From Spirochaetaceae bacterium (GTDB lineage Bacteria > Spirochaetota > Spirochaetia > Treponematales > Rectinemataceae): a stretch of DNA of 55,461 bases. The notes beneath the pieces are model-generated. The model was not told where the DNA came from and searched no databases. It saw only the letters and a program-made list of their open reading frames with translations. The stretch covers positions 1-55,461 of the forward strand of contig JANXYQ010000093.1 in NCBI GenBank assembly GCA_025355995.1, read 5' to 3'. How positions within the stretch are numbered: the first letter of the stretch is position 1; every line of letters starts with the position of its first letter. Position numbers and translations under genes: made by a program. Below, in pieces: positions 1-55,461 of the stretch.

Positions 1-509
1 CTATCGAGCCCGAAGGGATTGCCGAGCGCCACAACGAATTGTCCTACTTTCAGGCTCTTCGAGTCGGCAAGGGGCAGCGGTGAAGCGGCGGTAGTCTCGG
101 AGATAGCCAAGACCGCGAGGTCATTAGAGGGGTCCTTGCCGATTACGCTCGCCTTATAGGTCTTCCCGTTGTCGAAGGAGACCGTCACCTTATCCGCGTT
201 GGCGACGACATGGTAGTTCGTCACGATGTGGCCCTTCGAATCGTAGACAAATCCCGATCCCGTTCCCTCCTGCGGGACGGCTCTTCCGATGGCGTCCTGG
301 CCCACGATGCTGCTCGTGATATTCACGACCGAGGGGAAGGCTTGATTGTAGACGGCCTCCACTTGCGCTTCCAGCCCGAGGGCGCTAGCCTGTTCAGCCA
401 TTGCAGCCGCCGGCGCCAGCGCGAGAATCGCGATCAGGGCGAATACACCCTTGTTGGCCTTTGGACGACTGGAGCGAGTCGGCTGGTTCGCGAGTTTAAG
501 GCTTATCAT
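1..509 (-). CDS. HtrA/DegP-like periplasmic serine protease, N-terminal part
   Basis: The gene runs off the left window edge; 169 codons are visible. It is an S1C (HtrA/Deg) trypsin-like protease that would degrade or refold damaged envelope proteins. Residues 20-38 form a hydrophobic export signal or anchor ending in APAAAMAE. The TGSGF strand, the catalytic His in VTNYHVV (H100) and the catalytic Asp in NDLAVL (D130) are visible; the Ser motif GNSGG and any PDZ domain lie outside the window. The ATG at 509-507 overlaps the TGA of the upstream Met-rich gene (ATGA), so the two are translationally coupled. It is the third gene of the operon that starts with the rhodanese. Confidence 0.9.
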   Translation of the reverse strand, partial: MISLKLANQPTRSSRPKANKGVFALIAILALAPAAAMAEQASALGLEAQVEAVYNQAFPSVVNITSSIVGQDAIGRAVPQEGTGSGFVYDSKGHIVTNYHVVANADKVTVSFDNGKTYKASVIGKDPSNDLAVLAISETTAASPLPLADSKSLKVGQFVVALGNPFGLD

Positions 510-1186
510 TTCTGGACCCCGAATTCCTTCATCGCGATGAACTTCCCGTGCCAGGAATGATACCAAACCTGTCCCGTGTACCCGTTCACGCCGAGCATCC
601 CATACACGGCTCCGTCCTTGAGTACGTGAAGGGTGTAGTAGCCGTAGAACTTATCGGCCCCGTCCTCGACTTTGAGGCCAGGCTGCTGGGCATCGAGAGC
701 CTTCTGCGCCAGTTCGCGCGCCTTGGCCTCAGAGATGGACATCGGAGAAGAGGCCTGGGGCTGGAAGAAGAGCCCGCCCATCATACCGCTCGCCATCATG
801 CCGTACTTCTGGTTCCACATCATGTTCGGTCCCGGTTCGGGGGATACCGCGCCTGTGTACTTGTTCATGATCAGTTCCAGAGCCTTCTGGTCACCGCCCT
901 TTTCCCCGATCTCGAGATAGAACTGATTGGAGAACTCCATGATCTCCGCGATCTGGAGCTTATCGTCGCCCCACGAGGCGAGGTACTTCTTGGCCTGATC
1001 CGCGGCTTGATCGATCGTGAGCGGAGCCTGATTCCCCAGCGGGATATAATTGTAGGCGCCGCCCATCATCCCCTGCCCATAGCCGCCCATCATGCCGCCA
1101 CCATAGCCGCCGCCCATCATGCCCTGCGCGCCGAGGACAGCAGCCACAAGAGCGGCCAAACATGCGACCACCAACATCTTCTTCAT
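506..1186 (-). CDS. Secreted Met/Gly-rich PepSY-like protein, probable copper binder
   Basis: 226 residues with a Sec signal peptide (MKKMLVVACLAALVAAVLGA, residues 1-20). Residues 22-43 are a run of GMMGG-type repeats and a second GMM cluster lies near 129-138; Met clusters of this sort bind Cu(I) in periplasmic copper proteins. The rest resembles two PepSY-like units (SISEAKARELAQKAL, YGYYTLHVLKDGAVYGMLGVN). AAAGGAG sits just before the ATG. It lies 68 bp downstream of the rhodanese gene and overlaps the HtrA start. Copper sequestration or sensing in the periplasm is inferred from composition and from the operator shared with the copA operon; no catalytic residues are recognised. Confidence 0.75.
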   Translation of the reverse strand: MKKMLVVACLAALVAAVLGAQGMMGGGYGGGMMGGYGQGMMGGAYNYIPLGNQAPLTIDQAADQAKKYLASWGDDKLQIAEIMEFSNQFYLEIGEKGGDQKALELIMNKYTGAVSPEPGPNMMWNQKYGMMASGMMGGLFFQPQASSPMSISEAKARELAQKALDAQQPGLKVEDGADKFYGYYTLHVLKDGAVYGMLGVNGYTGQVWYHSWHGKFIAMKEFGVQK

Positions 1187-1254
1187 ATCCTGCTCCTTTG
1201 CGCCGTATGCGCATATCCTAAGAAACTATCCTTTGACGCCATCTTCAATTCGAA

Positions 1255-1662
1255 CTACTTTCCGAGCAAAGGCAGGCCAGCCTGTTCCCAGGCGATCATG
1301 CCACCTTCGAGATCGAGCACATTCGTATATCCCAGGCGCACGAGCTCCTTCGCCGCGATCGCGGACATGTGGCCGCTCCTGCAATACACGACGAGGGCTG
1401 CATTCTTGTCCTTGGGGTACTTGGCGATAAGGCTTGCAGTCTGATCGTAGGGGATGAACGCATCGGTACCTGATATCACGCCGGCATACGGGATGTGCAC
1501 ATTGACGAGGTAGAAGTCCTTGGCCTTCAGTATGGCCGACAGTTCTTGCGGAGTTACTTGCCGGACCTTCGCGGCCGGGCTCGCATTCAGAAATGCAATC
1601 GCCGACAGGATGACAACCCCGATTGCCAGAACCGTCTTGACCCAATTCCGTAGACCGCTCAT
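1255..1662 (-). CDS. Membrane-anchored single-domain rhodanese
   Basis: 135 residues from the ATG at 1662-1660, chosen because GGGAG lies 8 nt upstream; a longer frame to 1725 lacks a ribosome site and adds an unlikely tail. Residues 9-27 form an uncleaved or cleaved N-terminal helix, so the domain faces the periplasm. The rhodanese fold follows (VTPQEL, LVNVHIPYAG, LVVYCRSGHMS, LDLEGGMIAWEQAGLPL) with the active-site Cys at C94 in a six-residue CRSGHM loop. Rhodaneses move sulfane sulfur between thiols. First gene of the operon with the Met-rich protein and HtrA; it follows the tandem-box promoter at 1725-1760. Confidence 0.85.
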   Translation of the reverse strand: MSGLRNWVKTVLAIGVVILSAIAFLNASPAAKVRQVTPQELSAILKAKDFYLVNVHIPYAGVISGTDAFIPYDQTASLIAKYPKDKNAALVVYCRSGHMSAIAAKELVRLGYTNVLDLEGGMIAWEQAGLPLLGK

Positions 1663-1724
1663 ATCAACTACTCCCGCGTATCTCAGTATCGATACGCTCC
1701 ATCTCGAATTGGATTTCAATAGCA

Positions 1725-1760
1725 AGAGTACTCAAGGATGATGAAGCGATTGTGAACGCC
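1725..1760 (-). promoter_or_regulatory. Tandem 11-bp operator and -10 of the rhodanese operon
   Basis: Read on the minus strand the units are GCGTTCACAAT then CGCTTCATCAT, with the TTCA cores exactly 11 bp apart. A -10 candidate TACTCT (1730-1725) starts exactly 10 nt after the second TTCAT, and no good -35 is present. The same layout occurs at 5454-5488 and 15167-15201. One-turn direct repeats replacing the -35 are typical of OmpR/PhoB-family response regulators acting as activators. This copy is the most diverged of the three. Confidence 0.6.
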
Positions 1761-1829
1761 ATCTATTTTTACGATGCGGCCGTAGTCCACTCTATTCAGC
1801 CAGGATGAAGGCCGCCTGTTTTTACGATG
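1737..1829. repeat. Imperfect direct repeat between divergent promoters
   Basis: The 11-mer TTTTTACGATG occurs at 1766-1776 and again at 1819-1829. Each copy follows a similar lead: AGGATGATGAAG...GCCATCTA before the first and AGGATGAAGGCCGCCTG before the second. The first copy overlaps the rhodanese operator. It lies between the rhodanese operon and the chemoreceptor gene and may be a local duplication or a second regulator site. Confidence 0.5.
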
Positions 1830-1857
1830 AACTGGCTCTAGCCAAGAACAGTTTGTC

Positions 1858-1886
1858 TTGAACGTCATTCGGTATACGAATAAACT
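1858..1886 (+). promoter_or_regulatory. Candidate sigma70-type promoter of the chemoreceptor operon
   Basis: TTGAAC (1858-1863), a 17-bp spacer and TAAACT (1881-1886) lie 32 bp before the ATG at 1919. AAGGAG at about 1907-1912 serves as the ribosome site. The match to consensus is moderate; a chemotaxis sigma factor site was not seen. Confidence 0.4.
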
Positions 1887-1918
1887 TATTAAGCGAAAGG
1901 TCTAGCAAGGAGTCCTTC

Positions 1919-4111
1919 ATGCGCTCTAGCCCAGGCAACTACCGCAACAGGCTCGGATTTCGTATCGCGGTCTTTGCCGCAACTACTACGTTCATCGCAT
2001 ATGCGCTGACGCTAGGATATATCGGTGTAAGCATCCGAAGCTCCTCGAGTGAAGCTGCGCTCCGGGAAGCTCAAGGACTGGCTGCGACCCAGGCGGCTAC
2101 AGCTTCATCGGAATTCGTCTTCGTCAGGTCGTCGATCAGCGAGCTCGCCCATCTACTATCGATGACGGACATGTTCCCGAGGGCATCAAAGCGTCAACTC
2201 ATCGATGGCATGTTGAAATCGACAGTCGAGAAGGAGACGAGGTTTATCAATGCTTGGGCGGTCTTCCTGCCTGGAAGCATCGATGAGAAGACAGTCTCGC
2301 AGTTCGCATGGCATCGGATGGGAACTGATCTAGTCGCTAAAGAATACCCAACGGACAAGAGTTCCAAGCTACTCGCGACTGTACGAGAAACGAAGGAAGT
2401 CTGGGTTTCCGAGCCTTATGCAGTTTCGCAGCTTGCCGGAACCATGACCATGGCAAGCAAGGGCGGAGAACTTGCGAGCAGCATCGCTGCCCCTATCATT
2501 GACGCCTCAGGGAATGTCATAGGCGTAGTTGGCGCCGATTTCAACCTTGCGGCTCTTCAGGATCGCATGGGGAAGACTGGCTTCTTCGACAATGGCTATG
2601 GCGAGCTTCTGTCGAACGAAGCGATGGTCGTGACCGCGAAGGACTCAAAGCGCATAGGCGCAGCGGCTCACGAGCTCGAAGACGATTCAGGCACGGCGAT
2701 CAAGAGCGCGATTGCCGAAGGCAAATCGATGGCCCTCGTGTCGAAGGGCGACGAGCACGGCCCCAGCGCCTTCAAGTACCTGACGTCCGTAGATACTGGC
2801 GTGTCGGGCAAGTCATGGAGCTACTTGATCGTCATTCCCTATGCGGAAGTGATGGCGAAGGTCGTGAAACTCGTCAGCATGACTATCGCGATAGGCGTGC
2901 TTTCTCTCATCGCGGCGGTCCTGACCATCGGAGCCCTGATCTCGAGAATGATCCGTCCGCTCACTGCCACGGTGGGAGCGCTCAAGGAGATATCCGAGGC
3001 CGGAGGCGATTTGACGAGAAGGATCGAGAGCGATCGACGCGATGAGGTCGGCCTACTCGCAGAGCATTTCAACAGGTTCAGCGAATCCCTCGCCCAGCGC
3101 ATAGGCGCCATAATTGCTTCGGCCCAGTCGCTTTCCAGGACAGGAGAGGAACTTCAAGAGAGTATGGGAACTGTAGCGAGTGCGGTGACCGAAATCGTAG
3201 CTAGCCTACAGGAGATGAAGGAAGGCGCGAACCGACAAAGCACGAGCATTCAGAAGTCTTCCGATGCGACGACACTAATACTAGGAAGGATACAGAAACT
3301 CGAGGATCTGGTCGCTCGTCAATCAGGCTGCGTTTCACAGTCGTCAGCGGCCGTGGAAGAGATACTGGCCAACATAGGCTCCATGGCTCACAACGCGGAA
3401 ATCGCCGGCGAACAATATGCCAGCTTGGTCACTGCATCAGAAAGCGGAACGGCCGTGATCGCCGAGGTTAGCCAAACGGCCAAAGAGATCGAGCAGCAGT
3501 CGGCAGCATTACGCGAGGCGAATACCATCATCGCAGCCATCGCTTCGAAGACAAACCTCCTCGCCATGAACGCCGCGATAGAGGCTGCCCATGCAGGAGA
3601 CTACGGCAAGGGCTTCGCCGTGGTCGCGGACGAGATACGCAACCTCGCGGAGAACTCCGCCATCCAGTCTAGGGGCATCGGCAACAATCTGAAGACCATC
3701 CAGAGTTCCATAAACGCCGTCGTAGGCGCATCGACCAGGGCGGAGAAGGCCTTCGCGGATATTCGAGGTATGATTTCGAGCCTCTATACTCTCCAAGAGG
3801 AGCAGAAGCAAGCATTGCTGGAACAGCGGGAAGGGTCATCGTCAACGATCGAAGCTCTAGCCACTATCAAGGAGGCGACCGCCGAAGTAGATTCGTCAAC
3901 CTCCCAAATGCGCGAGGCTTGCGCGAGCCTGGCCTCTGGAATGAAGTCCGTAGCCGGCGCTAGCCAGGAGTTCCTGGAAGGAGTCGGCGAGATCGCGAAA
4001 GGGGCCGCAGACATAGACGACTCGATAGTGCATGTCGCGAGCCTCGCCACCGATAACAGCGACAATATCGCCAAGGTCGCCGCAGTCGCCGGCACGTTCA
4101 AAATCGCATGA
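1919..4111 (+). CDS. Methyl-accepting chemotaxis protein with double-Cache sensor
   Basis: 730 residues. TM1 is at about 14-38, followed by a periplasmic dCACHE-type sensor region (about 40-310), TM2 near 316-343 and a HAMP linker (about 345-395, ending near [13 protein letters not shown]). The cytoplasmic signalling hairpin has its conserved tip at about 538-582 ([20 protein letters not shown], then [15 protein letters not shown]), which contacts CheA and CheW. The ligand cannot be read from the sequence. The stop overlaps the start of the HD-GYP gene (ATGA), so receptor and phosphodiesterase are made together. Codon use here includes more ATA and CTA than the GC-rich genes to the right. Confidence 0.95.
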
Positions 4112-5406
4112 ACAGCCTGCGGTCTATGTGGGCGAAGCGATTCAAGCCCGAGAAGAATGTTCTCCTAAGCTACTCGCTATTCATGCTGATCGTCGTTGCC
4201 GGTGCGTCTTCGCTTCTCGGGATCGTGCTCACTGGTTTCGTGCGTGGCCATGTCATCAGAATGCATGCCTCGTTCTATGCCGATAGCCTCTCATCAGCCT
4301 TCAGTTCAACGCTTCCTGGTGCATCGAAAGAAGAGCTCGCGCGGGCACACGACAGCCTTGAGCGCGAGGGGCTCCTCATGCATGTCAAGACAATGTCCAT
4401 ATGGGACTCGTCAGGAGTATTGCTCTATGGCGAGGCGTCCCCATTCATAGGCGCCGTAGGAAATGATCCGCTCGTAGATGCACAATCGGGCTCTCTCCGT
4501 TTCATCTACAAGACTACATCCGTACGAGGGATGTTCGATCTTCCGCGAGGCGATCTTGCCTTATACCTGCCGATCCGAGACTTGAGAAGCACGGTAATTG
4601 GAGTGATTGGCCTAATAGAATCAGACGAAGGGCTCGCCGACGACCTGGGGATCGCGGCGCGGACCATCGCTCTCTATGTATCGTTCGCCGGAGTCGCGAT
4701 CTACGCTTCCTTGTTCATGCTGTATTTCAGGTCCTACCGCCGGCAATCCCTCTACTCTGCAAGACTGAAGAAGAGCAAGGAGAGTATCATCTTCGCAATG
4801 TCGAGTCTCTCGAGTCTCCGGGACCAAGAGACGGGAGGCCACCTTGAACGATGCGAGGAGTATGTACGCCTGCTTGCAGGAGAGCTTCGCGAGGACCGCA
4901 TATTCCGACGGTATGTCGATGCCGAATACATCGAGTCCCTAGCCAACGTCGCACCACTGCACGATATAGGCAAGGTCGGAATCGATGACGCAATCCTACG
5001 CAAGCCGGGGAAGCTGACACCGGATGAATACGAGATCATGAAGACTCATTGCGCGCTCGGAGCCTCCATCCTCGAAGCCGCCCGAGAGCGATTGCCTTTC
5101 GAATCCGAGCTTGAACTTGCGATTGAACTGACACGCCATCATCATGAACGATGGGACGGCACAGGATACCCATATGGGCTATCCGGCGAATCGATTCCGC
5201 TCTCGGCGCGTATTATGGCGATTGCGGACGTCTATGACGCCCTTAGGTCCGAGCGATACTACAAGAAGGCTATCGGGCACGCGGAATCGCTCAAGATAAT
5301 AAAGGCTGGGGCAGGGACACAATTCGATCCAAGACTATTGTTCATCGTTGAAACCTGTAGCGACAAACTCGAAAGGATATATAATGGAACTCCATGTATC
5401 TCATAG
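4108..5406 (+). CDS. Membrane-bound HD-GYP cyclic-di-GMP phosphodiesterase
   Basis: 432 residues. TM1 is near 13-38 ([19 protein letters not shown]) and TM2 near 185-210, enclosing an extracytoplasmic sensor region of about 140 residues. The C-terminal half is an HD-GYP domain with the metal-binding HDIGK (H285-D286), the [13 protein letters not shown] motif near 342-354, and [11 protein letters not shown]. It should hydrolyse c-di-GMP to pGpG or GMP. All core metal ligands are present, so activity is likely. It is translationally coupled to the upstream chemoreceptor by a 4-bp overlap, suggesting the pair links an external signal to motility and to c-di-GMP. Confidence 0.93.
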
Positions 5407-5453
5407 ATGTCCTTGACATATACTGTTTTGGCGATTCATCAACTCAATAGCCT

Positions 5454-5488
5454 GCGTTCATGCTCCGTTCATAGTCCTCATATATTAT
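5454..5488 (+). promoter_or_regulatory. Tandem 11-bp operator and -10 of the methyltransferase-tlpA-ccdA operon
   Basis: GCGTTCATGCT is followed directly by CCGTTCATAGT (units start at 5454 and 5465). The two TTCAT cores are 11 bp apart, and TATTAT (5483-5488) begins 10 nt after the second core. Geometry and sequence match the box in front of the copper operon almost base for base. No independent -35 is seen, as expected for an activator-dependent promoter. Confidence 0.7.
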
Positions 5489-5523
5489 TCTCTTGAACAC
5501 GACGCGCGAGAGGGAGCGAGTAT

Positions 5524-6207
5524 ATGGACCATAGGTATATCCCGCCGCTTCGACTGAACGAACTTACGCCGCTCTTTGATGCTTTCATGAAGCATTTGCT
5601 CCCAGAGCGTCGAATCAAGGTCGAACTCCTGCAAACAATTGGAGCTCAACCTGGATCGAGAATATTGGATTTTGGCTGCGGCACAGGGACTCTCGCCATC
5701 ATGCTCAAGCTCGCGCAGCCCGAGGCGGTAATCGTCGGACTAGACATCGACGCGACTGCGTTGGGCATAGCGCGCGACAAGGCGGTTCGGCATGGCGTTG
5801 ATGTGCGCTTCGACCAGTACGATGGCGCCAGCCTGCCGTACGCCGACTCAAGCTTCGATTATGTGGTATCGACCTTCGCATTCCATCATCTGCTCGATTC
5901 CCAAAAATATGGGGCACTGCGCGAAATACTCCGAATCCTCGCGTCCGGAGCCACCTTGACCGTGGCGGACTTCGACCGCTCTCATAAGGTCCTGCTTCGG
6001 GGTGCGTTCCTCCTCCCCAGGCTTCTCGATGGTCTCGCTAACACCAGGGCGAACGCGCTAGGCCTTATTCCCTCCATGTTGGCCGAGTGCGGCTTCCTCG
6101 AAGTCGGCCGGAGAGAGAGATACGCGACCCTATTCGGCGAGGCTAGCGTAATCCAGGGCCGAAGCCCCCCGAGCTCCAACTCTCGCCAGGAGAAATCCCA
6201 CGCGTAG
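5524..6207 (+). CDS. Class I SAM-dependent methyltransferase (UbiE/Methyltransf_11 type)
   Basis: 227 residues. The SAM-binding motif I is RILDFGCGTG (47-56) and motif II is the acidic VGLDID (about 71-76); later elements include YDGASLPYADSSFDYVVSTF and a C-terminal half typical of small-molecule methyltransferases. The substrate is unknown. It lacks the conserved Cys set of arsenite methyltransferase ArsM, so that role is not supported. Start ATG at 5524 follows GAGGGAG. It is first in an operon with an exported thioredoxin and CcdA, under the operator shared with the copper genes, so a role in metal or redox stress is inferred. Confidence 0.85.
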   Translation: MDHRYIPPLRLNELTPLFDAFMKHLLPERRIKVELLQTIGAQPGSRILDFGCGTGTLAIMLKLAQPEAVIVGLDIDATALGIARDKAVRHGVDVRFDQYDGASLPYADSSFDYVVSTFAFHHLLDSQKYGALREILRILASGATLTVADFDRSHKVLLRGAFLLPRLLDGLANTRANALGLIPSMLAECGFLEVGRRERYATLFGEASVIQGRSPPSSNSRQEKSHA

Positions 6208-6751
6208 GATCATCGCAATTTTCTCGCTCCTTCTTGGTGCAGCATTTTTGAGCGCCGATGACCTCAAGGACGCGCTTAAGCGGTTACAACTCCGGACGGT
6301 CGACTCAGCGATACAGCCCATCGACTTCGAGCTCCCCTCCCTCTCCGGGATCTCTACTCGGCTCAGTTCGCTTCACGGCAAAGTCGTCTTCTTAAACTTC
6401 TGGGCTACCTGGTGCGGACCCTGCAGATCCGAGATGCCCGCTATCGAGCGACTATATGAAACACTCGGGAAGAGCGGTCTCGAGATCGTCGCCGTCGACC
6501 TTCGCGAATCGCGAGATACGGTTGCCTCGTACGCGAAGGAACTCGGCCTGAAATTCTCCATTCTCCTGGACACGCAAGGGCGGGCGGGTTCGGACTATGG
6601 CGTGAGCTCGATCCCGACGACGCTCATCCTGGATCGCGATGGCATGATCTTCAGCGCCGCCGTCGGCGCGAGGGCGTGGGACTCGCCGGAGATGCTCGCT
6701 CTGTTCCGGCGGCTCCTCGCCGCGAGACCGCTCGCAAGGGATGCTAAGTAG
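6200..6751 (+). CDS. Exported TlpA/ResA-type thioredoxin with probable ACG start
   Basis: The thioredoxin fold carries VVFLNFWATWCGPC with redox cysteines C72 and C75 and the cis-Pro in SSIPTTLIL. The first ordinary start in frame is TTG at 6248, which would leave a cytoplasmic protein without a ribosome site. The frame upstream encodes RRIIAIFSLLLGAAFLSA, a clear signal peptide, preceded by AGGAG (6188-6192) with 7 nt to an ACG at 6200. That ACG lies at the ATG position, overlapping the methyltransferase stop. I therefore place the start at ACG (183 residues). It would reduce periplasmic disulfides using electrons from the adjacent CcdA. Confidence 0.75.
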   Translation, partial: TRRIIAIFSLLLGAAFLSADDLKDALKRLQLRTVDSAIQPIDFELPSLSGISTRLSSLHGKVVFLNFWATWCGPCRSEMPAIERLYETLGKSGLEIVAVDLRESRDTVASYAKELGLKFSILLDTQGRAGSDYGVSSIPTTLILDRDGMIFSAAVGARAWDSPEMLALFRRLLAARPLARDAK

Positions 6752-6753
6752 CG

Positions 6754-7731
6754 ATGCGCGGCGATATAGGATACCTCCTCGCCTTCGGGGCAGGCTTCCT
6801 TTCCTTCGCATCTCCATGCATCCTCCCGTTGCTCCCCTCCTTCCTCTCGTTCGTTGGCGGTACGCCTCCGGCCGAGGATGAACCTGGAAACAGAGCAGGC
6901 GTAAGAAATCTGGCTCGAATCGCCATGTTCGTCCTGGGCTTCGCCTTGGTATTCGTCTCCCTAGGCCTGCTCTTCGGCGGCGGCGGGCTGCTATTTGCAA
7001 GATGGCGGAGCATCATCGATCGTGTTGCCGGAGCGCTTGTCATCCTGTTCGGGCTCAACACGATGTTCGATTGGGCGAATGCGCTCAATAGGGAACTGCG
7101 ATTCCACCCGCGGGCGAGGCCCCGGTCAGGCATCGGAGCGATGCTGGTCGGCGCCGCTTTCGGCGCGGGCTGGACCCCCTGCGTGGGGCCGGCCCTAGCA
7201 TCGATCCTATTCATGGCGGGAGCCGGGGGAGATCCAACTCGCGGAGCCGCCTTGCTCGCCGTGTACGCGGCCGGCCTCGGGCTACCATTCCTCGTGGCAG
7301 GTGCCTTCGTATCCTCCCTCTCGAACCAGATTCAAGCGATACGGGTGCATGCGAGGGCGATACGCGTCGCCAGCGGCGCATTGATGACGCTCATGGGGCT
7401 CCTTATCGAACTGGGAAGCCTTTCGAGCGTCAACGCATCGATGTTCGGCATTGCGGCCAAGTTCCAGAATTGGGGCGCCGACCATGCTGTCGCCCAGCGA
7501 GCCATCTTCGGCGCTATCTTCTTGGCCCTAGCAGCCTTCGGATCGATTCTCGGGCTCCGATATGCAAGACGATCCATGAACCAGAATACAATCGCGCGGA
7601 GGAGGCTGATCGCCAGTCTGGCGTTCGCTGCATTCACGATTGTCATGCTGTCGCTCGCCGCCCTCGTTTTCGCCGGAGTAGCGCGGCCGAACGAGATCCT
7701 CGCGGGCTGGCTTCGGTTCCAGGGAATCTAA
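6754..7731 (+). CDS. ccdA: CcdA/DsbD-type transmembrane thiol-electron transporter
   Basis: 325 residues with about seven to eight hydrophobic helices. The two conserved half-repeats have their redox Cys in ASPCILPLLPSF (C22) and GWTPCVGPAL (C143). CcdA passes electrons from cytoplasmic thioredoxin to periplasmic thiol proteins. It starts 2 nt after the tlpA-like stop, and that exported thioredoxin is its obvious partner. It is longer than minimal CcdA (about 230 residues) by a C-terminal pair of helices (from about 250) of unclear role. In this context it may keep periplasmic copper-site or cytochrome thiols reduced. Confidence 0.9.
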   Translation: MRGDIGYLLAFGAGFLSFASPCILPLLPSFLSFVGGTPPAEDEPGNRAGVRNLARIAMFVLGFALVFVSLGLLFGGGGLLFARWRSIIDRVAGALVILFGLNTMFDWANALNRELRFHPRARPRSGIGAMLVGAAFGAGWTPCVGPALASILFMAGAGGDPTRGAALLAVYAAGLGLPFLVAGAFVSSLSNQIQAIRVHARAIRVASGALMTLMGLLIELGSLSSVNASMFGIAAKFQNWGADHAVAQRAIFGAIFLALAAFGSILGLRYARRSMNQNTIARRRLIASLAFAAFTIVMLSLAALVFAGVARPNEILAGWLRFQGI

Positions 7732-7755
7732 AGCGTATGCCAGTTTGGCAGAGGC

Positions 7756-9207
7756 CTATTCTCGCCCTGTGGCTGATGCGCCTCTCCGTCGGGCATCGGT
7801 CTTCACGCCTTCGACGCGAGATACGGCTATTTTGCCTGACTTGCCTTTAATTAGCACCAAGCCCCTGCTGTTCGCACTGAGGATCGACATCCTGCTCTGT
7901 GACAACAGGCTCGTTGGGATAAGGACCTCCCCAGGACCAGCCATGGCCTCGAGCCTCGCGGCGAGATTCACCGTATCTCCGATGACGGTGAAATCCCGCA
8001 GATCCTCGGAGCCTACGTCTCCCTCTACGACTGAGCCCGCGTTGATGCCGATGCCGACGCGTAAGCCGGCCAATTCCTCGCGCGACGCTGCGACGAGGGA
8101 GACGATCTTGAGCGCGCAGAGGGTGGCAGGCCTTTCGTCGTCGAAGGTCGCCATGATCTCATCGCCTACGAATTTATCAATGATTCCGCCGAAGGCGCCG
8201 ATCGCCGTCGCCTGCAAGTCCAAGAGTCGATTGAGCACTCTGATGACGATCTCCGGCTCGTTGCTTTCCGTGAACGCGGTAAAGCCGCGTATGTCGGAAA
8301 AAAGGATCGCTCTCCGTGCGCGGATAGGCTCCCGGAATCCGCCTCCCGACGGGGCGCCCGCGCGCACAGCCCGTTTCGTCGACTCGCTGACGTACTTGGA
8401 GAGACGCTCCTTCTCCTCGAGGGCCGCGGCCATGCCGTTGAAGCGATTGGCCATGGTGCCGAACTCGTCCTGTGCCGCGAGCTCGATACGCGTCTCAAGG
8501 CGCCCGCGCTCGATATCCTCCATCGCTGACGAGATCAGCCTCGCCGGCCTGACGGCAGAAGTCGAAACGAGGCGATGCAAGATGAGCGCCTGAAGGAGTT
8601 CGGCGAGAATCGCGACCCCGATGGCGAGCGCCTCGTATCTCGCGAAATCAGCGTCATGCAGGCGCATCGATGCGGATTGGTCGATCTCCACGGCGACCGC
8701 GAAGCTCTTGCCGGGGAAAAGATCAGCTCTCGCTATAATGGTCATGACCATGCCGATCCGCGATCCGTTTCGCGAATCTCCGCGCGCGATCTCGATGGTA
8801 TCAGAAGCTATGGCTTTCGCCAGCTCGGAGGCATACCGAGACTCGTATGGGCCCGATTTCTTGTCGACCACAGCCACGGGCCGGAAGTTATCATCCACGA
8901 GTGCGATCGAATCGACGATGAAGCCCCCACTCTCGGCCCCGACTGCCATCGCACCCTGGAATACCTTTGTAATTGCGTCGATAAACACCGAATCCTTGGA
9001 ACTCCGGAACCTGTCGCCTTCGTGCGAGAACAGATCCTCGGCCTCTTTCCTGACAAAGGCGGCATAGGTTCGCGCATGGTTCTCCATCTGGGCTCCTGTA
9101 AGGGTTTGGAACAGGAAAGGAAACCCTACCAGGACACCAGCGATTACTAGCAGCGAGCTGGCGAAGAATATGAGCGTGACGCGTTTACCGAGCTTGATTT
9201 CGATCAC
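7756..9207 (-). CDS. Class III adenylate/guanylate cyclase with HAMP and membrane sensor
   Basis: 483 residues. TM1 is near 9-36, then an extracytoplasmic sensor region (about 40-185), TM2 near 190-212, HAMP (about 213-268) and a catalytic domain (about 295-470). The catalytic domain has both metal aspartates (FSDIRGFT and KFVGDE) and the DFTVIGDTVNLAARLE segment with the transition-state Asn and Arg. The Lys before FVGDE and the Asp in DFTV favour ATP as substrate, so cAMP is the more likely product. It converges on the ccdA operon with a 24-bp gap. Its own promoter region shows no copper-type box. Confidence 0.9.
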   Translation of the reverse strand: MIEIKLGKRVTLIFFASSLLVIAGVLVGFPFLFQTLTGAQMENHARTYAAFVRKEAEDLFSHEGDRFRSSKDSVFIDAITKVFQGAMAVGAESGGFIVDSIALVDDNFRPVAVVDKKSGPYESRYASELAKAIASDTIEIARGDSRNGSRIGMVMTIIARADLFPGKSFAVAVEIDQSASMRLHDADFARYEALAIGVAILAELLQALILHRLVSTSAVRPARLISSAMEDIERGRLETRIELAAQDEFGTMANRFNGMAAALEEKERLSKYVSESTKRAVRAGAPSGGGFREPIRARRAILFSDIRGFTAFTESNEPEIVIRVLNRLLDLQATAIGAFGGIIDKFVGDEIMATFDDERPATLCALKIVSLVAASREELAGLRVGIGINAGSVVEGDVGSEDLRDFTVIGDTVNLAARLEAMAGPGEVLIPTSLLSQSRMSILSANSRGLVLIKGKSGKIAVSRVEGVKTDARRRGASATGRE

Positions 9208-9299
9208 CTCTCAAGCGATTGCGACGGCACATGAGCGAAGGTAGCCGTGGCTATCGATATTTCCGCCGACGGAAGCAGAAGGCTCGTCGAGGCGTTCGG

Positions 9300-9324
9300 C
9301 CGACCCCGCAAGTGTCGGGGTCGG
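9300..9324. terminator. Hairpin at the end of the copper operon
   Basis: CCGACCCCG (9300-9308) and CGGGGTCGG (9316-9324) form a perfect 9-bp stem with a 7-nt loop, 22 bp beyond the lipoprotein stop. No T run follows on either strand, so it may be a Rho-dependent end or an mRNA 3' stabiliser. Confidence 0.5.
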
Positions 9325-9346
9325 CGACGAAGCGGCACTCCGAAAA

Positions 9347-10069
9347 CTATTTCAGGTTATATGGCCGCAAGAGCTTGTCCACCTGGATCGTCTTGCCCGC
9401 GTCGTTCTTGGTCTCTACTTTCGCGAAGGCCCAGCCCTGTATCTTCGCGGGATCGACGCCCGCCGCGATGAAGGGCGCGGGATCGAGGACGAAGACAAGG
9501 TCCTTGTCGTTCTTCGACATGTCCTTGGCCCACTCGAGCATGCTGCCATTGCCGAGCTTGATGCCGTAATGGTCGAGCTTTTCGTGGTAGCCGATCCTGG
9601 CCCGCTGTGTCCTGACTATCTCGGCGAAGGTTGCCTCCAGGGACTTCTTGGCATCGGCCGCGAACTTGTCGCTTCCCAGCTCGAAGTGGTACATGAACCG
9701 GCCATCCTCGAGCTCATACTTGATGCCGTCGACTTTGGGCAGCTTGGCGATATCGAGCCCCGCCGCGACGAAGGGAGCTGCGTCGAAGGAGAACTCGACA
9801 TCGGGCTTGTCGAAGTCGACGCCAGCGACGGTGTTATTCCTCGCGAAGTCGGAGGAGAAGGATACCTCGTCTCCCGCGGGAGAGCTCAGGGTCCAGGCCT
9901 GGTCTTCCTCAGACCATTTGACTCGGCCCGAGGATGCGTCGGCCACGGCCTTGAAGGAACTGTTGGCGACCTTCGCCACCACATCGGTGCTCGAGCAGCC
10001 GACTGCACCGAACGCGGCTACGGCGATGGCAGCCAGCACCGAGGCCCTTACATAGATATTCGTTTTCAT
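9347..10069 (-). CDS. Lipoprotein with internal duplication, last gene of the copper operon
   Basis: 240 residues. A lipoprotein signal peptide ends in FGAVGC with the lipidated Cys at C25. Two related segments lie exactly 100 residues apart: FDAAPFVAAGLDIAKLP (about 95-111) and LDPAPFIAAGVDPAKI (about 195-210), suggesting an ancestral duplication of a roughly 100-residue unit. I do not recognise the family. It contains no His/Met/Cys clusters that would mark a copper site. It follows copZ by 12 bp, so it is cotranscribed with the copper genes; a structural or chaperone role in the envelope is only a guess. Confidence 0.75.
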   Translation of the reverse strand: MKTNIYVRASVLAAIAVAAFGAVGCSSTDVVAKVANSSFKAVADASSGRVKWSEEDQAWTLSSPAGDEVSFSSDFARNNTVAGVDFDKPDVEFSFDAAPFVAAGLDIAKLPKVDGIKYELEDGRFMYHFELGSDKFAADAKKSLEATFAEIVRTQRARIGYHEKLDHYGIKLGNGSMLEWAKDMSKNDKDLVFVLDPAPFIAAGVDPAKIQGWAFAKVETKNDAGKTIQVDKLLRPYNLK

Positions 10070-10081
10070 GTTTCTACTCCT

Positions 10082-10288
10082 TTAGGCTATCGCCGTGATC
10101 TCGTAACCGGCATCGGCTACGGCAGATTTCATGGCCGCATCGTCCAGAGTCGATCCCTCGACTACAGCTTTCTTCTTCCCGAGATCCACCTCGGCCTTGG
10201 TCATGCCGGCTATGGACTCGAGCGCCTCTTTGACGTGAGCGACGCAGTGGCCGCAGGACATGCCTTCGATTGAAAGTACCTTCTTCAT
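10082..10288 (-). CDS. copZ: Copper chaperone CopZ
   Basis: 68 residues, one HMA domain with the Cu(I)-binding GMSCGHC motif near the N-terminus and the ferredoxin-like fold pattern ending ADAGYEI. CopZ hands Cu(I) to CopA in the cytoplasm. It starts 25 bp after the copA stop and ends 12 bp before the lipoprotein gene. The CGHC variant is usual for chaperones, whereas CopA domains here have CAAC. Confidence 0.95.
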   Translation of the reverse strand: MKKVLSIEGMSCGHCVAHVKEALESIAGMTKAEVDLGKKKAVVEGSTLDDAAMKSAVADAGYEITAIA

Positions 10289-10313
10289 CGTGATTCCTCC
10301 CTATCGTATGAGC

Positions 10314-12773
10314 TTATGCGTAGGCTTTGAAGCGCCGTAATCTGAGAGCGTTGGTGAGCACCGAGACCGAGCTCAAGGACATCGCCGCCGCTGCCAGGAT
10401 CGGGTTGAGCAAGGGCCCGCCGAAGGCGTAGAGAAGGCCGGCCGCGACCGGGATGCCGAGGACGTTGTAGCCGAAGGCCCAGAAGAGGTTCTGCTTGATG
10501 TTGCGGATGACCTTCTTCGAGAGCCTGATGGCGGTCGGCACGTCCATGAGGTCCGAGCGCATGAGGACTATGTCCGCGCTCTCCATGGCCACGTCGGTGC
10601 CCGAACCGATCGCGATGCCGATGTCTGCCTGGGCGAGGGCGGGAGCGTCGTTAATGCCGTCGCCGACCATGGCTACGACCCGTCCCACGGCCTGCAGCTT
10701 CTTCACTTCCTCGGCCTTGTCCTGGGGCAGGACCTCGGCGAGGACGGTGTCGATGCCCACGGTCCGGGCGATGGCCTCGGCGGTCTTCCGCGAGTCGCCG
10801 GTGATCATCGCCACCTTGACGCCCATGCTATGGAGAGCCTCTATAGCCCTTGCGCTCGATTCCTTCACGACGTCGGCCACGGCTATGATCCCCGCATACC
10901 GCCCGTCGATGGCGACGAACATGGGGGTCTTGCCTTCGCCTGCGAGAGCGTCCGCCTCTCCCATTGCGACGTCGAAGTCGACATGGTTCGCCTTCAGGAG
11001 CTTGGCGTTGCCGGCGAGCACGGACTTACCACCTATGCTCGCCTTGATTCCGAAGCCGGGCAGGGCCTCGAAGCCTTCGACCTGGAGTATCGGGAGCTTG
11101 CGCTCCTCGGCCGCTCGGACGATGGCCTCGCCCAAGGGGTGCTCCGAGGCCTTCTCGGCCGAGGCGGTCAACGAAAGGAGCTCGTCCTCGCCGATGCCGT
11201 TCGCGCTCACGATATCCGTCGTCTCGGGGCGTCCTTTTGTCAGCGTGCCCGTCTTGTCGAAGACGATCGTGTTCACCTTGTGCGCGGTCTCGAGGGCCGC
11301 GCCGGACTTTATGAGGACGCCGTTCTCGGCACCGCGCCCGGTGCCGACCATTATGGCTGTCGGCGTCGCGAGGCCCAGGGCGCAGGGGCAGGCGATGGTC
11401 AGGATCGCCACAAAAACCGTGAGGGCGAAGACCACGCTATGACCGAGGAGAAGCCAAATCCCCGCTGATACGAGGGCGATCGCGAACACGACAGGCACGA
11501 AGTAGCCGGAGACGATGTCCGCCATCTGCGCGATGGGCGCCTTCGAGCCCTGCGCGTCCTCGACGAGCTTAATTATGTGGGCGAGGACCGTGTCTGCGCC
11601 GACCTTGGTCGCCTTGAAGCGGATCGAGCCGTTCTTGTTGACGCTCGCGCCGATGACCTTGTCGCCGACCGACTTCTCCACCGGCATACTCTCGCCGGTC
11701 AGCATGGATTCGTCCACCGAGGTCCTGCCCGAGACGATCTCGCCGTCCACGGGGATGCGCTCGCCGGGCTTCACCAGAATGAGGTCGCCCTCCTCGACTT
11801 CCTCGATGGGCAGCTCCATCTCGACCCCGTTCTGGATGACGGTGGCCGTCTTGGGCTGGAGGCCCATGAGCTTCTTGATCGACTCCGAGGTTCGGCCTTT
11901 CGACACAGCCTCCAAGGACTTGCCGAGGAGGATAAGGGTGATGATGACGCCCGCGGTCTCGAAGTAGAGGCTGCCCACCGCCTTGAAATCACCGTTAGCG
12001 ATCCCGAAGACCGAGTAGAGGCTATAGAGGATTGCAGCGCTCGTGCCCATCGCGATGAGGCTGTCCATGTTCGGAGCCCGGCGCCAGATGGCCGAGAAAC
12101 CCACGACGTAGAATCGATGTCCGGCCGCTATGACTGGGATCACGAGAGCGATCTCGAGGAGGGCGTAGCGCAGGGGATAGTTCATCGCGTTGATGCCTGA
12201 GGGCAGGGGCCAGCCGAGCATGGCCCCCATCGCGATGTAGAGGAGGGGGATCGAGAAGGCCGCCGATATGGCGAACTTGATCCACAAGGTCCTGATCTCG
12301 CGCTCCTTGGCAGCCTTGTGCTCGTCGACGGCCTTCGCCCCTTCGAGCGCGAGGGGCGTGTAGCCCGCCTTGACGATAGCCTGCTTGATCTCCGAGAGCC
12401 TGGCGGCCGAGGGGTCGTACAATATCGCGGCCTTCTCCGTGGCGAAGTTGACCGACACCAAGGACACGCCCGGAACCTTGCCAACGGCCCGCTCTATCGC
12501 CTTGGCGCAAGCGGCGCAGCTCATCCCGCCGACGGGGATCGTGACTTCCTTGTCCCTTCGCTCTTCGATCGCCTCGTAGCCGGCCTTGGCGACAGCGGCC
12601 TTGATCTCCTCTACAGTGAGCTTGCCGTCCTCGAACTTGACGAGGAGCTTCTCCGTCGCGAAGTTGACCACGGCTTCCTCTACGCCCGAGAGCTTCTTGA
12701 CCGCGCGCTCGGAGGCCTGCGCGCAAGCCGCGCAGGTCATCCCGTTTATCTTGAGGCTTTCCGTCTTGACCAT
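10314..12773 (-). CDS. copA: Cu(I)-exporting P1B-type ATPase CopA
   Basis: 819 residues. Two N-terminal HMA domains carry GMTCAAC (11-17) and GMSCAAC (83-89). Then come the TGES actuator motif, the transmembrane CPC (near 459) within [13 protein letters not shown], the phosphorylated DKTGTLTKG (near 503), the SEHP nucleotide-binding motif and [10 protein letters not shown]. The last helices contain YN and MSLSS, the P1B-1 signature for monovalent copper. It pumps Cu(I) from the cytoplasm. Its ATG shares one base with the stop of the upstream small membrane protein (TAATG). Length and motifs are normal; it should be functional. Confidence 0.97.
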
Positions 12774-13087
12774 TATCTTCCCTCCCTGACTCGATCAGGA
12801 TCGTTCGTGATGTTGATTGTCCTACCTTCGGAGCGACGGCAGGATTCGCCTGCGCCATCGCCTTTCCCCTGCTGCCCGTGGTTATGCCCCGGCATGAGCA
12901 TCATGGCGATCATCATGATCGGGCAGAGCAGATATACGAAGGACCCGAGCCCCTTCCCGGAACTCCGAACTCCAAGGACAGACAGCAGCACGACTATCCC
13001 GATGGGTATCAGGCAGCAGAGGACCATCATGGCCATGTGATGCCGCCCCATGAATGAGCCTACCGATTTGATCTTGTCTCGCACCAT
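12773..13087 (-). CDS. Small two-helix membrane protein of the copper operon (DUF2933-like)
   Basis: 104 residues from the ATG at 13087-13085. An ATG 15 nt further upstream is rejected because the ribosome site GGAGG lies between the two. Residues about 19-38 ([20 protein letters not shown]) and 48-64 are transmembrane. Met, His and Cys are frequent ([26 protein letters not shown]), suggesting metal contact. Short proteins of this kind recur next to copper or heavy-metal ATPases. It lies between the SafE-cupredoxin fusion (18 bp upstream) and copA (one-base overlap). Function is unknown; a copper shuttle or CopA accessory is inferred. Confidence 0.75.
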
Positions 13088-13105
13088 ATATTCCTCCTTC
13101 ATCTA

Positions 13106-15112
13106 TTACCGAGAGCAGCAGCCACCCGCGCCGCCGCCCGACGAAGCCCGGTACGCGGCCACCTCAGCCTTCACCTTCTTGACATCGACCTTCGAAAGAT
13201 CGTCTACCGTCTTCACGTAGCCGTGGAGCATCCCCATCCAACACTGGAAGGTGAAGTCCTGGGTGATCGTTAGCGCTGGAGTCTCGAGCTGGCCTTTCGC
13301 CAGGTCGAGTCCTCCGTTGTACTCCGGGAACATCACGACGTTGTTGCACGAAGTCAGCTGTGAAGCCTTGAACTTGATGACCGCCTTCATGCCCTTCTGA
13401 AGCACTATCGCCGCGGGCGTGTAGCCTCTATTGTCTACGGTGATCGTGATCTCCTGGACGCTATCCTTGACGACCGGCATACCGATGGTATCGCTCGGGA
13501 CCCGCCCCCCAGCGAAGGCCGGGTTGCTCGTACCGGAACAGCAACTAGCGCCACCGCCACCAAGCAGACCCTGGAGCCCGGTGCCAGGAGCCGCGGTACC
13601 CTGCGAGCCGTCAGGAGCGGCGGCTACCGATCCGTCGGTGCTGCTCGATGGATCATCCGCAACAACGCCGCCGGAGAGGTCCTTTACGACGCTGATGCGG
13701 CTCGAGATCATACCCATCCAGCAGGTGTAGGCGATCGTACCGGTCTTCTTCGGCGTGAACTCGACGAGATTGTCGCCCGCGACGAGCGTCTTCTGAATAC
13801 CGTAAGCGGGAATCGTCACCGGGTTGTTGCAGCCGTTGAGCTCGTCATCGGTAACGCGAATCGTCCACTTAACGGGCACGCCCGCCTGGACGGTAAAGGG
13901 CACGTAGTATCCGTCCTTGAACTCGGTAGTGACGGTCTGGACTCCATTCTCGAGCTTCGCAACGATCCCCGAGCTTTTCTTGCTCGCGACCGTCGTGGCG
14001 CCTACGATACCATCAGATACCGAGACAGGACCGGCGGACGCAAGGGCAACACCACCATTCGAACCGAAGGTCGGAAGAGCGATACCCGCCAGCGAGGCCG
14101 CACGCGAGAACGTGACGACGCCGAGGAACATGACCAGGATCGCGCTCGCCTTGACCATTACGGGCAGGAAGCGCCGAGGCAACATGGTCGCCGCGAGGCC
14201 GAAGCCGAGCATTAGGGGCACAGTCCCGATGGAGAAGATGAACATTGAGAGAGCGCCGGCGAAAAAGCTTCCTGTTCCGAGGGCGTAGAGCTGCATTGTC
14301 TGCAAAGGGCCGCAGGGCATAAGCCCGTTCAAGAGGCCAACGGCGAAAGGACCGCGTATCTTCGCGGGGCGCCCGGCCTCCGAGCGCTGCGAGCGTTCAA
14401 TCCCCTTCCTGAGACCGGCCGGAAGAAGGCGGGATAGCTTGGGAAGGGCCGGGACGAGGCCGAGCATCTTCAGGCCGAGGTAGAGCATGAAAAGCCCTGC
14501 GGCGCCCGCGATCGCTCCCTTGACGGTCGGGGAGAAGTTGAAAGCCGAGCCCAAGGCCCCGACGATGCCGCCGATGATCGTATACGAGATCACTCGTCCG
14601 CCGTTGTAGAGAAGGCCAGGAGACAAGCTAGCAAGCTTGCTCTGAAGTCTTGGCGCTACCGGTGCAGATTCTATAGAGCTAGCAGAAGTTGCCTTGATGC
14701 TCTGCGACAGCGAAATGCCGCCGCACATGGCCACGCAGTGCACCGAGGTCAGGAGGCCGACGATGAAGAGCATACCGTAGCCAATCGATGCGTCGATCTT
14801 GGGAAGAGCGTTGAAGAGCCCTGCTGAACTAGCTATCATGTATGCAGCCGCGAGCACGAGGCCAATGCCGAGGGCGACGAGAGTGCTCGCGTTCCGTTTA
14901 GCTCTGACGGTGTATCCAGCTTTTTCTATAGCAGTCTTGGCCGCTTCGGGTGAAGTCTGGCCCTCGTCATACTCGAATACGACTTCTCCGCCCTGCTGAT
15001 TCGCCTTCGCGCGAAGGACTCCGGGGATCGCGAGGAGGGCTCGTTCTATCCGCGCCTCGCAGGATGAACAGGTCATGCCCTCCACGAACAATGTCAGCGT
15101 TTTAGTTCCCAT
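13106..15112 (-). CDS. HMA - SafE/DsbD-like membrane domain - double cupredoxin fusion
   Basis: 668 residues, first gene of the copper operon. Residues 1-70 are an HMA domain (GMTCSSC, C15 and C18). Residues about 79-345 form a six- to eight-helix SafE/DsbD-like membrane unit (SVHCVAMCGG, LMPCGPLQTMQLYALG). The C-terminal half holds two cupredoxin-like repeats, each with a CNN loop and a distal CWMGM loop: GCNNPVTIP with YTCWMGM, and SCNNVVMFPEYN with FQCWMGM. Linker and tail carry Cys pairs (GASCCSG, GGCCSR). It probably moves Cu(I) from the cytosolic HMA to periplasmic cupredoxin sites, or transfers electrons to them; this is inferred from the domain order. Confidence 0.85.
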   Translation of the reverse strand: MGTKTLTLFVEGMTCSSCEARIERALLAIPGVLRAKANQQGGEVVFEYDEGQTSPEAAKTAIEKAGYTVRAKRNASTLVALGIGLVLAAAYMIASSAGLFNALPKIDASIGYGMLFIVGLLTSVHCVAMCGGISLSQSIKATSASSIESAPVAPRLQSKLASLSPGLLYNGGRVISYTIIGGIVGALGSAFNFSPTVKGAIAGAAGLFMLYLGLKMLGLVPALPKLSRLLPAGLRKGIERSQRSEAGRPAKIRGPFAVGLLNGLMPCGPLQTMQLYALGTGSFFAGALSMFIFSIGTVPLMLGFGLAATMLPRRFLPVMVKASAILVMFLGVVTFSRAASLAGIALPTFGSNGGVALASAGPVSVSDGIVGATTVASKKSSGIVAKLENGVQTVTTEFKDGYYVPFTVQAGVPVKWTIRVTDDELNGCNNPVTIPAYGIQKTLVAGDNLVEFTPKKTGTIAYTCWMGMISSRISVVKDLSGGVVADDPSSSTDGSVAAAPDGSQGTAAPGTGLQGLLGGGGASCCSGTSNPAFAGGRVPSDTIGMPVVKDSVQEITITVDNRGYTPAAIVLQKGMKAVIKFKASQLTSCNNVVMFPEYNGGLDLAKGQLETPALTITQDFTFQCWMGMLHGYVKTVDDLSKVDVKKVKAEVAAYRASSGGGAGGCCSR

Positions 15113-15166
15113 CGAACAGACCTCCTAGGCGATGCAAGCCGAGGGCGGCTCACATAGGACGAGGAG

Positions 15167-15201
15167 AATGTAGCAGTGGTCTATGAACGCAGTATGAACG
15201 C
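15167..15201 (-). promoter_or_regulatory. Tandem 11-bp operator and -10 of the copper operon
   Basis: On the minus strand GCGTTCATACT is followed directly by GCGTTCATAGA. The two TTCAT cores are 11 bp apart and TACATT (15172-15167) begins 10 nt after the second. The start codon lies about 55 bp further on, after a GGAGGTC ribosome site. This is the cleanest of three copies in the window, all oriented with transcription, and it fits an OmpR-type activator site. Confidence 0.7.
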
Positions 15202-15403
15202 TGGCTATTTCTTCTCTGTATTTGCAATACCCAGGCACCCTTTCAGGGCAACGCGACAGGGGGTGTACTTATATTGTACTTGCTAGACAATCTATCGCGG
15301 TGTGTCAGACCGCCGATCGCGGTCAAAACGTTTTCAGATAGACCCACTTGAGCCCGCCTCAACAGTTGCCGACTAAGTAGAAGAGCAACGCTTGGGAGGC
15401 ACC

Positions 15404-15673
15404 ATGAAGATCAGCTCCGACTGGATTATCTATCTCTTCCGTTCGTTCGGCATATGCGAGGGAGTCAACAACCGGATCATCGGAACAGCTGTGAGTAATG
15501 CCCTCGCCAGTATGAACTGCCCCCAGAACCCCAAAGGCAAGCCGATACCGGCCCCATCGAAGGTATCGGAGATAGAACTCGCTGAGCATGGTCTGCAATA
15601 TGATATCAAGCCCGAGAATCTGCCCGAGCTGTTCAAGAAGCTCGCCGAAGCCCTTGAGTTCGACTTAGGCTAG
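15404..15673 (+). CDS. Unrecognised small protein
   Basis: 89 residues from the ATG at 15404, chosen because GGGAGG lies 5 nt upstream. It is soluble, with no signal peptide or membrane helix; two Cys (FGICEGV, MNCPQNP) and a helical C-terminus (LPELFKKLAEALEFDLG). I do not recognise a family. It is divergent from the copper operon with a 290-bp gap containing that operon's operator, and it is the last gene before the tRNA-Pro remnant, so it may be the final gene of the island. Direct repeats GTACTT (15265 and 15276) lie upstream. Confidence 0.55.
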   Translation: MKISSDWIIYLFRSFGICEGVNNRIIGTAVSNALASMNCPQNPKGKPIPAPSKVSEIELAEHGLQYDIKPENLPELFKKLAEALEFDLG

Positions 15674-15847
15674 AGCCTCCCCTAAAGCCTGACTGTTACC
15701 CAATCTGTTACTAGACTCTCCCCCTTCTTCGTGCAATCATATGAAACCAGATGCCAAGGGGTGACATGGCCGTCGGCCTAAGTCGTTCCAAGATCAAGGC
15801 AACGGCGACCATATGACAAACTATTCTATTACCTGATAAAGAGTTAT

Positions 15848-15894
15848 CTTCTTTCGGGACCAAGAGATCGGTGGTTCAAATCCACTCAGCCCGA
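15848..15894 (+). pseudogene. 3' half of a tRNA-Pro(CGG) gene, probable attachment-site remnant
   Basis: The anticodon loop TTCGGGA (15853-15859; anticodon CGG, G37) is followed by stem CCAAG, variable loop AGATC, a T arm GGTGG-TTCAAAT-CCACT (15870-15886), the acceptor 3' strand CAGCCCG (15887-15893) and A73. G72 with A73 is the tRNA-Pro hallmark. The 5' half is missing: no D arm or CGGGCTG lies upstream, and the 5' anticodon stem matches only at CTT. Loss of everything before the anticodon is the standard footprint of integration into a tRNA gene. Not a functional tRNA. Confidence 0.7.
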
Positions 15895-15956
15895 CTACAA
15901 GAAACCGCTCGGCTTTTGCCGAGCGGTTTTTTCATGTTGGGCTGAGTGGATTTGAA
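15875..15956. repeat. Perfect 18-bp inverted repeat of the tRNA T-loop/acceptor sequence
   Basis: TTCAAATCCACTCAGCCC at 15875-15892 recurs as its exact reverse complement at 15939-15956, with the tRNA terminator hairpin nested between them. A third, imperfect direct copy (AAATCCACGTGAGCCCGACTA) is at 16081-16101. The stretch 15674-16251 has no other gene. Repeated tRNA-end copies suggest several integration or excision events at this spot. Confidence 0.75.
15902..15932 (+). terminator. Rho-independent terminator after the tRNA remnant
   Basis: CCGCTCGGC (15905-15913), loop TTTT, GCCGAGCGG (15918-15926), then six T. An AAA run precedes it, so it may work in both directions. It follows the tRNA 3' end by 10 bp and is most likely the original terminator of the tRNA-Pro gene. 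Confidence 0.85.
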
Positions 15957-16130
15957 CGGGAGCGCCGACCTGGAGCGCGCGAGACATCGCAGCGCGCGGA
16001 GGGGAACCGCGCCATGGATGGCGCGGTTAGGCGCGGACGTGGCCCGGAAGGACGAGGCACGATGCCGAGTCCTGGAGGGCAAATCCACGTGAGCCCGACT
16101 AGTGAGAAAGCCATTCGGCGGTTTAGTTAT
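15957..16130. other. Hairpin-rich noncoding stretch
   Basis: A perfect inverted repeat AACCGCGCCAT / ATGGCGCGGTT with a 2-nt spacer lies at 16005-16028. GCGCGC...GCGCGC pairs at about 15976-15998 and GGCACGATGCC lies at about 16055-16065. No convincing coding frame or ribosome site is present. It could be an intergenic repeat family member or a structured RNA. The imperfect third tRNA-end copy closes the stretch. Confidence 0.4.
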
Positions 16131-16251
16131 TTGATCTCTCGGAGCTCGACGACCTCGCGCAGGAAGCAGGCCATGCCACTCACGAATCCATAGTCGCCTG
16201 AAATTGGGGAAAGTCAGTTGGCGATTCCCCCGATTCATCGCGCAGTCGCCT

Positions 16252-17196
16252 TCAGGGGCAGCACGAGCGAATGAATGCGCAGGTTATCGCGAATGGCTCG
16301 TCCGCCGTCCAGAAAGCATTGCCCCCATGGTCGGCGCCCTCCAGGCGATACAACTCGGCCGCATGGCCGGAGTCCCTCAGCTTATTAAAAATCATGGCGC
16401 TCTGTCCGAAGGGCACCAGCCTATCCTTGCTTCCGTGCATGATGAGGAAAGGCGGGAGCGCCGCCGTGGGGCTTATATAATCAAGGGGCGAGGCTTCCCT
16501 GACGCGGTCGGGATGCTCCAAAACCCGGACCCCGCCGAGCACCATCCCCTCGGGCGAATCGGGCGCGTCGTGATCCTGTGTGGAGGGCTCGTCATTCATG
16601 GTTCCGAGGTCCGTGGGCCCATAGTAGTCGATCACTCCCCGAATCGGAAGCGGATCCGCCCGAGTTTCCGCATCGGGGGAGGCCTCGTCGGAGAAGCGGG
16701 CCAGGCCCTCGGCGACGGCCAGCATCGTCACGGTATGCCCGCCCGAGGAATCGCCCCATACGATCAAGCGACTCGGGTCGGCATGGTAGGTCCCGGCATT
16801 GCCTAGCATGAAGCGCGTCGCCGTCCTCGCGTCCCGGATCTGGGCCGGGAAAGGCGCGAGGGTCGAGGGCCGATACTCGACCAGGGCGATGACCAAGCCC
16901 GTGGCCGCGAATCGGACGAGCTGAGCCAGCTGTTGGGCAAGGTCCTGCTTGAACCATGCCGAGCCCTGCACTAACATGACGAGGGGGAAGGTCGAGCTTT
17001 CGCCCTCCTCGAGCCGGGGCTTCAGGATGTTGAGATGAAGGGCCACCCCCGATTTACGGGCGTATTCGACGCCCAGGATTGTCTCGACGGAGCGACGCCC
17101 CTCGTCCGCGCGCAGGACTTTCGCTCCTCGCGCGGGAATGTCGCTGGACGGGAATTCGAGAAGGCCGCTGGCGCGGGGCAGTACTTTCATGGACAT
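16252..17196 (-). CDS. Alpha/beta-hydrolase esterase (BD-FAE/acetyl-esterase-like)
   Basis: 314 residues. The nucleophile elbow is GDSSGG (S150), with a later Asp in HGSKDRLVPFG and His in ADHGGN completing the triad. The oxyanion region reads LVQGSAWF rather than the usual HGGG. No signal peptide is present, so it acts in the cytoplasm. Start ATG at 17196 follows AAGGAG. It lies 6 bp after the XapX gene and downstream of a sugar ABC importer, in the same direction, so it probably removes acyl groups from an imported glycoside. The exact ester is unknown. Confidence 0.8.
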   Translation of the reverse strand: MSMKVLPRASGLLEFPSSDIPARGAKVLRADEGRRSVETILGVEYARKSGVALHLNILKPRLEEGESSTFPLVMLVQGSAWFKQDLAQQLAQLVRFAATGLVIALVEYRPSTLAPFPAQIRDARTATRFMLGNAGTYHADPSRLIVWGDSSGGHTVTMLAVAEGLARFSDEASPDAETRADPLPIRGVIDYYGPTDLGTMNDEPSTQDHDAPDSPEGMVLGGVRVLEHPDRVREASPLDYISPTAALPPFLIMHGSKDRLVPFGQSAMIFNKLRDSGHAAELYRLEGADHGGNAFWTADEPFAITCAFIRSCCP

Positions 17197-17202
17197 GTCT
17201 CC

Positions 17203-17367
17203 TTACCCGCGACGGATGATCATCTCGATTATCTGCCCGCCGACGAACATCCCCACGAGCCCGACGACGCCCGCCCAGCCGTGGGGCACGGGCAGGGGCA
17301 GCTTCAGCCCCGCGAAGACGACTCCTATGACGAGACCCACGGCGAAGCATATCAGCAGTTCGACCAT
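17203..17367 (-). CDS. XapX-domain (DUF1427) small membrane protein
   Basis: 54 residues: two hydrophobic helices, MVELLICFAVGLVIGVVF and WAGVVGLVGMFVGGQIIEM, separated by the conserved LKLPLPVPHG. This matches the XapX (DUF1427) family, whose biochemical role is not established. AGGAGAGGGAAG precedes the ATG at 17367. It sits between the ABC permease (29 bp) and the esterase (6 bp), so it is part of the import operon. Confidence 0.8.
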   Translation of the reverse strand: MVELLICFAVGLVIGVVFAGLKLPLPVPHGWAGVVGLVGMFVGGQIIEMIIRRG

Positions 17368-17396
17368 CTTCCCTCTCCTTTTCTTTTCCGGCGCTT

Positions 17397-18365
17397 TCAT
17401 GCGGCCTGCTTCGCCGAGACGCGGAGGGCCCCCTTGGCGAGACCCTCCTTCTGGAGCAGGTCGAAGCCCACGGCCAGCAGGAGGACGAAGCCCTTCACGA
17501 TGTATTGCACATAGGTGTTGAGGCCGACGAGTTGCATGCCGTTGCTCAGGACTCCGAGTATGAGGACTCCGGTGACGAGCCCCCACATCTTGCCCTCGCC
17601 GCCCTTGAACGAGACTCCGCCGAGGATGGCGGCCGTCATCGCGGTGAACTCGACGCCTGGCCCCGTCGAGGAGGAGGCCGAGCCCGAGCGACCGAAGAGC
17701 ACGATGGCCGAGAGGGCGACGAAGAAGCCGCAGATCGAGAACACGAGCATCCGGATGGCCTTCACGTTGACGCCCGAGAGCCTCGCGGCCTCCTCGTTGC
17801 TGCCCACCCCGTAGATCTGCCGCCCGACCCAAGTGAAGTTCAGGATGAAGCTGCCGATCCCGACGCTGACGGCCATGAGGACGACGCTGAAAGGCAGGAA
17901 ATCGAATAGGAAACCCTGCCCGAAGAATTTAAAGGCGGGCGGCAGGTTCAGGATTACGCTCTGCCGCGAGATGATGTACGAGAGCCCTTGAAATATAGTC
18001 ATCGTGCCGAGGGTGACGATGAGGGTATGGACCTTGAGGGTGATCGAGGCCCAGCCGTTGAAGGCGCCTAGGAAGACTCCCATGGCCATGCCGATCGCGA
18101 GGCTCGTCGGGAACGGGAGCCCCGCCCATTTGACGAGGGCGGCTGTCGTCACGCCCACGGCGGAGATCTGATAGCCGATCGATAGGTCCATCCCGCCCGA
18201 GATCATCACGAAGGAGAGGCCGACGGCGGCGATGATGACATAGGATTGCTGCACGAAGATGTTGGTGAGGTTCTGTTGGGTGAAGAAGTAGGGGCTCAGG
18301 GCGGAGAAGAGGGCGATCAGCCCGAACAGGACGAGTATGATCGCGTAGCGCTTCAGTTGCTTCAT
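17397..18365 (-). CDS. ABC sugar importer permease (RbsC/BPD_transp_2 family)
   Basis: 322 residues, about eight to ten transmembrane helices, with the family segment VMISGGMDLSIGYQISAVGV near residues 57-76 and AAILGGVSFKGGEGKM in the C-terminal third. It forms the inner-membrane pore of a CUT2-type importer for monosaccharides or related small molecules. Its ATG overlaps the stop of the ATPase gene by 4 bp. Only one permease gene is present, as usual when it works as a homodimer. Confidence 0.93.
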   Translation of the reverse strand: MKQLKRYAIILVLFGLIALFSALSPYFFTQQNLTNIFVQQSYVIIAAVGLSFVMISGGMDLSIGYQISAVGVTTAALVKWAGLPFPTSLAIGMAMGVFLGAFNGWASITLKVHTLIVTLGTMTIFQGLSYIISRQSVILNLPPAFKFFGQGFLFDFLPFSVVLMAVSVGIGSFILNFTWVGRQIYGVGSNEEAARLSGVNVKAIRMLVFSICGFFVALSAIVLFGRSGSASSSTGPGVEFTAMTAAILGGVSFKGGEGKMWGLVTGVLILGVLSNGMQLVGLNTYVQYIVKGFVLLLAVGFDLLQKEGLAKGALRVSAKQAA

Positions 18366-19855
18366 GCTGTTTCCTTGTAGCTTCCGCCGGACGCGAGCTC
18401 GAGCACGGCGCGTTGGGAGAATCCCTCGCGTTCCAGGGTCCCGGCCACCCGGCCCTCGGCGATGACGACGATGCGATCGGACATGCCCAGGAGCTCCTCC
18501 ATGTCGGAGCTGATCATGAGTATCGATATCCCTTCCCGCGTCAGGTCGTCCATGAGGCGGTAGATGTCCTGCCGCGTTCCGACGTCGATGCCTCGCGTAG
18601 GCTCGTCGAAGATGAGGATCCGCGACTTGGCGGCGAGGGTCTTCGAGAGGACGACCTTCTGCTGGTTGCCGCCGGAGAGGAGCTTGACCTTCTGCTCGAG
18701 CGTGGGCGCCTTGATCCTCATCAGGTCGCGGTAGCCGGTCGCGAGCGCCTTTTCTTTCTTGCGGCCCACGATGGGCCCTATGGAGATGTTGCGCAGGCTC
18801 GCGAAGGAGATATTCCAGCCGATGTCCATCTCGAGGAAGCAGCCCTCCTCCTTGCGGTTCTCGGGAATGAGGCCGATGCCATGGCTGAGAGCCTCCCGCG
18901 GCGAGCGGATCGATACCGGGCGGCCATCGATGAGCATCCGGCCCGACTCCAGCCGGGCCGCCCCGACGATGACCTTCGCGAGCTCCGTCCTCCCGGCGCC
19001 GACGAGGCCGGCCAGGCCGAGTATCTCCCCGGAGCGGAGTTCGAACGAGATGTCCGAGTCGCCGTTCCCGGTTACCCCTCGGAGCTCGAGCACGGTCTCG
19101 CCGGGCGCCCGGGTCCGCTCAGGATAGGCTTCCTTCAGCTCGCGCCCCACCATCAGGTTTATCAGCTCGGGCCTCGTCGTCGACTCGGTCTCGCGGGTCG
19201 CCACGAAGCGCCCGTCCCGCATCACGGTCACTCGGTCGGAGATGGCGAAGAGCTCGTCGATCCTATGCGAGATGTAGATGATCGTGGTCCCGAGCTCCCT
19301 GAATTTGCGGATGAGCTTGAAGAGGTGCTCCACCTCGGCGATGGAGAGCGGGGCCGTGGGCTCGTCCATGATGAGGATCCGCGCGCTCCTGGACACCGCC
19401 TTGGCGATCTCGACGATCTGCTGCTGCGAGGCCGGCAGGTTCCGGACGAGGGCCCGAGGATCGATGGCCACCTCGAACTCGTCGAAGAGGGCCTTGGCCT
19501 TCCTTTCCATCGCACGCTGGCTCGCGAAGCGCCCGGTCTTTTGGCCATAGCAGATATTCTCAGCTGCGGAGAGACTGGGCATTAGGTTGAACTCCTGGTA
19601 GATCACCTCTATCCCCAGGGAACGAGCCTGCTGCGGAGAGAGCCGGGCGAAGGACTGGTCTCCGATCTTGATAAAGCCGGCGTTGGGCTCCACCGCCCCC
19701 GCCACTATCTTTATCAGGGTGCTTTTGCCGGCCCCGTTCTCGCCGAGGATGGCGTGAACCTCGCCCTGCCGGAAGTCGAGGCTGAAGTCTTTGAGGGCCA
19801 CCACGCCGGGATAGACCTTCGTTATGCCTTCGAGAGAGAGGACTGTTTCGCCCAT
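18362..19855 (-). CDS. ABC sugar importer ATPase (RbsA/MglA type, two ABC domains)
   Basis: 497 residues with two nucleotide-binding domains. The first has Walker A GENGAGKST (near 39-47) and Walker B ILIMDEPTAPL. The second has the degenerate Walker A GLVGAGRTE typical of this family, the signature LSGGNQQKVVLSK and ILIFDEPTRGID. It powers uptake with the permease and binding protein next to it. A stable hairpin (19876-19905) separates it from the binding-protein gene, probably lowering its expression relative to that gene. Confidence 0.95.
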   Translation of the reverse strand: MGETVLSLEGITKVYPGVVALKDFSLDFRQGEVHAILGENGAGKSTLIKIVAGAVEPNAGFIKIGDQSFARLSPQQARSLGIEVIYQEFNLMPSLSAAENICYGQKTGRFASQRAMERKAKALFDEFEVAIDPRALVRNLPASQQQIVEIAKAVSRSARILIMDEPTAPLSIAEVEHLFKLIRKFRELGTTIIYISHRIDELFAISDRVTVMRDGRFVATRETESTTRPELINLMVGRELKEAYPERTRAPGETVLELRGVTGNGDSDISFELRSGEILGLAGLVGAGRTELAKVIVGAARLESGRMLIDGRPVSIRSPREALSHGIGLIPENRKEEGCFLEMDIGWNISFASLRNISIGPIVGRKKEKALATGYRDLMRIKAPTLEQKVKLLSGGNQQKVVLSKTLAAKSRILIFDEPTRGIDVGTRQDIYRLMDDLTREGISILMISSDMEELLGMSDRIVVIAEGRVAGTLEREGFSQRAVLELASGGSYKETA

Positions 19856-19875
19856 GTAGAGGAACTCCTGCGAGG

Positions 19876-19905
19876 GCGGGGGCCGCGGCTAAGGGCAGCC
19901 CCCGC
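19876..19905 (-). terminator. Intra-operon attenuator hairpin between binding protein and ATPase
   Basis: GCGGGGGC (19876-19883) pairs with GCCCCCGC (19898-19905) around a 14-nt loop, immediately after the binding-protein stop and without a T run. Such hairpins commonly protect the abundant binding-protein mRNA and reduce downstream reading. Confidence 0.5.
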
Positions 19906-19910
19906 GGTCT

Positions 19911-20909
19911 TCACTTAGCCGCGGGATAGGCCTTGGCTACCGCGTCGTAGGCGGCCTTTCCGTAGGTCGACTTCCCGAGGTAGAGGTCTTTCAGGAAGAG
20001 CCAGGTGGCCTGCTCCAGGGGCACGCTCTTGCCGTCGATCCTGGGGCCAGCTATGCGCATCGTGCCCCTGGCGACCGACTTGCCCTGCAGGGAGGCGTCC
20101 ATCAGGGTCTGGTACTCGTCGGACCAGTCGCCGGTGAACACCCCGAACCTGGACTTGTCGACCTTGACCTGGCTCATGACGTACTCGTTGACGCCAACGG
20201 CGGCATCGGCGTTGTAGGTGAGCGCCGCGACGGCGTCGCTGTTCTGCTGCCAGGTGTTTTCCATAATGTTCATCGCCTGCGCCATGAGCATGGTCTCTCC
20301 GGCGGCGACCACGATATTGAGCTTGCCGAAGTCCTGCAGCCGCTTCATGATACCGTCCGACCGGTTCTTGGCGTCGAGGGTCTCGGTATCCTTGATGACG
20401 ATCACCTTGAGCTTCTTGGCCCCCGTCGGGAGGGATTCCGGCTTGCTGTCCTTGGCGAAGGTCTTGAGGATCCACTCGATCCCGAGATCGGCGATGGACT
20501 GGCCGCAGGCGAACTGATCGATGTTCATCATGAAATCCTGGACGCCCGTGTCGGTGCCCGCGACCATGACCTTGATGCCGACCTTCTGCGCCCGCTTGAT
20601 GACGTCCTGCACGTTGTTCGGGTCCACCGGCATCAGGTCGATGGCCTTCACCCTCATCGCGATGAAATTCTCCATCTGCTCGAGCTGCTTGGCCGAGTTG
20701 CTGCCGGCATCGGCGATCTGGATGTTGTAGCCATCGTCCTTGGCCAGCTTCTGCACGGAGGTCGTGAGCCAGCCGACGAAGGGATTGGTCGTGTTGGGCA
20801 CGCAGTAGGCGATGTCGACGACAGACGGGTTGTAGGCTTTATCCGCCGCGGACAACGGCGTCAGGCCGAGAGCGGCCAGCGCGACACAGAGCAGCCAGAG
20901 CTTGTTCAT
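19911..20909 (-). CDS. Periplasmic sugar-binding protein (RbsB type)
   Basis: 332 residues. Signal peptide residues 1-21 end in TPLSAADK. The type I periplasmic binding fold is evident in VDIAYCVPNTTNPF, KAIDLMPVDPNNVQDVIKRA, GIKVMVAGTDTG and AVAALTYNADAAVGV. It delivers a sugar or sugar-like ligand to the adjacent ABC importer; the ligand cannot be read from sequence. It is first in the operon, behind a good promoter with a LacI-type operator overlapping the transcription start, so it should be repressed by the divergent regulator and induced by ligand. Confidence 0.93.
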   Translation of the reverse strand: MNKLWLLCVALAALGLTPLSAADKAYNPSVVDIAYCVPNTTNPFVGWLTTSVQKLAKDDGYNIQIADAGSNSAKQLEQMENFIAMRVKAIDLMPVDPNNVQDVIKRAQKVGIKVMVAGTDTGVQDFMMNIDQFACGQSIADLGIEWILKTFAKDSKPESLPTGAKKLKVIVIKDTETLDAKNRSDGIMKRLQDFGKLNIVVAAGETMLMAQAMNIMENTWQQNSDAVAALTYNADAAVGVNEYVMSQVKVDKSRFGVFTGDWSDEYQTLMDASLQGKSVARGTMRIAGPRIDGKSVPLEQATWLFLKDLYLGKSTYGKAAYDAVAKAYPAAK

Positions 20910-20935
20910 GGAAAGCCTCCTTGCGATCGAAATGA

Positions 20936-20995
20936 TGTGATACGTGTCACATCAAGTATTGACTGCATCGTAATACCACTTTATTATCATGTCAA
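20936..20995 (-). promoter_or_regulatory. Promoter of the sugar ABC operon with LacI-type operator
   Basis: On the minus strand TTGACA (20995-20990), a 17-bp spacer and TACGAT (20972-20967) form a good sigma70-type promoter. The palindrome TGTGATACGTGTCACA (20936-20951) lies at or just after the expected start of transcription, a classic repression position. The same palindrome type is at 23720-23735 before the tannase gene. It also lies upstream of the divergent lacI-type gene and may autoregulate it. Confidence 0.75.
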
Positions 20996-21002
20996 CATCT
21001 TT

Positions 21003-22067
21003 ATGAAGAAGCCTCCTTTCGAGAAAGCGGCGGCCCAGCCCAAGACCCCTTCGGCGAGCGACGTAGCGGCATTGGCCGGCGTGTCGCGGACGCAAGTCTC
21101 CTACGTCCTGAGCGGCACGGGCTCGACCCACGTCAGCAAAGAGAAGCGCGAGCGCATCCTCGAGGCGGCGAAGACTCTGCGATACCGCCCCCATCAGAGC
21201 GCGCAAACCCTCCGGCAGGGATTCAGCAAGGAGTTCTGCATCTTCTTCCCCGCGCCGTACACGCCGAGGATCAACTCCATCCTGGGAACCATCCACGAGG
21301 TCGGCCTCGCGGGGAGCTGCGTCGTGGCGCAGTACTCGTGGAACGGGTACCGCGATCCGTCGCGGATGAAGGAATCCTTCGAAACCATGCTCGCCCGCCG
21401 GCCGATGGGAATCTTCTGCAGCCTCCTCGACCTCGAGCGGAGCGATATCGAGGCGGCGCGCGAGCGCGGGATCGAGCGCATACTCGTCCTCGACGTCGAG
21501 CGGCACGACGATCTCGATACTTTCTTCCTGCCCATCGAAGAGGTCGGGCAGCTCGCGGTCTCGTACCTGGCGGGGCGCGGGCACGGGAGAATCGCCGTGC
21601 TCAAGCCGGCGGACCCGGTGCAAAGGCGCCCCTTCCGGTCGCGGCTCAAGGGCATGAAGAAGGCGATCGCGAAAGCGGAGGGCGCGGAGCTTTCGATCCT
21701 CGAATGGCCCAAGGACAGCATCCGCCCGACCCTGGCCGCCGCCCGGACCTTCCTCGAGTCCCTGCCCCGCGGCCCGTCGATGCCGACGGCGATCTACGCG
21801 TACAGCGACGATTACGCCTTGCCCCTCCTGCGGGCGCTCCACGAGCGCGGCATCAGGGTCCCCGAGGATATCTCGGTGCTCGGTACGGACGACCTGCCCC
21901 GCGGCGAGATGTCGATCCCGTCCTTGTCGACGATTCGATTCGACGGCGCCGATCTCGGCCTGCGCGCGGTGACCATGATCAACAGCCTCATCACCGGCGA
22001 GCCGCTCGAGGAGCAATTCCTCCTCCCGCCTGTTCCCTGCGTCGTCCCGAGAGAGTCGACCCGCTAG
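21003..22067 (+). CDS. LacI-family transcriptional repressor
   Basis: 354 residues from the ATG at 21003; a start 66 nt further upstream would put coding sequence over the promoter region and is rejected. The N-terminal helix-turn-helix is ASDVAALAGVSRTQVSYVLS followed by the hinge, then a periplasmic-binding-like ligand domain (effector pocket, ISVLGTDDLPRGEM near the C-terminus). It most likely binds the TGTGAYNCG-centred palindromes at 20936 and 23720, controlling the sugar importer and the tannase. The effector is probably the sugar or a product of tannin hydrolysis. Confidence 0.93.
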   Translation: MKKPPFEKAAAQPKTPSASDVAALAGVSRTQVSYVLSGTGSTHVSKEKRERILEAAKTLRYRPHQSAQTLRQGFSKEFCIFFPAPYTPRINSILGTIHEVGLAGSCVVAQYSWNGYRDPSRMKESFETMLARRPMGIFCSLLDLERSDIEAARERGIERILVLDVERHDDLDTFFLPIEEVGQLAVSYLAGRGHGRIAVLKPADPVQRRPFRSRLKGMKKAIAKAEGAELSILEWPKDSIRPTLAAARTFLESLPRGPSMPTAIYAYSDDYALPLLRALHERGIRVPEDISVLGTDDLPRGEMSIPSLSTIRFDGADLGLRAVTMINSLITGEPLEEQFLLPPVPCVVPRESTR

Positions 22068-22072
22068 CTTCA

Positions 22073-22100
22073 AGTCCCGGCCCATCGCGCGGCCGGGACT
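22073..22100. terminator. Bidirectional hairpin between converging lacI-type and tannase genes
   Basis: AGTCCCGGCC (22073-22082) and GGCCGGGACT (22091-22100) form a perfect 10-bp stem with an 8-nt loop. It lies 5 bp after the repressor stop and 10 bp before the tannase stop. No long T run follows. Confidence 0.7.
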
Positions 22101-22110
22101 CGACGACAAG

Positions 22111-23673
22111 TTATTTCGCTATCGACGCGATCCAGGCGAAGTTGTCGGGGAGATCGTTGTCGCCCGAGTGGGGCACGTTCCAGGGAAGTACGAAATCCAC
22201 GGCGTAGCCCTTGTTGCCCAGATAGGAGGCGAGGATGGTCGGGATGGCGATGGAAGTGTCGCTGTCGACCGTGCCGTGGCGGATCCTCCAGTACTTGCTC
22301 GTAGTGGCGCCCGGGGCGCCGATGTAGTACATCGGGTTCATCATCCTCACAAGCTTCGCGTCCGCGAAGCTTGCGCCTTTCACGGAGTTGTTGGATTGGC
22401 CGAAGGCGGTGAAATGCTGATTATCGACCGTCTGGGTGCCGAAGAGGTTGTTCTCGCCGCTGCTGAGATCGATCGCGTCGAAGGAGGGCACGGCCTTCTT
22501 GCGGCCCATGAACTTGATGAAACCCTCCCAGCCGATGTCGGACACGGCGCCGTTCACGACGGTCACGAAGGGGAACTGCGACATGTCGGTGCCTGCCTTG
22601 AGGGCGGCCTGGGCGGAGGCGATCGCGAGCGACTTCAGGTAATCTTTGAAGGAGCCCGAGCCCTTGGCGTCGAGGGTGAGGGGGGTGCCGTCCGCCTTCT
22701 TGAGCCTCAGGCCGTTGATGTAGGCGGGGAAAAGCGCGGTCAACTGGGCCGAGAGTTTCTTTTGGTCGTCGGTCAATGTGCCGCCCTGGCCGTCGGGAGC
22801 GCCCCAGGCATTGCCCGCGGCGACCTGGCCCTCCGCGAGACCAGCGCCCGCGCCTTTGTCGGCCTCGTCGGGAGCGCCGTCGGGAGGCGGACCCATCATC
22901 CCCTGTGCTTTGGTTTCGGAAAGCCCGCCCAGGAGCCACTCGTAGGCGGCGTCGGCGTTGTCGAGGTTCGTGATGGGGCAATAGGCCGAGACGGCGAAGA
23001 TGTCGTCGCGCGCGTCCGCGGCGCCGAGCGCCTTGAGGTACGGAGCGTAGTCCGCGTTGTTGCCCGTGGCGCCGAGGAGGGCGGACACCGCGCCGCCCGC
23101 GCTGGTGCCGTTCGAGACGATGCGCTCGGCGTCGCCGGGCATGGCCTTGTCGTTGAGGCGCAGGTAGCGCACGGCCGCCTTGAGGTCGACGATGACGGCA
23201 GGGGCCTTGCCGTAGTACGCGCCGCTGGAGTCCTTCAGCGTACGCCCGCGCGCTCCGGGCGCCGCGACGACCAGGCCGGCGGCGAGGGCTTGAGTGATCG
23301 AGTTGGCCTTCCCGTCGCGGCCAATTCCAGGAGCGTCCGCGGGTCCCGGCATGTAGCCGCCGATGGAGTTGGGGTACCAGATGGGCGCAGTGCCGGCCGT
23401 GTACCCGCCGACGGACTTGCCCTCATAGAACTCCGCGCGGGCGTAGAAGTTGATCGTCTGGTACTTCAGGTCCACGGGGTATTTCACGTACACGATGCCC
23501 TCGTAGGCCCGGTACGAGAAGGCCTGACCGTCATAGGTGGCGGTCTTGACCGTGTAGGCGCTCGGATCGAACGCCAGACTGTACTCCTTCGAGCTTTCCG
23601 ACGTCGCGGCGATGAGGGTCGTCGCGAGAGTAAGCAACGTGAACGCCGCGAATCGTCTCGATGAACTTGCCAT
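22111..23673 (-). CDS. Secreted subtype B tannase (tannin acyl hydrolase)
   Basis: 520 residues with an N-terminal signal (residues 1-27). The body closely follows the Lactobacillus plantarum tannase pattern: VGGYTAGTAPIWYPNSIGGY, GARGRT, APAVIVDLKAAVRYLR, the nucleophile motif SNGTSAGG (S191), AVSAYCPITNLDNADAAYEW, SSGENNLFG, WRIRHGTVDSDTSIAIP (catalytic Asp) and WNVPHSGDND (catalytic His). It hydrolyses galloyl esters to gallate plus the sugar or alcohol, acting outside the cytoplasm. A cap-domain insert of about 40 residues rich in Gly, Ala and Asp (near 258-300) looks disordered. Its promoter carries the operator found at the sugar importer. Confidence 0.9.
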   Translation of the reverse strand: MASSSRRFAAFTLLTLATTLIAATSESSKEYSLAFDPSAYTVKTATYDGQAFSYRAYEGIVYVKYPVDLKYQTINFYARAEFYEGKSVGGYTAGTAPIWYPNSIGGYMPGPADAPGIGRDGKANSITQALAAGLVVAAPGARGRTLKDSSGAYYGKAPAVIVDLKAAVRYLRLNDKAMPGDAERIVSNGTSAGGAVSALLGATGNNADYAPYLKALGAADARDDIFAVSAYCPITNLDNADAAYEWLLGGLSETKAQGMMGPPPDGAPDEADKGAGAGLAEGQVAAGNAWGAPDGQGGTLTDDQKKLSAQLTALFPAYINGLRLKKADGTPLTLDAKGSGSFKDYLKSLAIASAQAALKAGTDMSQFPFVTVVNGAVSDIGWEGFIKFMGRKKAVPSFDAIDLSSGENNLFGTQTVDNQHFTAFGQSNNSVKGASFADAKLVRMMNPMYYIGAPGATTSKYWRIRHGTVDSDTSIAIPTILASYLGNKGYAVDFVLPWNVPHSGDNDLPDNFAWIASIAK

Positions 23674-23706
23674 GGTCTCTCCTCCGGCAAAGAATGTATT
23701 GGTTCT

Positions 23707-23735
23707 CGTATAATGGGCATGTGACTCGTGTCACA
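23707..23735 (-). promoter_or_regulatory. Tannase promoter with LacI-type operator
   Basis: The palindrome TGTGACTCGTGTCACA (23720-23735) overlaps a -35 match GTGACA (23734-23729, minus strand); a 16-bp spacer leads to TATACG (23712-23707). The GGAGGAGAG ribosome site is just before the ATG at 23673. The operator agrees with the one at 20936 at 14 of 16 positions when aligned in either orientation. Confidence 0.7.
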
Positions 23736-23888
23736 TTGAGGTATCGATAACATGGCGAAAAAGAACTTCCAAGTGGCAGCCGGCGAACGGACGAGGACTT
23801 TACCGATCTTTTACATATCTTGCGGAATTGACCTTCGCCAAAGCCCCGCGAACGGCGCCGGGCCAATCCCCGCGCGAGGTCGCGGCGT

Positions 23889-23917
23889 TTGACAGAATCC
23901 GCCAATGCAAATAAGAT
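23889..23917 (+). promoter_or_regulatory. Promoter of the PAS-GAF-GGDEF gene
   Basis: TTGACA (23889-23894), a 17-bp spacer and TAAGAT (23912-23917). The expected transcription start (about 23924) is only a few bases before the chosen TTG start codon, so the message would be almost leaderless, or the real start codon is slightly downstream. Confidence 0.55.
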
Positions 23918-23926
23918 CGTAGGACC

Positions 23927-25348
23927 TTGAATCACGATAGGACGATCGACGGCGATCTGCTCGAGGCCATTTTCAAGGCCCTGCCGAACCCGATCTTCTT
24001 CCGGGACCTCGACCTGAAATTCGAACGCTGCAACGACTCCTTTTGCGATTTCATCGGAGCCGCGGAGGCGGCGATCCTCGGCCGCGGCGCATCCGAGCTT
24101 TGCCCAGTTCCCATGCTCGGCGCGATCTCCGAATCGGACAGGGATATCCTCACCCTCTCGGCGCCTCGCTCGAGCAGGACCTTCGCGGCTTCCTCCGGCG
24201 GGCCCGAGCGGACCTATCTCCTCAGCTCGAACCCCGTCTATGACGCGCGCGGGTCCATCAGGGGTCTCGCCGGTATGATCAGCGATGTCAGCCCCTTGGT
24301 CGAGTCGGAGCGGAAGATCGAGCGGCTCATGAGGCTCAAGGACGCGATCCTCGCCATCAACGCCTCCATCCTCGGCCTCGCCGGCATGGACCAGCTCTTC
24401 GACCTGATCCTCGAGAAGGTGCTCGCCGCGGTAGACCACGCGGACGTCGGCTGCGTCCTCCTCCTCGATGAGGACCGGATGCTCCGGATCGTGGCCTCGC
24501 TCGGTTATCCGCCGGAGGAGTCCAAGGGGTTCCGCGTCAGGCTCGAGGACAGCTTCCAATGGAAGAGGTCGAAGAACCAGATGGACGATACCCTCATCAT
24601 CAACGATCTCCAGGAATTCATGGCCAGCCACGAAATGCGCGACGACCTCCTCAGGAACGAGGGCGGCCACGTGATCCGCTCGAGCATGAGCGCCCCGCTG
24701 GTGATCGACGGGGACTTCTACGGCCTGATCAACCTTGACTCGGGCAGGAACAACGTGTTCGACGACACGGACCGCGCCCTAATGGAGTACGTCCGCATGC
24801 AGGTCCCCATCGCGATCAGCACCTTCAAGTCCTACGAGCTGAAGGTCCGCGATTCCGAGCGCGACAGGCTAACGGACGCGTACAACCGCCGGCACTTCGA
24901 GAGCGTCTTCGCCGGCGCGCAGGGCAGGGCGCTGCGCTATTCCGAGCGATTCTCCCTCGTGCTCTTCGACATCAACGATCTCAAGAAGGTCAACGACTCG
25001 ATCGGCCATCTCGCGGGCGACATGGTGCTCCAGCGCTTCGCCGCGGAGATGAAGGCCTGGCTCCGATCCTCCGACGTCTTCGCCCGCTACGGGGGGGACG
25101 AATTCGTCGCCCTCATGCACCGAACGAAGGGAGAGCGACTCATGAGGAGGCTGGATGCCCAGAGGCTCCTGCTCTCGGGGAAGCCCATCGAATACAAGGG
25201 CAGCAGGATCGGATGCGTCTTCAGCTACGGCATCGCGAACTTCGGCAAGGACGGCACATCCTACGAGGAGCTCATCGCCGTCGCGGACAAGCGGATGTAC
25301 GAGGACAAGGCGAGGATCAAGGCCGCGCGCGGCCTCATCTCACCCTGA
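23927..25348 (+). CDS. PAS-GAF-GGDEF diguanylate cyclase
   Basis: 473 residues, no membrane helix. A PAS domain (about 8-125; ALPNPIFFRDLDLKFERCN) is followed by a GAF domain (about 145-300; SMSAPLVIDGDFYGLINLDS) and a GGDEF domain (about 310-470) with the intact active-site YGGDEF near residue 389 and RLTDAYNRR at its start. It should make c-di-GMP in response to a cytosolic ligand of the PAS or GAF domain. The start is TTG at 23927, supported by PAS homology beginning immediately after it; AGGA lies close upstream. With the HD-GYP protein at 4108 it gives the window both c-di-GMP synthesis and breakdown. Confidence 0.92.
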   Translation: MNHDRTIDGDLLEAIFKALPNPIFFRDLDLKFERCNDSFCDFIGAAEAAILGRGASELCPVPMLGAISESDRDILTLSAPRSSRTFAASSGGPERTYLLSSNPVYDARGSIRGLAGMISDVSPLVESERKIERLMRLKDAILAINASILGLAGMDQLFDLILEKVLAAVDHADVGCVLLLDEDRMLRIVASLGYPPEESKGFRVRLEDSFQWKRSKNQMDDTLIINDLQEFMASHEMRDDLLRNEGGHVIRSSMSAPLVIDGDFYGLINLDSGRNNVFDDTDRALMEYVRMQVPIAISTFKSYELKVRDSERDRLTDAYNRRHFESVFAGAQGRALRYSERFSLVLFDINDLKKVNDSIGHLAGDMVLQRFAAEMKAWLRSSDVFARYGGDEFVALMHRTKGERLMRRLDAQRLLLSGKPIEYKGSRIGCVFSYGIANFGKDGTSYEELIAVADKRMYEDKARIKAARGLISP

Positions 25349-25509
25349 TCGGGAGCACGACGTTCGTGATCCCCTCCCATTGAAGGCGTCGCTGGATGGC
25401 GAAGGCCGAGTCGTTGTGCAGGATGCGATGGACGAGGCGTTCCCGGGAGAAGATCAGGTTGGTCCCGACCGAGCTGTGCGCCGCCGATGATGACGATGCC
25501 GTCGCTCAT
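25335..25509 (-). pseudogene. Short frameshifted gene fragment behind a KdpE-type box
   Basis: From ATG 25509 the frame reads MSDGIVIIGGA; the next frame then continues as SSVGTNLIFSRERLVHRIL, NDSAFAIQRR and ITNVVLPIRVR to a TGA at 25335-25337. The composite has the look of a real protein end, possibly the C-terminal regulatory part of a transporter, but I do not recognise it with confidence. A single frameshift near 25475 separates the halves. It overlaps the end of the convergent GGDEF gene. A copy of the likely KdpE box lies 49 bp upstream of its ATG, which hints at a lost potassium-related gene. Confidence 0.4.
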
Positions 25510-25550
25510 CGGTCGATGCGTCGGACCGATACTACCGATTCAGACGCGCA

Positions 25551-25574
25551 GAGGACATTAAGGACGCGTTAATG
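25551..25574 (-). promoter_or_regulatory. Second copy of the likely KdpE box
   Basis: On the minus strand TTAACGCGTCCTTAAT (25572-25557) matches TTAACGCATCCTTAAC upstream of kdpF at 14 of 16 positions. It starts 2 bp after the kdpE stop codon. It can also be read as an inverted repeat ACATTAA / TTAATGT with a 7-bp spacer. It points toward the broken fragment at 25335-25509. Confidence 0.5.
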
Positions 25575-26261
25575 TTAGGCCTCGGGAGGAAGCAGCTCGA
25601 GACGGTAGCCGACGCCCGGATCGGTGACGATCAGGGCCGGCGCGGCGGAATCGGCCTCGACCTTCTTACGCAGCGCGTTGATGTACACTCGCAGGGACCC
25701 CTCCTCGGCGTCGCCGGCCGGCCCCCACACTTCCTTGAGGATGCGCTCGCGGGTGACGATCCTGCCGGCGTAGCGGACGAGGATTTCGAGCACGGCGTAC
25801 TCCGTCGGAGTCAGGCGGACGAGCTCGCCGGCGACGCGGACCTCGCGCCGCTCGGCGTCGACTTCGAGCCGGCCGCTCGCGAACAGGGGCTCGCGGTCCG
25901 GCATGCGCCGTCGATGCACCGCCTCGATCCTCGCGACGAGCTCGTTCGTATAGAAAGGCTTGGCGACGTAGTCGTCGGCGCCAGCGTTGAGGAGCTCGAC
26001 GATGTCCCGCTCGGCATCGCGCACCGAGACGATGATGACCGGGGTAGTGCTCCACTCGCGCAGGCGCTTGAGGATGTCGGCGCCGGACATGTCGGGGAGA
26101 TTCAAGTCGAGGAGGATGAGGTCGGGCTTGGCCCCTCTCGCGGCCTCGAGGCCCTCCAGCCCCGTCGGGGCCGAGAGCACTTCCCAGCCCAAGTTGGTGA
26201 GGGTAATTTCGAGGAGGCGCCGGATCTGCGCCTCGTCGTCTATCACGAGTAATCGCCTCAA
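25575..26261 (-). CDS. kdpE: KdpE response regulator (OmpR family)
   Basis: 228 residues from the TTG at 26261-26259, which overlaps the kdpD stop (TTGA) and is preceded by GGAGGAGG. The receiver domain has the acidic pair D8-D9, the phosphoacceptor D52 in LILLDLNLPD and the conserved Lys in VAKPF (about 103). The winged-helix DNA-binding domain (about 130-225) includes LTPTEYAVLEILVRYAGRIV and VYINALRKKVE. It should activate kdpFABC when phosphorylated by KdpD under potassium limitation. It is longer-framed upstream, but only the region from the TTG is homologous. Confidence 0.93.
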   Translation of the reverse strand: MRRLLVIDDEAQIRRLLEITLTNLGWEVLSAPTGLEGLEAARGAKPDLILLDLNLPDMSGADILKRLREWSTTPVIIVSVRDAERDIVELLNAGADDYVAKPFYTNELVARIEAVHRRRMPDREPLFASGRLEVDAERREVRVAGELVRLTPTEYAVLEILVRYAGRIVTRERILKEVWGPAGDAEEGSLRVYINALRKKVEADSAAPALIVTDPGVGYRLELLPPEA

Positions 26262-28948
26262 TCCGCCTCCTCCCCCCGGGCGCGGGGCAGCAGCGCCTCG
26301 ACCTCGAGGCCTCCGCCGGACGCGTTGCGCGCCCGAATGCTGCCGCCGTGCGCCTCCGCGATACCCTTGCAGATGGCGAGGCCCAGCCCGAGGCCCGAGC
26401 CCTTCGCTCCCTTCCCCCGCTTGAATTTCGCGAAGAGCGAGGCGAGCTCGTCCTCGGGCAGGCCGGGGCCGCGGTCGCGGACTCTGATGACCAGGCCTTC
26501 CTGGCCCGAGCGCAAGCCCAGGAAAATCGGCTGCGCGGGAGGGGAGTATCGGACCGCGTTGCGGAGGAGGTTCGCCACGAGCCTCGCCGCGAGGGTCGCG
26601 TCGACGAGAGCGGGCCCGTAAGGACCCGCGGGCTCTTGCTCGTCGGGCGCGTCGATCTCGAGCTTCCGCGACGCGAGCTCCGGCCCGGACCGCCGTATCG
26701 CGGCGCGGGCGAGCTCGCCCAAGTCGACGGGCCGCCGCGCCAAGCGCAGCATGCCGGACTCGATCCGGCTCAAGGAGAGAAGATCCTCCACTACCCCGTC
26801 CAGGCGGTCCGCGGCCTCGAGGGCGTTGGCGAGAATCTCCCGCCTGGCCTCGCCCCGTTCGGCCAGGGCGTCGTCGCGCAGGGCGCTCAAGCTCCCGGTG
26901 ATGGTCGTAAGTGGCGTCCGCAGCTCGTGGGACACCGAGTCGAGGAGGATGCCGCCCAGCCGCTCCGATTCGAGGCTCAAGATCGCCTTGCGGCTCCTCG
27001 CCTCGGAGCGGAAGCGCTCGACGCTCAAGGCCAGGGTCCGCCCGAGGGACTGCAGGAGATTGTCGTCGGCCCTGGTCCACACCCTCCCGTCGGGGACGAC
27101 GAGGCCTATCACGCCCGCGGCCTTCTCGCCGGCGGAGGCGGGGACGTAACGGAGGCGGGCGCTCGGCAGGGTATCGGTGAGCGCGCCGCAGAGCGAGCGC
27201 TCGACGAAGGAGTAGGCGGCGACGTCGAACTCGCGCTCGTCTATCCGGGGCGCCGCCCTACCCCTCGGCGCCGGATCGAGATTCCCCTCGCCGTCGTCCA
27301 CGAAGATCGCCGCCTCGGTATCGAAGTGCTCCTCGGCGAGCTGGGCCGCCGCCTCGGCCGCGGCCTCAACCGAGCCGCACTCGGAGAGGAGCTGGGCGGC
27401 ACCGAAGAGGAAGGAGGCCGCGCTCTCGCGGTCGCGCAGGAGGGCCTCGCGCGAATGGATTCGCGAGACGAGGGAACCGGTCACGAAGGCCACGAGGAAG
27501 TAGACGGCGAAGAGGACCCAGTCCTCGGGCAGGGTGATGGCGAGGGTGTAGAGCGGGGGAATGAAGAAGAAGTTGAGGGCGAGGGCGCTGCCGATGGCGA
27601 GGACGGCGACGGGACCGGGACGCGCGACGAAGGAGAGGCCGAGGACGGCCGCCAGGAAGAGCAGGGCCACGCTCCGGTAGCCGATGGAGGGAACGAGGAG
27701 CTCGCCCAGGCCCGCGAGGACCGCGAAGGCCGCGACGAGGGCGACGAATTGCCGCGGAGGCGCGCCGAACGCGCGCTTCAGCCAGGCCAGGCGCTCTTCC
27801 TTGTCGGCCGCCTTCGAGTCCTGGACGACGGCGATGTCGATGGGCGCCGCCTCGCGAACGATGCGGTCCGAGACAGTCGCCCGCCGGAGGCCCGAGCGCG
27901 ACAGGCCGGAGCGGCCGACCACGATCATCGACGCGCCCTTCGCGCGGGCCGTCTCGATGACGGCCGCGGCGACATCGACGGCCGGCACGACGAGCACCTC
28001 CGCGCCCAGCTTGCGCGCGAGACCGAGGTTGGCCTCGAGGCGGCCCTTGGCCTCGTCGCTCAAGGCCGCGCCCGTGTCGATATGGACGGCCGTCCAGTCC
28101 GCCCGCAGCGCGTAGGCGGTGCGCCGGGCCCAGCGCACTAGGTAGGCCGATCCGGGCGCAGGACCGACCGCGACGAGAATGCGCTCGCCGAGGCTGGCCT
28201 GGGACGATGATCCGCTCTCGGCGCGGGCGTAGGCGCTCAGGCGATGGCTCGCGGTGCGCGCGGCGAAGCGGAGCGCTATCTCGCGCAGGGCGCCGAGGTT
28301 CCTCGGCTTGAAGAAATTCTCGATCGCCGCGCGCGACGACTCGCCCGTATAGATCGAGCCTTCCTCGAGCCTGCGGATCAAGTCCTCCGGGGCGACGTCG
28401 ATGAGGCGTACCTCGTCGGCTCGGTCGAACACGGTATCGGGCACGCGCTCGCGGACGCGTGCGCCGGTAAGCTCCTCGACCACGTCCGCGTAGCTCTCCA
28501 TATGCTGGACGTTGACGGCCGTCCACACCGATATGCCTCTATCCAGCAGCTCGAGCACGTCCTGCCATCGCTTCACGTGGCGCGATCCGGGGGCGTTCGC
28601 GTGGGCGAGCTCGTCGACGACGGCTATCTCGGGGCGGCGGGCGATGAGGGCGTCGAGGTCGAGCTCCTCGAGGAGGACGCCCCGGTATTCCACCGCCCTG
28701 AGCGGGATCACCTCGTTGCCCGACACCAGGGTCTCGGTCTCGCGCCGCCCGTGAGTCTCGATCATCCCCAGCACTATGTCCAGGCCCTGGGCCTTCGCGG
28801 CTCGCGCCTCCTGGAGCATCGCGTAGGTCTTCCCGACACCGGCCGACATGCCGAAGAATATCTTGAGCTCTGCCCGCGAAAGCGTTCCCTCTGTCTCGCG
28901 GATGCGGGCGAGAAGCTCATCGGGGTCCGGCCTGCCTTCGTCGCTCAT
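26258..28948 (-). CDS. kdpD: KdpD potassium/osmosensing histidine kinase
   Basis: 896 residues, full family length. The N-terminal KdpD domain has Walker A FFGMSAGVGKTYAML (33-41 core) and DELAHANAPGSRH; then come a universal-stress-protein domain (about 245-370; MIVVGRSGLSRSGLRR), four transmembrane helices (about 395-500), a GAF-like region, and the kinase core with the phosphoacceptor His H674 in SHELRTPLTTI, an N box (NLLRNAVRYS) and RDRGPGLPED. It is divergent from kdpFABC, and its stop overlaps the kdpE start. A cytosolic and membrane sensor of low potassium; all catalytic motifs are present. Confidence 0.96.
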   Translation of the reverse strand: MSDEGRPDPDELLARIRETEGTLSRAELKIFFGMSAGVGKTYAMLQEARAAKAQGLDIVLGMIETHGRRETETLVSGNEVIPLRAVEYRGVLLEELDLDALIARRPEIAVVDELAHANAPGSRHVKRWQDVLELLDRGISVWTAVNVQHMESYADVVEELTGARVRERVPDTVFDRADEVRLIDVAPEDLIRRLEEGSIYTGESSRAAIENFFKPRNLGALREIALRFAARTASHRLSAYARAESGSSSQASLGERILVAVGPAPGSAYLVRWARRTAYALRADWTAVHIDTGAALSDEAKGRLEANLGLARKLGAEVLVVPAVDVAAAVIETARAKGASMIVVGRSGLSRSGLRRATVSDRIVREAAPIDIAVVQDSKAADKEERLAWLKRAFGAPPRQFVALVAAFAVLAGLGELLVPSIGYRSVALLFLAAVLGLSFVARPGPVAVLAIGSALALNFFFIPPLYTLAITLPEDWVLFAVYFLVAFVTGSLVSRIHSREALLRDRESAASFLFGAAQLLSECGSVEAAAEAAAQLAEEHFDTEAAIFVDDGEGNLDPAPRGRAAPRIDEREFDVAAYSFVERSLCGALTDTLPSARLRYVPASAGEKAAGVIGLVVPDGRVWTRADDNLLQSLGRTLALSVERFRSEARSRKAILSLESERLGGILLDSVSHELRTPLTTITGSLSALRDDALAERGEARREILANALEAADRLDGVVEDLLSLSRIESGMLRLARRPVDLGELARAAIRRSGPELASRKLEIDAPDEQEPAGPYGPALVDATLAARLVANLLRNAVRYSPPAQPIFLGLRSGQEGLVIRVRDRGPGLPEDELASLFAKFKRGKGAKGSGLGLGLAICKGIAEAHGGSIRARNASGGGLEVEALLPRARGEEAD

Positions 28949-29022
28949 GCGGAGATTCTAGGCTCCGCCCTGGGCTCGCGTCCAGGCCGGCGCGCCGGGA
29001 ACCCATGCCCGAGCGCACGAAA

Positions 29023-29080
29023 TTAACGCATCCTTAACCGGATCGGGCAGCCCTTGAACGCCGCCTTTATTTTCTATCTT
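29023..29080 (+). promoter_or_regulatory. kdpFABC promoter with likely KdpE box
   Basis: TTAACGCATCCTTAAC (29023-29038) holds two TTAAC half-sites 11 bp apart. TTGAAC (29054-29059) and TATCTT (29075-29080; 15-bp spacer) form a weak promoter 36 bp before kdpF. The box lies just upstream of the -35, as for activation by an OmpR-family regulator. The region 28949-29115 is the shared upstream region of kdpD and kdpF. Confidence 0.6.
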
Positions 29081-29115
29081 CCCCAGACCCAGTACGCTTG
29101 CCTCAGAGGTAAACC

Positions 29116-29205
29116 ATGGAACCGAGCATTTTCGTCGGACTCGTCCTTGCCATCCTCCTCCTCGGCTACCTGGCCTACGCGATGGCCAGGCCGGAAAAAT
29201 TCTAG
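29116..29205 (+). CDS. kdpF: KdpF small membrane subunit
   Basis: 29 residues: MEPSIFVGLVLAILLLGY then LAYAMARPEKF, one transmembrane helix ending in the conserved ARPE(K/R)F. KdpF stabilises the KdpFABC complex. The ATG at 29116 follows AGAGG and the stop lies 10 bp before kdpA. Confidence 0.93.
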   Translation: MEPSIFVGLVLAILLLGYLAYAMARPEKF

Positions 29206-29215
29206 GGAGTCGCGG

Positions 29216-30901
29216 ATGAAATCGCAGGACTTCGTCGAAATCGCGATCGTGGCCTTCGTGGCCATAGGCGCGGCGCCCTTCCTCGCAGCTTATATGGCAC
29301 GCGTGTATTCGGGGGACAAGCATCCCCTGCGCTTCCTCGCGCCTGTCGAGAAGTTCTTCTATAGAATTACCGGCATCGATTCGGGCCAGGAGATGGACTG
29401 GAAAAAATACGCCCTCTCTCTTCTCGCCTTCAGCTCGGCCTCGATAGTCCTGCTATTCCTGATCCTCGTCGGACAGGGTCATCTGCCGCTCGACTCGCAA
29501 AAACTCCCCGGCATGAGCTGGCACCTCGCCCTTAACACGGCCATCAGCTTCGTGACGAACACGAACTGGCAGGCCTATTCGGGCGAGGCTAGCTTAAGCT
29601 ACTTCTCCCAAGCCGTCGGCCTCGCGGTACAGAACTTCCTCTCCGCCGCGGCGGGCATGGCCGTCGCGATCGCCGTGATACGCGGCATAGCGGCCCACAA
29701 GGCCAATCCCGAGGGCGCGGCGCCTAGTCTCGGCAATTTCTGGGTCGACATGACGAGGACCGTACTCTACATTCTACTGCCTCTCTCCATCGTCATCGCC
29801 CTTGTCCTCGTGAGCCAGGGAGTCGTCCAAAGCCTCTCCGGCTACGTCCCCTCGTTATCCCTCGAAGGCAAGCAGGACCTGATCCCCCTCGGGCCGGCGG
29901 CGAGTCAGGTGGCCATCAAGCATCTCGGCACGAACGGTGGCGGCTTCTTCGGACCCAACTCGGCCTTCCCGCTAGAGAACCCAACTCCCCTCAGCAACAT
30001 CGTCGAGGTCATCGCGCAGATACTGATACCCTTCGCCTTCCCCCTGCTCTTCGGCAGGATGGTCGGCAAGAAGGGCCAGGGCCGGGTGGTCTTCGCGGTC
30101 ATGCTCGTGCTGCTCGTCGTCCTGGTATTTTCCGCCGTCGCCTCCGAGCGGCGCTGGGGGAGCATGGAAGGGAAGGAGACGCGCTTCGGCAAGAGCGACT
30201 CGGCCCTCTTCGCGGTCCTCACGACAATCACGTCCTGCGGCGCCGTGGATGCCATGCATGACTCCTTCAGTCCCTTGGGCGGGATGATCCCAATGATCAA
30301 CATCATGCTCGGCGAGGTGATCTTCGGCGGCGTGGGATCCGGCCTCTACGGCATGCTTGCCCTCGTCTTGATAACCGTCTTCATCGCGGGGCTCATGGTG
30401 GGAAGAAGCCCCGAATACCTCGGCAAGAAAATCGAGGCAAGGGAGATCCAGCTCGCGATGCTGGCTATCATTGCGCCTAACTTTCTCATACTGGCTTTCA
30501 GCGCTGTCGCGGTATCCCTGCCGGTCGGGTTGATGGGCCTCTCCAACCGCGGGCCGCACGGCCTCTCCGAGATCCTCTACGCCTATGCCTCGGGCGCGGG
30601 AAACAACGGCTCCGCCTTCGGCGGCCTCTCGGTCAACACGCCCTTCTACAACCTGACGCTCGGCGCCGACATGCTCATCGGTCGCTTCGGAGTCATATTC
30701 CCCATGCTAGGCGCTGCGGGGAGCCTCGCGGCGAAGAAGCTCGTCGCTCCGGGGGCGGGAACCTTCAAGACGGACACCGGTACCTTCGGCGTCCTTCTCC
30801 TTTCGGTCGTGGTGATCGTCGCGGGGCTTACGCACTTCCCCGCCCTCACCCTCGGGCCGATCCTCGACCACTTCCTCATGACGATGGGAGCGACGCTGTG
30901 A
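29216..30901 (+). CDS. kdpA: KdpA potassium-channel-like subunit
   Basis: 561 residues from the ATG at 29216, normal family length. It has about ten transmembrane helices and the four pore-loop regions typical of the SKT superfamily, including [39 protein letters not shown] and [12 protein letters not shown]. It selects and passes K+ to KdpB. The frame is open further upstream but that part covers kdpF in another frame. The stop overlaps the kdpB GTG start. Confidence 0.96.
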
Positions 30902-32994
30902 AAAAAAAAGCATTGCCCGGATACGGTATCTCGAGGAAGACCCTCCTCTCGGCGGCCCTAGCCGCCTTCGCCAAGCTCGACCCGCGGGTGGAGTTCAAGA
31001 ATCCCGTCATGTTCACCGTGTGGGCGGGCTCCCTCTTGTGCACGATAGCGGCGGCCGCCGAGTGGATCGGCGGCCTTCCCCCGAGCTCCTTCGCGGTCCA
31101 GGTGATAGCCTGGCTATGGTTTACCCTCCTCTTCGCCAATTTCGCCGAGGGCATCGCCGAGGCGCAGGGCAAGGCGAGGGCCGACTCGCTGCGCTCGATG
31201 CGCAACGCGATAACCGCGCACCTCTTCAACGGCGGAGAAAAGACGAAGGACGTCAAGTCCTCCGAACTCCGGTCGGGCGACCTCGTCGTCTGCGAAACCG
31301 GCGACCTCATCCCGGGGGACGGCGAGGTCGTCGAGGGCGTAGCCAGCGTCGACGAATCGGCCATCACCGGGGAATCGGCCCCGGTCATCCGCGAAGCCGG
31401 AGGCGATCGCTCAGGCGTCACGGGCGGCACGCGGGTGATCTCGGACCGCATCGTCATTCGGATAACCGCCGATCCCGGCGAGGGCTTCGTCGACAAGATG
31501 ATACTGATGGTCGAGAACGCCACCCGGCAGAAGACCCCCGGCGAGATCGCCCTCACCATCCTCCTCGCGAGCCTCACGATGATCTTCCTGATCGCCGTGG
31601 TAAGCCTGTATCCCTTCTCGCGGTATATCGCGAACGAATCCAAATCGATGAACGCCCTGTCCCTGCTCAAGCTGGTCACGCTCCTCGTCTGCCTCATCCC
31701 GACGACCATAGGCGGCCTGCTCTCCGCGATAGGAATCTCCGGCGTGTCGAGGCTGATGCGAAAGAACGTGATGGCCCTCTCGGGGAGGGCTATCGAAGCG
31801 GCCGGCGATATCGACGTCCTCCTCCTCGACAAGACGGGAACCATCACCTACGGGAACCGCATGGCTACGGAACTCATCGCGGCGAAGGGCGTTTCCGAGC
31901 CTGAGCTCGCCGAAGCCGCCCTCGCGGCCTCCTTAGCCGACGATACGCCGGAGGGCAGGTCGATCGTGGCCCTCGTCAGGGACCGCCTTCCGGCGAGGCC
32001 CGCGGCGGCGGCCGGAGGCGCCTTCGTACCCTTCAGCGCCTCGACCAGGATGAGCGGAGTGGATTTCCTCGCCGCGGGCGGCGAGAGCGACCCGAAGCGG
32101 GCGATTCGCAAGGGCGCCCTCTCCGCCGTCCGGGAATTCGTGGAGGGGCGCGGCGGGACGGTACCGCCCGAAGCGGTGGGCGCCTGCGAGAGGATAGCCC
32201 GTTCCGGGGGAACGCCCCTCGCGGTCTCGGTCGGCAATCGCGTCCTCGGGGTGATCCACCTCAAGGACGTGGTCAAGCAGGGTATCAAGGAACGCTTCGC
32301 GGGACTCCGCGCGATGGGCATCCGCACGGTCATGATCACCGGCGACAATCGCCTTACCGCGGCCGCCATAGCCGCGGAGTCGGGAGTATCCGACTTCATC
32401 GCGGAGGCGAAACCGGAGAGCAAGCTCGAGGCCATCAGGCAAGAACAGGCGGGCGGCCACCTCGTCGGGATGATCGGCGACGGCACGAACGACGCTCCCG
32501 CCCTGGCCCAGGCCGACGTCGGCGTCGCGATGGCCTCGGGCACGCAAACCGCCCGCGAGGCCGGCAACATGATCGACTTCGACAACGACCCCGCGAAGGT
32601 CATCGACGTCGTGGAGGTCGGCAAGCAGCTCCTCATCACGCGGGGTTCGCTCACCACATTCTCGATAGCCAACGACGTCGCCAAGTACTTTGCGATCCTA
32701 CCGGCGGTCTTCTCCGGTTTCTACGCGGCCGGCGGCCGTAGCCCGCTCGCGGCGCTGAACATCATGCGTCTCGCGACGCCCGAAAGCGCCATCCTCTCGG
32801 CGGTCGTTTTTAACGCCATCATCATCATCGCCCTGATCCCGCTGGCGCTGCGCGGCGTGAAGTTCAATCCCGCGGCCGGCGCCTCGCGGATACTGCGCAA
32901 GAACCTGCTCATCTACGGCCTTGGCGGCATCGTCGCGCCCTTCGTGGGGATCAAGCTGCTGGACATGCTGCTGGGCGCCCTAGGTTTAGCCTAA
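30898..32994 (+). CDS. kdpB: KdpB potassium-transporting P-type ATPase subunit
   Basis: 698 residues from a GTG that overlaps the kdpA stop (GTGA). The actuator motif is [10 protein letters not shown], the phosphorylated Asp is D311 in [13 protein letters not shown], and [20 protein letters not shown] forms the hinge. The N-terminus carries the family pattern [18 protein letters not shown]. It drives K+ uptake by ATP hydrolysis with KdpA, KdpC and KdpF. No missing residues are seen. Confidence 0.96.
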
Positions 32995-33003
32995 GGAGAT
33001 AAT

Positions 33004-33612
33004 ATGGACGTACTGAAGAAAATCCCGAAATCGATAACCTTCCTCCTGGGGATGACGATCCTCACCGGCGTCATATATCCGGCCGCCGTGACGCTAGCCG
33101 CGCAGCTGGCCTTTCCGGGCAAGGCCAACGGCAGCCTCCTCGTCGTGAAGGGCGAAGTCAGGGGCTCGACGCTGCTCGCGCAGAAATTCGAGTCCCCGCG
33201 CTTTTTCCAGGCGCGGCCCTCCGCTTCCGATTACGCCTATGTCGGGGCGGGAGCCTCGAACCTCGGCCGCGTGAGCGCCGACCTGGCGAAAGCCGTCGCG
33301 GACAGGCGCGCTGCCTGGCAGGCGCGCTTCGGCGCAGCGGGCGGATCTTCAGCGGCCAGCGAAGACATGCTCTACGCCTCGGCCTCGGGCCTCGATCCGG
33401 ACATCAGCCTCGAGGCTGCCCTCGCCCAAGCCGGGAATGTCGCGAAGGCCCGGGGTTTGAGCCCGGCCGCCGAAGCGGCCCTCGTAGGCGAGATCCGCGG
33501 CGAGGCGAAGCGCGCGACCGGCCTCATCGGGCCGCCTCGGGTGAATGTGGTTTCGCTCAACGCGCTGCTGGAAACAGACCCGGCGTTCGGAGGGAACGGA
33601 AATGGAGGCTGA
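33004..33612 (+). CDS. kdpC: KdpC subunit
   Basis: 202 residues with one N-terminal transmembrane helix (about 12-34; LLGMTILTGVIYPAAVTLAA). Family blocks FFQARPSASDY, ASGLDPDISLEAALAQ and VNVVSLNALLE are present. It assists ATP binding by KdpB. AAGGAG precedes the ATG by 6 nt. The last codons are one base from the start of the KdpD-like gene. Confidence 0.95.
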   Translation: MDVLKKIPKSITFLLGMTILTGVIYPAAVTLAAQLAFPGKANGSLLVVKGEVRGSTLLAQKFESPRFFQARPSASDYAYVGAGASNLGRVSADLAKAVADRRAAWQARFGAAGGSSAASEDMLYASASGLDPDISLEAALAQAGNVAKARGLSPAAEAALVGEIRGEAKRATGLIGPPRVNVVSLNALLETDPAFGGNGNGG

Positions 33613-33613
33613 T

Positions 33614-34804
33614 ATGGAAAAGGCAGGCCCGGTCATAGCCGCCCTGGGACAGAGCTCTACGGACGAGGACGTGATCCGCTCGGCGAGCGCCCTCTCGCGC
33701 GAATCCGGCGCGCCGCTGGATTGCGTGATCATCGACAACGGGACGGTGTCCTCGGCCGAGGAAGGCGAGCGCCTGGCCCGGGCCTTGAGCCTCGCGCGCT
33801 CCCTCGGCGCGCGGATAGCGAGCGAGCCGGGCATCGACACCGCCGCCGGCCTCCTGGGCTACGCGGGCGCGCGCGGAGCCTCGGCGCTCGTCGTCGGCAT
33901 GGGCCGTAGCAGGATCCTCGGACGCCGGGTCGCCGACCGCCTCCTCTCGGCCCGGCGCGCGTTCTCGGTCGTCACCGTCAGCGTTCCGCGCTCGGGCGCG
34001 AAGGGCGAGGCGACGCCTAAGCCGTCCGGCGGCGGATTCGGCCCCGCGGGCCACTACCTCGCGGCCGTCCTCCTCGTCGCCGCCGTGACGCTCTTGAACC
34101 TCCTCCTCGCCGGCTACGCCGGCTACTGGGCCGCCTCGATCCCCTACCTGGCCGCGATAAGCCTCGCCGCCCTCGTCCTCGACCGTTGGCCCGTACTCTT
34201 CGCCGCCCTGCTGTCGGCGGCGGCCTGGGATTTCCTCTTCATACCGCCGCGCTTCACCATGTTCATATCGAGGACCGAGGACATCCTCATGCTCGGCCTC
34301 TATGTCCTCGTCGCGCTTTCTTCGGGCTGGATGACGGGCATGCTGCGGGCCAGCGAGCGCCTCCTCGCGGCGAGGGAGAGCCGCATGTCGCGCCTCGGCG
34401 CCCTGGCCCATACCCTCGCGGGGGCGAAGACCATCGGCGCCATCCTCGAGGCGAGCGTCGAGTCAATAAAGGAAGCCTTCTCCGCCGAGACCATCGTCAT
34501 ACTTCGGGAAAAAGGCGGCGGCCTCAAGCGCGAGGCCGAGAGCGGGTGGGAGCCCCTCGACGCGACCGCCCGGGACGCCGCCCGAGCCTGCTTCGGCGAG
34601 ATGAGGAGCGCGGGGAGGTTCACCAAGATCCATCCCGATTCGGAATGGCATTTCGTCCCCATGGACGGCACGCGCGGCGGCCTGGGCGTCATCGGCCTGC
34701 GCCGCGCCCACGACGCCGACTGGAACGAGGACCTGGAGTCCTTCCTCCGCACCATCGCGCTGACCGTCTCGATCGCGGCTGCCAGGGAGCTGCCGGAGGA
34801 CTAG
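33614..34804 (+). CDS. Kinase-less KdpD-like sensor protein (USP - four TM - GAF)
   Basis: 396 residues from the ATG at 33614, chosen because GGAGG lies 5 nt upstream, 1 bp after kdpC. Residues about 1-120 resemble the universal-stress domain of KdpD (SALVVGMGRSRILGRRVADRL), about 135-235 are four membrane helices (DUF4118 type; WDFLFIPPRFTMFI matches KdpD), and about 255-395 form a GAF domain. Both the N-terminal KdpD ATP-binding domain and the histidine-kinase core are missing. It is cotranscribed with kdpFABC. A feedback regulator, KdpD partner or transporter modulator is inferred. Confidence 0.8.
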   Translation: MEKAGPVIAALGQSSTDEDVIRSASALSRESGAPLDCVIIDNGTVSSAEEGERLARALSLARSLGARIASEPGIDTAAGLLGYAGARGASALVVGMGRSRILGRRVADRLLSARRAFSVVTVSVPRSGAKGEATPKPSGGGFGPAGHYLAAVLLVAAVTLLNLLLAGYAGYWAASIPYLAAISLAALVLDRWPVLFAALLSAAAWDFLFIPPRFTMFISRTEDILMLGLYVLVALSSGWMTGMLRASERLLAARESRMSRLGALAHTLAGAKTIGAILEASVESIKEAFSAETIVILREKGGGLKREAESGWEPLDATARDAARACFGEMRSAGRFTKIHPDSEWHFVPMDGTRGGLGVIGLRRAHDADWNEDLESFLRTIALTVSIAAARELPED

Positions 34805-34822
34805 CGCGGCAAGAGGAAGAGT

Positions 34823-35314
34823 CTATTTCCTCTCCCACTTCGCGTAAAGGGCGGCTAGCTTGCCGACCATGTTCACCGATTCGCTCCTGTCCTCCACCTG
34901 CAATCGCGGCGGATAATTGACGTAATCCCAGGCGCCGAGGTCTTCGAAGTCGCGTATTCGCGGATCGGGGTCGGCCGATAGCAGCGCGTTGAACAGCTCC
35001 ATCGACGGGATCCTGGCCGCATGGATCAACGCGGTACGGCCCAGATTATCCCGGGCATCGATCGACGCGCCGGCCGCGAGCAGCGCATCGTCCTTGGCCG
35101 ACCGCGCTTGGACGGCGGCCGTTTGATCGATCCGCCGCAGCACAGGGTTCCAGACGAGGGAAGCGGCGACGTAGCGCGCGAGAGAAGGCCGGGGAACGTT
35201 CTTTAGCTTGAAAATGACGCTCTTCTGATTTCTGACCGTCTGGAAGTCCCAAGTGAGAGCCCCGGGCAGGATAGCCTTCACGTCGATTTTCTCCTCGACG
35301 GGGTCGACAAGCAC
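34823..35314 (-). CDS. Ankyrin-repeat-like protein
   Basis: 163 residues from a GTG at 35314. Residues about 65-125 form one to two ankyrin-type repeats (LLAAGASIDARDNLGRTAL then IHAARIPSMELFNALLSADP). The first 60 residues (KAILPGALTWDFQTVRNQKS) are unfamiliar. No signal peptide is visible. It begins 6 bp after the end of the damaged PQQ-like gene and was probably cotranscribed with it. Given the state of that neighbour it may itself be a remnant. Confidence 0.55.
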   Translation of the reverse strand: MLVDPVEEKIDVKAILPGALTWDFQTVRNQKSVIFKLKNVPRPSLARYVAASLVWNPVLRRIDQTAAVQARSAKDDALLAAGASIDARDNLGRTALIHAARIPSMELFNALLSADPDPRIRDFEDLGAWDYVNYPPRLQVEDRSESVNMVGKLAALYAKWERK

Positions 35315-35320
35315 GGGAAC

Positions 35321-36623
35321 CTAGGCGATGAATTGCCGCTCGCGCAGGGGCATGCTGTCGGGCGCCAGGGGGATATCCGTGCGGCTTCGAGTTTCCAAAT
35401 CGACGATAGCGAGGCCGATCCCGCCGCGCCGGTAAGGTCTCGCGAAATACTTGCCGTTGAGGGCCAGGAGCTGCAGCGACGCGGCGTTAGTCACCTTGCG
35501 CGTCAGGTCCTCGGAGATGCCCTTCACGACCTTGCCGGTGGCTTCGTCGAAGGCCGCCATAGCGACGTTGATGATGCCTATCGTGGCGTTTTGTATTGAG
35601 TTGATCGCCTGCAAAGTCAGCGCCATCGACTCGGCGGCCTGTTGCTGGGCTTGTACCGCCGACTTGTTCGCCGCGGAGAGCTGCAGCTCCGCGGAGCTGC
35701 CCGAGCGTTGCGCCGCGCTATACTGGGACGAGGCGTAGCGGTAGTTGGATACCGCGAGGCTCCTGTAGGATTCCGCGCTTCCCGCAGCGAAAACCCCGTT
35801 GACCGCCTTGCGCTCCTCGCCTCGCTTGATCTGCGCGGCTACCAAGAAACCGGAAGCGCCGCCTTGCTCGGATATTCGCTTGGGGAGGGGGCGTTTCCAT
35901 TTCACGCCCTTCTGCTCGAGTCGAAGGACCCCCATATCGGCGACAAAGACAGCCCCTGCATAAGCCAGGAAGTCCACCGAAGCGCCTTCGCTCCCGATGC
36001 CGGGACAGTCCGCTTTCCAGGTCTCGGACCCCGTCGACAATGCGCTCGCGCTCACTTTCAAGCTCTTCTCGTCGCGGACGGCGGCGTAGAAAACGCCGTG
36101 CTCGTCGTCTAGGCTCAACTCGCCGCTTATCGCCCGCTTCCATAGGACGGCCCCGGTCCCCGGATCGATCGCGCACAGCTGCTTGACGGGTAGGGCGGCC
36201 TTCTCGACGACGCCCGACAGGACGAGAATATACGGGGCAAGGCCTAAAACGACATGGGGCAGGGGACCCAGTTCTTTTCGATCCATGGACCATAGGACTT
36301 GGGCTTTCTCGTCGTACAGGGACAGCTTCCCGGGGTAGTGCCCAGCAAGAGAGGCTATGGGAATCATGGGAATTTGCAGTATGGAGGAGGCGGCCTCGCG
36401 CTCCAGATCGCCGACCAAGAGCCGCGAGCCGCCTATATAGCAAGCACTAGATCGATATCGACCCCGCCGGATTGGACTTTCTATTGCGGCGTGGGGCCTT
36501 GTTCGCCATAGCCGATATTTCCGGGGCGATGTCGTAGGCTCGAGTCGAAGCGCAACCGAATAGCAGGGGAATCGCCGAAAGCAGAAGGCAGAGGTGAAAA
36601 AGGCCCGGGCTTCGTCGCATCAT
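35321..36623 (-). pseudogene. Broken lipoprotein with PQQ-like beta-propeller
   Basis: From ATG 36623 one frame encodes a lipoprotein start (LLLSAIPLLFGCASTRAYD) and ends at a TAG near 36447. A second frame carries a coding-like KVQSGGVDIDLVLAI stretch, and a third begins at about YIGGSRLLVGDLEREAAS and stays open for over 360 codons to 35321. That long part has PQQ-propeller strands (KLSLYDEKAQVLWSMDRKEL, LCAIDPGTGAVLWKR) and a helical, Ala/Gln-rich section. At least two frame changes in the first 200 bp separate export signal from body, so the product cannot be made as one protein unless the sequence is in error. Confidence 0.65.
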
Positions 36624-36722
36624 GCTTTTAACTCCGCAGTTTGAATAGTTCAGCTAGTCGAACTCGACTGCACACGACAATCGCACACTGCAATTCGGTT
36701 TAGCAGACCAGGAAAGGCAAAA

Positions 36723-37430
36723 TTACGACCGCTCTCCGAGGCTCGATGCCGGCTTGGGCGCCGATCCTTTAATCAGGAGCCAGAGTATAAACGAGACTTC
36801 CGCCAAGGTTCCTATGAGGGAGCGCACTGTCTTAGTGGGTTCTACGAGGGCGGGGAAGCAGAAGAACAGGATAAAGCCGAAGAGGTAGGTGGCGCAGGTG
36901 CCGATGAGAATGACTCCGAAGGCCCTGGGAATGAGTTTGGACTTGAGGATGAGGATGCCGAGGGGGAGGAGCCAGAGTGCCCAGAAAAGGCAGGCCATCA
37001 TTCCGCCATTCTCGTGAAGCTCGAGGAAGAACATAGCCAGGCTCTGAACCTGGGAAGCCGTAAAGGACGCGAATGCGGCGCCGGAATCCAAAAGAAGAAT
37101 AGCGGCTAGCTGGTTGAGTCTATTGAGGAATTCCACCGAGACCCCGCCGACGACGAGGAGGACCATCATTCTGGCCAAATGCCTGTCCACCGATTCGAAT
37201 AGCTTGTACAGTGCGTTGGCTAGAAATAGGAAGCAGACGTGGCCGAAGAGGCTGCTTAAAAATCCCAAGCGGAAAATTAAACCGGAATTTTGGATATTGT
37301 GAACCGTCGCGGCTACGTCACCGGGTACATAAAAGGCCTGATCGACATAAATCATGCTGAAAGAATAAAATACGGCTATCAGCAAGTACCAGATTCCCGC
37401 AATTCGCCCTTTGTTTTTTTCGTTTGACAT
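36723..37430 (-). CDS. DUF4386 family membrane protein
   Basis: 235 residues from the ATG at 37430, which has AAGGAG 5 nt upstream; the GTG 6 nt earlier is too close to it. Six to seven hydrophobic helices are spread along the chain, with IAGIWYLLIAVFYSFSMIYV first and VILIGTCATYLFGFILFF late, matching the DUF4386 pattern. The function is unknown. It is divergent from a TetR gene, and a perfect TetR-type palindrome lies 12 bp before its ATG, so it is almost certainly that regulator's target. Confidence 0.8.
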   Translation of the reverse strand: MSNEKNKGRIAGIWYLLIAVFYSFSMIYVDQAFYVPGDVAATVHNIQNSGLIFRLGFLSSLFGHVCFLFLANALYKLFESVDRHLARMMVLLVVGGVSVEFLNRLNQLAAILLLDSGAAFASFTASQVQSLAMFFLELHENGGMMACLFWALWLLPLGILILKSKLIPRAFGVILIGTCATYLFGFILFFCFPALVEPTKTVRSLIGTLAEVSFILWLLIKGSAPKPASSLGERS

Positions 37431-37442
37431 ATTCACTCCTTT

Positions 37443-37503
37443 ACTACACTATACCGTATAGTGTAGTTATAGTCAAGGGAATAATACACTACACTGTGTA
37501 GTG
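37443..37503. promoter_or_regulatory. Two TetR-type palindromic operators
   Basis: A perfect 25-bp palindrome, arms ACTACACTATAC and GTATAGTGTAGT around one C, lies at 37443-37467. A related 17-bp palindrome CACTACACTGTGTAGTG lies at 37487-37503. Their centres are 40 bp apart in the divergent DUF4386/TetR intergenic region. Shared half-site: CACTA(C/T)A(C/T). Confidence 0.85.
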
Positions 37504-37522
37504 AGCTCTCCGAGGAGAAGGC

Positions 37523-38128
37523 ATGAGCGAAAAGGGACCAAGGGATACTAGCCGGAAACGAGAATCCATCATCGTCGCGGCCATGGAAGAATTTCGGGAC
37601 AGGGGCTACGAGGGCGGGAGCATGGACCGGATAGCGGAGCTCGCCGGGGCTTCGAAGCGGACAGTCTACAATCACTTCCCCAGCAAGGACGAGCTCTTGC
37701 AGGCAGTCATCGATCGCTTCAGCTCCGAAATGCGATCCATGAAGCTCATCCGCTACGATCCCGGGCGCGGCCTGGAGGAGCAGCTAGCCAAATTCGCCGA
37801 GGCCGAATTGGCCGCGGTAAAGGACCCTACCTGGATGGGCTTTATCAAGGTCCTCCTGACCGTCTTCATGCGGAACCCGGAGCTCGCCGGGAAGGCCGTG
37901 TCCAAGCACGCGGCAAGTGAAGATTCGATAACCACATGGACGCGGGAGGCCGCCCGGGACGGGAAGCTCGCCGTCGAGGATCCTGCCCTGGCGGCCGGAG
38001 TATTCAACGCTATGCTGAGCGGCGCCATAACCTGGCCGGCGGTGTACCAGGGCTACCTGGATGACGAAGCCCTCCCGGCGCTAATTAAGGAACTGATCGC
38101 TACCTTCCTGGGACGCTACCGCAAATAA
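37523..38128 (+). CDS. TetR-family transcriptional regulator
   Basis: 201 residues. The N-terminal helix-turn-helix is MDRIAELAGASKRTVYNHFP (about 34-53), followed by an all-helical ligand-binding domain with TetR_C-type features (LTVFMRNPELAGKAV, AGVFNAMLSGAITWPAVYQG). AGGAG precedes the ATG. It should repress itself and the divergent DUF4386 gene through the palindromes between them. Its 3' end overlaps the end of the broken dus gene by 29 bp. Confidence 0.92.
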   Translation: MSEKGPRDTSRKRESIIVAAMEEFRDRGYEGGSMDRIAELAGASKRTVYNHFPSKDELLQAVIDRFSSEMRSMKLIRYDPGRGLEEQLAKFAEAELAAVKDPTWMGFIKVLLTVFMRNPELAGKAVSKHAASEDSITTWTREAARDGKLAVEDPALAAGVFNAMLSGAITWPAVYQGYLDDEALPALIKELIATFLGRYRK

Positions 38129-38893
38129 CGGGTTGGTTACGCAGGATTGCCGCCGCTGCCGCTTCGTAGTCCGCGAGCGTTTTCACGCGCGAGAGACGCT
38201 CTATACGCTTTTTGTCGCCGGGGCAGGAGAGGCCGAGGTAGCTCCAGATTTCCTTCATCTTGTCGAGGACATGGGCAGGGCCGTAGAGGACTTCGCGGTA
38301 GGACTGGTGGATGTCCTCGTGCCAGGCGCGAAGATGCGCGGCCCTATCTCCCGCCACGGCGCCCGTCGCGATCTCCTCGGCAAGGAAGGGATTCGACACG
38401 GCGCCTCTGCCTATCATCCATTCGTCGATCTCGGGAAAGCGGGCATGGATGGCCGCGAAAGCCTCGCGGGTGGAGATGTCCCCGTTGTAGACGATAGTAT
38501 GGCGGCATAGCTCGGCGGCGCGGGCAAGGCGTCCAGGTCAGCTACGCCTCTGTACATCTGCGTGCCGAGCCGCGGACGGATTATGACTTTGGCGAGGGGA
38601 TGATCATTTAATGCCGGCATGAGCCTCATGATGTCGGCAGGGTCGGAGCGGCCCAAGCGAAGCTTGACCGATATGCGAAGCCCCGGGATCGCGCAGACTA
38701 CGCCTAGCACTTCCCCGATGCGGCCCGGAAAAGGCAGCAAGCCCGAGCCCCGCTGCTTGCCCGCGACTAGCTTGTGAGGGCAACCGAGGTTCCAGTTTAT
38801 CTCGGTATAGCCGAGGCCGGCCAAGACCCGCGCCGTCCCGGCAAAGGCGCATGCCTTGTTGCCGAGAATCTGCGGAACGAAGGGGCCGGCCAA
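38100..38893 (-). pseudogene. tRNA-dihydrouridine synthase (Dus), truncated and frameshifted
   Basis: The upstream frame (38893 to about 38520) has the Dus core GYTEINWNLGCPHKL, KQRGSGLLP, SVKLRLG and VIIRPRLGTQMYRG; the downstream frame continues with CRHTIVYNGDISTREAF, WMIGRGAVSNPFLAEEI to a stop at 38100. A one- or two-base change in the GC run near 38515-38525 separates them. The normal N-terminal flavin-binding start (about 45 residues) is also absent; the homology begins at LAGPFVPQILGNKA. Active enzymes reduce uridines in tRNA D loops. Two independent defects make this a pseudogene rather than only a sequencing slip. Confidence 0.75.
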
Positions 38894-38913
38894 GTAATCG
38901 TGACCGGATTAAT

Positions 38914-39465
38914 CTAGTCGAGTACCGGCCGCGCGAGCTCGGTCGCGACGATCTCCACGTTGTTTGCGGCGCCCGCGATCCAGGCCTGCCCCTCCTGGAT
39001 GGTGCACTGCAGGTCCATGGTCCTCTCGGCGAGGGCGGCGAGGGCCTTCACGGATGCGGGGTCGATCTCGACGACGCGCAGGTTGCGCAAGCTCGAGAGG
39101 GCCTGCCTATTCTGCTCCCACCAGAGCCTCGCCTGCCGGCCATGATATAGATACAGCAGGACCGCGTCGGAGCGGGAGGCGGCCTTGCGCAAGGCCCGCT
39201 CGTCGGGTAGTCCGACTTCGATCCAGAGCCTGATGCGGCCCTCCAGGTCCCTGAGCCAGAGGTCGGGCTCGTCCGCCTCGGTGAGGCCGCGGGCCAGCTC
39301 CAGCGAGGGATCGGCGTTGAGCGCGAAGGCGAGGAGCCGGACCATCATGCGCTCATCCGTCTCCGAGGGCTGGCAGGCCAGGGTGAGCTTGTGCTCCGCG
39401 TAGTAGTTCCGGTCGAGGTCCGATATATGGAGATCGGTCTTGTGGACGGTAGCCTTTTGCGCCAT
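38914..39465 (-). CDS. yaeQ: YaeQ family protein
   Basis: 183 residues from the ATG at 39465-39463; upstream open frame has no family match. The YaeQ pattern is clear: VHKTDLHISDLDRNYYAEH at the start, HPSETDERM-like CQPSETDERMMVRLLAFAL, DEPDLWLRDLEGRIRLWIEVG and VEIDPASVKAL. The fold is PD-(D/E)XK-like and the biochemical role is not established. It is the third gene of a left-pointing set after an MFS transporter and a small membrane protein. Confidence 0.88.
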   Translation of the reverse strand: MAQKATVHKTDLHISDLDRNYYAEHKLTLACQPSETDERMMVRLLAFALNADPSLELARGLTEADEPDLWLRDLEGRIRLWIEVGLPDERALRKAASRSDAVLLYLYHGRQARLWWEQNRQALSSLRNLRVVEIDPASVKALAALAERTMDLQCTIQEGQAWIAGAANNVEIVATELARPVLD

Positions 39466-39476
39466 GGATTCCGGCC

Positions 39477-39920
39477 TCAGGCGTAGGTAGCGTAGGAATA
39501 GTAGAAGCGGAAGGCCGAGATGAGCAGCGGAGTGCCCATGCAGGCGTAGAAAGTGTAGAGGATGGCGGGGTCGACGAGTTCGAAGGTTCGAAGGAGTACC
39601 CCTCCCGCGATCATCAGCGCCATCATCAGGTAGGACTTCCGGTCGAAGAATGAGAAGAGGCTGGGCCTCTCGTCCTCCATCTCGCGGATTCGCCTCACGT
39701 GCTTGCTCGAGATCCTGTTGAAGAGCAGGAAGAAGAAGGCGAGCCCCCCGGCGAAGGCCAAGGCGTAGCGGAGGACGAGGTGCTCGCCCGACTTCAGGAG
39801 CCAGGCGCTGCCCCTTCCGAAGAGCATTCCCCCCGCGAAGGTCCATACCAGGCCCGCGACGAGGAGGAGGCCCCGCCTCGACACCTTGAGCGCTCCCCCG
39901 CGTCCGTCGGCGGGGGCCAT
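39477..39920 (-). CDS. Four-helix membrane protein of unknown function
   Basis: 147 residues. Hydrophobic helices at about 17-35, 46-66, 96-113 and 118-140, with a short charged cytoplasmic loop (KHVRRIREMEDERP). No family recognised. Its ATG shares a base with the MFS stop (TGATG) and its stop is 11 bp from yaeQ, so the three genes form an operon. Confidence 0.65.
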   Translation of the reverse strand: MAPADGRGGALKVSRRGLLLVAGLVWTFAGGMLFGRGSAWLLKSGEHLVLRYALAFAGGLAFFFLLFNRISSKHVRRIREMEDERPSLFSFFDRKSYLMMALMIAGGVLLRTFELVDPAILYTFYACMGTPLLISAFRFYYSYATYA

Positions 39921-41143
39921 CAGCTTTTCTTCTCGGCTTTTCGGAAGCTCCGGTACAGCAGGAGGTCGTAGGCGATCTTCAGTCCGCCGGCTATCAGGAA
40001 GGGCGCGCTCGCGAGGGCGGGGACGGCGATGAGCTGCCCCGTGAGGGCCGGCGAGATCGAGGCGCCCGTGGTCCTCGCGATGCCCGTGATGCCCGCGGCC
40101 GCCGAGCGCTCCTCGGGCTTGACGACCGACATCGTGTAGGACTGCCTCGTCGGGACGTCCATCTGTGAGATGCTGAAGCGCGCCAGGAGGACGGCGATCG
40201 CGAGGGGAAGGTTGGGCATGAGGGGCACGAGGATGAGGAGGACGTTCGAGGGAAGATGGGTGAAGACCATGGTGTTGATGAGCCCGAAGCGCTTGGCGAT
40301 GCGCGCTGCCGAGAGGGCCGATATGGCCGCGAGTATGTTGGCGAAGAAGAAGATGCTGCCCAGCGCTCCCGGCGAGACTCCGTAGCGGACGTGGAACCAG
40401 TAGGCGACGATGCTCTGGATGACGAAGCCGCCCGCGAAGGCGTCCAGGGAAAAGAGGGCCGCGAGCCGAGCGACGACGGACCGCGATTCCTTGCCGAGGC
40501 CTAGCCTGCCGGCGCTCTCCGTCCGAGCCGGGGCCTCGACTGACTGGGATAGGAACAGGAAGACGCAGGCGAGGACGAGGCCCAGGGCCGCGTAGGCCAA
40601 GACGAGGACGCGGTAGCTGGCGGAGGGCTCCATGCCGCCGGATTGCAGGCCTTGGGCGATCCAGCCGCCGGCTAGGGCGCCGAGGGCCGTCGCGAGCGAG
40701 CCGACCAGGTTGTACCAGGCGAAGACGGCCGTGCGGCGGTCGTCGCTCAGGATCTGCGAGAGCGAGGCCTGCTCAATCGCCAGGAAGGGACCGACCTCGT
40801 TGCCCGAGGGGCTGATCACGCCCAGGGTGGCCGCGATGACTAGGATCGTGAAGTCGCCGCTCAGGGCGAAGGGAATGCCCGCGGCGGTCATCAGGGCGGC
40901 GCCGACGATCAGCATGGTCCGCCGGCCCAGCCTGTCCGCGTTCGTGGTTATCCAGAGGGAGACGAGGGTGTCGCCGACGAGGGTCAGGGTGAGGAGGATC
41001 CCTATCCGCCCCTCGCCGAAGCCCAGGGCCGATAGATATAGGACGAGGACCACGGAGAGGAAGCCGTAGGAGAACATGCGCAATGCCCTGGTGACGAAGA
41101 GAATGGAGCCGTCGCGGCCGAGCTTAGGCAAATTCGCTGTCAT
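39920..41143 (-). CDS. Major facilitator superfamily transporter
   Basis: 407 residues, twelve predicted helices. The MFS loop 2-3 motif appears as TTNADRLGRRTMLIVGAALM and the loop 8-9 equivalent as AARIAKRFGLINTM. The segment SPSGNEVGPFLAIEQASLSQ resembles drug/metal-type exporters. The substrate cannot be predicted. It is the first gene of the operon with the four-helix protein and yaeQ. No strong ribosome site is visible before the ATG. Confidence 0.88.
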   Translation of the reverse strand: MTANLPKLGRDGSILFVTRALRMFSYGFLSVVLVLYLSALGFGEGRIGILLTLTLVGDTLVSLWITTNADRLGRRTMLIVGAALMTAAGIPFALSGDFTILVIAATLGVISPSGNEVGPFLAIEQASLSQILSDDRRTAVFAWYNLVGSLATALGALAGGWIAQGLQSGGMEPSASYRVLVLAYAALGLVLACVFLFLSQSVEAPARTESAGRLGLGKESRSVVARLAALFSLDAFAGGFVIQSIVAYWFHVRYGVSPGALGSIFFFANILAAISALSAARIAKRFGLINTMVFTHLPSNVLLILVPLMPNLPLAIAVLLARFSISQMDVPTRQSYTMSVVKPEERSAAAGITGIARTTGASISPALTGQLIAVPALASAPFLIAGGLKIAYDLLLYRSFRKAEKKS

Positions 41144-41188
41144 AGGAAGTCTATTGTACTACGCCGAGGCCCATTTGAGCCAGCCAGG

Positions 41189-41701
41189 CTATTCGGCGAA
41201 CAAGGGCTTGAGCAGCTCCTCGTACTGAGCGGCCGTCCGAGAGCCCACGACGCTGGCGACTATCTCGCCCTTTTTGTCGATCAGTATCGTCGTGGGAACC
41301 GCGGATATCTTCCCATATTTCTCCATCAGGTCGTAGGAGCCCCTGATGACGGGATAATTGATGGCTTGGGAGGAATAGAACTCCCGGACATCCGCCTCGG
41401 TCGAGAAGACCGCGGCCCCGATGATTTGCAATTTGCCCATATAGGTTTTCTGCAATGACTCGAGCGCCGGGATTTCCACCTTGCAGGGAGGACACCAGGT
41501 CGCCCAGAAATTGAGCATGACCACCCTGCCCAGGTAGTTCTTCAAGGCGACGGACTTATTATTACTATCCTTCTCGGCGAAGGCGGGAGCTATCCACGGG
41601 GCCTTGCCGGGCGCGGCCGGCGAAGGGCCGGCATACGACAAGGCCGCCGAGGATACGAGGAGCAACAAACCGGCCAAGAGACCTTCCGCCTTCGATTTCA
41701 T
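41189..41701 (-). CDS. TlpA-family thiol-disulfide oxidoreductase
   Basis: 170 residues from the ATG at 41701, preceded by GGAGG; an upstream ATG at 41749 is rejected. The signal peptide is at 1-24 (LLLLVSSAALSYAG). The thioredoxin domain has VVMLNFWATWCPPC with C70 and C73, the TlpA insertion, and cis-Pro in SAVPTTILID. It reduces periplasmic disulfides. It is divergent from a broken BlaI-type repressor with a BlaI-like site between them, so it may have been that repressor's target. It is a second TlpA beside the one at 6200, with a CPPC instead of CGPC active site. Confidence 0.92.
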   Translation of the reverse strand: MKSKAEGLLAGLLLLVSSAALSYAGPSPAAPGKAPWIAPAFAEKDSNNKSVALKNYLGRVVMLNFWATWCPPCKVEIPALESLQKTYMGKLQIIGAAVFSTEADVREFYSSQAINYPVIRGSYDLMEKYGKISAVPTTILIDKKGEIVASVVGSRTAAQYEELLKPLFAE

Positions 41702-41817
41702 CGTCGCCTCCGTACTACCAAAGTACTGTAATATCGGGGAATGGCACAATAAATACCATGACCCGAAGGACCCCGGCCCCCTCGGCCTCCCTGCGCATGG
41801 CTCCTCCTGGCAGCCTT

Positions 41818-41833
41818 GACTACGTATGTAATC
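41818..41833. promoter_or_regulatory. BlaI/MecI-type operator
   Basis: GACTACGTATGTAATC is a near-palindrome (two mismatching pairs) built on TACnTATGTA, very like the TACATATGTA core of BlaI/MecI boxes. It lies 18 bp before the BlaI-type start and about 115 bp before the divergent tlpA-like gene. A weaker TACTACCAAAGTACTGTA lies at 41711-41728, at the tlpA promoter. Confidence 0.5.
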
Positions 41834-41851
41834 GTTATGCCCGGAGGGGCA

Positions 41852-42414
41852 ATGAAACCGGATATCAAACTATCGCCCGCCGAGTGGGCGGTCAGGCGCG
41901 TCCTCTGGTCCGATTCGCCGGCGAGCGCCGCTAGAATAGTCGAGGCGCTTCGGAAAAAAGGAAATGGAGCCATCGAACCAAAACGACTTTCTTGAGCAGG
42001 CTCGCGAAGAAGGGCTTCGGGGGCTTCGACGACTCGAACAGGAGCCACTCCTATTTCCCGCTAGTCTCCGAGGAGGACTGCGTCCTCGAGGAGATCGAGG
42101 AGCTTCCTGATCCCGGACTCGGCCGCGCAAGGATAGGCGAGTATAGGGCGAAGGCGGATCTGCATGGCGTCGATGAGGCGATAGAATACTCCAAGCGACA
42201 GTCCAAGGGTATGTCGAGCGCGCGGCAATCCGATAACGAGGCTCAGAATGACGACATGGCGCCCGATATCGCGATACTGGAATCGGCGCTGGCTTCCTAC
42301 GCGAGGGGCGATTCCGCAGGCACGCGAGCCACGTTGACAGGATATTCGGGCAAGGACGATCGGGGCTTGCGGCGATTCTTCGACAGGCTCGAGCTCCGGC
42401 TGAGGGACGAGTAG
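41852..42414 (+). pseudogene. BlaI/MecI/CopY-type repressor with frameshift
   Basis: From ATG 41852 (GGAGGGGCA upstream) the frame gives KPDIKLSPAEWAVRRVLWSD, ASAARIVEALRKKGNG and stops at 41995. One base shifted, the family pattern resumes as KWSHRTKTTFLSRLAKKGF and continues to 42414. The slip lies in the A/G run at 41951-41964. The winged-helix halves together fit a BlaI-type repressor; the C-terminus is about 60 residues longer than usual and unfamiliar. Either a real inactivation or a homopolymer error. BlaI-type proteins repress beta-lactam or copper genes; the target here would be the divergent tlpA-like gene. Confidence 0.75.
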
Positions 42415-42429
42415 GCCGGCTTTGGAAGA

Positions 42430-42494
42430 GAGGGGGCCGGGGAGAGGAACCTTTGGGCGGCCTGCGAAAGGTTCCTTTCCCCGGACGGCCCCTC
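42430..42494. terminator. Long hairpin between convergent genes
   Basis: AGGAACCTTT (42445-42454) and AAAGGTTCCT (42467-42476) form a perfect inner 10-bp stem, extended outward by GGGG/CCCC and GAGGGG.CCG / CGG.CCCCTC pairing to 42494. It separates the BlaI-type remnant from the UroD-family gene and can act in both directions. No long T run. Confidence 0.7.
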
Positions 42495-43567
42495 TAGCGG
42501 AAGTCCCCCCTGCTCTCGCGGACGGCGTTCACCATCGCCAGGTAGCCCGATGCGGGCACGTAGTCGGGTATGGAGTTGCCCGAGCCGAGGGCGAAGCCCC
42601 TCTGCCCGGCGCAGAGCGCGACGAGGCCCAGCGTATAGTCGCGGATCTCCGACTCCGTCCCGCGGCAGAGCAGGTCCATGTCGACGCCTCCGAACAGCCC
42701 GATGCGCGAGCCGTAGCGCTGCACCCAGGCCGGGAAGGGCGCGATCTGGTCCTCGTTGGAGTGCTTGGCGTCGATGCGCGCCCCCTCGATGAGGTCGTCC
42801 ATCACCTCGAAGATGCAGCCGCAGGAGTGGAGCAGGAAGGGCAGATGAGCGCCGTGGACCAGGTCGACGACGCGGCGGTACTGGGGTACGACCAGGGCCC
42901 TGATGTCGTCGGGGACGAGGAGGGTCGAGGACTTGAAGCCCAGGTCGTCGCCGAAGCGGCAGACCGCGAAGAGCTCGGAGCGGCTGGCGAGTAGGCGGCC
43001 CCAGAGCGAGGCCAGAAGGTCTCCTACGCGCGCGAAGAGGGCCGCGTAGAGCTCGCCGTCGTCGACGCGCAGCATGCAGAGCTCGGCGTACCCGACGAAG
43101 TCCTGCACGACTTCGAAGAGGCCGTTGCCGATGCCCCCTACCGCCTTCATCCCCGCCGGCATGGCCTCGGCGAGGGCGCGGAAATCGTCCTCCCAGAGGG
43201 CCCAGAAGCGTCGCTCGAGGTCCTCGAAATCGTAGGACTCGAGATCCCCGCGGTCGCGGATGATCCCGGGCCTTCGCCCGGAAAGGCCCTCCCCTCCCTG
43301 GACGACCGAGGTCACCCAAGCCTCGAAGGAGACGGTATCGTAGCCCATGTCGCGCCAGAAGGCGCAGAAGCGCCTGAAGTACTCGACCTTGTCGCCGTAA
43401 TCCCCCTCGTGGAGGGCGGCGAAGGGCCGGCCGGAAATCTCCTCGATCTTGGCGGGCGCGATGATGTGCTCGTAGAGGGGGAGCCTGGTAGGCCTGCGGT
43501 TCGAGGCCGCCGCCTCGACATTGCGGTAATCAGGAATGAATTCGGGCGCTGACGTCATGCCCTCCAT
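42494..43567 (-). CDS. Uroporphyrinogen decarboxylase family protein (non-heme type)
   Basis: 357 residues from the ATG at 43567; an ATG 9 nt downstream (43558), just behind GGAGGGC, is an equal candidate. The URO-D barrel pattern is present (FLLHSCGCIFEVMDDLIEGA, IDAKHSNEDQIAPF, LFGGVDMDLLCRGT, GFALGSGNSIPDYVP). The heme-pathway enzyme's N-terminal RxPVWxMRQAG motif is absent, so this is one of the many family members of other function, often methyl or methylamine transferases or sugar-cluster proteins. It is divergent from the GH30 gene with only 21 bp between starts. Confidence 0.82.
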   Translation of the reverse strand: MEGMTSAPEFIPDYRNVEAAASNRRPTRLPLYEHIIAPAKIEEISGRPFAALHEGDYGDKVEYFRRFCAFWRDMGYDTVSFEAWVTSVVQGGEGLSGRRPGIIRDRGDLESYDFEDLERRFWALWEDDFRALAEAMPAGMKAVGGIGNGLFEVVQDFVGYAELCMLRVDDGELYAALFARVGDLLASLWGRLLASRSELFAVCRFGDDLGFKSSTLLVPDDIRALVVPQYRRVVDLVHGAHLPFLLHSCGCIFEVMDDLIEGARIDAKHSNEDQIAPFPAWVQRYGSRIGLFGGVDMDLLCRGTESEIRDYTLGLVALCAGQRGFALGSGNSIPDYVPASGYLAMVNAVRESRGDFR

Positions 43568-43588
43568 TGTACATGATATAATCGCCCC

Positions 43589-46380
<2,792 letters not shown>

Positions 46381-46556
46381 GGTAGGATGATTATGCCACT
46401 ATAGTCATGCGCAACCTATATTATCCTACGAGGTGTTATCTCGAAATTACCTTGTTTACACTGGCATTGCGTCGGCTCCGATCCGTCCTCGGGCCGGTGC
46501 TTCAACTTCTCGGGCAGGCTCCTCCTCGACTAAATCCGGAATATTCACTGATGTCG

Positions 46557-48596
46557 TTATTTAAAGCTGATGTAATGCCTCTCGGTTGGGCGATGGGATG
46601 AATTATCCGGCTCATTGGAGATATCAAAATAAACTTCCTTTGCGCCGACAAGGTATTTTTTAATCGTTGAAATTGCTATCCGACCCACAACCCGCGAGGG
46701 TAAATTCTTGTATGAGAGTCCAGGATTCATGAAGCCGTTACCTTTATTGCCGTCCCATATCGTTGCATACGAGCCTCTATCGCCCGAGCGAAAATACTGA
46801 ATGCCGATATTTAGCGAATATTTACTTCCATCCTCGAAAACCAATTGCATGATGACATTATCCTTTATCCCTTTGGGAAAATTCACCTCCGGATTGTCTG
46901 AGGCAAAGTCGATCCGCCAATAGAGGTATTTATCATCTCTACAAAGATAGAATCCAGTAATCGCATATCGTGGATCGTCCATAAATGCGTTCTTTGCGGC
47001 AGGAAAGGGTATGAGCCCCTCCCAAGATTTCGTAGTTCCGTCAATATCTATCTTTCGCTGCGGCAATGTCATGACCATAGAGTCTATAGATGCAGAAACA
47101 GAGCTATTGGCTATTATGTTTTGGCTCTTTTCCCATGATTGCCCTGCTGGCGTTTCTAATTTTAGGGTACAAAACCCAGCGTCCGTATTCCCATCGAAGT
47201 GCTGAGTGCCGTCGCCCGAGTCGTTGAGCGGGGAAAGTGTCTGGCCGTCGAGGGTAACGACGGCGCCTGCCGGAATACTGCTAATCTTTAACCGTCCCTG
47301 TTTCGCCACGAGCGAAGGATGATACTCGAGACGTTTGCCCGCCTCGACCACGACGGTCTCCTCCGTGTCAACGAAGCTCTTCGAGCCCCACCTTGCGTTC
47401 TGCATCCTGACGACATGGGGGCCCACAGCGACGTTCGCGAAGGTATGGGGGAGTAGGATCGGATCGTCGCCGTCGAGGGAAAGGGAGATAGCGGGATCGG
47501 CTTTCGCCTGCGAGTCTGAGAGCGGGTACGTAGCCGTGGCCGACGCCCCGATCGCTCCGGGAGGCGCGTTTGGCGAAATTTTAAGGGAAGCTGCCTGCGC
47601 TTGCTCCATGGCGGCCTTAGCCAGGGCCTGGCTTTGTGCCGCGAGATTCTTCGCGGCTTCGGCCTCGGCTTTGGCCTTCTCCGCTTCCTGCTGCGCCGCC
47701 GCGGTCTTGGCCGATTCTTGCTTGCGTACTTCCTCGGCGGCCTTCGCGAGCTCGGCCTGCTTGGCCGCCTCCGCGACCTTCGCCGCCGCCGCGATCCTAG
47801 TGGCTCGAAGAGCGTCGGAGATGAAGTAGTAATCGACCGAGAGGCTGGCGTTGATCCAGGGGTTTTGGGATCCGCCTGATGCGGACTTGACTTCGCCCGT
47901 AACCTTCTTGAAGAGATCCTCGATCTTGAAGTCGCTATCGATGTATTTGAGCAATGCGGCGGTGAAGATGCCGTTTCGTCCGTTCCCGTCGAGGGCTACG
48001 TCGCCCGGGCTGGTGGAAAACATTATTGCGGAACCTGCGGAGCCGCCGCCCGTCTGGACGATGCTGAGGCCGCGCGTGCCGCCGAGGGATCGCGACATCT
48101 TCTTCGCGAAGGGATTGTCGCGACATGCGTCGAGTATCACGAGGGACACCCCCGCCTTCCCCTGTCCGATGGAATCCGTGACCAGTTGGATGCTGACGGC
48201 GTCTGACTTGATATCGTCGATAGTGTCGATAACCTCTCGTACTGGGATGAGGTAGTTGACGCCATCGACCTGCATGCCATGGCCGGCGTAGTAGAAGAGG
48301 GCATCGGCGCCTTCGTTGGCGGCGAGCGCGTCGCGGAATGCGAAGATCGCCCTGTTCAGTGCCCTTCTGTCGGAGTCGGTGACGAGGCTTACCTTCCAGC
48401 CGACCTTGGAGAGGGCAGCTGCCATATCCGTCGCGTCATTCACAGGATTCTTGAGGGCCGCGTCGCCGGCATAGGTGGAGTTACCCACGATCAAGGCTAG
48501 TCGCGCGCCTTGGGCCTCCACGGTGGTCGTAAGCGCGATGGCAAAGCTGGCGGCGATGGCCAGCTTGAGAATAGTTAATAATCTATTATTCCGCAT
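46557..48596 (-). CDS. Secreted caspase-like (C14) protein with coiled coil, PEGA-like and CBM9-like domains
   Basis: 679 residues. Signal peptide 1-29 (SFAIALTTTVEAQG). The caspase-like domain (about 31-255) starts RLALIVGNSTY and carries the catalytic pair H106 in YYAGHGMQ and C158 in LDACRDNPF. An Ala/Glu/Lys coiled coil follows (about 265-345). Next come PEGA-like modules (about 360-480; LKISSIPAGAVVTLDGQTL), and a C-terminal beta domain (about 510-679) opens DIDGTTKSWEGLIPF, like CBM9-type sugar-binding modules. It is probably an exported protease or regulator. Codon use in the last 200 residues is visibly more AT-rich than the rest, suggesting that this part was acquired separately. Confidence 0.82.
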   Translation of the reverse strand: MRNNRLLTILKLAIAASFAIALTTTVEAQGARLALIVGNSTYAGDAALKNPVNDATDMAAALSKVGWKVSLVTDSDRRALNRAIFAFRDALAANEGADALFYYAGHGMQVDGVNYLIPVREVIDTIDDIKSDAVSIQLVTDSIGQGKAGVSLVILDACRDNPFAKKMSRSLGGTRGLSIVQTGGGSAGSAIMFSTSPGDVALDGNGRNGIFTAALLKYIDSDFKIEDLFKKVTGEVKSASGGSQNPWINASLSVDYYFISDALRATRIAAAAKVAEAAKQAELAKAAEEVRKQESAKTAAAQQEAEKAKAEAEAAKNLAAQSQALAKAAMEQAQAASLKISPNAPPGAIGASATATYPLSDSQAKADPAISLSLDGDDPILLPHTFANVAVGPHVVRMQNARWGSKSFVDTEETVVVEAGKRLEYHPSLVAKQGRLKISSIPAGAVVTLDGQTLSPLNDSGDGTQHFDGNTDAGFCTLKLETPAGQSWEKSQNIIANSSVSASIDSMVMTLPQRKIDIDGTTKSWEGLIPFPAAKNAFMDDPRYAITGFYLCRDDKYLYWRIDFASDNPEVNFPKGIKDNVIMQLVFEDGSKYSLNIGIQYFRSGDRGSYATIWDGNKGNGFMNPGLSYKNLPSRVVGRIAISTIKKYLVGAKEVYFDISNEPDNSSHRPTERHYISFK

Positions 48597-48841
48597 GAAT
48601 GTCCTCCGAGGCTATTCGATAAAAATCGACATTTCCCATATGAATCCTGGAATCCCGGTATTTCCGGAATCCAAGCATCCTTTGTCACCATTCTACCTTC
48701 TCCAGTTTTCCCGTCAAGGTTCCAAACCAGGCTAAAATCGTTTCCTCGTTACTCAAAGCCGCAGAAACGCATACGTTCTGACACCTCGTAGCCAAAAAGG
48801 CGACAGGTCTTCCTTCCATCATTGTTTTCCGAGCTGTCTTC

Positions 48842-50057
48842 CTACGCCGTATCGGCGATGCCCGCGCCAATCCGTCCTATCCTAACGAGAATGGCTCCGA
48901 AGAGTTCTCGCGATACAGCGACCTCGGCCATCTGGAATATCGTGTATCGAGCATGGCATACCACCTTGGCGCCGATCTTGCTGAGCTTCCCCCGAAGTGT
49001 CGTCATTGACCACTGTCTGATCGGCTTGGGCAGCGCCAGTCGGCGAAGGAAGTTCCTAAGGTTGTACGCCAGGGCGAACAGCTGGAGCCGCACCGCCTTG
49101 TCGGCGAAGTCGTGGCAGGACAGGCGCGTCCACTTCACCGCGGACTTCCCTTCCTTGATCCATTGCTCCGCCGTCCCTCGCAGGTTGTAGAAATGGACGA
49201 CATTCTTCGCCCGCATGCCGAGGTTCATGACGATGAAGCCGACTCGGGGAAAAAGCTCCCCGCGATGCCACTCAACCTTCGCAATCACTCGCCGTGCGAG
49301 ATTCCAGCACGCTGCTTGGTACAGAAAGTCATGATAGCGAACAATCGGAGCCTTCGGTGGCCGGCCAGCCGGACGAGTCATAAGATGCTCAATCTCTCGC
49401 CACAGAATATCGTTCGCGGGAAGGCGGATGGCGTACCCATAGCTCTCGGACTCGGGATATTCATAGATGTTCGGGTTGGCGAAGGCGGCGTCTCCACGGA
49501 AGAACCGTGGGATCTCAAGGTAACGGTAGCGCGCAACGATGGGCTCGAGTACCGTCTTCCAATCCTTCGCGCTGTGGACATTTCCATCCCGAAGCATGGC
49601 TCCTTCGAGGTCCCCAAATTGGTTGAAGCAAAAGAGCGGATGATAGCAGGTGCAGCCGAAATGGCCGTTGTATTCCGAGCCTTCCTGCCGCCCGTGGGTC
49701 TCGCTCACCGAGCTGTCCATGTCCAGCACGATCCGTATGAGCTTCAGAGTCTTCCTAACACGATCGATCTATTCCCCCGAAAGTCGTACAAGCGCCGCTT
49801 GGTTCTCCTTCGTCGTAAGGACCCCGGTCTCGAACCTGCCCACCCGACTTGTCGATGACGCCGTATGCTCGACTGCGCGGCCGCCCACGATCTGTTGCGT
49901 GGCAGGATCGACGGCGAGACGGCCGGCATCGTTGGTGTCCTCGTAGCCAGCGAGGCGCGAGAAGACCGGCATCCGAGATGAGGGACGCGCCCTTGAACGC
50001 GAGGCGCACAGAAGGGCTAAATTGCATTCGAATCGTTGCTTTTCGGCCTTCACCCAT
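48842..50057 (-). mobile_element. Degenerate IS1380-family transposase
   Basis: From ATG 50057 the N-terminus reads MQFSPSVRLAFKGASLISDA; then the frame changes and about 50 residues usually present are missing before RLAGYEDTNDAGRLAVDP. An in-frame TAG (49771-49769) replaces the Trp expected in LSGEWIDR. The rest is intact to 48842 with DDE-family features: VLDMDSSVSETHG, YNGHFGCTCYHPLFCFNQFG, RFFRGDAAFANP and LFALAYNLRNFLRRLALP. At least two independent lesions make it inactive. I could not define terminal inverted repeats; flanks at about 48690 and 50070 share only TTCTCCnGTTTT in direct orientation. Confidence 0.85.
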
Positions 50058-50287
50058 TGGGTTCTCCGGTTTTTCGCTAAAACTTATACGTTATCCATTC
50101 AGGGACAAATAATTATAGCACATCATGCCGCACCAGGAACGTTTTCATCCGGGAAATCCCGGCTCATGTCATGGCGCTGTTTTTTTCGAGATTCGCGATT
50201 TCAAGAGGCCGATTGAGCTTCTCCTATATGGTTCAGTTCGCTTTTTTCAGGAGCGAAACAATTCGCCGCGGCAAATGAGCCGTCATC

Positions 50288-50790
50288 TCAGGTGCTCAGG
50301 CTTTTTTCATATATATCATGCATGCATACCTTCCCCATAAATGCGCAGTCTTCCTTCCCTATGATCTTGAATCCGAATCTTTCGAGGAGATTTTTACAGC
50401 TCTTGTTTTCTACGAAAGCAACCGCCTATTTCGTAGCGACCTTCATTTCGAGCCTGGCAAAATCGATTAATGCCTCGACCGCCTCTGACATATAGCCTTT
50501 TCTGGTGTATTCTTCCATAAGCTCAAAACCGATTTCGACTTCGTTCTTGTCTCTGTCCCAAATATGAAAGCCGCAGGTTCCCATTTTTTTAGTGCTGCCC
50601 TTGTCGATCAAGATCCATCGATTCTGGTCCTGTGGATCTTTACTATTATAGAATGCGATCAAGGCTTCCGATTCCTGGATGTCTTGCATCGGCTCTTGGT
50701 CGAATAGGTATCGATTGATAAAATCGTTCTGGAATTCTTCAAACTGCGTATAGCGCGGTAGAAGAATGGATACCGGACGACTTCCTTCCT
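50288..50790 (-). pseudogene. GNAT (RimJ/RimL-type) acetyltransferase, broken
   Basis: The reading frame gives YTQFEEFQNDFINRYLF, NRWILIDKGSTKKMGTCGFH and EVEIGFELMEEYTRKGYMSE, the acetyl-CoA-binding core of RimJ/RimL-type GNATs. It then meets TAG at 50428-50426, after which the same frame continues as AVAFVENKSCKNLLERFGFK to TGA at 50290-50288. The N-terminal 15-20 residues and any start codon are missing; the frame runs into the upstream membrane-protein remnant. Codons are more AT-rich than in the neighbours, suggesting foreign origin. Confidence 0.7.
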
Positions 50791-51472
50791 CTATCCTTTT
50801 CCCGCGTTCTTCGCGTCTCCACGGCGAACTCCTTCTACGTCCGATGCCGACGCCGTGGAAGCCGTCCTGAAAAAGCCCGCTATCATGACCGAGGCCCGAC
50901 GAACAGTGACGAAGGCCGCGCCGAAGGGACAGAAACCAGAGCATAAGGTCATCAAGGAGAGTTCGTACGAGAGGATGATGCCGATCGCCACGAAGGAAGG
51001 GAAGAGCCAGCCCCGCAGGCCGAGGGCGAGCGATATTCCGAACAGGACGAGGAAGGTCGCGATGAAGGCCCAACCGAGCAGCTTCATCCCCTTTTTCCCG
51101 CGAAGCGGCGCGGACGAACAGCGCGCTGCCCATCGTCACGGGCACCGCCGTCGACGCGAGGAGCCTGAGCGTGGCCCCGGTCGTCGGGGCGCCGCCCAGG
51201 GACGCGGCGACCAGGCAGGTACCGATGAAAAGAGGCAGCCCTATCGCGAAAAGCCCGGCATTGAAGGCCCGCGTTCGCGCGACTATCCCGCGCAGGCTCT
51301 CGCTCGGTTGCTTTTCCCGCGGCGCCAGTCGAGCGATCGCGCTCGCGGTGGACGCCGCGTAGAACACGAAGCACTCCGGAGAGGGCCCCTGGCTCGTCTG
51401 GTCCGCCGTCTTCTGCTCTACCGAAACCATTGGAGCCCCCGCCTCCTGATTCTCCGCGAAGGCCGTTTTCAC
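50791..51472 (-). pseudogene. Frameshifted multi-helix membrane protein
   Basis: From a GTG at 51472 (AAGGAG 7 nt upstream) the frame encodes helices AFNAGLFAIGLPLFIGTCLV and LLASTAVPVTMGSALFVRA. At the run gggaaaaagggg near 51090-51100 the hydrophobic pattern passes to another frame (MKLLGWAFIATFLVLFGISL, LFPSFVAIGIILSYELSL) that ends at 50791. No family recognised. The homopolymer position makes either a true mutation or an assembly slip possible. It follows the DUF6326-like gene by 16 bp. Confidence 0.6.
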
Positions 51473-51488
51473 GGATTTTCTCCTTGGT

Positions 51489-51901
51489 TTAGCGTTTTTC
51501 CGCGGGCCGGGGCCATTTCCATGACCACCAGATGACGACGAGCATGCAGGCGACCTCTACCGCCGCGAAAAAATAGCAATGCAGGTAGGCAGAACCGCCG
51601 CCAACGACGAAGCCGATAGTGATGACGCTCGCCACGATATTGGCGAGGCGATTCGCCTTGCGTCCTAGGACTCGAGATAGAAGGATCATGGCGATCGGAA
51701 TTTCGAGCAGCGCCGCGAAGGCTAAAAGTATTCCTTGCGTGATGTCGACCCCGCCCACAGCCCCGTCACGATATCCCCAAGATATCCAGGCACCATGAGC
51801 GCCAGGATATCCGCGAAGATCATGTCGAGCATCACGACGATCCAGAGCGTGGATAGCCTCAACCTCAAATTAGTCCCAGCGACTCGACCATTCTCTTCCA
51901 T
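51489..51901 (-). pseudogene. DUF6326-like membrane protein with frameshift
   Basis: The first frame (ATG 51901) gives LRLSTLWIVVMLDMIFADIL and MVPGYLGDIVTG; the second gives VDITQGILLAFAALLEIPIA, LSRVLGRKANRLANIVASV and ends PRPAEKR at 51489. Together they make the four-helix DUF6326 pattern of about 135 residues. The slip is in the G run near 51760 (gacggggctg): one extra G would restore the frame. A site matching the MarR operator lies 15 bp upstream of the ATG. Confidence 0.7.
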
Positions 51902-51915
51902 ACATATCTCATTTG

Positions 51916-51934
51916 TTATCCTGGTTAACTATAA
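51916..51934. promoter_or_regulatory. Likely MarR operator before the DUF6326-like gene
   Basis: TTATCCTGGTTAACTATAA lies between the DUF6326-like start and the MarR stop. It matches TAATCCAGGTTGACCATAA at 52424-52442 at 15 of 19 positions, in the same orientation. The core GGTTRAC is partly palindromic. Confidence 0.6.
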
Positions 51935-51973
51935 ACGATAACTCTTTGGCGGCGGGATACGCCGAAGTCGAAC

Positions 51974-52414
51974 CTAGTCTTGCCTTAAATCGTCAATGAG
52001 CTCGACTAGAAATCGGGATATCACCTCCGCCTCGGTCGGGTCGAGGCGAGCCTCGATGCCTTGCAGCGGTCCGAAGGTAGTTTCCTGGAATGCCCCATGT
52101 CCCCGGATCGCGCGCTTTCCCCTCGAGGTTGCATGGAAGAGGACGTCTTTCGCATTGTCCCCGGACCTTGTCTTTTCGATGCAATCCACGGCGATCAATT
52201 TCTTCACGAATTTTGAGGCCGCGCTCTTCGAAACCTCGAGCTTACCCGCGAGGGTCGTAAGGTTTACGGAAGGATTCTCGCCGATGCAGACAAGAGTATG
52301 TATTTCCGATCCAAAGAAGAGCCTGCCTGTCCCGTAGTCCCGCGGCTCTTGCTCAAGCCTGGTCAATTCCCTGTGCGCGCCATAGATCATCTGCAATAGG
52401 GGGCCATCGATCAT
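51974..52414 (-). CDS. MarR-family transcriptional regulator
   Basis: 146 residues. The winged helix-turn-helix includes NLTTLAGKLEVSKSAASKFVKKLIAVDCIEK (about 50-80) and the wing residues up to VLFHATSRGKRAI; long dimerisation helices lie at both ends (TRLEQEP, VISRFLVELIDDLRQD). A matching pair of operator-like sites lies just before its own start and before the DUF6326-like gene downstream, so it probably represses itself and that gene. Those targets are now damaged. Confidence 0.88.
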   Translation of the reverse strand: MIDGPLLQMIYGAHRELTRLEQEPRDYGTGRLFFGSEIHTLVCIGENPSVNLTTLAGKLEVSKSAASKFVKKLIAVDCIEKTRSGDNAKDVLFHATSRGKRAIRGHGAFQETTFGPLQGIEARLDPTEAEVISRFLVELIDDLRQD

Positions 52415-52423
52415 AATTTATTG

Positions 52424-52442
52424 TAATCCAGGTTGACCATAA
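52424..52442. promoter_or_regulatory. Likely MarR autoregulatory operator
   Basis: TAATCCAGGTTGACCATAA lies 10 bp upstream of the MarR start, at the position expected for the core promoter. It pairs with the site at 51916-51934. Confidence 0.6.
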
Positions 52443-52482
52443 TCAAGCCCAATCCGCAAGCGCTTGGGCAGCGGCAGGCGGC

Positions 52483-53295
52483 TCAGCCGCTGGCGCTCGA
52501 GTACTCCCGCAGGCCCCGCGTCCAGGCGAGCCTCGAGACGGCGATGAACACGACGGGCGCGAGGATCCCCCAGAGGACCTGCGCCCCGCTCATCCTCCCG
52601 AGGGCGAAGAGCGAGGGGAAGCTCGTGATCACGAACATCGGGACGACGTAGGACCCGATGGCCTGCCCGAGCTTGTCGTAGACTACCATCGGGACGTTGT
52701 TGAAATCCCAGAACGAGTCGCTGATGCCGGCTATCGCGCGGGCGTTGACGATCCTGAAGACGAGGGACTGGGGTATCAGGTAGAGGGCGTAGCCCACTGC
52801 CGAGCCGCAGAGCAGGAAGAAGACGTAGCCGAGCAGCCTCCACGCCTCGAAGGGGCCGGAGAGGCGCGACAGCCCCACGACGGTCATGGCTACCCCCGCG
52901 ACCGTGTCGACGAGGAAGATGCCGATGTCGCATCGCCTCAGGGTAGCCATGAACTGGAGCGATACGGGCTTGGTCAGGAGGGTGTCGAAGGAGCCGTCCC
53001 TCACGAGGGTCGAGAGCTGGAAGAAATTCATCATGTAGAGGCCGGCGTAGAAGCCGGTCGCGGTGACGAAGGTGCCGATGAACACCAGCATCTCGTCGGG
53101 GGAGAAGCCCGCTATCTTCCTGCCCGAGCTGAAGGCCACGACCACGTAGAGGATCTTGACGACCAGGTAGCCGAGCTCCATGAGGATGCCGGTCACGAAA
53201 TTCGCGCGGTACTCCATCTGGCTCATGACGTTCATCCGCACGAGTGCCAGGTAGACGCGGAAATGCTTTCTTATCTCGCGCAACGCGTTCTTCAT
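52483..53295 (-). CDS. ABC-2 exporter permease (COG3694 type)
   Basis: 270 residues, six helices after a short cytoplasmic N-terminus (FRVYLALVRMNVMSQMEYRA). The family segment RDGSFDTLLTKPVSLQF is present. It is one of two non-identical permeases that pair with the ATPase at 54158. It starts 3 bp after the other permease. The substrate is unknown; this three-gene exporter type occurs widely without an assigned cargo. Confidence 0.88.
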   Translation of the reverse strand: MKNALREIRKHFRVYLALVRMNVMSQMEYRANFVTGILMELGYLVVKILYVVVAFSSGRKIAGFSPDEMLVFIGTFVTATGFYAGLYMMNFFQLSTLVRDGSFDTLLTKPVSLQFMATLRRCDIGIFLVDTVAGVAMTVVGLSRLSGPFEAWRLLGYVFFLLCGSAVGYALYLIPQSLVFRIVNARAIAGISDSFWDFNNVPMVVYDKLGQAIGSYVVPMFVITSFPSLFALGRMSGAQVLWGILAPVVFIAVSRLAWTRGLREYSSASG

Positions 53296-53298
53296 CGC

Positions 53299-54165
53299 CT
53301 AACTCCCCACCGCGACGAAGCGCTTGACGCCGACTCCCCAGAGCAGGCGCGCGAGGACGTAGAGGGCCGCCGACCAGGCGGCCGCGAGGGCGAGGCCCGC
53401 GGCGAGCTCCCTCCCGGCGACCCGGCCGCAGAGGACCTCGGTCGGGAACTGGATCGTGAAGCGGAAGGGCAGGGCCTTCAGCGCCGACTCTACGCCGGGG
53501 CCGAAAACCGAGAGCGGAAACACCCCTCCGCTCGCCGTGATGATGACTATCCTCGCCGCCTCGAAGAGGAAGCCGATCTCCGTGAGCCAGAAGCCGAGGA
53601 GGCCCACGCACCAGAAGACCAGGAAGTTGAGGGCGAAGGCGAGGACGAGGGCCGCGACGAAGCCGAGCGCGGCGGCGATCCCCCCCGAGAAGCCCGTCGC
53701 GGCCGCGAGCGCGGCGAGCGCGGCCGCGAGGGCGACGCCCATGAAGGCGGCCTCTGCGGATTTGGCGCCGGCGAACTGGGCGAGGCGGAGGCCGAAGTAG
53801 TCGATGGGCTTGACGAGGAAGCGGTCGAGGCCACCCGTCCTGATGTCGTCGTTTAGGTCGTACTCGAAGCCGGTGCGGACTAGCCGCGACACGATGTTGG
53901 CCACGACGACGTAGCCCAGCATCTGGACGTAGGTGAAGCCGAAGAGCGTGTCGCTGCCCGAGCCGGGGACGTAGAGGCAGGACCAGAGCGCGGTTTGAAT
54001 GGCGACGGGCGCGACCGCCCCGAGCAGGGAGAAGATGAAATTGGCGCGGTACTCCAGCGCGCCCCTAAGGCCCAGGGAGAAGGACTCCAAGTACTTGGCC
54101 GCGACCTTCGGTCGCGAGCCGACCCTCGGTCGCGAGCCGACCCTCGGCCGCGACGGCTCAGCCAT
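53299..54165 (-). CDS. ABC-2 exporter permease (COG4587 type) with N-terminal tandem repeat
   Basis: 288 residues, six helices, with SLGLRGALEYRANFIFSLLG at the start of the fold and DDIRTGGLDRFLVKPIDYFG as the counterpart of the partner permease motif. Residues about 5-21 are a tandem PRVGSR repeat (PRVGSRPRVGSRPKVA) coded by an 18-bp unit repeated about 2.5 times at 54106-54150; this is absent from ordinary family members and may vary in copy number. The start overlaps the ATPase stop by 8 bp. Confidence 0.88.
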   Translation of the reverse strand: MAEPSRPRVGSRPRVGSRPKVAAKYLESFSLGLRGALEYRANFIFSLLGAVAPVAIQTALWSCLYVPGSGSDTLFGFTYVQMLGYVVVANIVSRLVRTGFEYDLNDDIRTGGLDRFLVKPIDYFGLRLAQFAGAKSAEAAFMGVALAAALAALAAATGFSGGIAAALGFVAALVLAFALNFLVFWCVGLLGFWLTEIGFLFEAARIVIITASGGVFPLSVFGPGVESALKALPFRFTIQFPTEVLCGRVAGRELAAGLALAAAWSAALYVLARLLWGVGVKRFVAVGS

Positions 54166-55165
54166 GGCCGGCCCCGGCTCGGAACAACCGCGCTATCCCC
54201 TCCTCGAGGGGGACTTCCTCGATCGTCAGGTCGGCCACGGGCAGCTCGCCGAGGGCGCGGCGGGAGAAATCGCGGACCTGGGACCGGTCGACGTCGAAGG
54301 TCGCCTCGAGGAGGCCGGGGTCGCCGAGCGCCGCGGCATCTGCGCGGAGCCCGGCGTAGGCCTCGAGCTCGCCCTTCGCGACGGGGCTCGAGAAGATGAG
54401 CCTCACGACCTTGCGCTCGGCGAGCGTCGCGTTCACGCCCGAGAGCGCGCCGTCGTAGACGATCTCCCCGCTATTGATGAGGACGACCCTCTCGCACAGC
54501 TCCTGGATATCGGACAGGTAATGGCTCGTGAGCATGACCGTCGTGCCGTGGCGCTCGTTGAGGGTCCGTATCAGCTCGCGGATCGCGCGCTGGGAGAGCA
54601 GGTCGAGGCCGATGGTCGGCTCGTCGAGGAAGAGGACCGCGGGCCTGTGGAGCAGCGCGGCGGTTATCTCCATCTTCATGCGCTCGCCGAGGGAGAGCCT
54701 CCGCACCTGCACGCCCAGGAGCTCCTTGACGCCGAAGAGCTCGACGAGCTCGCCCAGGGTGCGCTCGTAGTCCTTCCTGTCGATCTCGTAGATCGCCCGG
54801 TTGAGGTTGAAGGACTCGAGGGCGGGCAGGTCGGGCCAGAGCTGGCTGCGCTGTCCCATCACGATGGAGATGCGCATCCGGAAATCTTTCTTTCGCAGCC
54901 AGGGCACGTGGCCGAGAACGGTCGCCGTGCCCGAGCTGGGGTGCATTATCCCGGAGAGCATCTTGAGGGTGGTGGTCTTGCCCGCGCCGTTGGGGCCCAG
55001 GAAGCCGACCATCTCGCCCTCGCGGACGCCGAAGGAGACGCCGCGCACGGCCTCCCGGACGAGCTTCTTGCGCGACACCAGGTTGCGCAGGGAGCCCGAC
55101 AGCCCCTCGGCCTTCTCGTAGTAGGAAAAATGGCGCGTTAGTCCCTTTACTTCGATCGTTTCCAT
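54158..55165 (-). CDS. ABC-2 exporter ATPase (COG4586 type)
   Basis: 335 residues from the ATG at 55165, where family similarity begins (METIEVKGLTRHFSYYEKAE). Walker A is GPNGAGKTT (about 59-67), signature LSLGERMKMEI, Walker B AVLFLDEPTIGLD and the H loop TSHYLSD. The C-terminal 80 residues are the regulatory extension usual for this group. It powers the two permeases encoded downstream. It begins 20 bp after the preceding gene's stop. Confidence 0.93.
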   Translation of the reverse strand: METIEVKGLTRHFSYYEKAEGLSGSLRNLVSRKKLVREAVRGVSFGVREGEMVGFLGPNGAGKTTTLKMLSGIMHPSSGTATVLGHVPWLRKKDFRMRISIVMGQRSQLWPDLPALESFNLNRAIYEIDRKDYERTLGELVELFGVKELLGVQVRRLSLGERMKMEITAALLHRPAVLFLDEPTIGLDLLSQRAIRELIRTLNERHGTTVMLTSHYLSDIQELCERVVLINSGEIVYDGALSGVNATLAERKVVRLIFSSPVAKGELEAYAGLRADAAALGDPGLLEATFDVDRSQVRDFSRRALGELPVADLTIEEVPLEEGIARLFRAGAGHG

Positions 55166-55184
55166 GGTTGGCTCGGGGAGTACC

Positions 55185-55461
55185 CTAACCCAGCCGCGGG
55201 AAGGCGGCAAGGGGGTCGGCTCCGAGCGCCCCGCACCGCAGCGTCGCGTCCCTCACTATCGTCACCCGCGCGCCCCGTATCGCGCCCGACTCGCCCTCGG
55301 CCATCGCGGAGCGCCCGGCCATCGAGGCATCGCTCAGCACCCGGGCTCCGACCCTGAGCGGCCGGATGTCGAGCCGCAGGCCCCCGGCGAAGGGATCGCC
55401 GGCCAGCCGCAGGAGGTCGATGTCCCAGCCCTCGCCGTTGCAGAAGTTGTCGGCGCCGCGC
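55185..55461 (-). CDS. 3' end of an unrecognised gene
   Basis: The last 91 codons are visible before the right edge, ending in TAG at 55187-55185. The stretch includes NGEGWDIDLLRLAGDPFAGG, LRLDIRPLRVGARVLSDAS and RGARVTIVRDATLRCGALG. No motif is recognised. It is 20 bp upstream of the ABC exporter ATPase and reads the same way, so it may belong to that operon. Confidence 0.5.
   Translation of the reverse strand, partial: RGADNFCNGEGWDIDLLRLAGDPFAGGLRLDIRPLRVGARVLSDASMAGRSAMAEGESGAIRGARVTIVRDATLRCGALGADPLAAFPRLG

Follow-up and report, generated by a model that had tools for sequence, protein, structure and literature searches.

A conserved paired 11-bp site precedes three metal/redox operons in a Rectinemataceae spirochaete

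Do three metal/redox operons on one contig of a spirochaete respond to a common regulator? This question is raised by contig JANXYQ010000093.1 of assembly GCA_025355995.1 (Spirochaetaceae bacterium, Rectinemataceae), of which positions 1-55,461 were analysed; this whole stretch of 55,461 nt is referred to as the window in the following. An earlier note on this DNA had proposed that a tandem 11-bp operator ties the three operons into one copper regulon. We found the paired DNA site to be real, common to all three operons and conserved in evolution. Judging from sequence comparison, a sensor-regulator pair most likely switches the three operons on together via this site, and the signal is probably copper outside the cytoplasm.

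The paired site and the genes behind it

All three repeat pairs and -10 hexamers described in the earlier note were found in place (Table 1). At each site two direct repeats set the TTCA cores 11 bp apart, and a TANNNT hexamer begins 11 nt past the second TTCA, that is 10 nt past the six-base core, so that the 11-bp period and the fixed 10-nt spacing hold as they had been described. The note had found no -35 element. When bases 1-16000 were searched for the sigma-70 consensus, three promoter-like sites were obtained (mean of the shuffles 5.2), none of them at the three operators.

Table 1. Paired sites and genes of the three predicted operons in the window.
Feature	Position	Strand	Sequence or domain match
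Operator/promoter 1, 5' of the rhodanese/Met-rich/HtrA operon	1725..1759 (repeats 1759-1749 and 1748-1738; -10 hexamer 1730-1725)	-	GCGTTCACAAT-CGCTTCATCAT, -10 TACTCT
Rhodanese-like, probably exported protein	1255..1662	-	Pfam Rhodanese E=1.7e-10
Met/Gly-rich, probably exported protein with PepSY-like units	506..1186	-	Pfam PepSY E=4.4e-4 (20.9 bits, short of the curated 24)
HtrA-like protease, N-terminal part, truncated by the contig end	3..509	-	Pfam Trypsin_2
Operator/promoter 2, 5' of the methyltransferase/TlpA/CcdA operon	5454..5488 (repeats 5454-5464 and 5465-5475; -10 hexamer 5483-5488)	+	GCGTTCATGCT-CCGTTCATAGT, -10 TATTAT
Putative SAM-dependent methyltransferase	5524..6207	+	Pfam Methyltransf_25 E=8.2e-22
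TlpA/ResA-like thioredoxin-fold protein	6248..6751	+	Pfam AhpC-TSA and Redoxin
CcdA/DsbD-like transmembrane thiol electron carrier	6754..7731	+	Pfam DsbD_TM E=1.1e-14
Operator/promoter 3, 5' of the copper operon	15167..15201 (repeats 15201-15191 and 15190-15180; -10 hexamer 15172-15167)	-	GCGTTCATACT-GCGTTCATAGA, -10 TACATT
HMA-DsbD_2-cupredoxin fusion, first gene of the copper operon	13106..15112	-	Pfam HMA, DsbD_2 and Cupredoxin_1, all above cut-off
Small Met/His-containing membrane-like protein	12773..13102	-	no Pfam match
CopA-type copper-translocating P-type ATPase, two N-terminal HMA stretches	10314..12773	-	NCBIfam ATPase-IB1_Cu 629.1 bits (cut-off 397)
CopZ-like copper chaperone	10082..10288	-	Pfam HMA E=1e-14
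Conserved putative lipoprotein at the end of the copper operon	9347..10069	-	no Pfam match

In the case of operon 1, the rhodanese gene likely starts at the ATG at 1662, as judged from the sequence, the listed TTG at 1725 falling in the promoter. The structure model of the Met/Gly-rich protein shows two helix-plus-strands units at low confidence (mean pLDDT 60, from two sequences). A resemblance to the YpeB C-terminal domain, its top Foldseek match (E=2.3e-3, with none at E<=0.001), may serve as a weak lead. In the case of operon 2, the methyltransferase reached no cut-off among the 25 NCBIfam models listed of 61, and the N-terminus of the TlpA/ResA-like protein may begin further upstream than 6248.

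Specificity and conservation of the site

A scan of the full 4.5-Mb genome with the pattern TTCA-N7-TTCA-N11-TANNNT, a check that the earlier note had proposed, gave six exact matches, three of them the window sites. By chance 0.25 matches per genome were expected from the window dinucleotide frequencies (0.0008 in the first 15.5 kb of the window), and the pattern read backwards, which served as control for the whole-genome pattern counts in place of a shuffle, gave none. The many random matches at the same spacing that the note had named as speaking against it did not turn up genome-wide. When one mismatch was allowed, 24 matches were obtained versus 8 in the control, and only seven of the 24 scored above 14 with a held-out matrix trained only on promoters from other genomes, namely the six exact ones and the FtrD promoter on contig C95. 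With this matrix, sites 3, 2 and 1 scored 30.1, 26.4 and 23.2, compared to a null maximum of 13.0 over 4.6 million positions, and the score of site 3 was the highest among the scanned stretches of its own genome.

A looser pattern with two mismatches and the -10 omitted was found four times in the window (shuffle mean 2.0; four or more in 15 of 100 shuffles). As this is chance level, specificity rests on both exact cores together with the -10 spacing. Of eight matches to an earlier pattern, those on contigs C5, C19, C80 and C112 were discarded: C80 scores 8.7-9.9, C5 lacks a comparable score in the scanned stretch, and the C19 and C112 matches, judged by reading, are absent from the 24.

Within the family, the exact pattern occurs 46 times versus 7 in the control (25 genomes, own included). 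HMA-DsbD_2 promoters were located by protein search, and all 15 with a known gene start carry the site, 13 exactly and two with one mismatch; this count omits matches without a gene start (G008:C88, G005:C277, G001:C41, G001:C119) and weak matches to the HMA domain only. When all 4-mer dyads were counted in 13 foreign promoters, TTCA-N7-TTCA ranked first (12 of 13), and a gap of 11 to TANNNT was present in 11 of 13, a geometry that puts the site at the -35 place with fixed -10 spacing. The GCGTTCA form found at the window sites is common at HMA promoters of genomes with the type of regulator encoded on contigs C17 and C95. Forty family positions scored at least 12; nine have no query gene downstream, and in 23 of the other 31 the first such gene is HMA-DsbD_2, FtrD-like or CopA, 13 of these 23 sites having trained the matrix.

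Other members of the operons have parallels too. Regarding operon 1, a rhodanese gene in G004 stands behind a site scoring 26.0, and a relative of the Met-rich protein in G023 has a site scoring 28.9. Regarding operon 3, G004 has a weak relative of the small Met/His protein (37% over 59 residues) that likewise stands below a site, and the relative of the putative lipoprotein in G008 has its own site (32.8), with regulator and kinase genes coming after it. For operon 2 one foreign parallel was found, a G004 methyltransferase below a lower-scoring site (18.9); by these comparisons, site 2 has the thinnest backing of the three.

Candidate regulators and rival explanations

The layout had been read in the earlier note as that of OmpR/PhoB-family activator sites, with the advice to look for such a regulator and its kinase outside the window. 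OmpR/PhoB-type regulator-kinase pairs were indeed found on contigs C17 and C95, adjoining the same kinds of genes and further sites. The reading also gains from conservation: within the family the site recurs 5' of orthologous copper operons, and outside it a relaxed form does. The C17 regulator matches Response_reg (100.1 bits) and Trans_reg_C (85.3 bits), both above cut-off, and is preceded by an HtrA-like protein with 86% protein identity to that of the window. Of the 13 family genomes with a strong HMA-DsbD_2-cupredoxin match, 12 have a close regulator (E<=1e-50), compared to none of the 17 others in this set of 30 (p=1.5e-7); G014 has a one-mismatch site, yet no regulator at this threshold. 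Regulator and kinase genes themselves lie downstream of sites, in the orders rhodanese-regulator-kinase (G004), lp240-regulator-kinase (G008) and CopA-CopZ-regulator-kinase (G023), and those on C95 also follow a site, a weaker one (15.2).

Two statements of the earlier note need adjustment. It had seen no matching regulator in the window, which is only partly true: an OmpR-family regulator does lie there (25575-26261, with Response_reg and Trans_reg_C), but it adjoins KdpD and kdp transport genes, named from their translations. The idea of one three-operon copper regulon holds as to the shared site, and the regulon appears larger, with sites on C95, C17 and possibly C91; control and copper are what we infer. 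As there are two close regulator-kinase pairs, to speak of one regulator goes further than the evidence.

We consider it likely that the tandem 11-bp elements serve as operators for a CopRS-like two-component system of the OmpR/PhoB family, either a single one or two close paralogues (C17/C95), which works by class-II activation. The kinase would sense periplasmic copper, and the phosphorylated regulator would bind, head to tail, two GCGTTCAY-like half-sites that stand where a -35 element would be, thereby recruiting RNA polymerase to a TANNNT -10 that lies 11 nt further downstream and is weak by itself. Cu(I) export by the HMA-DsbD_2-cupredoxin protein, CopA and CopZ would thus be co-activated with an envelope redox and quality-control set (rhodanese, PepSY-like Met-rich protein, HtrA, TlpA/CcdA thiol relay and methyltransferase), and with FtrD-like proteins on other contigs.

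The same operator could instead report a general envelope or thiol-redox stress, with the copper genes as one branch, cf. BaeSR/CpxAR. HtrA, rhodanese and TlpA/CcdA are genes of the envelope-stress type, and the top NCBIfam match of the kinase is BaeS/SmeS, with 261.5 bits at a cut-off of 500. This is unlikely, as the presence of the regulator tracks the HMA-DsbD_2-cupredoxin copper protein and the first query gene at most family sites is HMA-DsbD_2, FtrD-like or CopA. Another OmpR-family regulator with a TTCA half-site might also bind the three sites, either the partner of a kinase on contig C91 or the KdpE-like protein of the window. One of the six exact matches, C91:344, lies behind the end of this different kinase and before FMN-binding/ApbE-type genes, with three TTCATGTTCCC-like repeats and a held-out score of 18.0; therefore a paralogous system may use similar half-sites. 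The C91 site lacks, however, the GCGTTCA form that the window sites share with the genomes encoding C17/C95-type regulators, and with the window's own candidate standing next to kdp-like genes we hold this to be quite improbable.

Very improbable, in our estimate, is that CsoR is the main copper regulator, with a secondary role for the TTCA repeats. A single CsoR-family match was found in the genome (C95:3874-4107), preceded by a C-rich/G-rich palindrome, and CsoR-like genes occur in three family loci (L062, L064, L130). In gut Firmicutes the predicted CsoR regulon takes in HMA-DsbD_2-DUF2318 and DUF2318 proteins (PMC4938975); the effector genes that overlap with ours are CopA, HMA, DsbD_2 and DUF2318. 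Regulator class and operator are different here: the palindrome, searched as a simple pattern, is absent at the three window promoters, its sole window match (9303) lying elsewhere, and CsoR-like genes were found in 6 of 80 named loci by one-query tblastn, compared to the far more frequent TTCA layout described below. As for a chance resemblance among unrelated promoters, the cores are short and simple and the loose pattern is at chance level in the window, but the genome-wide counts, the held-out scores far over the null and the comparative data leave it a negligible probability.

Known systems and wider distribution

In E. coli, PhoB binds the pho box, whose tandem 11-bp repeats are occupied head to tail and replace the -35 element. 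Our sites likewise are tandem 11-bp repeats at the -35 position. Unlike in the PhoB case, the half-site differs from that of the pho box, the C17 regulator stays below the cut-off of the PhoB equivalog TIGR02154 (211.5 versus 296.2 bits), and no phosphate genes were seen at the sites. Proteobacterial CusRS, CopRS and SilRS share two-component control and periplasmic copper, the latter being the presumed signal here, and their operators are palindrome-like. In contrast to CusRS, SilRS and CzcRS, TTCA direct repeats are found here, and the C17 pair, to which this comparison was confined, falls below the cut-offs of the heavy-metal subfamilies, with 163.5 versus 279.2 bits for the regulator (TIGR01387) and 162.7 versus 292.55 bits for the kinase (TIGR01386). 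For the OmpR/PhoB family in general, 11-bp spacing and RNA polymerase contact are mentioned in the literature (PMC3798270).

The CopR motif of Corynebacterium glutamicum is a direct repeat, TGAAGATTTnnTGAAGATTT (PMC3140484). Its other strand reads TTCA-N7-TTCA with the same 11-bp period, a likeness at the operator level. Like our candidates, CopRS is a two-component regulator and kinase; it brings about copper-dependent activation, and copR lies in the same region as copper export genes (PMC3140484). CopR reportedly binds one intergenic region only, with a multicopper oxidase and CopB among its targets (PMC3140484). In contrast, the sequence points here to six metal/redox promoters, of which three lie in the window, two on C95 and one on C17, and to a further, weaker one; the genes behind them encode HMA-DsbD_2-cupredoxin, FtrD-like, rhodanese, PepSY-like and HtrA proteins.

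Outside the family the exact pattern is mildly enriched only (33 versus 19 in the backwards control, 14 genomes). A relaxed layout lies 5' of the HMA-DsbD_2 gene in 42 of 77 named loci (Spirochaetes, Clostridia and a few others) and in none of the 77 in the reversed control, the 77 being those of 80 loci whose start was usable and whose upstream stretch reached 150 nt or more. The relaxed site extends to Clostridia and matches the published CopR motif, to which the clostridial TTCATAAAATCTTCA form fits exactly. Nine further loci have an FtrD-like gene first and no site at the HMA gene; in eight of them the site precedes FtrD. For the 54 named loci that extend at least 6 kb downstream, having a site close to the HMA gene did not correlate with having a regulator in the same locus (regulator present in 20 of 35 site-bearing loci and in 12 of 19 others; p=0.78), in part because the promoter precedes FtrD in some. 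Both the site and a regulator-kinase pair occur, for example, in the loci of the culturable species Kineothrix alysoides (L185) and Caproiciproducens faecalis (L153).

Altogether, a pattern first spotted by eye can now be treated as a regulon that is defined and testable, its candidate regulator and kinase being named, in uncultured spirochaetes for which a limited literature search gave no paper recognised as describing such a copper regulator. The poorly characterised PepSY-like Met-rich protein, HMA-DsbD_2-cupredoxin fusion, FtrD-like protein and methyltransferase would become attached to copper/thiol homeostasis, and the promoter pattern could be used to annotate the same regulon in Clostridia.

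More tentatively, and with somewhat more doubt than confidence, the anaerobic defence of copper and envelope thiol balance throughout Spirochaetota and Bacillota, perhaps also Actinomycetota, might be run by one very old two-component copper system whose promoter has the fixed form TTCA-N7-TTCA-N11-TANNNT. Its kinases would sense the same metal in two different ways, through mutually exclusive motifs: HPxxH[LV]xxGxP in the family of the window and its close relatives, WDAxxH[ND]xxxC in Clostridia as well as in some other spirochaetes. In five more distant spirochaetal loci, all without the HPxxH motif, three kinases have WDAxxH[ND]xxxC and two have neither form. HPxxH[LV]xxGxP precedes the HisKA domain in 14 of 14 distinct kinases paired with a regulator that shares at least 50% identity with the C17 one; these were hand-picked (partner regulator above 250 bits), omitting the G004:C24 kinase, which is split over two frames (L050, L138), and the duplicate L124. 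Among 3827 ORFs the motif occurs in 15, the fifteenth lying on a duplicate of a contig already represented among the 14.

The tandem element in the window and the genome

The genome amounts to 4.5 Mb in 138 contigs, one of which (C29) is the window in its entirety. When the sequence was reread, the three tandem elements claimed in the earlier note were found in place, before the rhodanese/Met-rich/HtrA operon (site 1), the methyltransferase/TlpA/CcdA operon (site 2) and the copper operon (site 3). In all three the TTCA cores lie 11 bp apart and TANNNT begins 11 nt past the second TTCA. The claimed absence of a -35 held as well, as a consensus scan gave no sigma-70-like promoter at the three elements. 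For the rhodanese, the likely start codon is the ATG at 1662, since the TTG listed at 1725 would overlap with the promoter; with this start, the -10 end is 62, 35 and 54 nt from the start codon at sites 1, 2 and 3. Past the copper operon end, facing a convergent cyclase gene, an ACCCC-N9-GGGGT palindrome is possibly terminator-like.

TTCA-N7-TTCA-N11-TANNNT has six exact matches in the whole genome, as against 0.25 expected from dinucleotide frequencies and none in the backwards control, so that the many random matches which would have spoken against the element did not arise. Three of the six are the window sites. Two others, on contigs C95 and C17, are upstream of a paralogue of the HMA-DsbD_2-cupredoxin fusion protein (HMA-DsbD_2, encoded by the first gene of the window copper operon) and of an FtrD-like gene. 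The sixth, on C91, precedes FMN-binding/ApbE/NQR-like genes and lies behind the end of a different kinase. Here, three TTCATGTTCCC-like 11-bp repeats probably serve as operator to a paralogous two-component system whose half-site is related. With one mismatch permitted, 24 matches were obtained versus 8 in the control. Under a matrix derived from other genomes only seven of the 24 exceed 14, namely the six exact ones plus the promoter of the C95 FtrD-like gene. C95 has one more site, ahead of csoR-copA, whose score is 15.2 and whose -10 is poor. As a separate observation, a 71-bp block, 97% identical and in opposite orientation, had only two matches in the genome, each adjoining a regulon promoter.

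Coordinates of features in the window and on other contigs
Feature	Sequence	Position	Strand
OmpR/PhoB-type response regulator	C17	1309-2019	
Kinase	C17	2016-3431	
HtrA fragment, cut by contig end	Window	1-509	
Palindrome, possibly terminator-like	Window	9303-9321	
71-bp block	Window	15227-15297	
71-bp block	C17 (L010)	4162-4232	
KdpE/KdpD-like regulator and large kinase, with kdpA, kdpB and kdpC-like genes	Window	25575-33612	minus (regulator, kinase); plus (kdp-like genes)
Sixth exact match	C91	344	
Three 11-bp repeats	C91 (L019)	333-375	
FtrD-like gene, apparent frame shift	C95 (L009)	about 9606-9990	minus
Kinase split across two reading frames	G004:C24 (L050)	2983-4548	

Conservation of the element at copper genes

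HMA-DsbD_2 genes were sought in 30 family genomes by protein search, without use of the motif. In all 15 with a known start, the element lies no more than some 105 nt before the point where the match begins (13 exact, 2 with one mismatch). Among all 4-mer dyads counted in 13 foreign promoters, TTCA-N7-TTCA ranked first (12/13), and the gap to TANNNT was 11 in 11 of the 13. A matrix built solely from these promoters gave scores of 30.1, 26.4 and 23.2 for sites 3, 2 and 1, against a null maximum of 13.0 over 4.6 million order-1 Markov positions.

Downstream genes were surveyed in 433 kb of stretches from family genomes, along with five from the own genome and one from another family; motif matches guided part of the choice and protein matches the rest. 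Here 40 positions score at least 12, the 13 training promoters included. A query gene lies on the same strand at most 3.5 kb downstream of 31, the C91 query genes having been taken from that locus itself, and 9 are without any. HMA-DsbD_2 comes first in 15 cases, an FtrD-like gene in 6 and CopA in 2. Sites also stand above a rhodanese-regulator-kinase operon in genome G004, above a putative lipoprotein gene (lp240) with regulator and kinase in G008, and above a Met-rich PepSY-like gene in G023 (28.9) and G018 (12.7, plus a weaker one further off); another G004 site, scoring 18.9, has a small membrane protein and a methyltransferase downstream. Sites 1 and 3 therefore have counterparts at related genes elsewhere, and the only counterpart of site 2 is this methyltransferase.

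In named genomes, the best matches of the window copper protein came from Spirochaetaceae and Treponema metagenome-assembled genomes, followed by Clostridia. Of the 80 top-ranked loci out of more than 570, 77 could be scored; a slightly relaxed layout lies upstream of the HMA-DsbD_2 gene in 42 (reversed control 0/77; mean 0.075 in 200 shuffles). In nine more, without a site at the HMA gene, the FtrD-like gene comes first, and eight of these have the site before it. The usual clostridial form is TTCATAAAATCTTCACA-N9-TANNNT. Site and regulator are uncorrelated within the same named locus (20/35 with site versus 12/19 without, p=0.78), which counts against the reading as a common operator.

Candidate regulators and their kinases

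Regarding the regulator, a search beyond the window for an OmpR-type protein with its kinase, as the earlier note had advised, found pairs on C17 and C95, the only two regulators at E<=1e-50 in the assembly. That note's statement that the window itself has no matching regulator stood in part: an OmpR-family regulator does exist there, but the only one noticed is KdpE-like, and its pair adjoins kdpA, kdpB and kdpC-like genes on the plus strand (named from translations). Across the 30 family genomes, a close regulator occurs in 12, all within the 13 where HMA-DsbD_2 matches strongly (Fisher p=1.5e-7). The gene occurs in G014 with no close regulator. G001 (79% complete), which also has no close regulator, shows partial matches only; counting it as gene-bearing gives p=1.1e-6.

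C17 starts just ahead of an HtrA-like gene, followed by regulator, kinase and, on the opposite strand, the FtrD-like gene with its site. The window HtrA fragment matches this HtrA at 86% (protein) and 89% of 444 nt, which suggests a duplicated or related operon. In G004, a site with a score of 26.0 stands above a rhodanese gene, after which come the regulator most similar to that of C17 (77%) and its partner kinase. This order and the 86% HtrA identity make it likely that the window rhodanese/Met-rich/HtrA operon continues into a regulator-kinase pair past the contig end. The G004 kinase is split across two reading frames. On C95, csoR-copA-copZ is followed by a second OmpR/PhoB-type regulator (63% identical to that of C17), a kinase, a rhodanese and a divergent FtrD-like/HMA-DsbD_2 pair with one site each. 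The FtrD-like gene beside this second copper operon seems to shift reading frame, and appears to be a broken gene or a sequencing error.

The close-set regulators share a near-identical stretch, GY[ED]RT[ILV]DxH[IV]KN[IL]R, which we take to be that of the recognition helix, so the C17 and C95 regulators may recognise the same sites. Upstream of the HisKA domain, HPxxH[LV]xxGxP was present in each of 14 kinases that pair with a regulator scoring above 250 bits, taken from the window's family and its near relatives. It occurs in 15 of 3827 ORFs of at least 120 residues, of which the 15th comes from a duplicate of one of these contigs. Among 54 kinase-like ORFs that adjoin a regulator and span at least 340 residues, this motif is present in 15 and WDAxxH[ND]xxxC in 28; no ORF has both, and 11 have neither of the two. 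Most clostridial kinases have the WDAxxH form; three less closely related spirochaetal loci (L145, L147, L148) share it, so the two motifs are not divided by phylum. The His, Cys and Met residues there would suit a putative Cu(I) site.

Proposed activation and known copper systems

PhoB is the type case of class-II activation. A direct repeat, a missing -35 and a fixed -10 distance would be what such OmpR/PhoB activation requires, and the proposed activator-site layout agrees with it. PMC3798270 mentions 11-bp repeats and RNA polymerase contact for this family. The single CsoR gene, on C95, has a C-rich/G-rich palindrome ahead of it; no such palindrome was found at the three window promoters. 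CsoR is thus a plausible second regulatory layer, which would sense cytoplasmic copper for one operon, with the two-component system sensing extracytoplasmic copper for the rest.

The C17 pair, scored for membership, fell outside the curated CusRS/SilRS/CzcRS subfamilies and PhoB. According to PMC3140484, the C. glutamicum CopR motif is TGAAGATTTnnTGAAGATTT, obtained by motif search and then put to the test by mutation and EMSA. On the other strand (AAATCTTCAnnAAATCTTCA) it has the same core and period as the element here, and its letters nearly equal those of the clostridial sites; this likeness to CopRS concerns operator and operon logic. Overlapping effector genes in gut Firmicutes were instead predicted under CsoR, according to PMC4938975. 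Literature searches, in a collection short of most subscription-journal papers, gave nothing recognisable as a comparable system already reported from spirochaetes or Clostridia. Copper two-component systems with OmpR-type regulators are already known as a kind; it is the predicted regulon content that is unusual here.

Follow-up and report, generated by a model that had tools for sequence, protein, structure and literature searches.

A tRNA-Pro island end in a spirochaete adjoins a gene-less, apparently undescribed family of tRNA-tail elements that may be mobile DNA

Sublocations for integration within tRNA genes, for example the anticodon loop and the T-loop, are known (PMC8371274), and partial tRNA genes at the ends of islands have already been described (PMC9897764). 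We analyzed a stretch of 55,461 bp, here called the window, which is contig C29, one of the 138 contigs of a spirochaete genome (G000). It contains exactly such a partial tRNA gene, and the published description accounts for this half gene only and not for a structured element that follows it at 15939-16096.

A first-pass annotation of the window had claimed that a tRNA-Pro(CGG) gene is present only from the anticodon loop to the discriminator base and is followed by its terminator. Both parts of this claim held (Table 1): the 5' half of the gene is missing, and ARAGORN found no complete tRNA in the whole window. An intact tRNA-Pro(CGG) with the same 42 bp lies on another contig of the genome (G000:C73:20723-20795) and, as had been predicted, has an integrase gene beside it. 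An open frame begins just after this tRNA and encodes 150 residues up to the point where the contig stops; these match the N-terminal domain of an integrase (PF14659, E 5e-5), so that only the start of the gene, cut by the contig end, is present. Synteny between C73 and relatives extends to the tRNA-Pro, with 80.5% DNA identity over 1.7 kb to G001, and window positions 15853-16109 match the sequence directly 3' of the intact tRNA-Pro in relatives (75-80% identity over ∼250 bp in G003, G010, and G017, and 69% in G038). Hence, C73 and C29 are the halves of one ancestral locus that was split by an insertion. The 42 bp form an exact direct repeat, one copy in the intact tRNA-Pro on C73 and the other at the far end on C29; the end sequence of C73 occurs only there in the genome, and attL and attR are on two contigs. 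tRNA-Pro(CGG) is the insertion site of an integrase-type island, of which the half gene in the window is the attR, and attL and the start of the integrase are on C73. The tRNA-Pro and integrase on C73, together with the comparison with relatives, also supported the prediction that the inserted island lies to the left of the half tRNA, which marks its right end.

Table 1. Positions of the features in the window
Feature	Position	Strand	Remark
Copper-type P1B ATPase	10314..12773	-	in presumed island
HMA + DsbD-like membrane + cupredoxin protein	13106..15112	-	in presumed island
attR, tRNA-Pro(CGG) 3' part, anticodon loop to A73	15853..15894	+	TTCGGGACCAAGAGATCGGTGGTTCAAATCCACTCAGCCCGA; 42 bp identical to intact tRNA-Pro, contig C73
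D0, tRNA-Pro nucleotides C56-A73	15877..15894	+	18 nt copied by the element
Terminator hairpin with T run	15903..15932	+	between tRNA end and element
Structured element	15939..16096	+	158 nt; MFE -90 kcal/mol; 150.6 bits with model R1
I arm, inverted copy of tRNA-Pro 3' end	15939..15957	+	19 bp, exact
Hairpin P3 of core	15974..15998	+	
Hairpin P4 of core	16005..16028	+	loop CATGGATG
Hairpin P5 of core	16042..16080	+	best conserved part
D arm, direct copy of tRNA C56-A73	16080 to about 16098-16101	+	one inserted base
Degenerate second terminator	16104..16127	+	read directly from sequence; probably remnant of second tandem unit

The copper genes are located left of attR, and the first 10 kb of the window have a G+C content of 0.56-0.60, lower than most of its right part. 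These genes are likely members of the same tRNA-Pro island, a putative assignment in which C73 and C29 are separate in the assembly. The genome contains a second, complete tRNA-inserted island with the same layout on contig C16 (L262, G000:C16:16900-26425, positions 237-7300), with an intact tRNA-Leu(gag), a 401-residue integrase (PF00589), 6.8 kb, a 57-bp attR repeat, a terminator, and an element in this order. The 57-bp repeat is exact and starts in the anticodon loop. The element that comes after this attR repeat is degenerate.

The element in the window consists of two arms that flank a core of three hairpins. The annotation had noted an exact 18-bp inverted copy of the tRNA end and an imperfect third copy; both exist, the former being exact over 19 bp and the latter carrying one inserted base. 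None of 100 shuffles produced a chance match to the inverted copy, and the I arm and the terminator together form a 40-nt inverted repeat with 88% complementarity. Relatives show the same order behind their tRNA-Pro, an inverted copy of the tRNA tail after the terminator, then hairpins and then a direct copy, with fold energies of -58 to -117 kcal/mol. On the minus strand, a 120-codon open frame (15876-16238) extends in antisense across both the tRNA tail and the element; it has no Pfam match and is probably not a gene.

We searched for further copies with the covariance model R1 and with a second model, R2, built from 67 copies; both were seeded at tRNA-Pro, and most of the searched genomes are draft assemblies. 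R1 identified seven candidates in this genome, five of them at E below 1e-6, and the element in 33 of 59 relatives. With R2 we found it in 47 of 296 Spirochaetota genomes, mostly of the same order and class, including Spirochaetae bacterium HGW-Spirochaetae-3 (10 copies) and complete genomes of 4,059,867 and 3,239,340 bp, which we take to be Treponema primitia ZAS-2 and T. caldarium; a complete genome with 17 copies is presumably T. primitia. The genomes among the 296 that we take for T. denticola and T. pallidum lacked it, and none was present in seven genomes of Firmicutes and Chloroflexi. The median length of the element is 141 nt. For 105 of 122 copies, an intact gene for a tRNA or tmRNA (27 kinds) stands shortly before the element, at a median distance of 46 nt and with both on one strand; most of the other 17 stand behind a truncated tRNA tail like the copy in the window, and none of the 122 has its tRNA on the opposite strand. 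Copies are single or stand in tandem, with at most five near-identical units per array, all in one orientation. At one locus (L270, G247:C1:3216000-3218200), five nearly identical units of ∼190 bp follow a tRNA-Pro(ggg). Rfam gave some low-scoring hits and no match above gathering thresholds, BLASTN found no match in phages and plasmids, and a sequence pattern found none in viral contigs, a weak test as the pattern detects only 15 of 241 element loci. The open-access literature contained no description of such an element, and subscription journals may differ; the family of gene-less tRNA-tail elements is apparently undescribed. Another repeat (motif ACAATCCATTCC...CCGAAAGCGGCGCG) appears to be nested inside several elements or to lie beside them (L244 at tRNA-Thr of G032, L246 at tRNA-Gly of G027, and L133) and is absent from the window.

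The arms of each unit are tailored to the tRNA gene in front of it. A unit contains an inverted copy of tRNA positions T54 to ∼70, the conserved multi-hairpin core, and a direct copy of C56-A73. The inverted arm has 85% identity to its own tRNA and 57% to other tRNAs. Its exact run from T54 has a median of 16 nt, beyond which identity is at the random level (27%). The direct copy matches its own tRNA at position 54 in 1% of cases, at position 55 in 9%, and at position 56 in 97%, giving an exact start at C56, and in copies without a following unit the agreement drops from 88% to 45% after A73. Both arms start in the T-loop, the sequence common to all tRNAs.

Closely related genomes showed that units come and go. 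In the congeners G027 and G032, one tRNA-Gly is followed by an array and the other by the same terminator only. As the empty and the occupied site have the terminator in common, the insertion begins beyond it, which differs from a plain integration into a tRNA tail. The tRNA-Glu site of the two congeners has the same flanks and arms and different cores, and at a tRNA-Ser site (L242/L243) the core has been deleted in G032 between two 7-bp GAACCGA repeats, which fused the two arms. Ties between cores are weak (mean similarity 0.641 at the same tRNA, 0.656 within the same genome, and 0.619 in the background), and the nearest core often lies at a different tRNA. We considered the identical cores at L198 and L201 as a recent jump and rejected this, because they belong to one tRNA-Arg array split over contigs.

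We read the window as an island attR in tRNA-Pro(CGG) that adjoins an undescribed, gene-less family, and hold it slightly more probable than otherwise that this family is a non-autonomous mobile DNA unit, either similar to an integron cassette or copied from a template. Strands would join at the universal T-loop. The closing stem of the folded single strand would restore the tail of the tRNA gene in double-stranded form, as the attC hairpin of integrons recreates its recombination site, and a recombinase supplied in trans, most likely of the tyrosine type, may insert, stack, and remove units there. We infer the enzyme, and the first candidates would be host recombinases or integrases acting in trans. 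In several genomes the distal tail copy apparently served island integrases as attachment site (attB), too. In complete genomes no recombinase gene was regularly found beside the elements, and PF00589 genes were not placed beside them; we rejected a dedicated neighbouring integrase because none is near elements in these genomes. We observed no circle of an excised unit. Ordinary site-specific recombination does not explain how one core gains the arms of a new tRNA, which counts against mobility by a recombinase.

The main rival is template switching through the T-loop, which is a possible but doubtful origin of the arms. A replicating strand stalled at the terminator hairpin would fold back and copy the tRNA tail in reverse, yielding the I arm, and then jump via the universal T-loop into the core of another element and back to the tRNA tail, yielding the D arm, all without a dedicated enzyme. 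Template switching better explains how arms are re-tailored, and also the ragged inverted arm, whose end points are sharp and variable. It agrees with the start of both arms in the only sequence common to all tRNAs, with the short-repeat slippage at GAACCGA in G032, and with the mutations at which the arms differ from the tRNA and yet pair with each other, which are commoner than independence predicts (13 versus 2.8). However, the exact limits of the D copy at C56 and A73 are sharper than usual for template switching, the core is conserved across families, and no copy lies on the opposite strand.

Alternatively, the host could maintain the distal tail copy as a decoy attachment site that draws islands and phages away from the tRNA gene, which we consider improbable. 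Over C56-C70 the D arm and the tRNA share 95-100% identity, and integrase-like starts, short remnants that we read by eye, come immediately behind the D copy in G005, G010, and at two loci of G000. The islands of the window and of C16, however, are inserted in the tRNA and not in the decoy, ordinary genes follow most elements, and protection would be of little value since integration at the 3' end normally restores the tRNA. The integrase-like N-termini are mostly broken (L265, G000:C75, after position 463; L264, minus strand, after position 695; L122 and L121, after the element).

The same-strand placement, the strong conserved fold with covariation, and G-A mismatches of the sheared type would also suit a structured non-coding RNA, which could for instance base-pair with the tRNA or share its transcript. 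Among five sequences, 20 of 54 pairs showed a compensatory change; among 67 copies, all 54 pairs changed on both sides and none of 500 shuffles reached the observed covariation, in an alignment fitted to the model. We counted pairs with a hairpin finder that scores G-T and A-C alike. The 2319 element pairs included 10 G-T and 15 A-C, compared with 125 and 0 in the tRNA stems of the same loci and 28 and 2 in their terminators. A functional RNA would have many more G-U pairs. As G-T is no commoner than A-C in the element helices, the structure is kept at the level of DNA and not as RNA. The helices are held as Watson-Crick pairs without G-U bias, and the form that is selected or maintained is DNA, either because the cruciform or single strand has a function or because a templated process corrects the pairing. 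With a terminator usually between tRNA and element and no Rfam family matched at gathering thresholds, we regard an RNA as very unlikely.

The annotation had taken the inverted and third copies as signs of repeated island integrations. We give this origin almost no credence, although an island does end here and integration hot spots are places where tails of tRNA genes build up. Direct integration makes no inverted copies, and the two are the paired arms of a separate element that already existed. In dozens of genomes and at 27 kinds of tRNA, such a pair of copies encloses a conserved core, in most cases with no island.

Under the reading as a non-autonomous mobile unit, one family of tiny elements would address every tRNA gene via a bespoke copy of its tail. 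We found no description of targeting by tail copy in the literature, and this principle may be a relative of the folded single-strand recombination of integron cassettes. The exact joints at C56 and A73 can be offered for biochemistry. For annotation, the arms of these elements can wrongly pass for scars of islands. We give even chances to a new class of mobile DNA, consisting of gene-less units that fold as single strands and insert behind any tRNA or tmRNA gene, with tailored arms and the universal T-loop as joint.

Three described systems resemble the element in part. REP/BIME palindromes with their RAYT transposases are likewise short, structured intergenic DNA repeats in many copies, whereas the element is placed strictly at tRNA genes, has custom arms, and does not co-occur with Y1_Tnp genes. 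Such genes are absent from the element-bearing genomes G030, G033, G038, G045, G046, G053-G055, and G057 and present in several element-free genomes, and we therefore rejected a RAYT/Y1 transposase as a general partner. Integrase islands in tRNA genes share the join within the tRNA and the duplicated 3' tail at the far end. In contrast to them, the element is ∼140 nt long, carries neither integrase nor cargo, has an inverted tail copy and a conserved hairpin core, and occurs with many kinds of tRNA per family.

Integron cassettes and their attC sites are similar in being palindromes of a folded strand, in having paired arms that copy the primary recombination site, and in forming tandem arrays of one orientation. 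T. primitia has been reported to lack an integron (PMC3607928). The element unit differs in having no gene, for which ∼140-230 nt leave no room, in arms that copy the tails of 27 kinds of tRNA and not one core site, and in its multi-branched core. The element would work like an integron cassette but, gene-less and with arms made of tRNA tails, is not one by the features tested.
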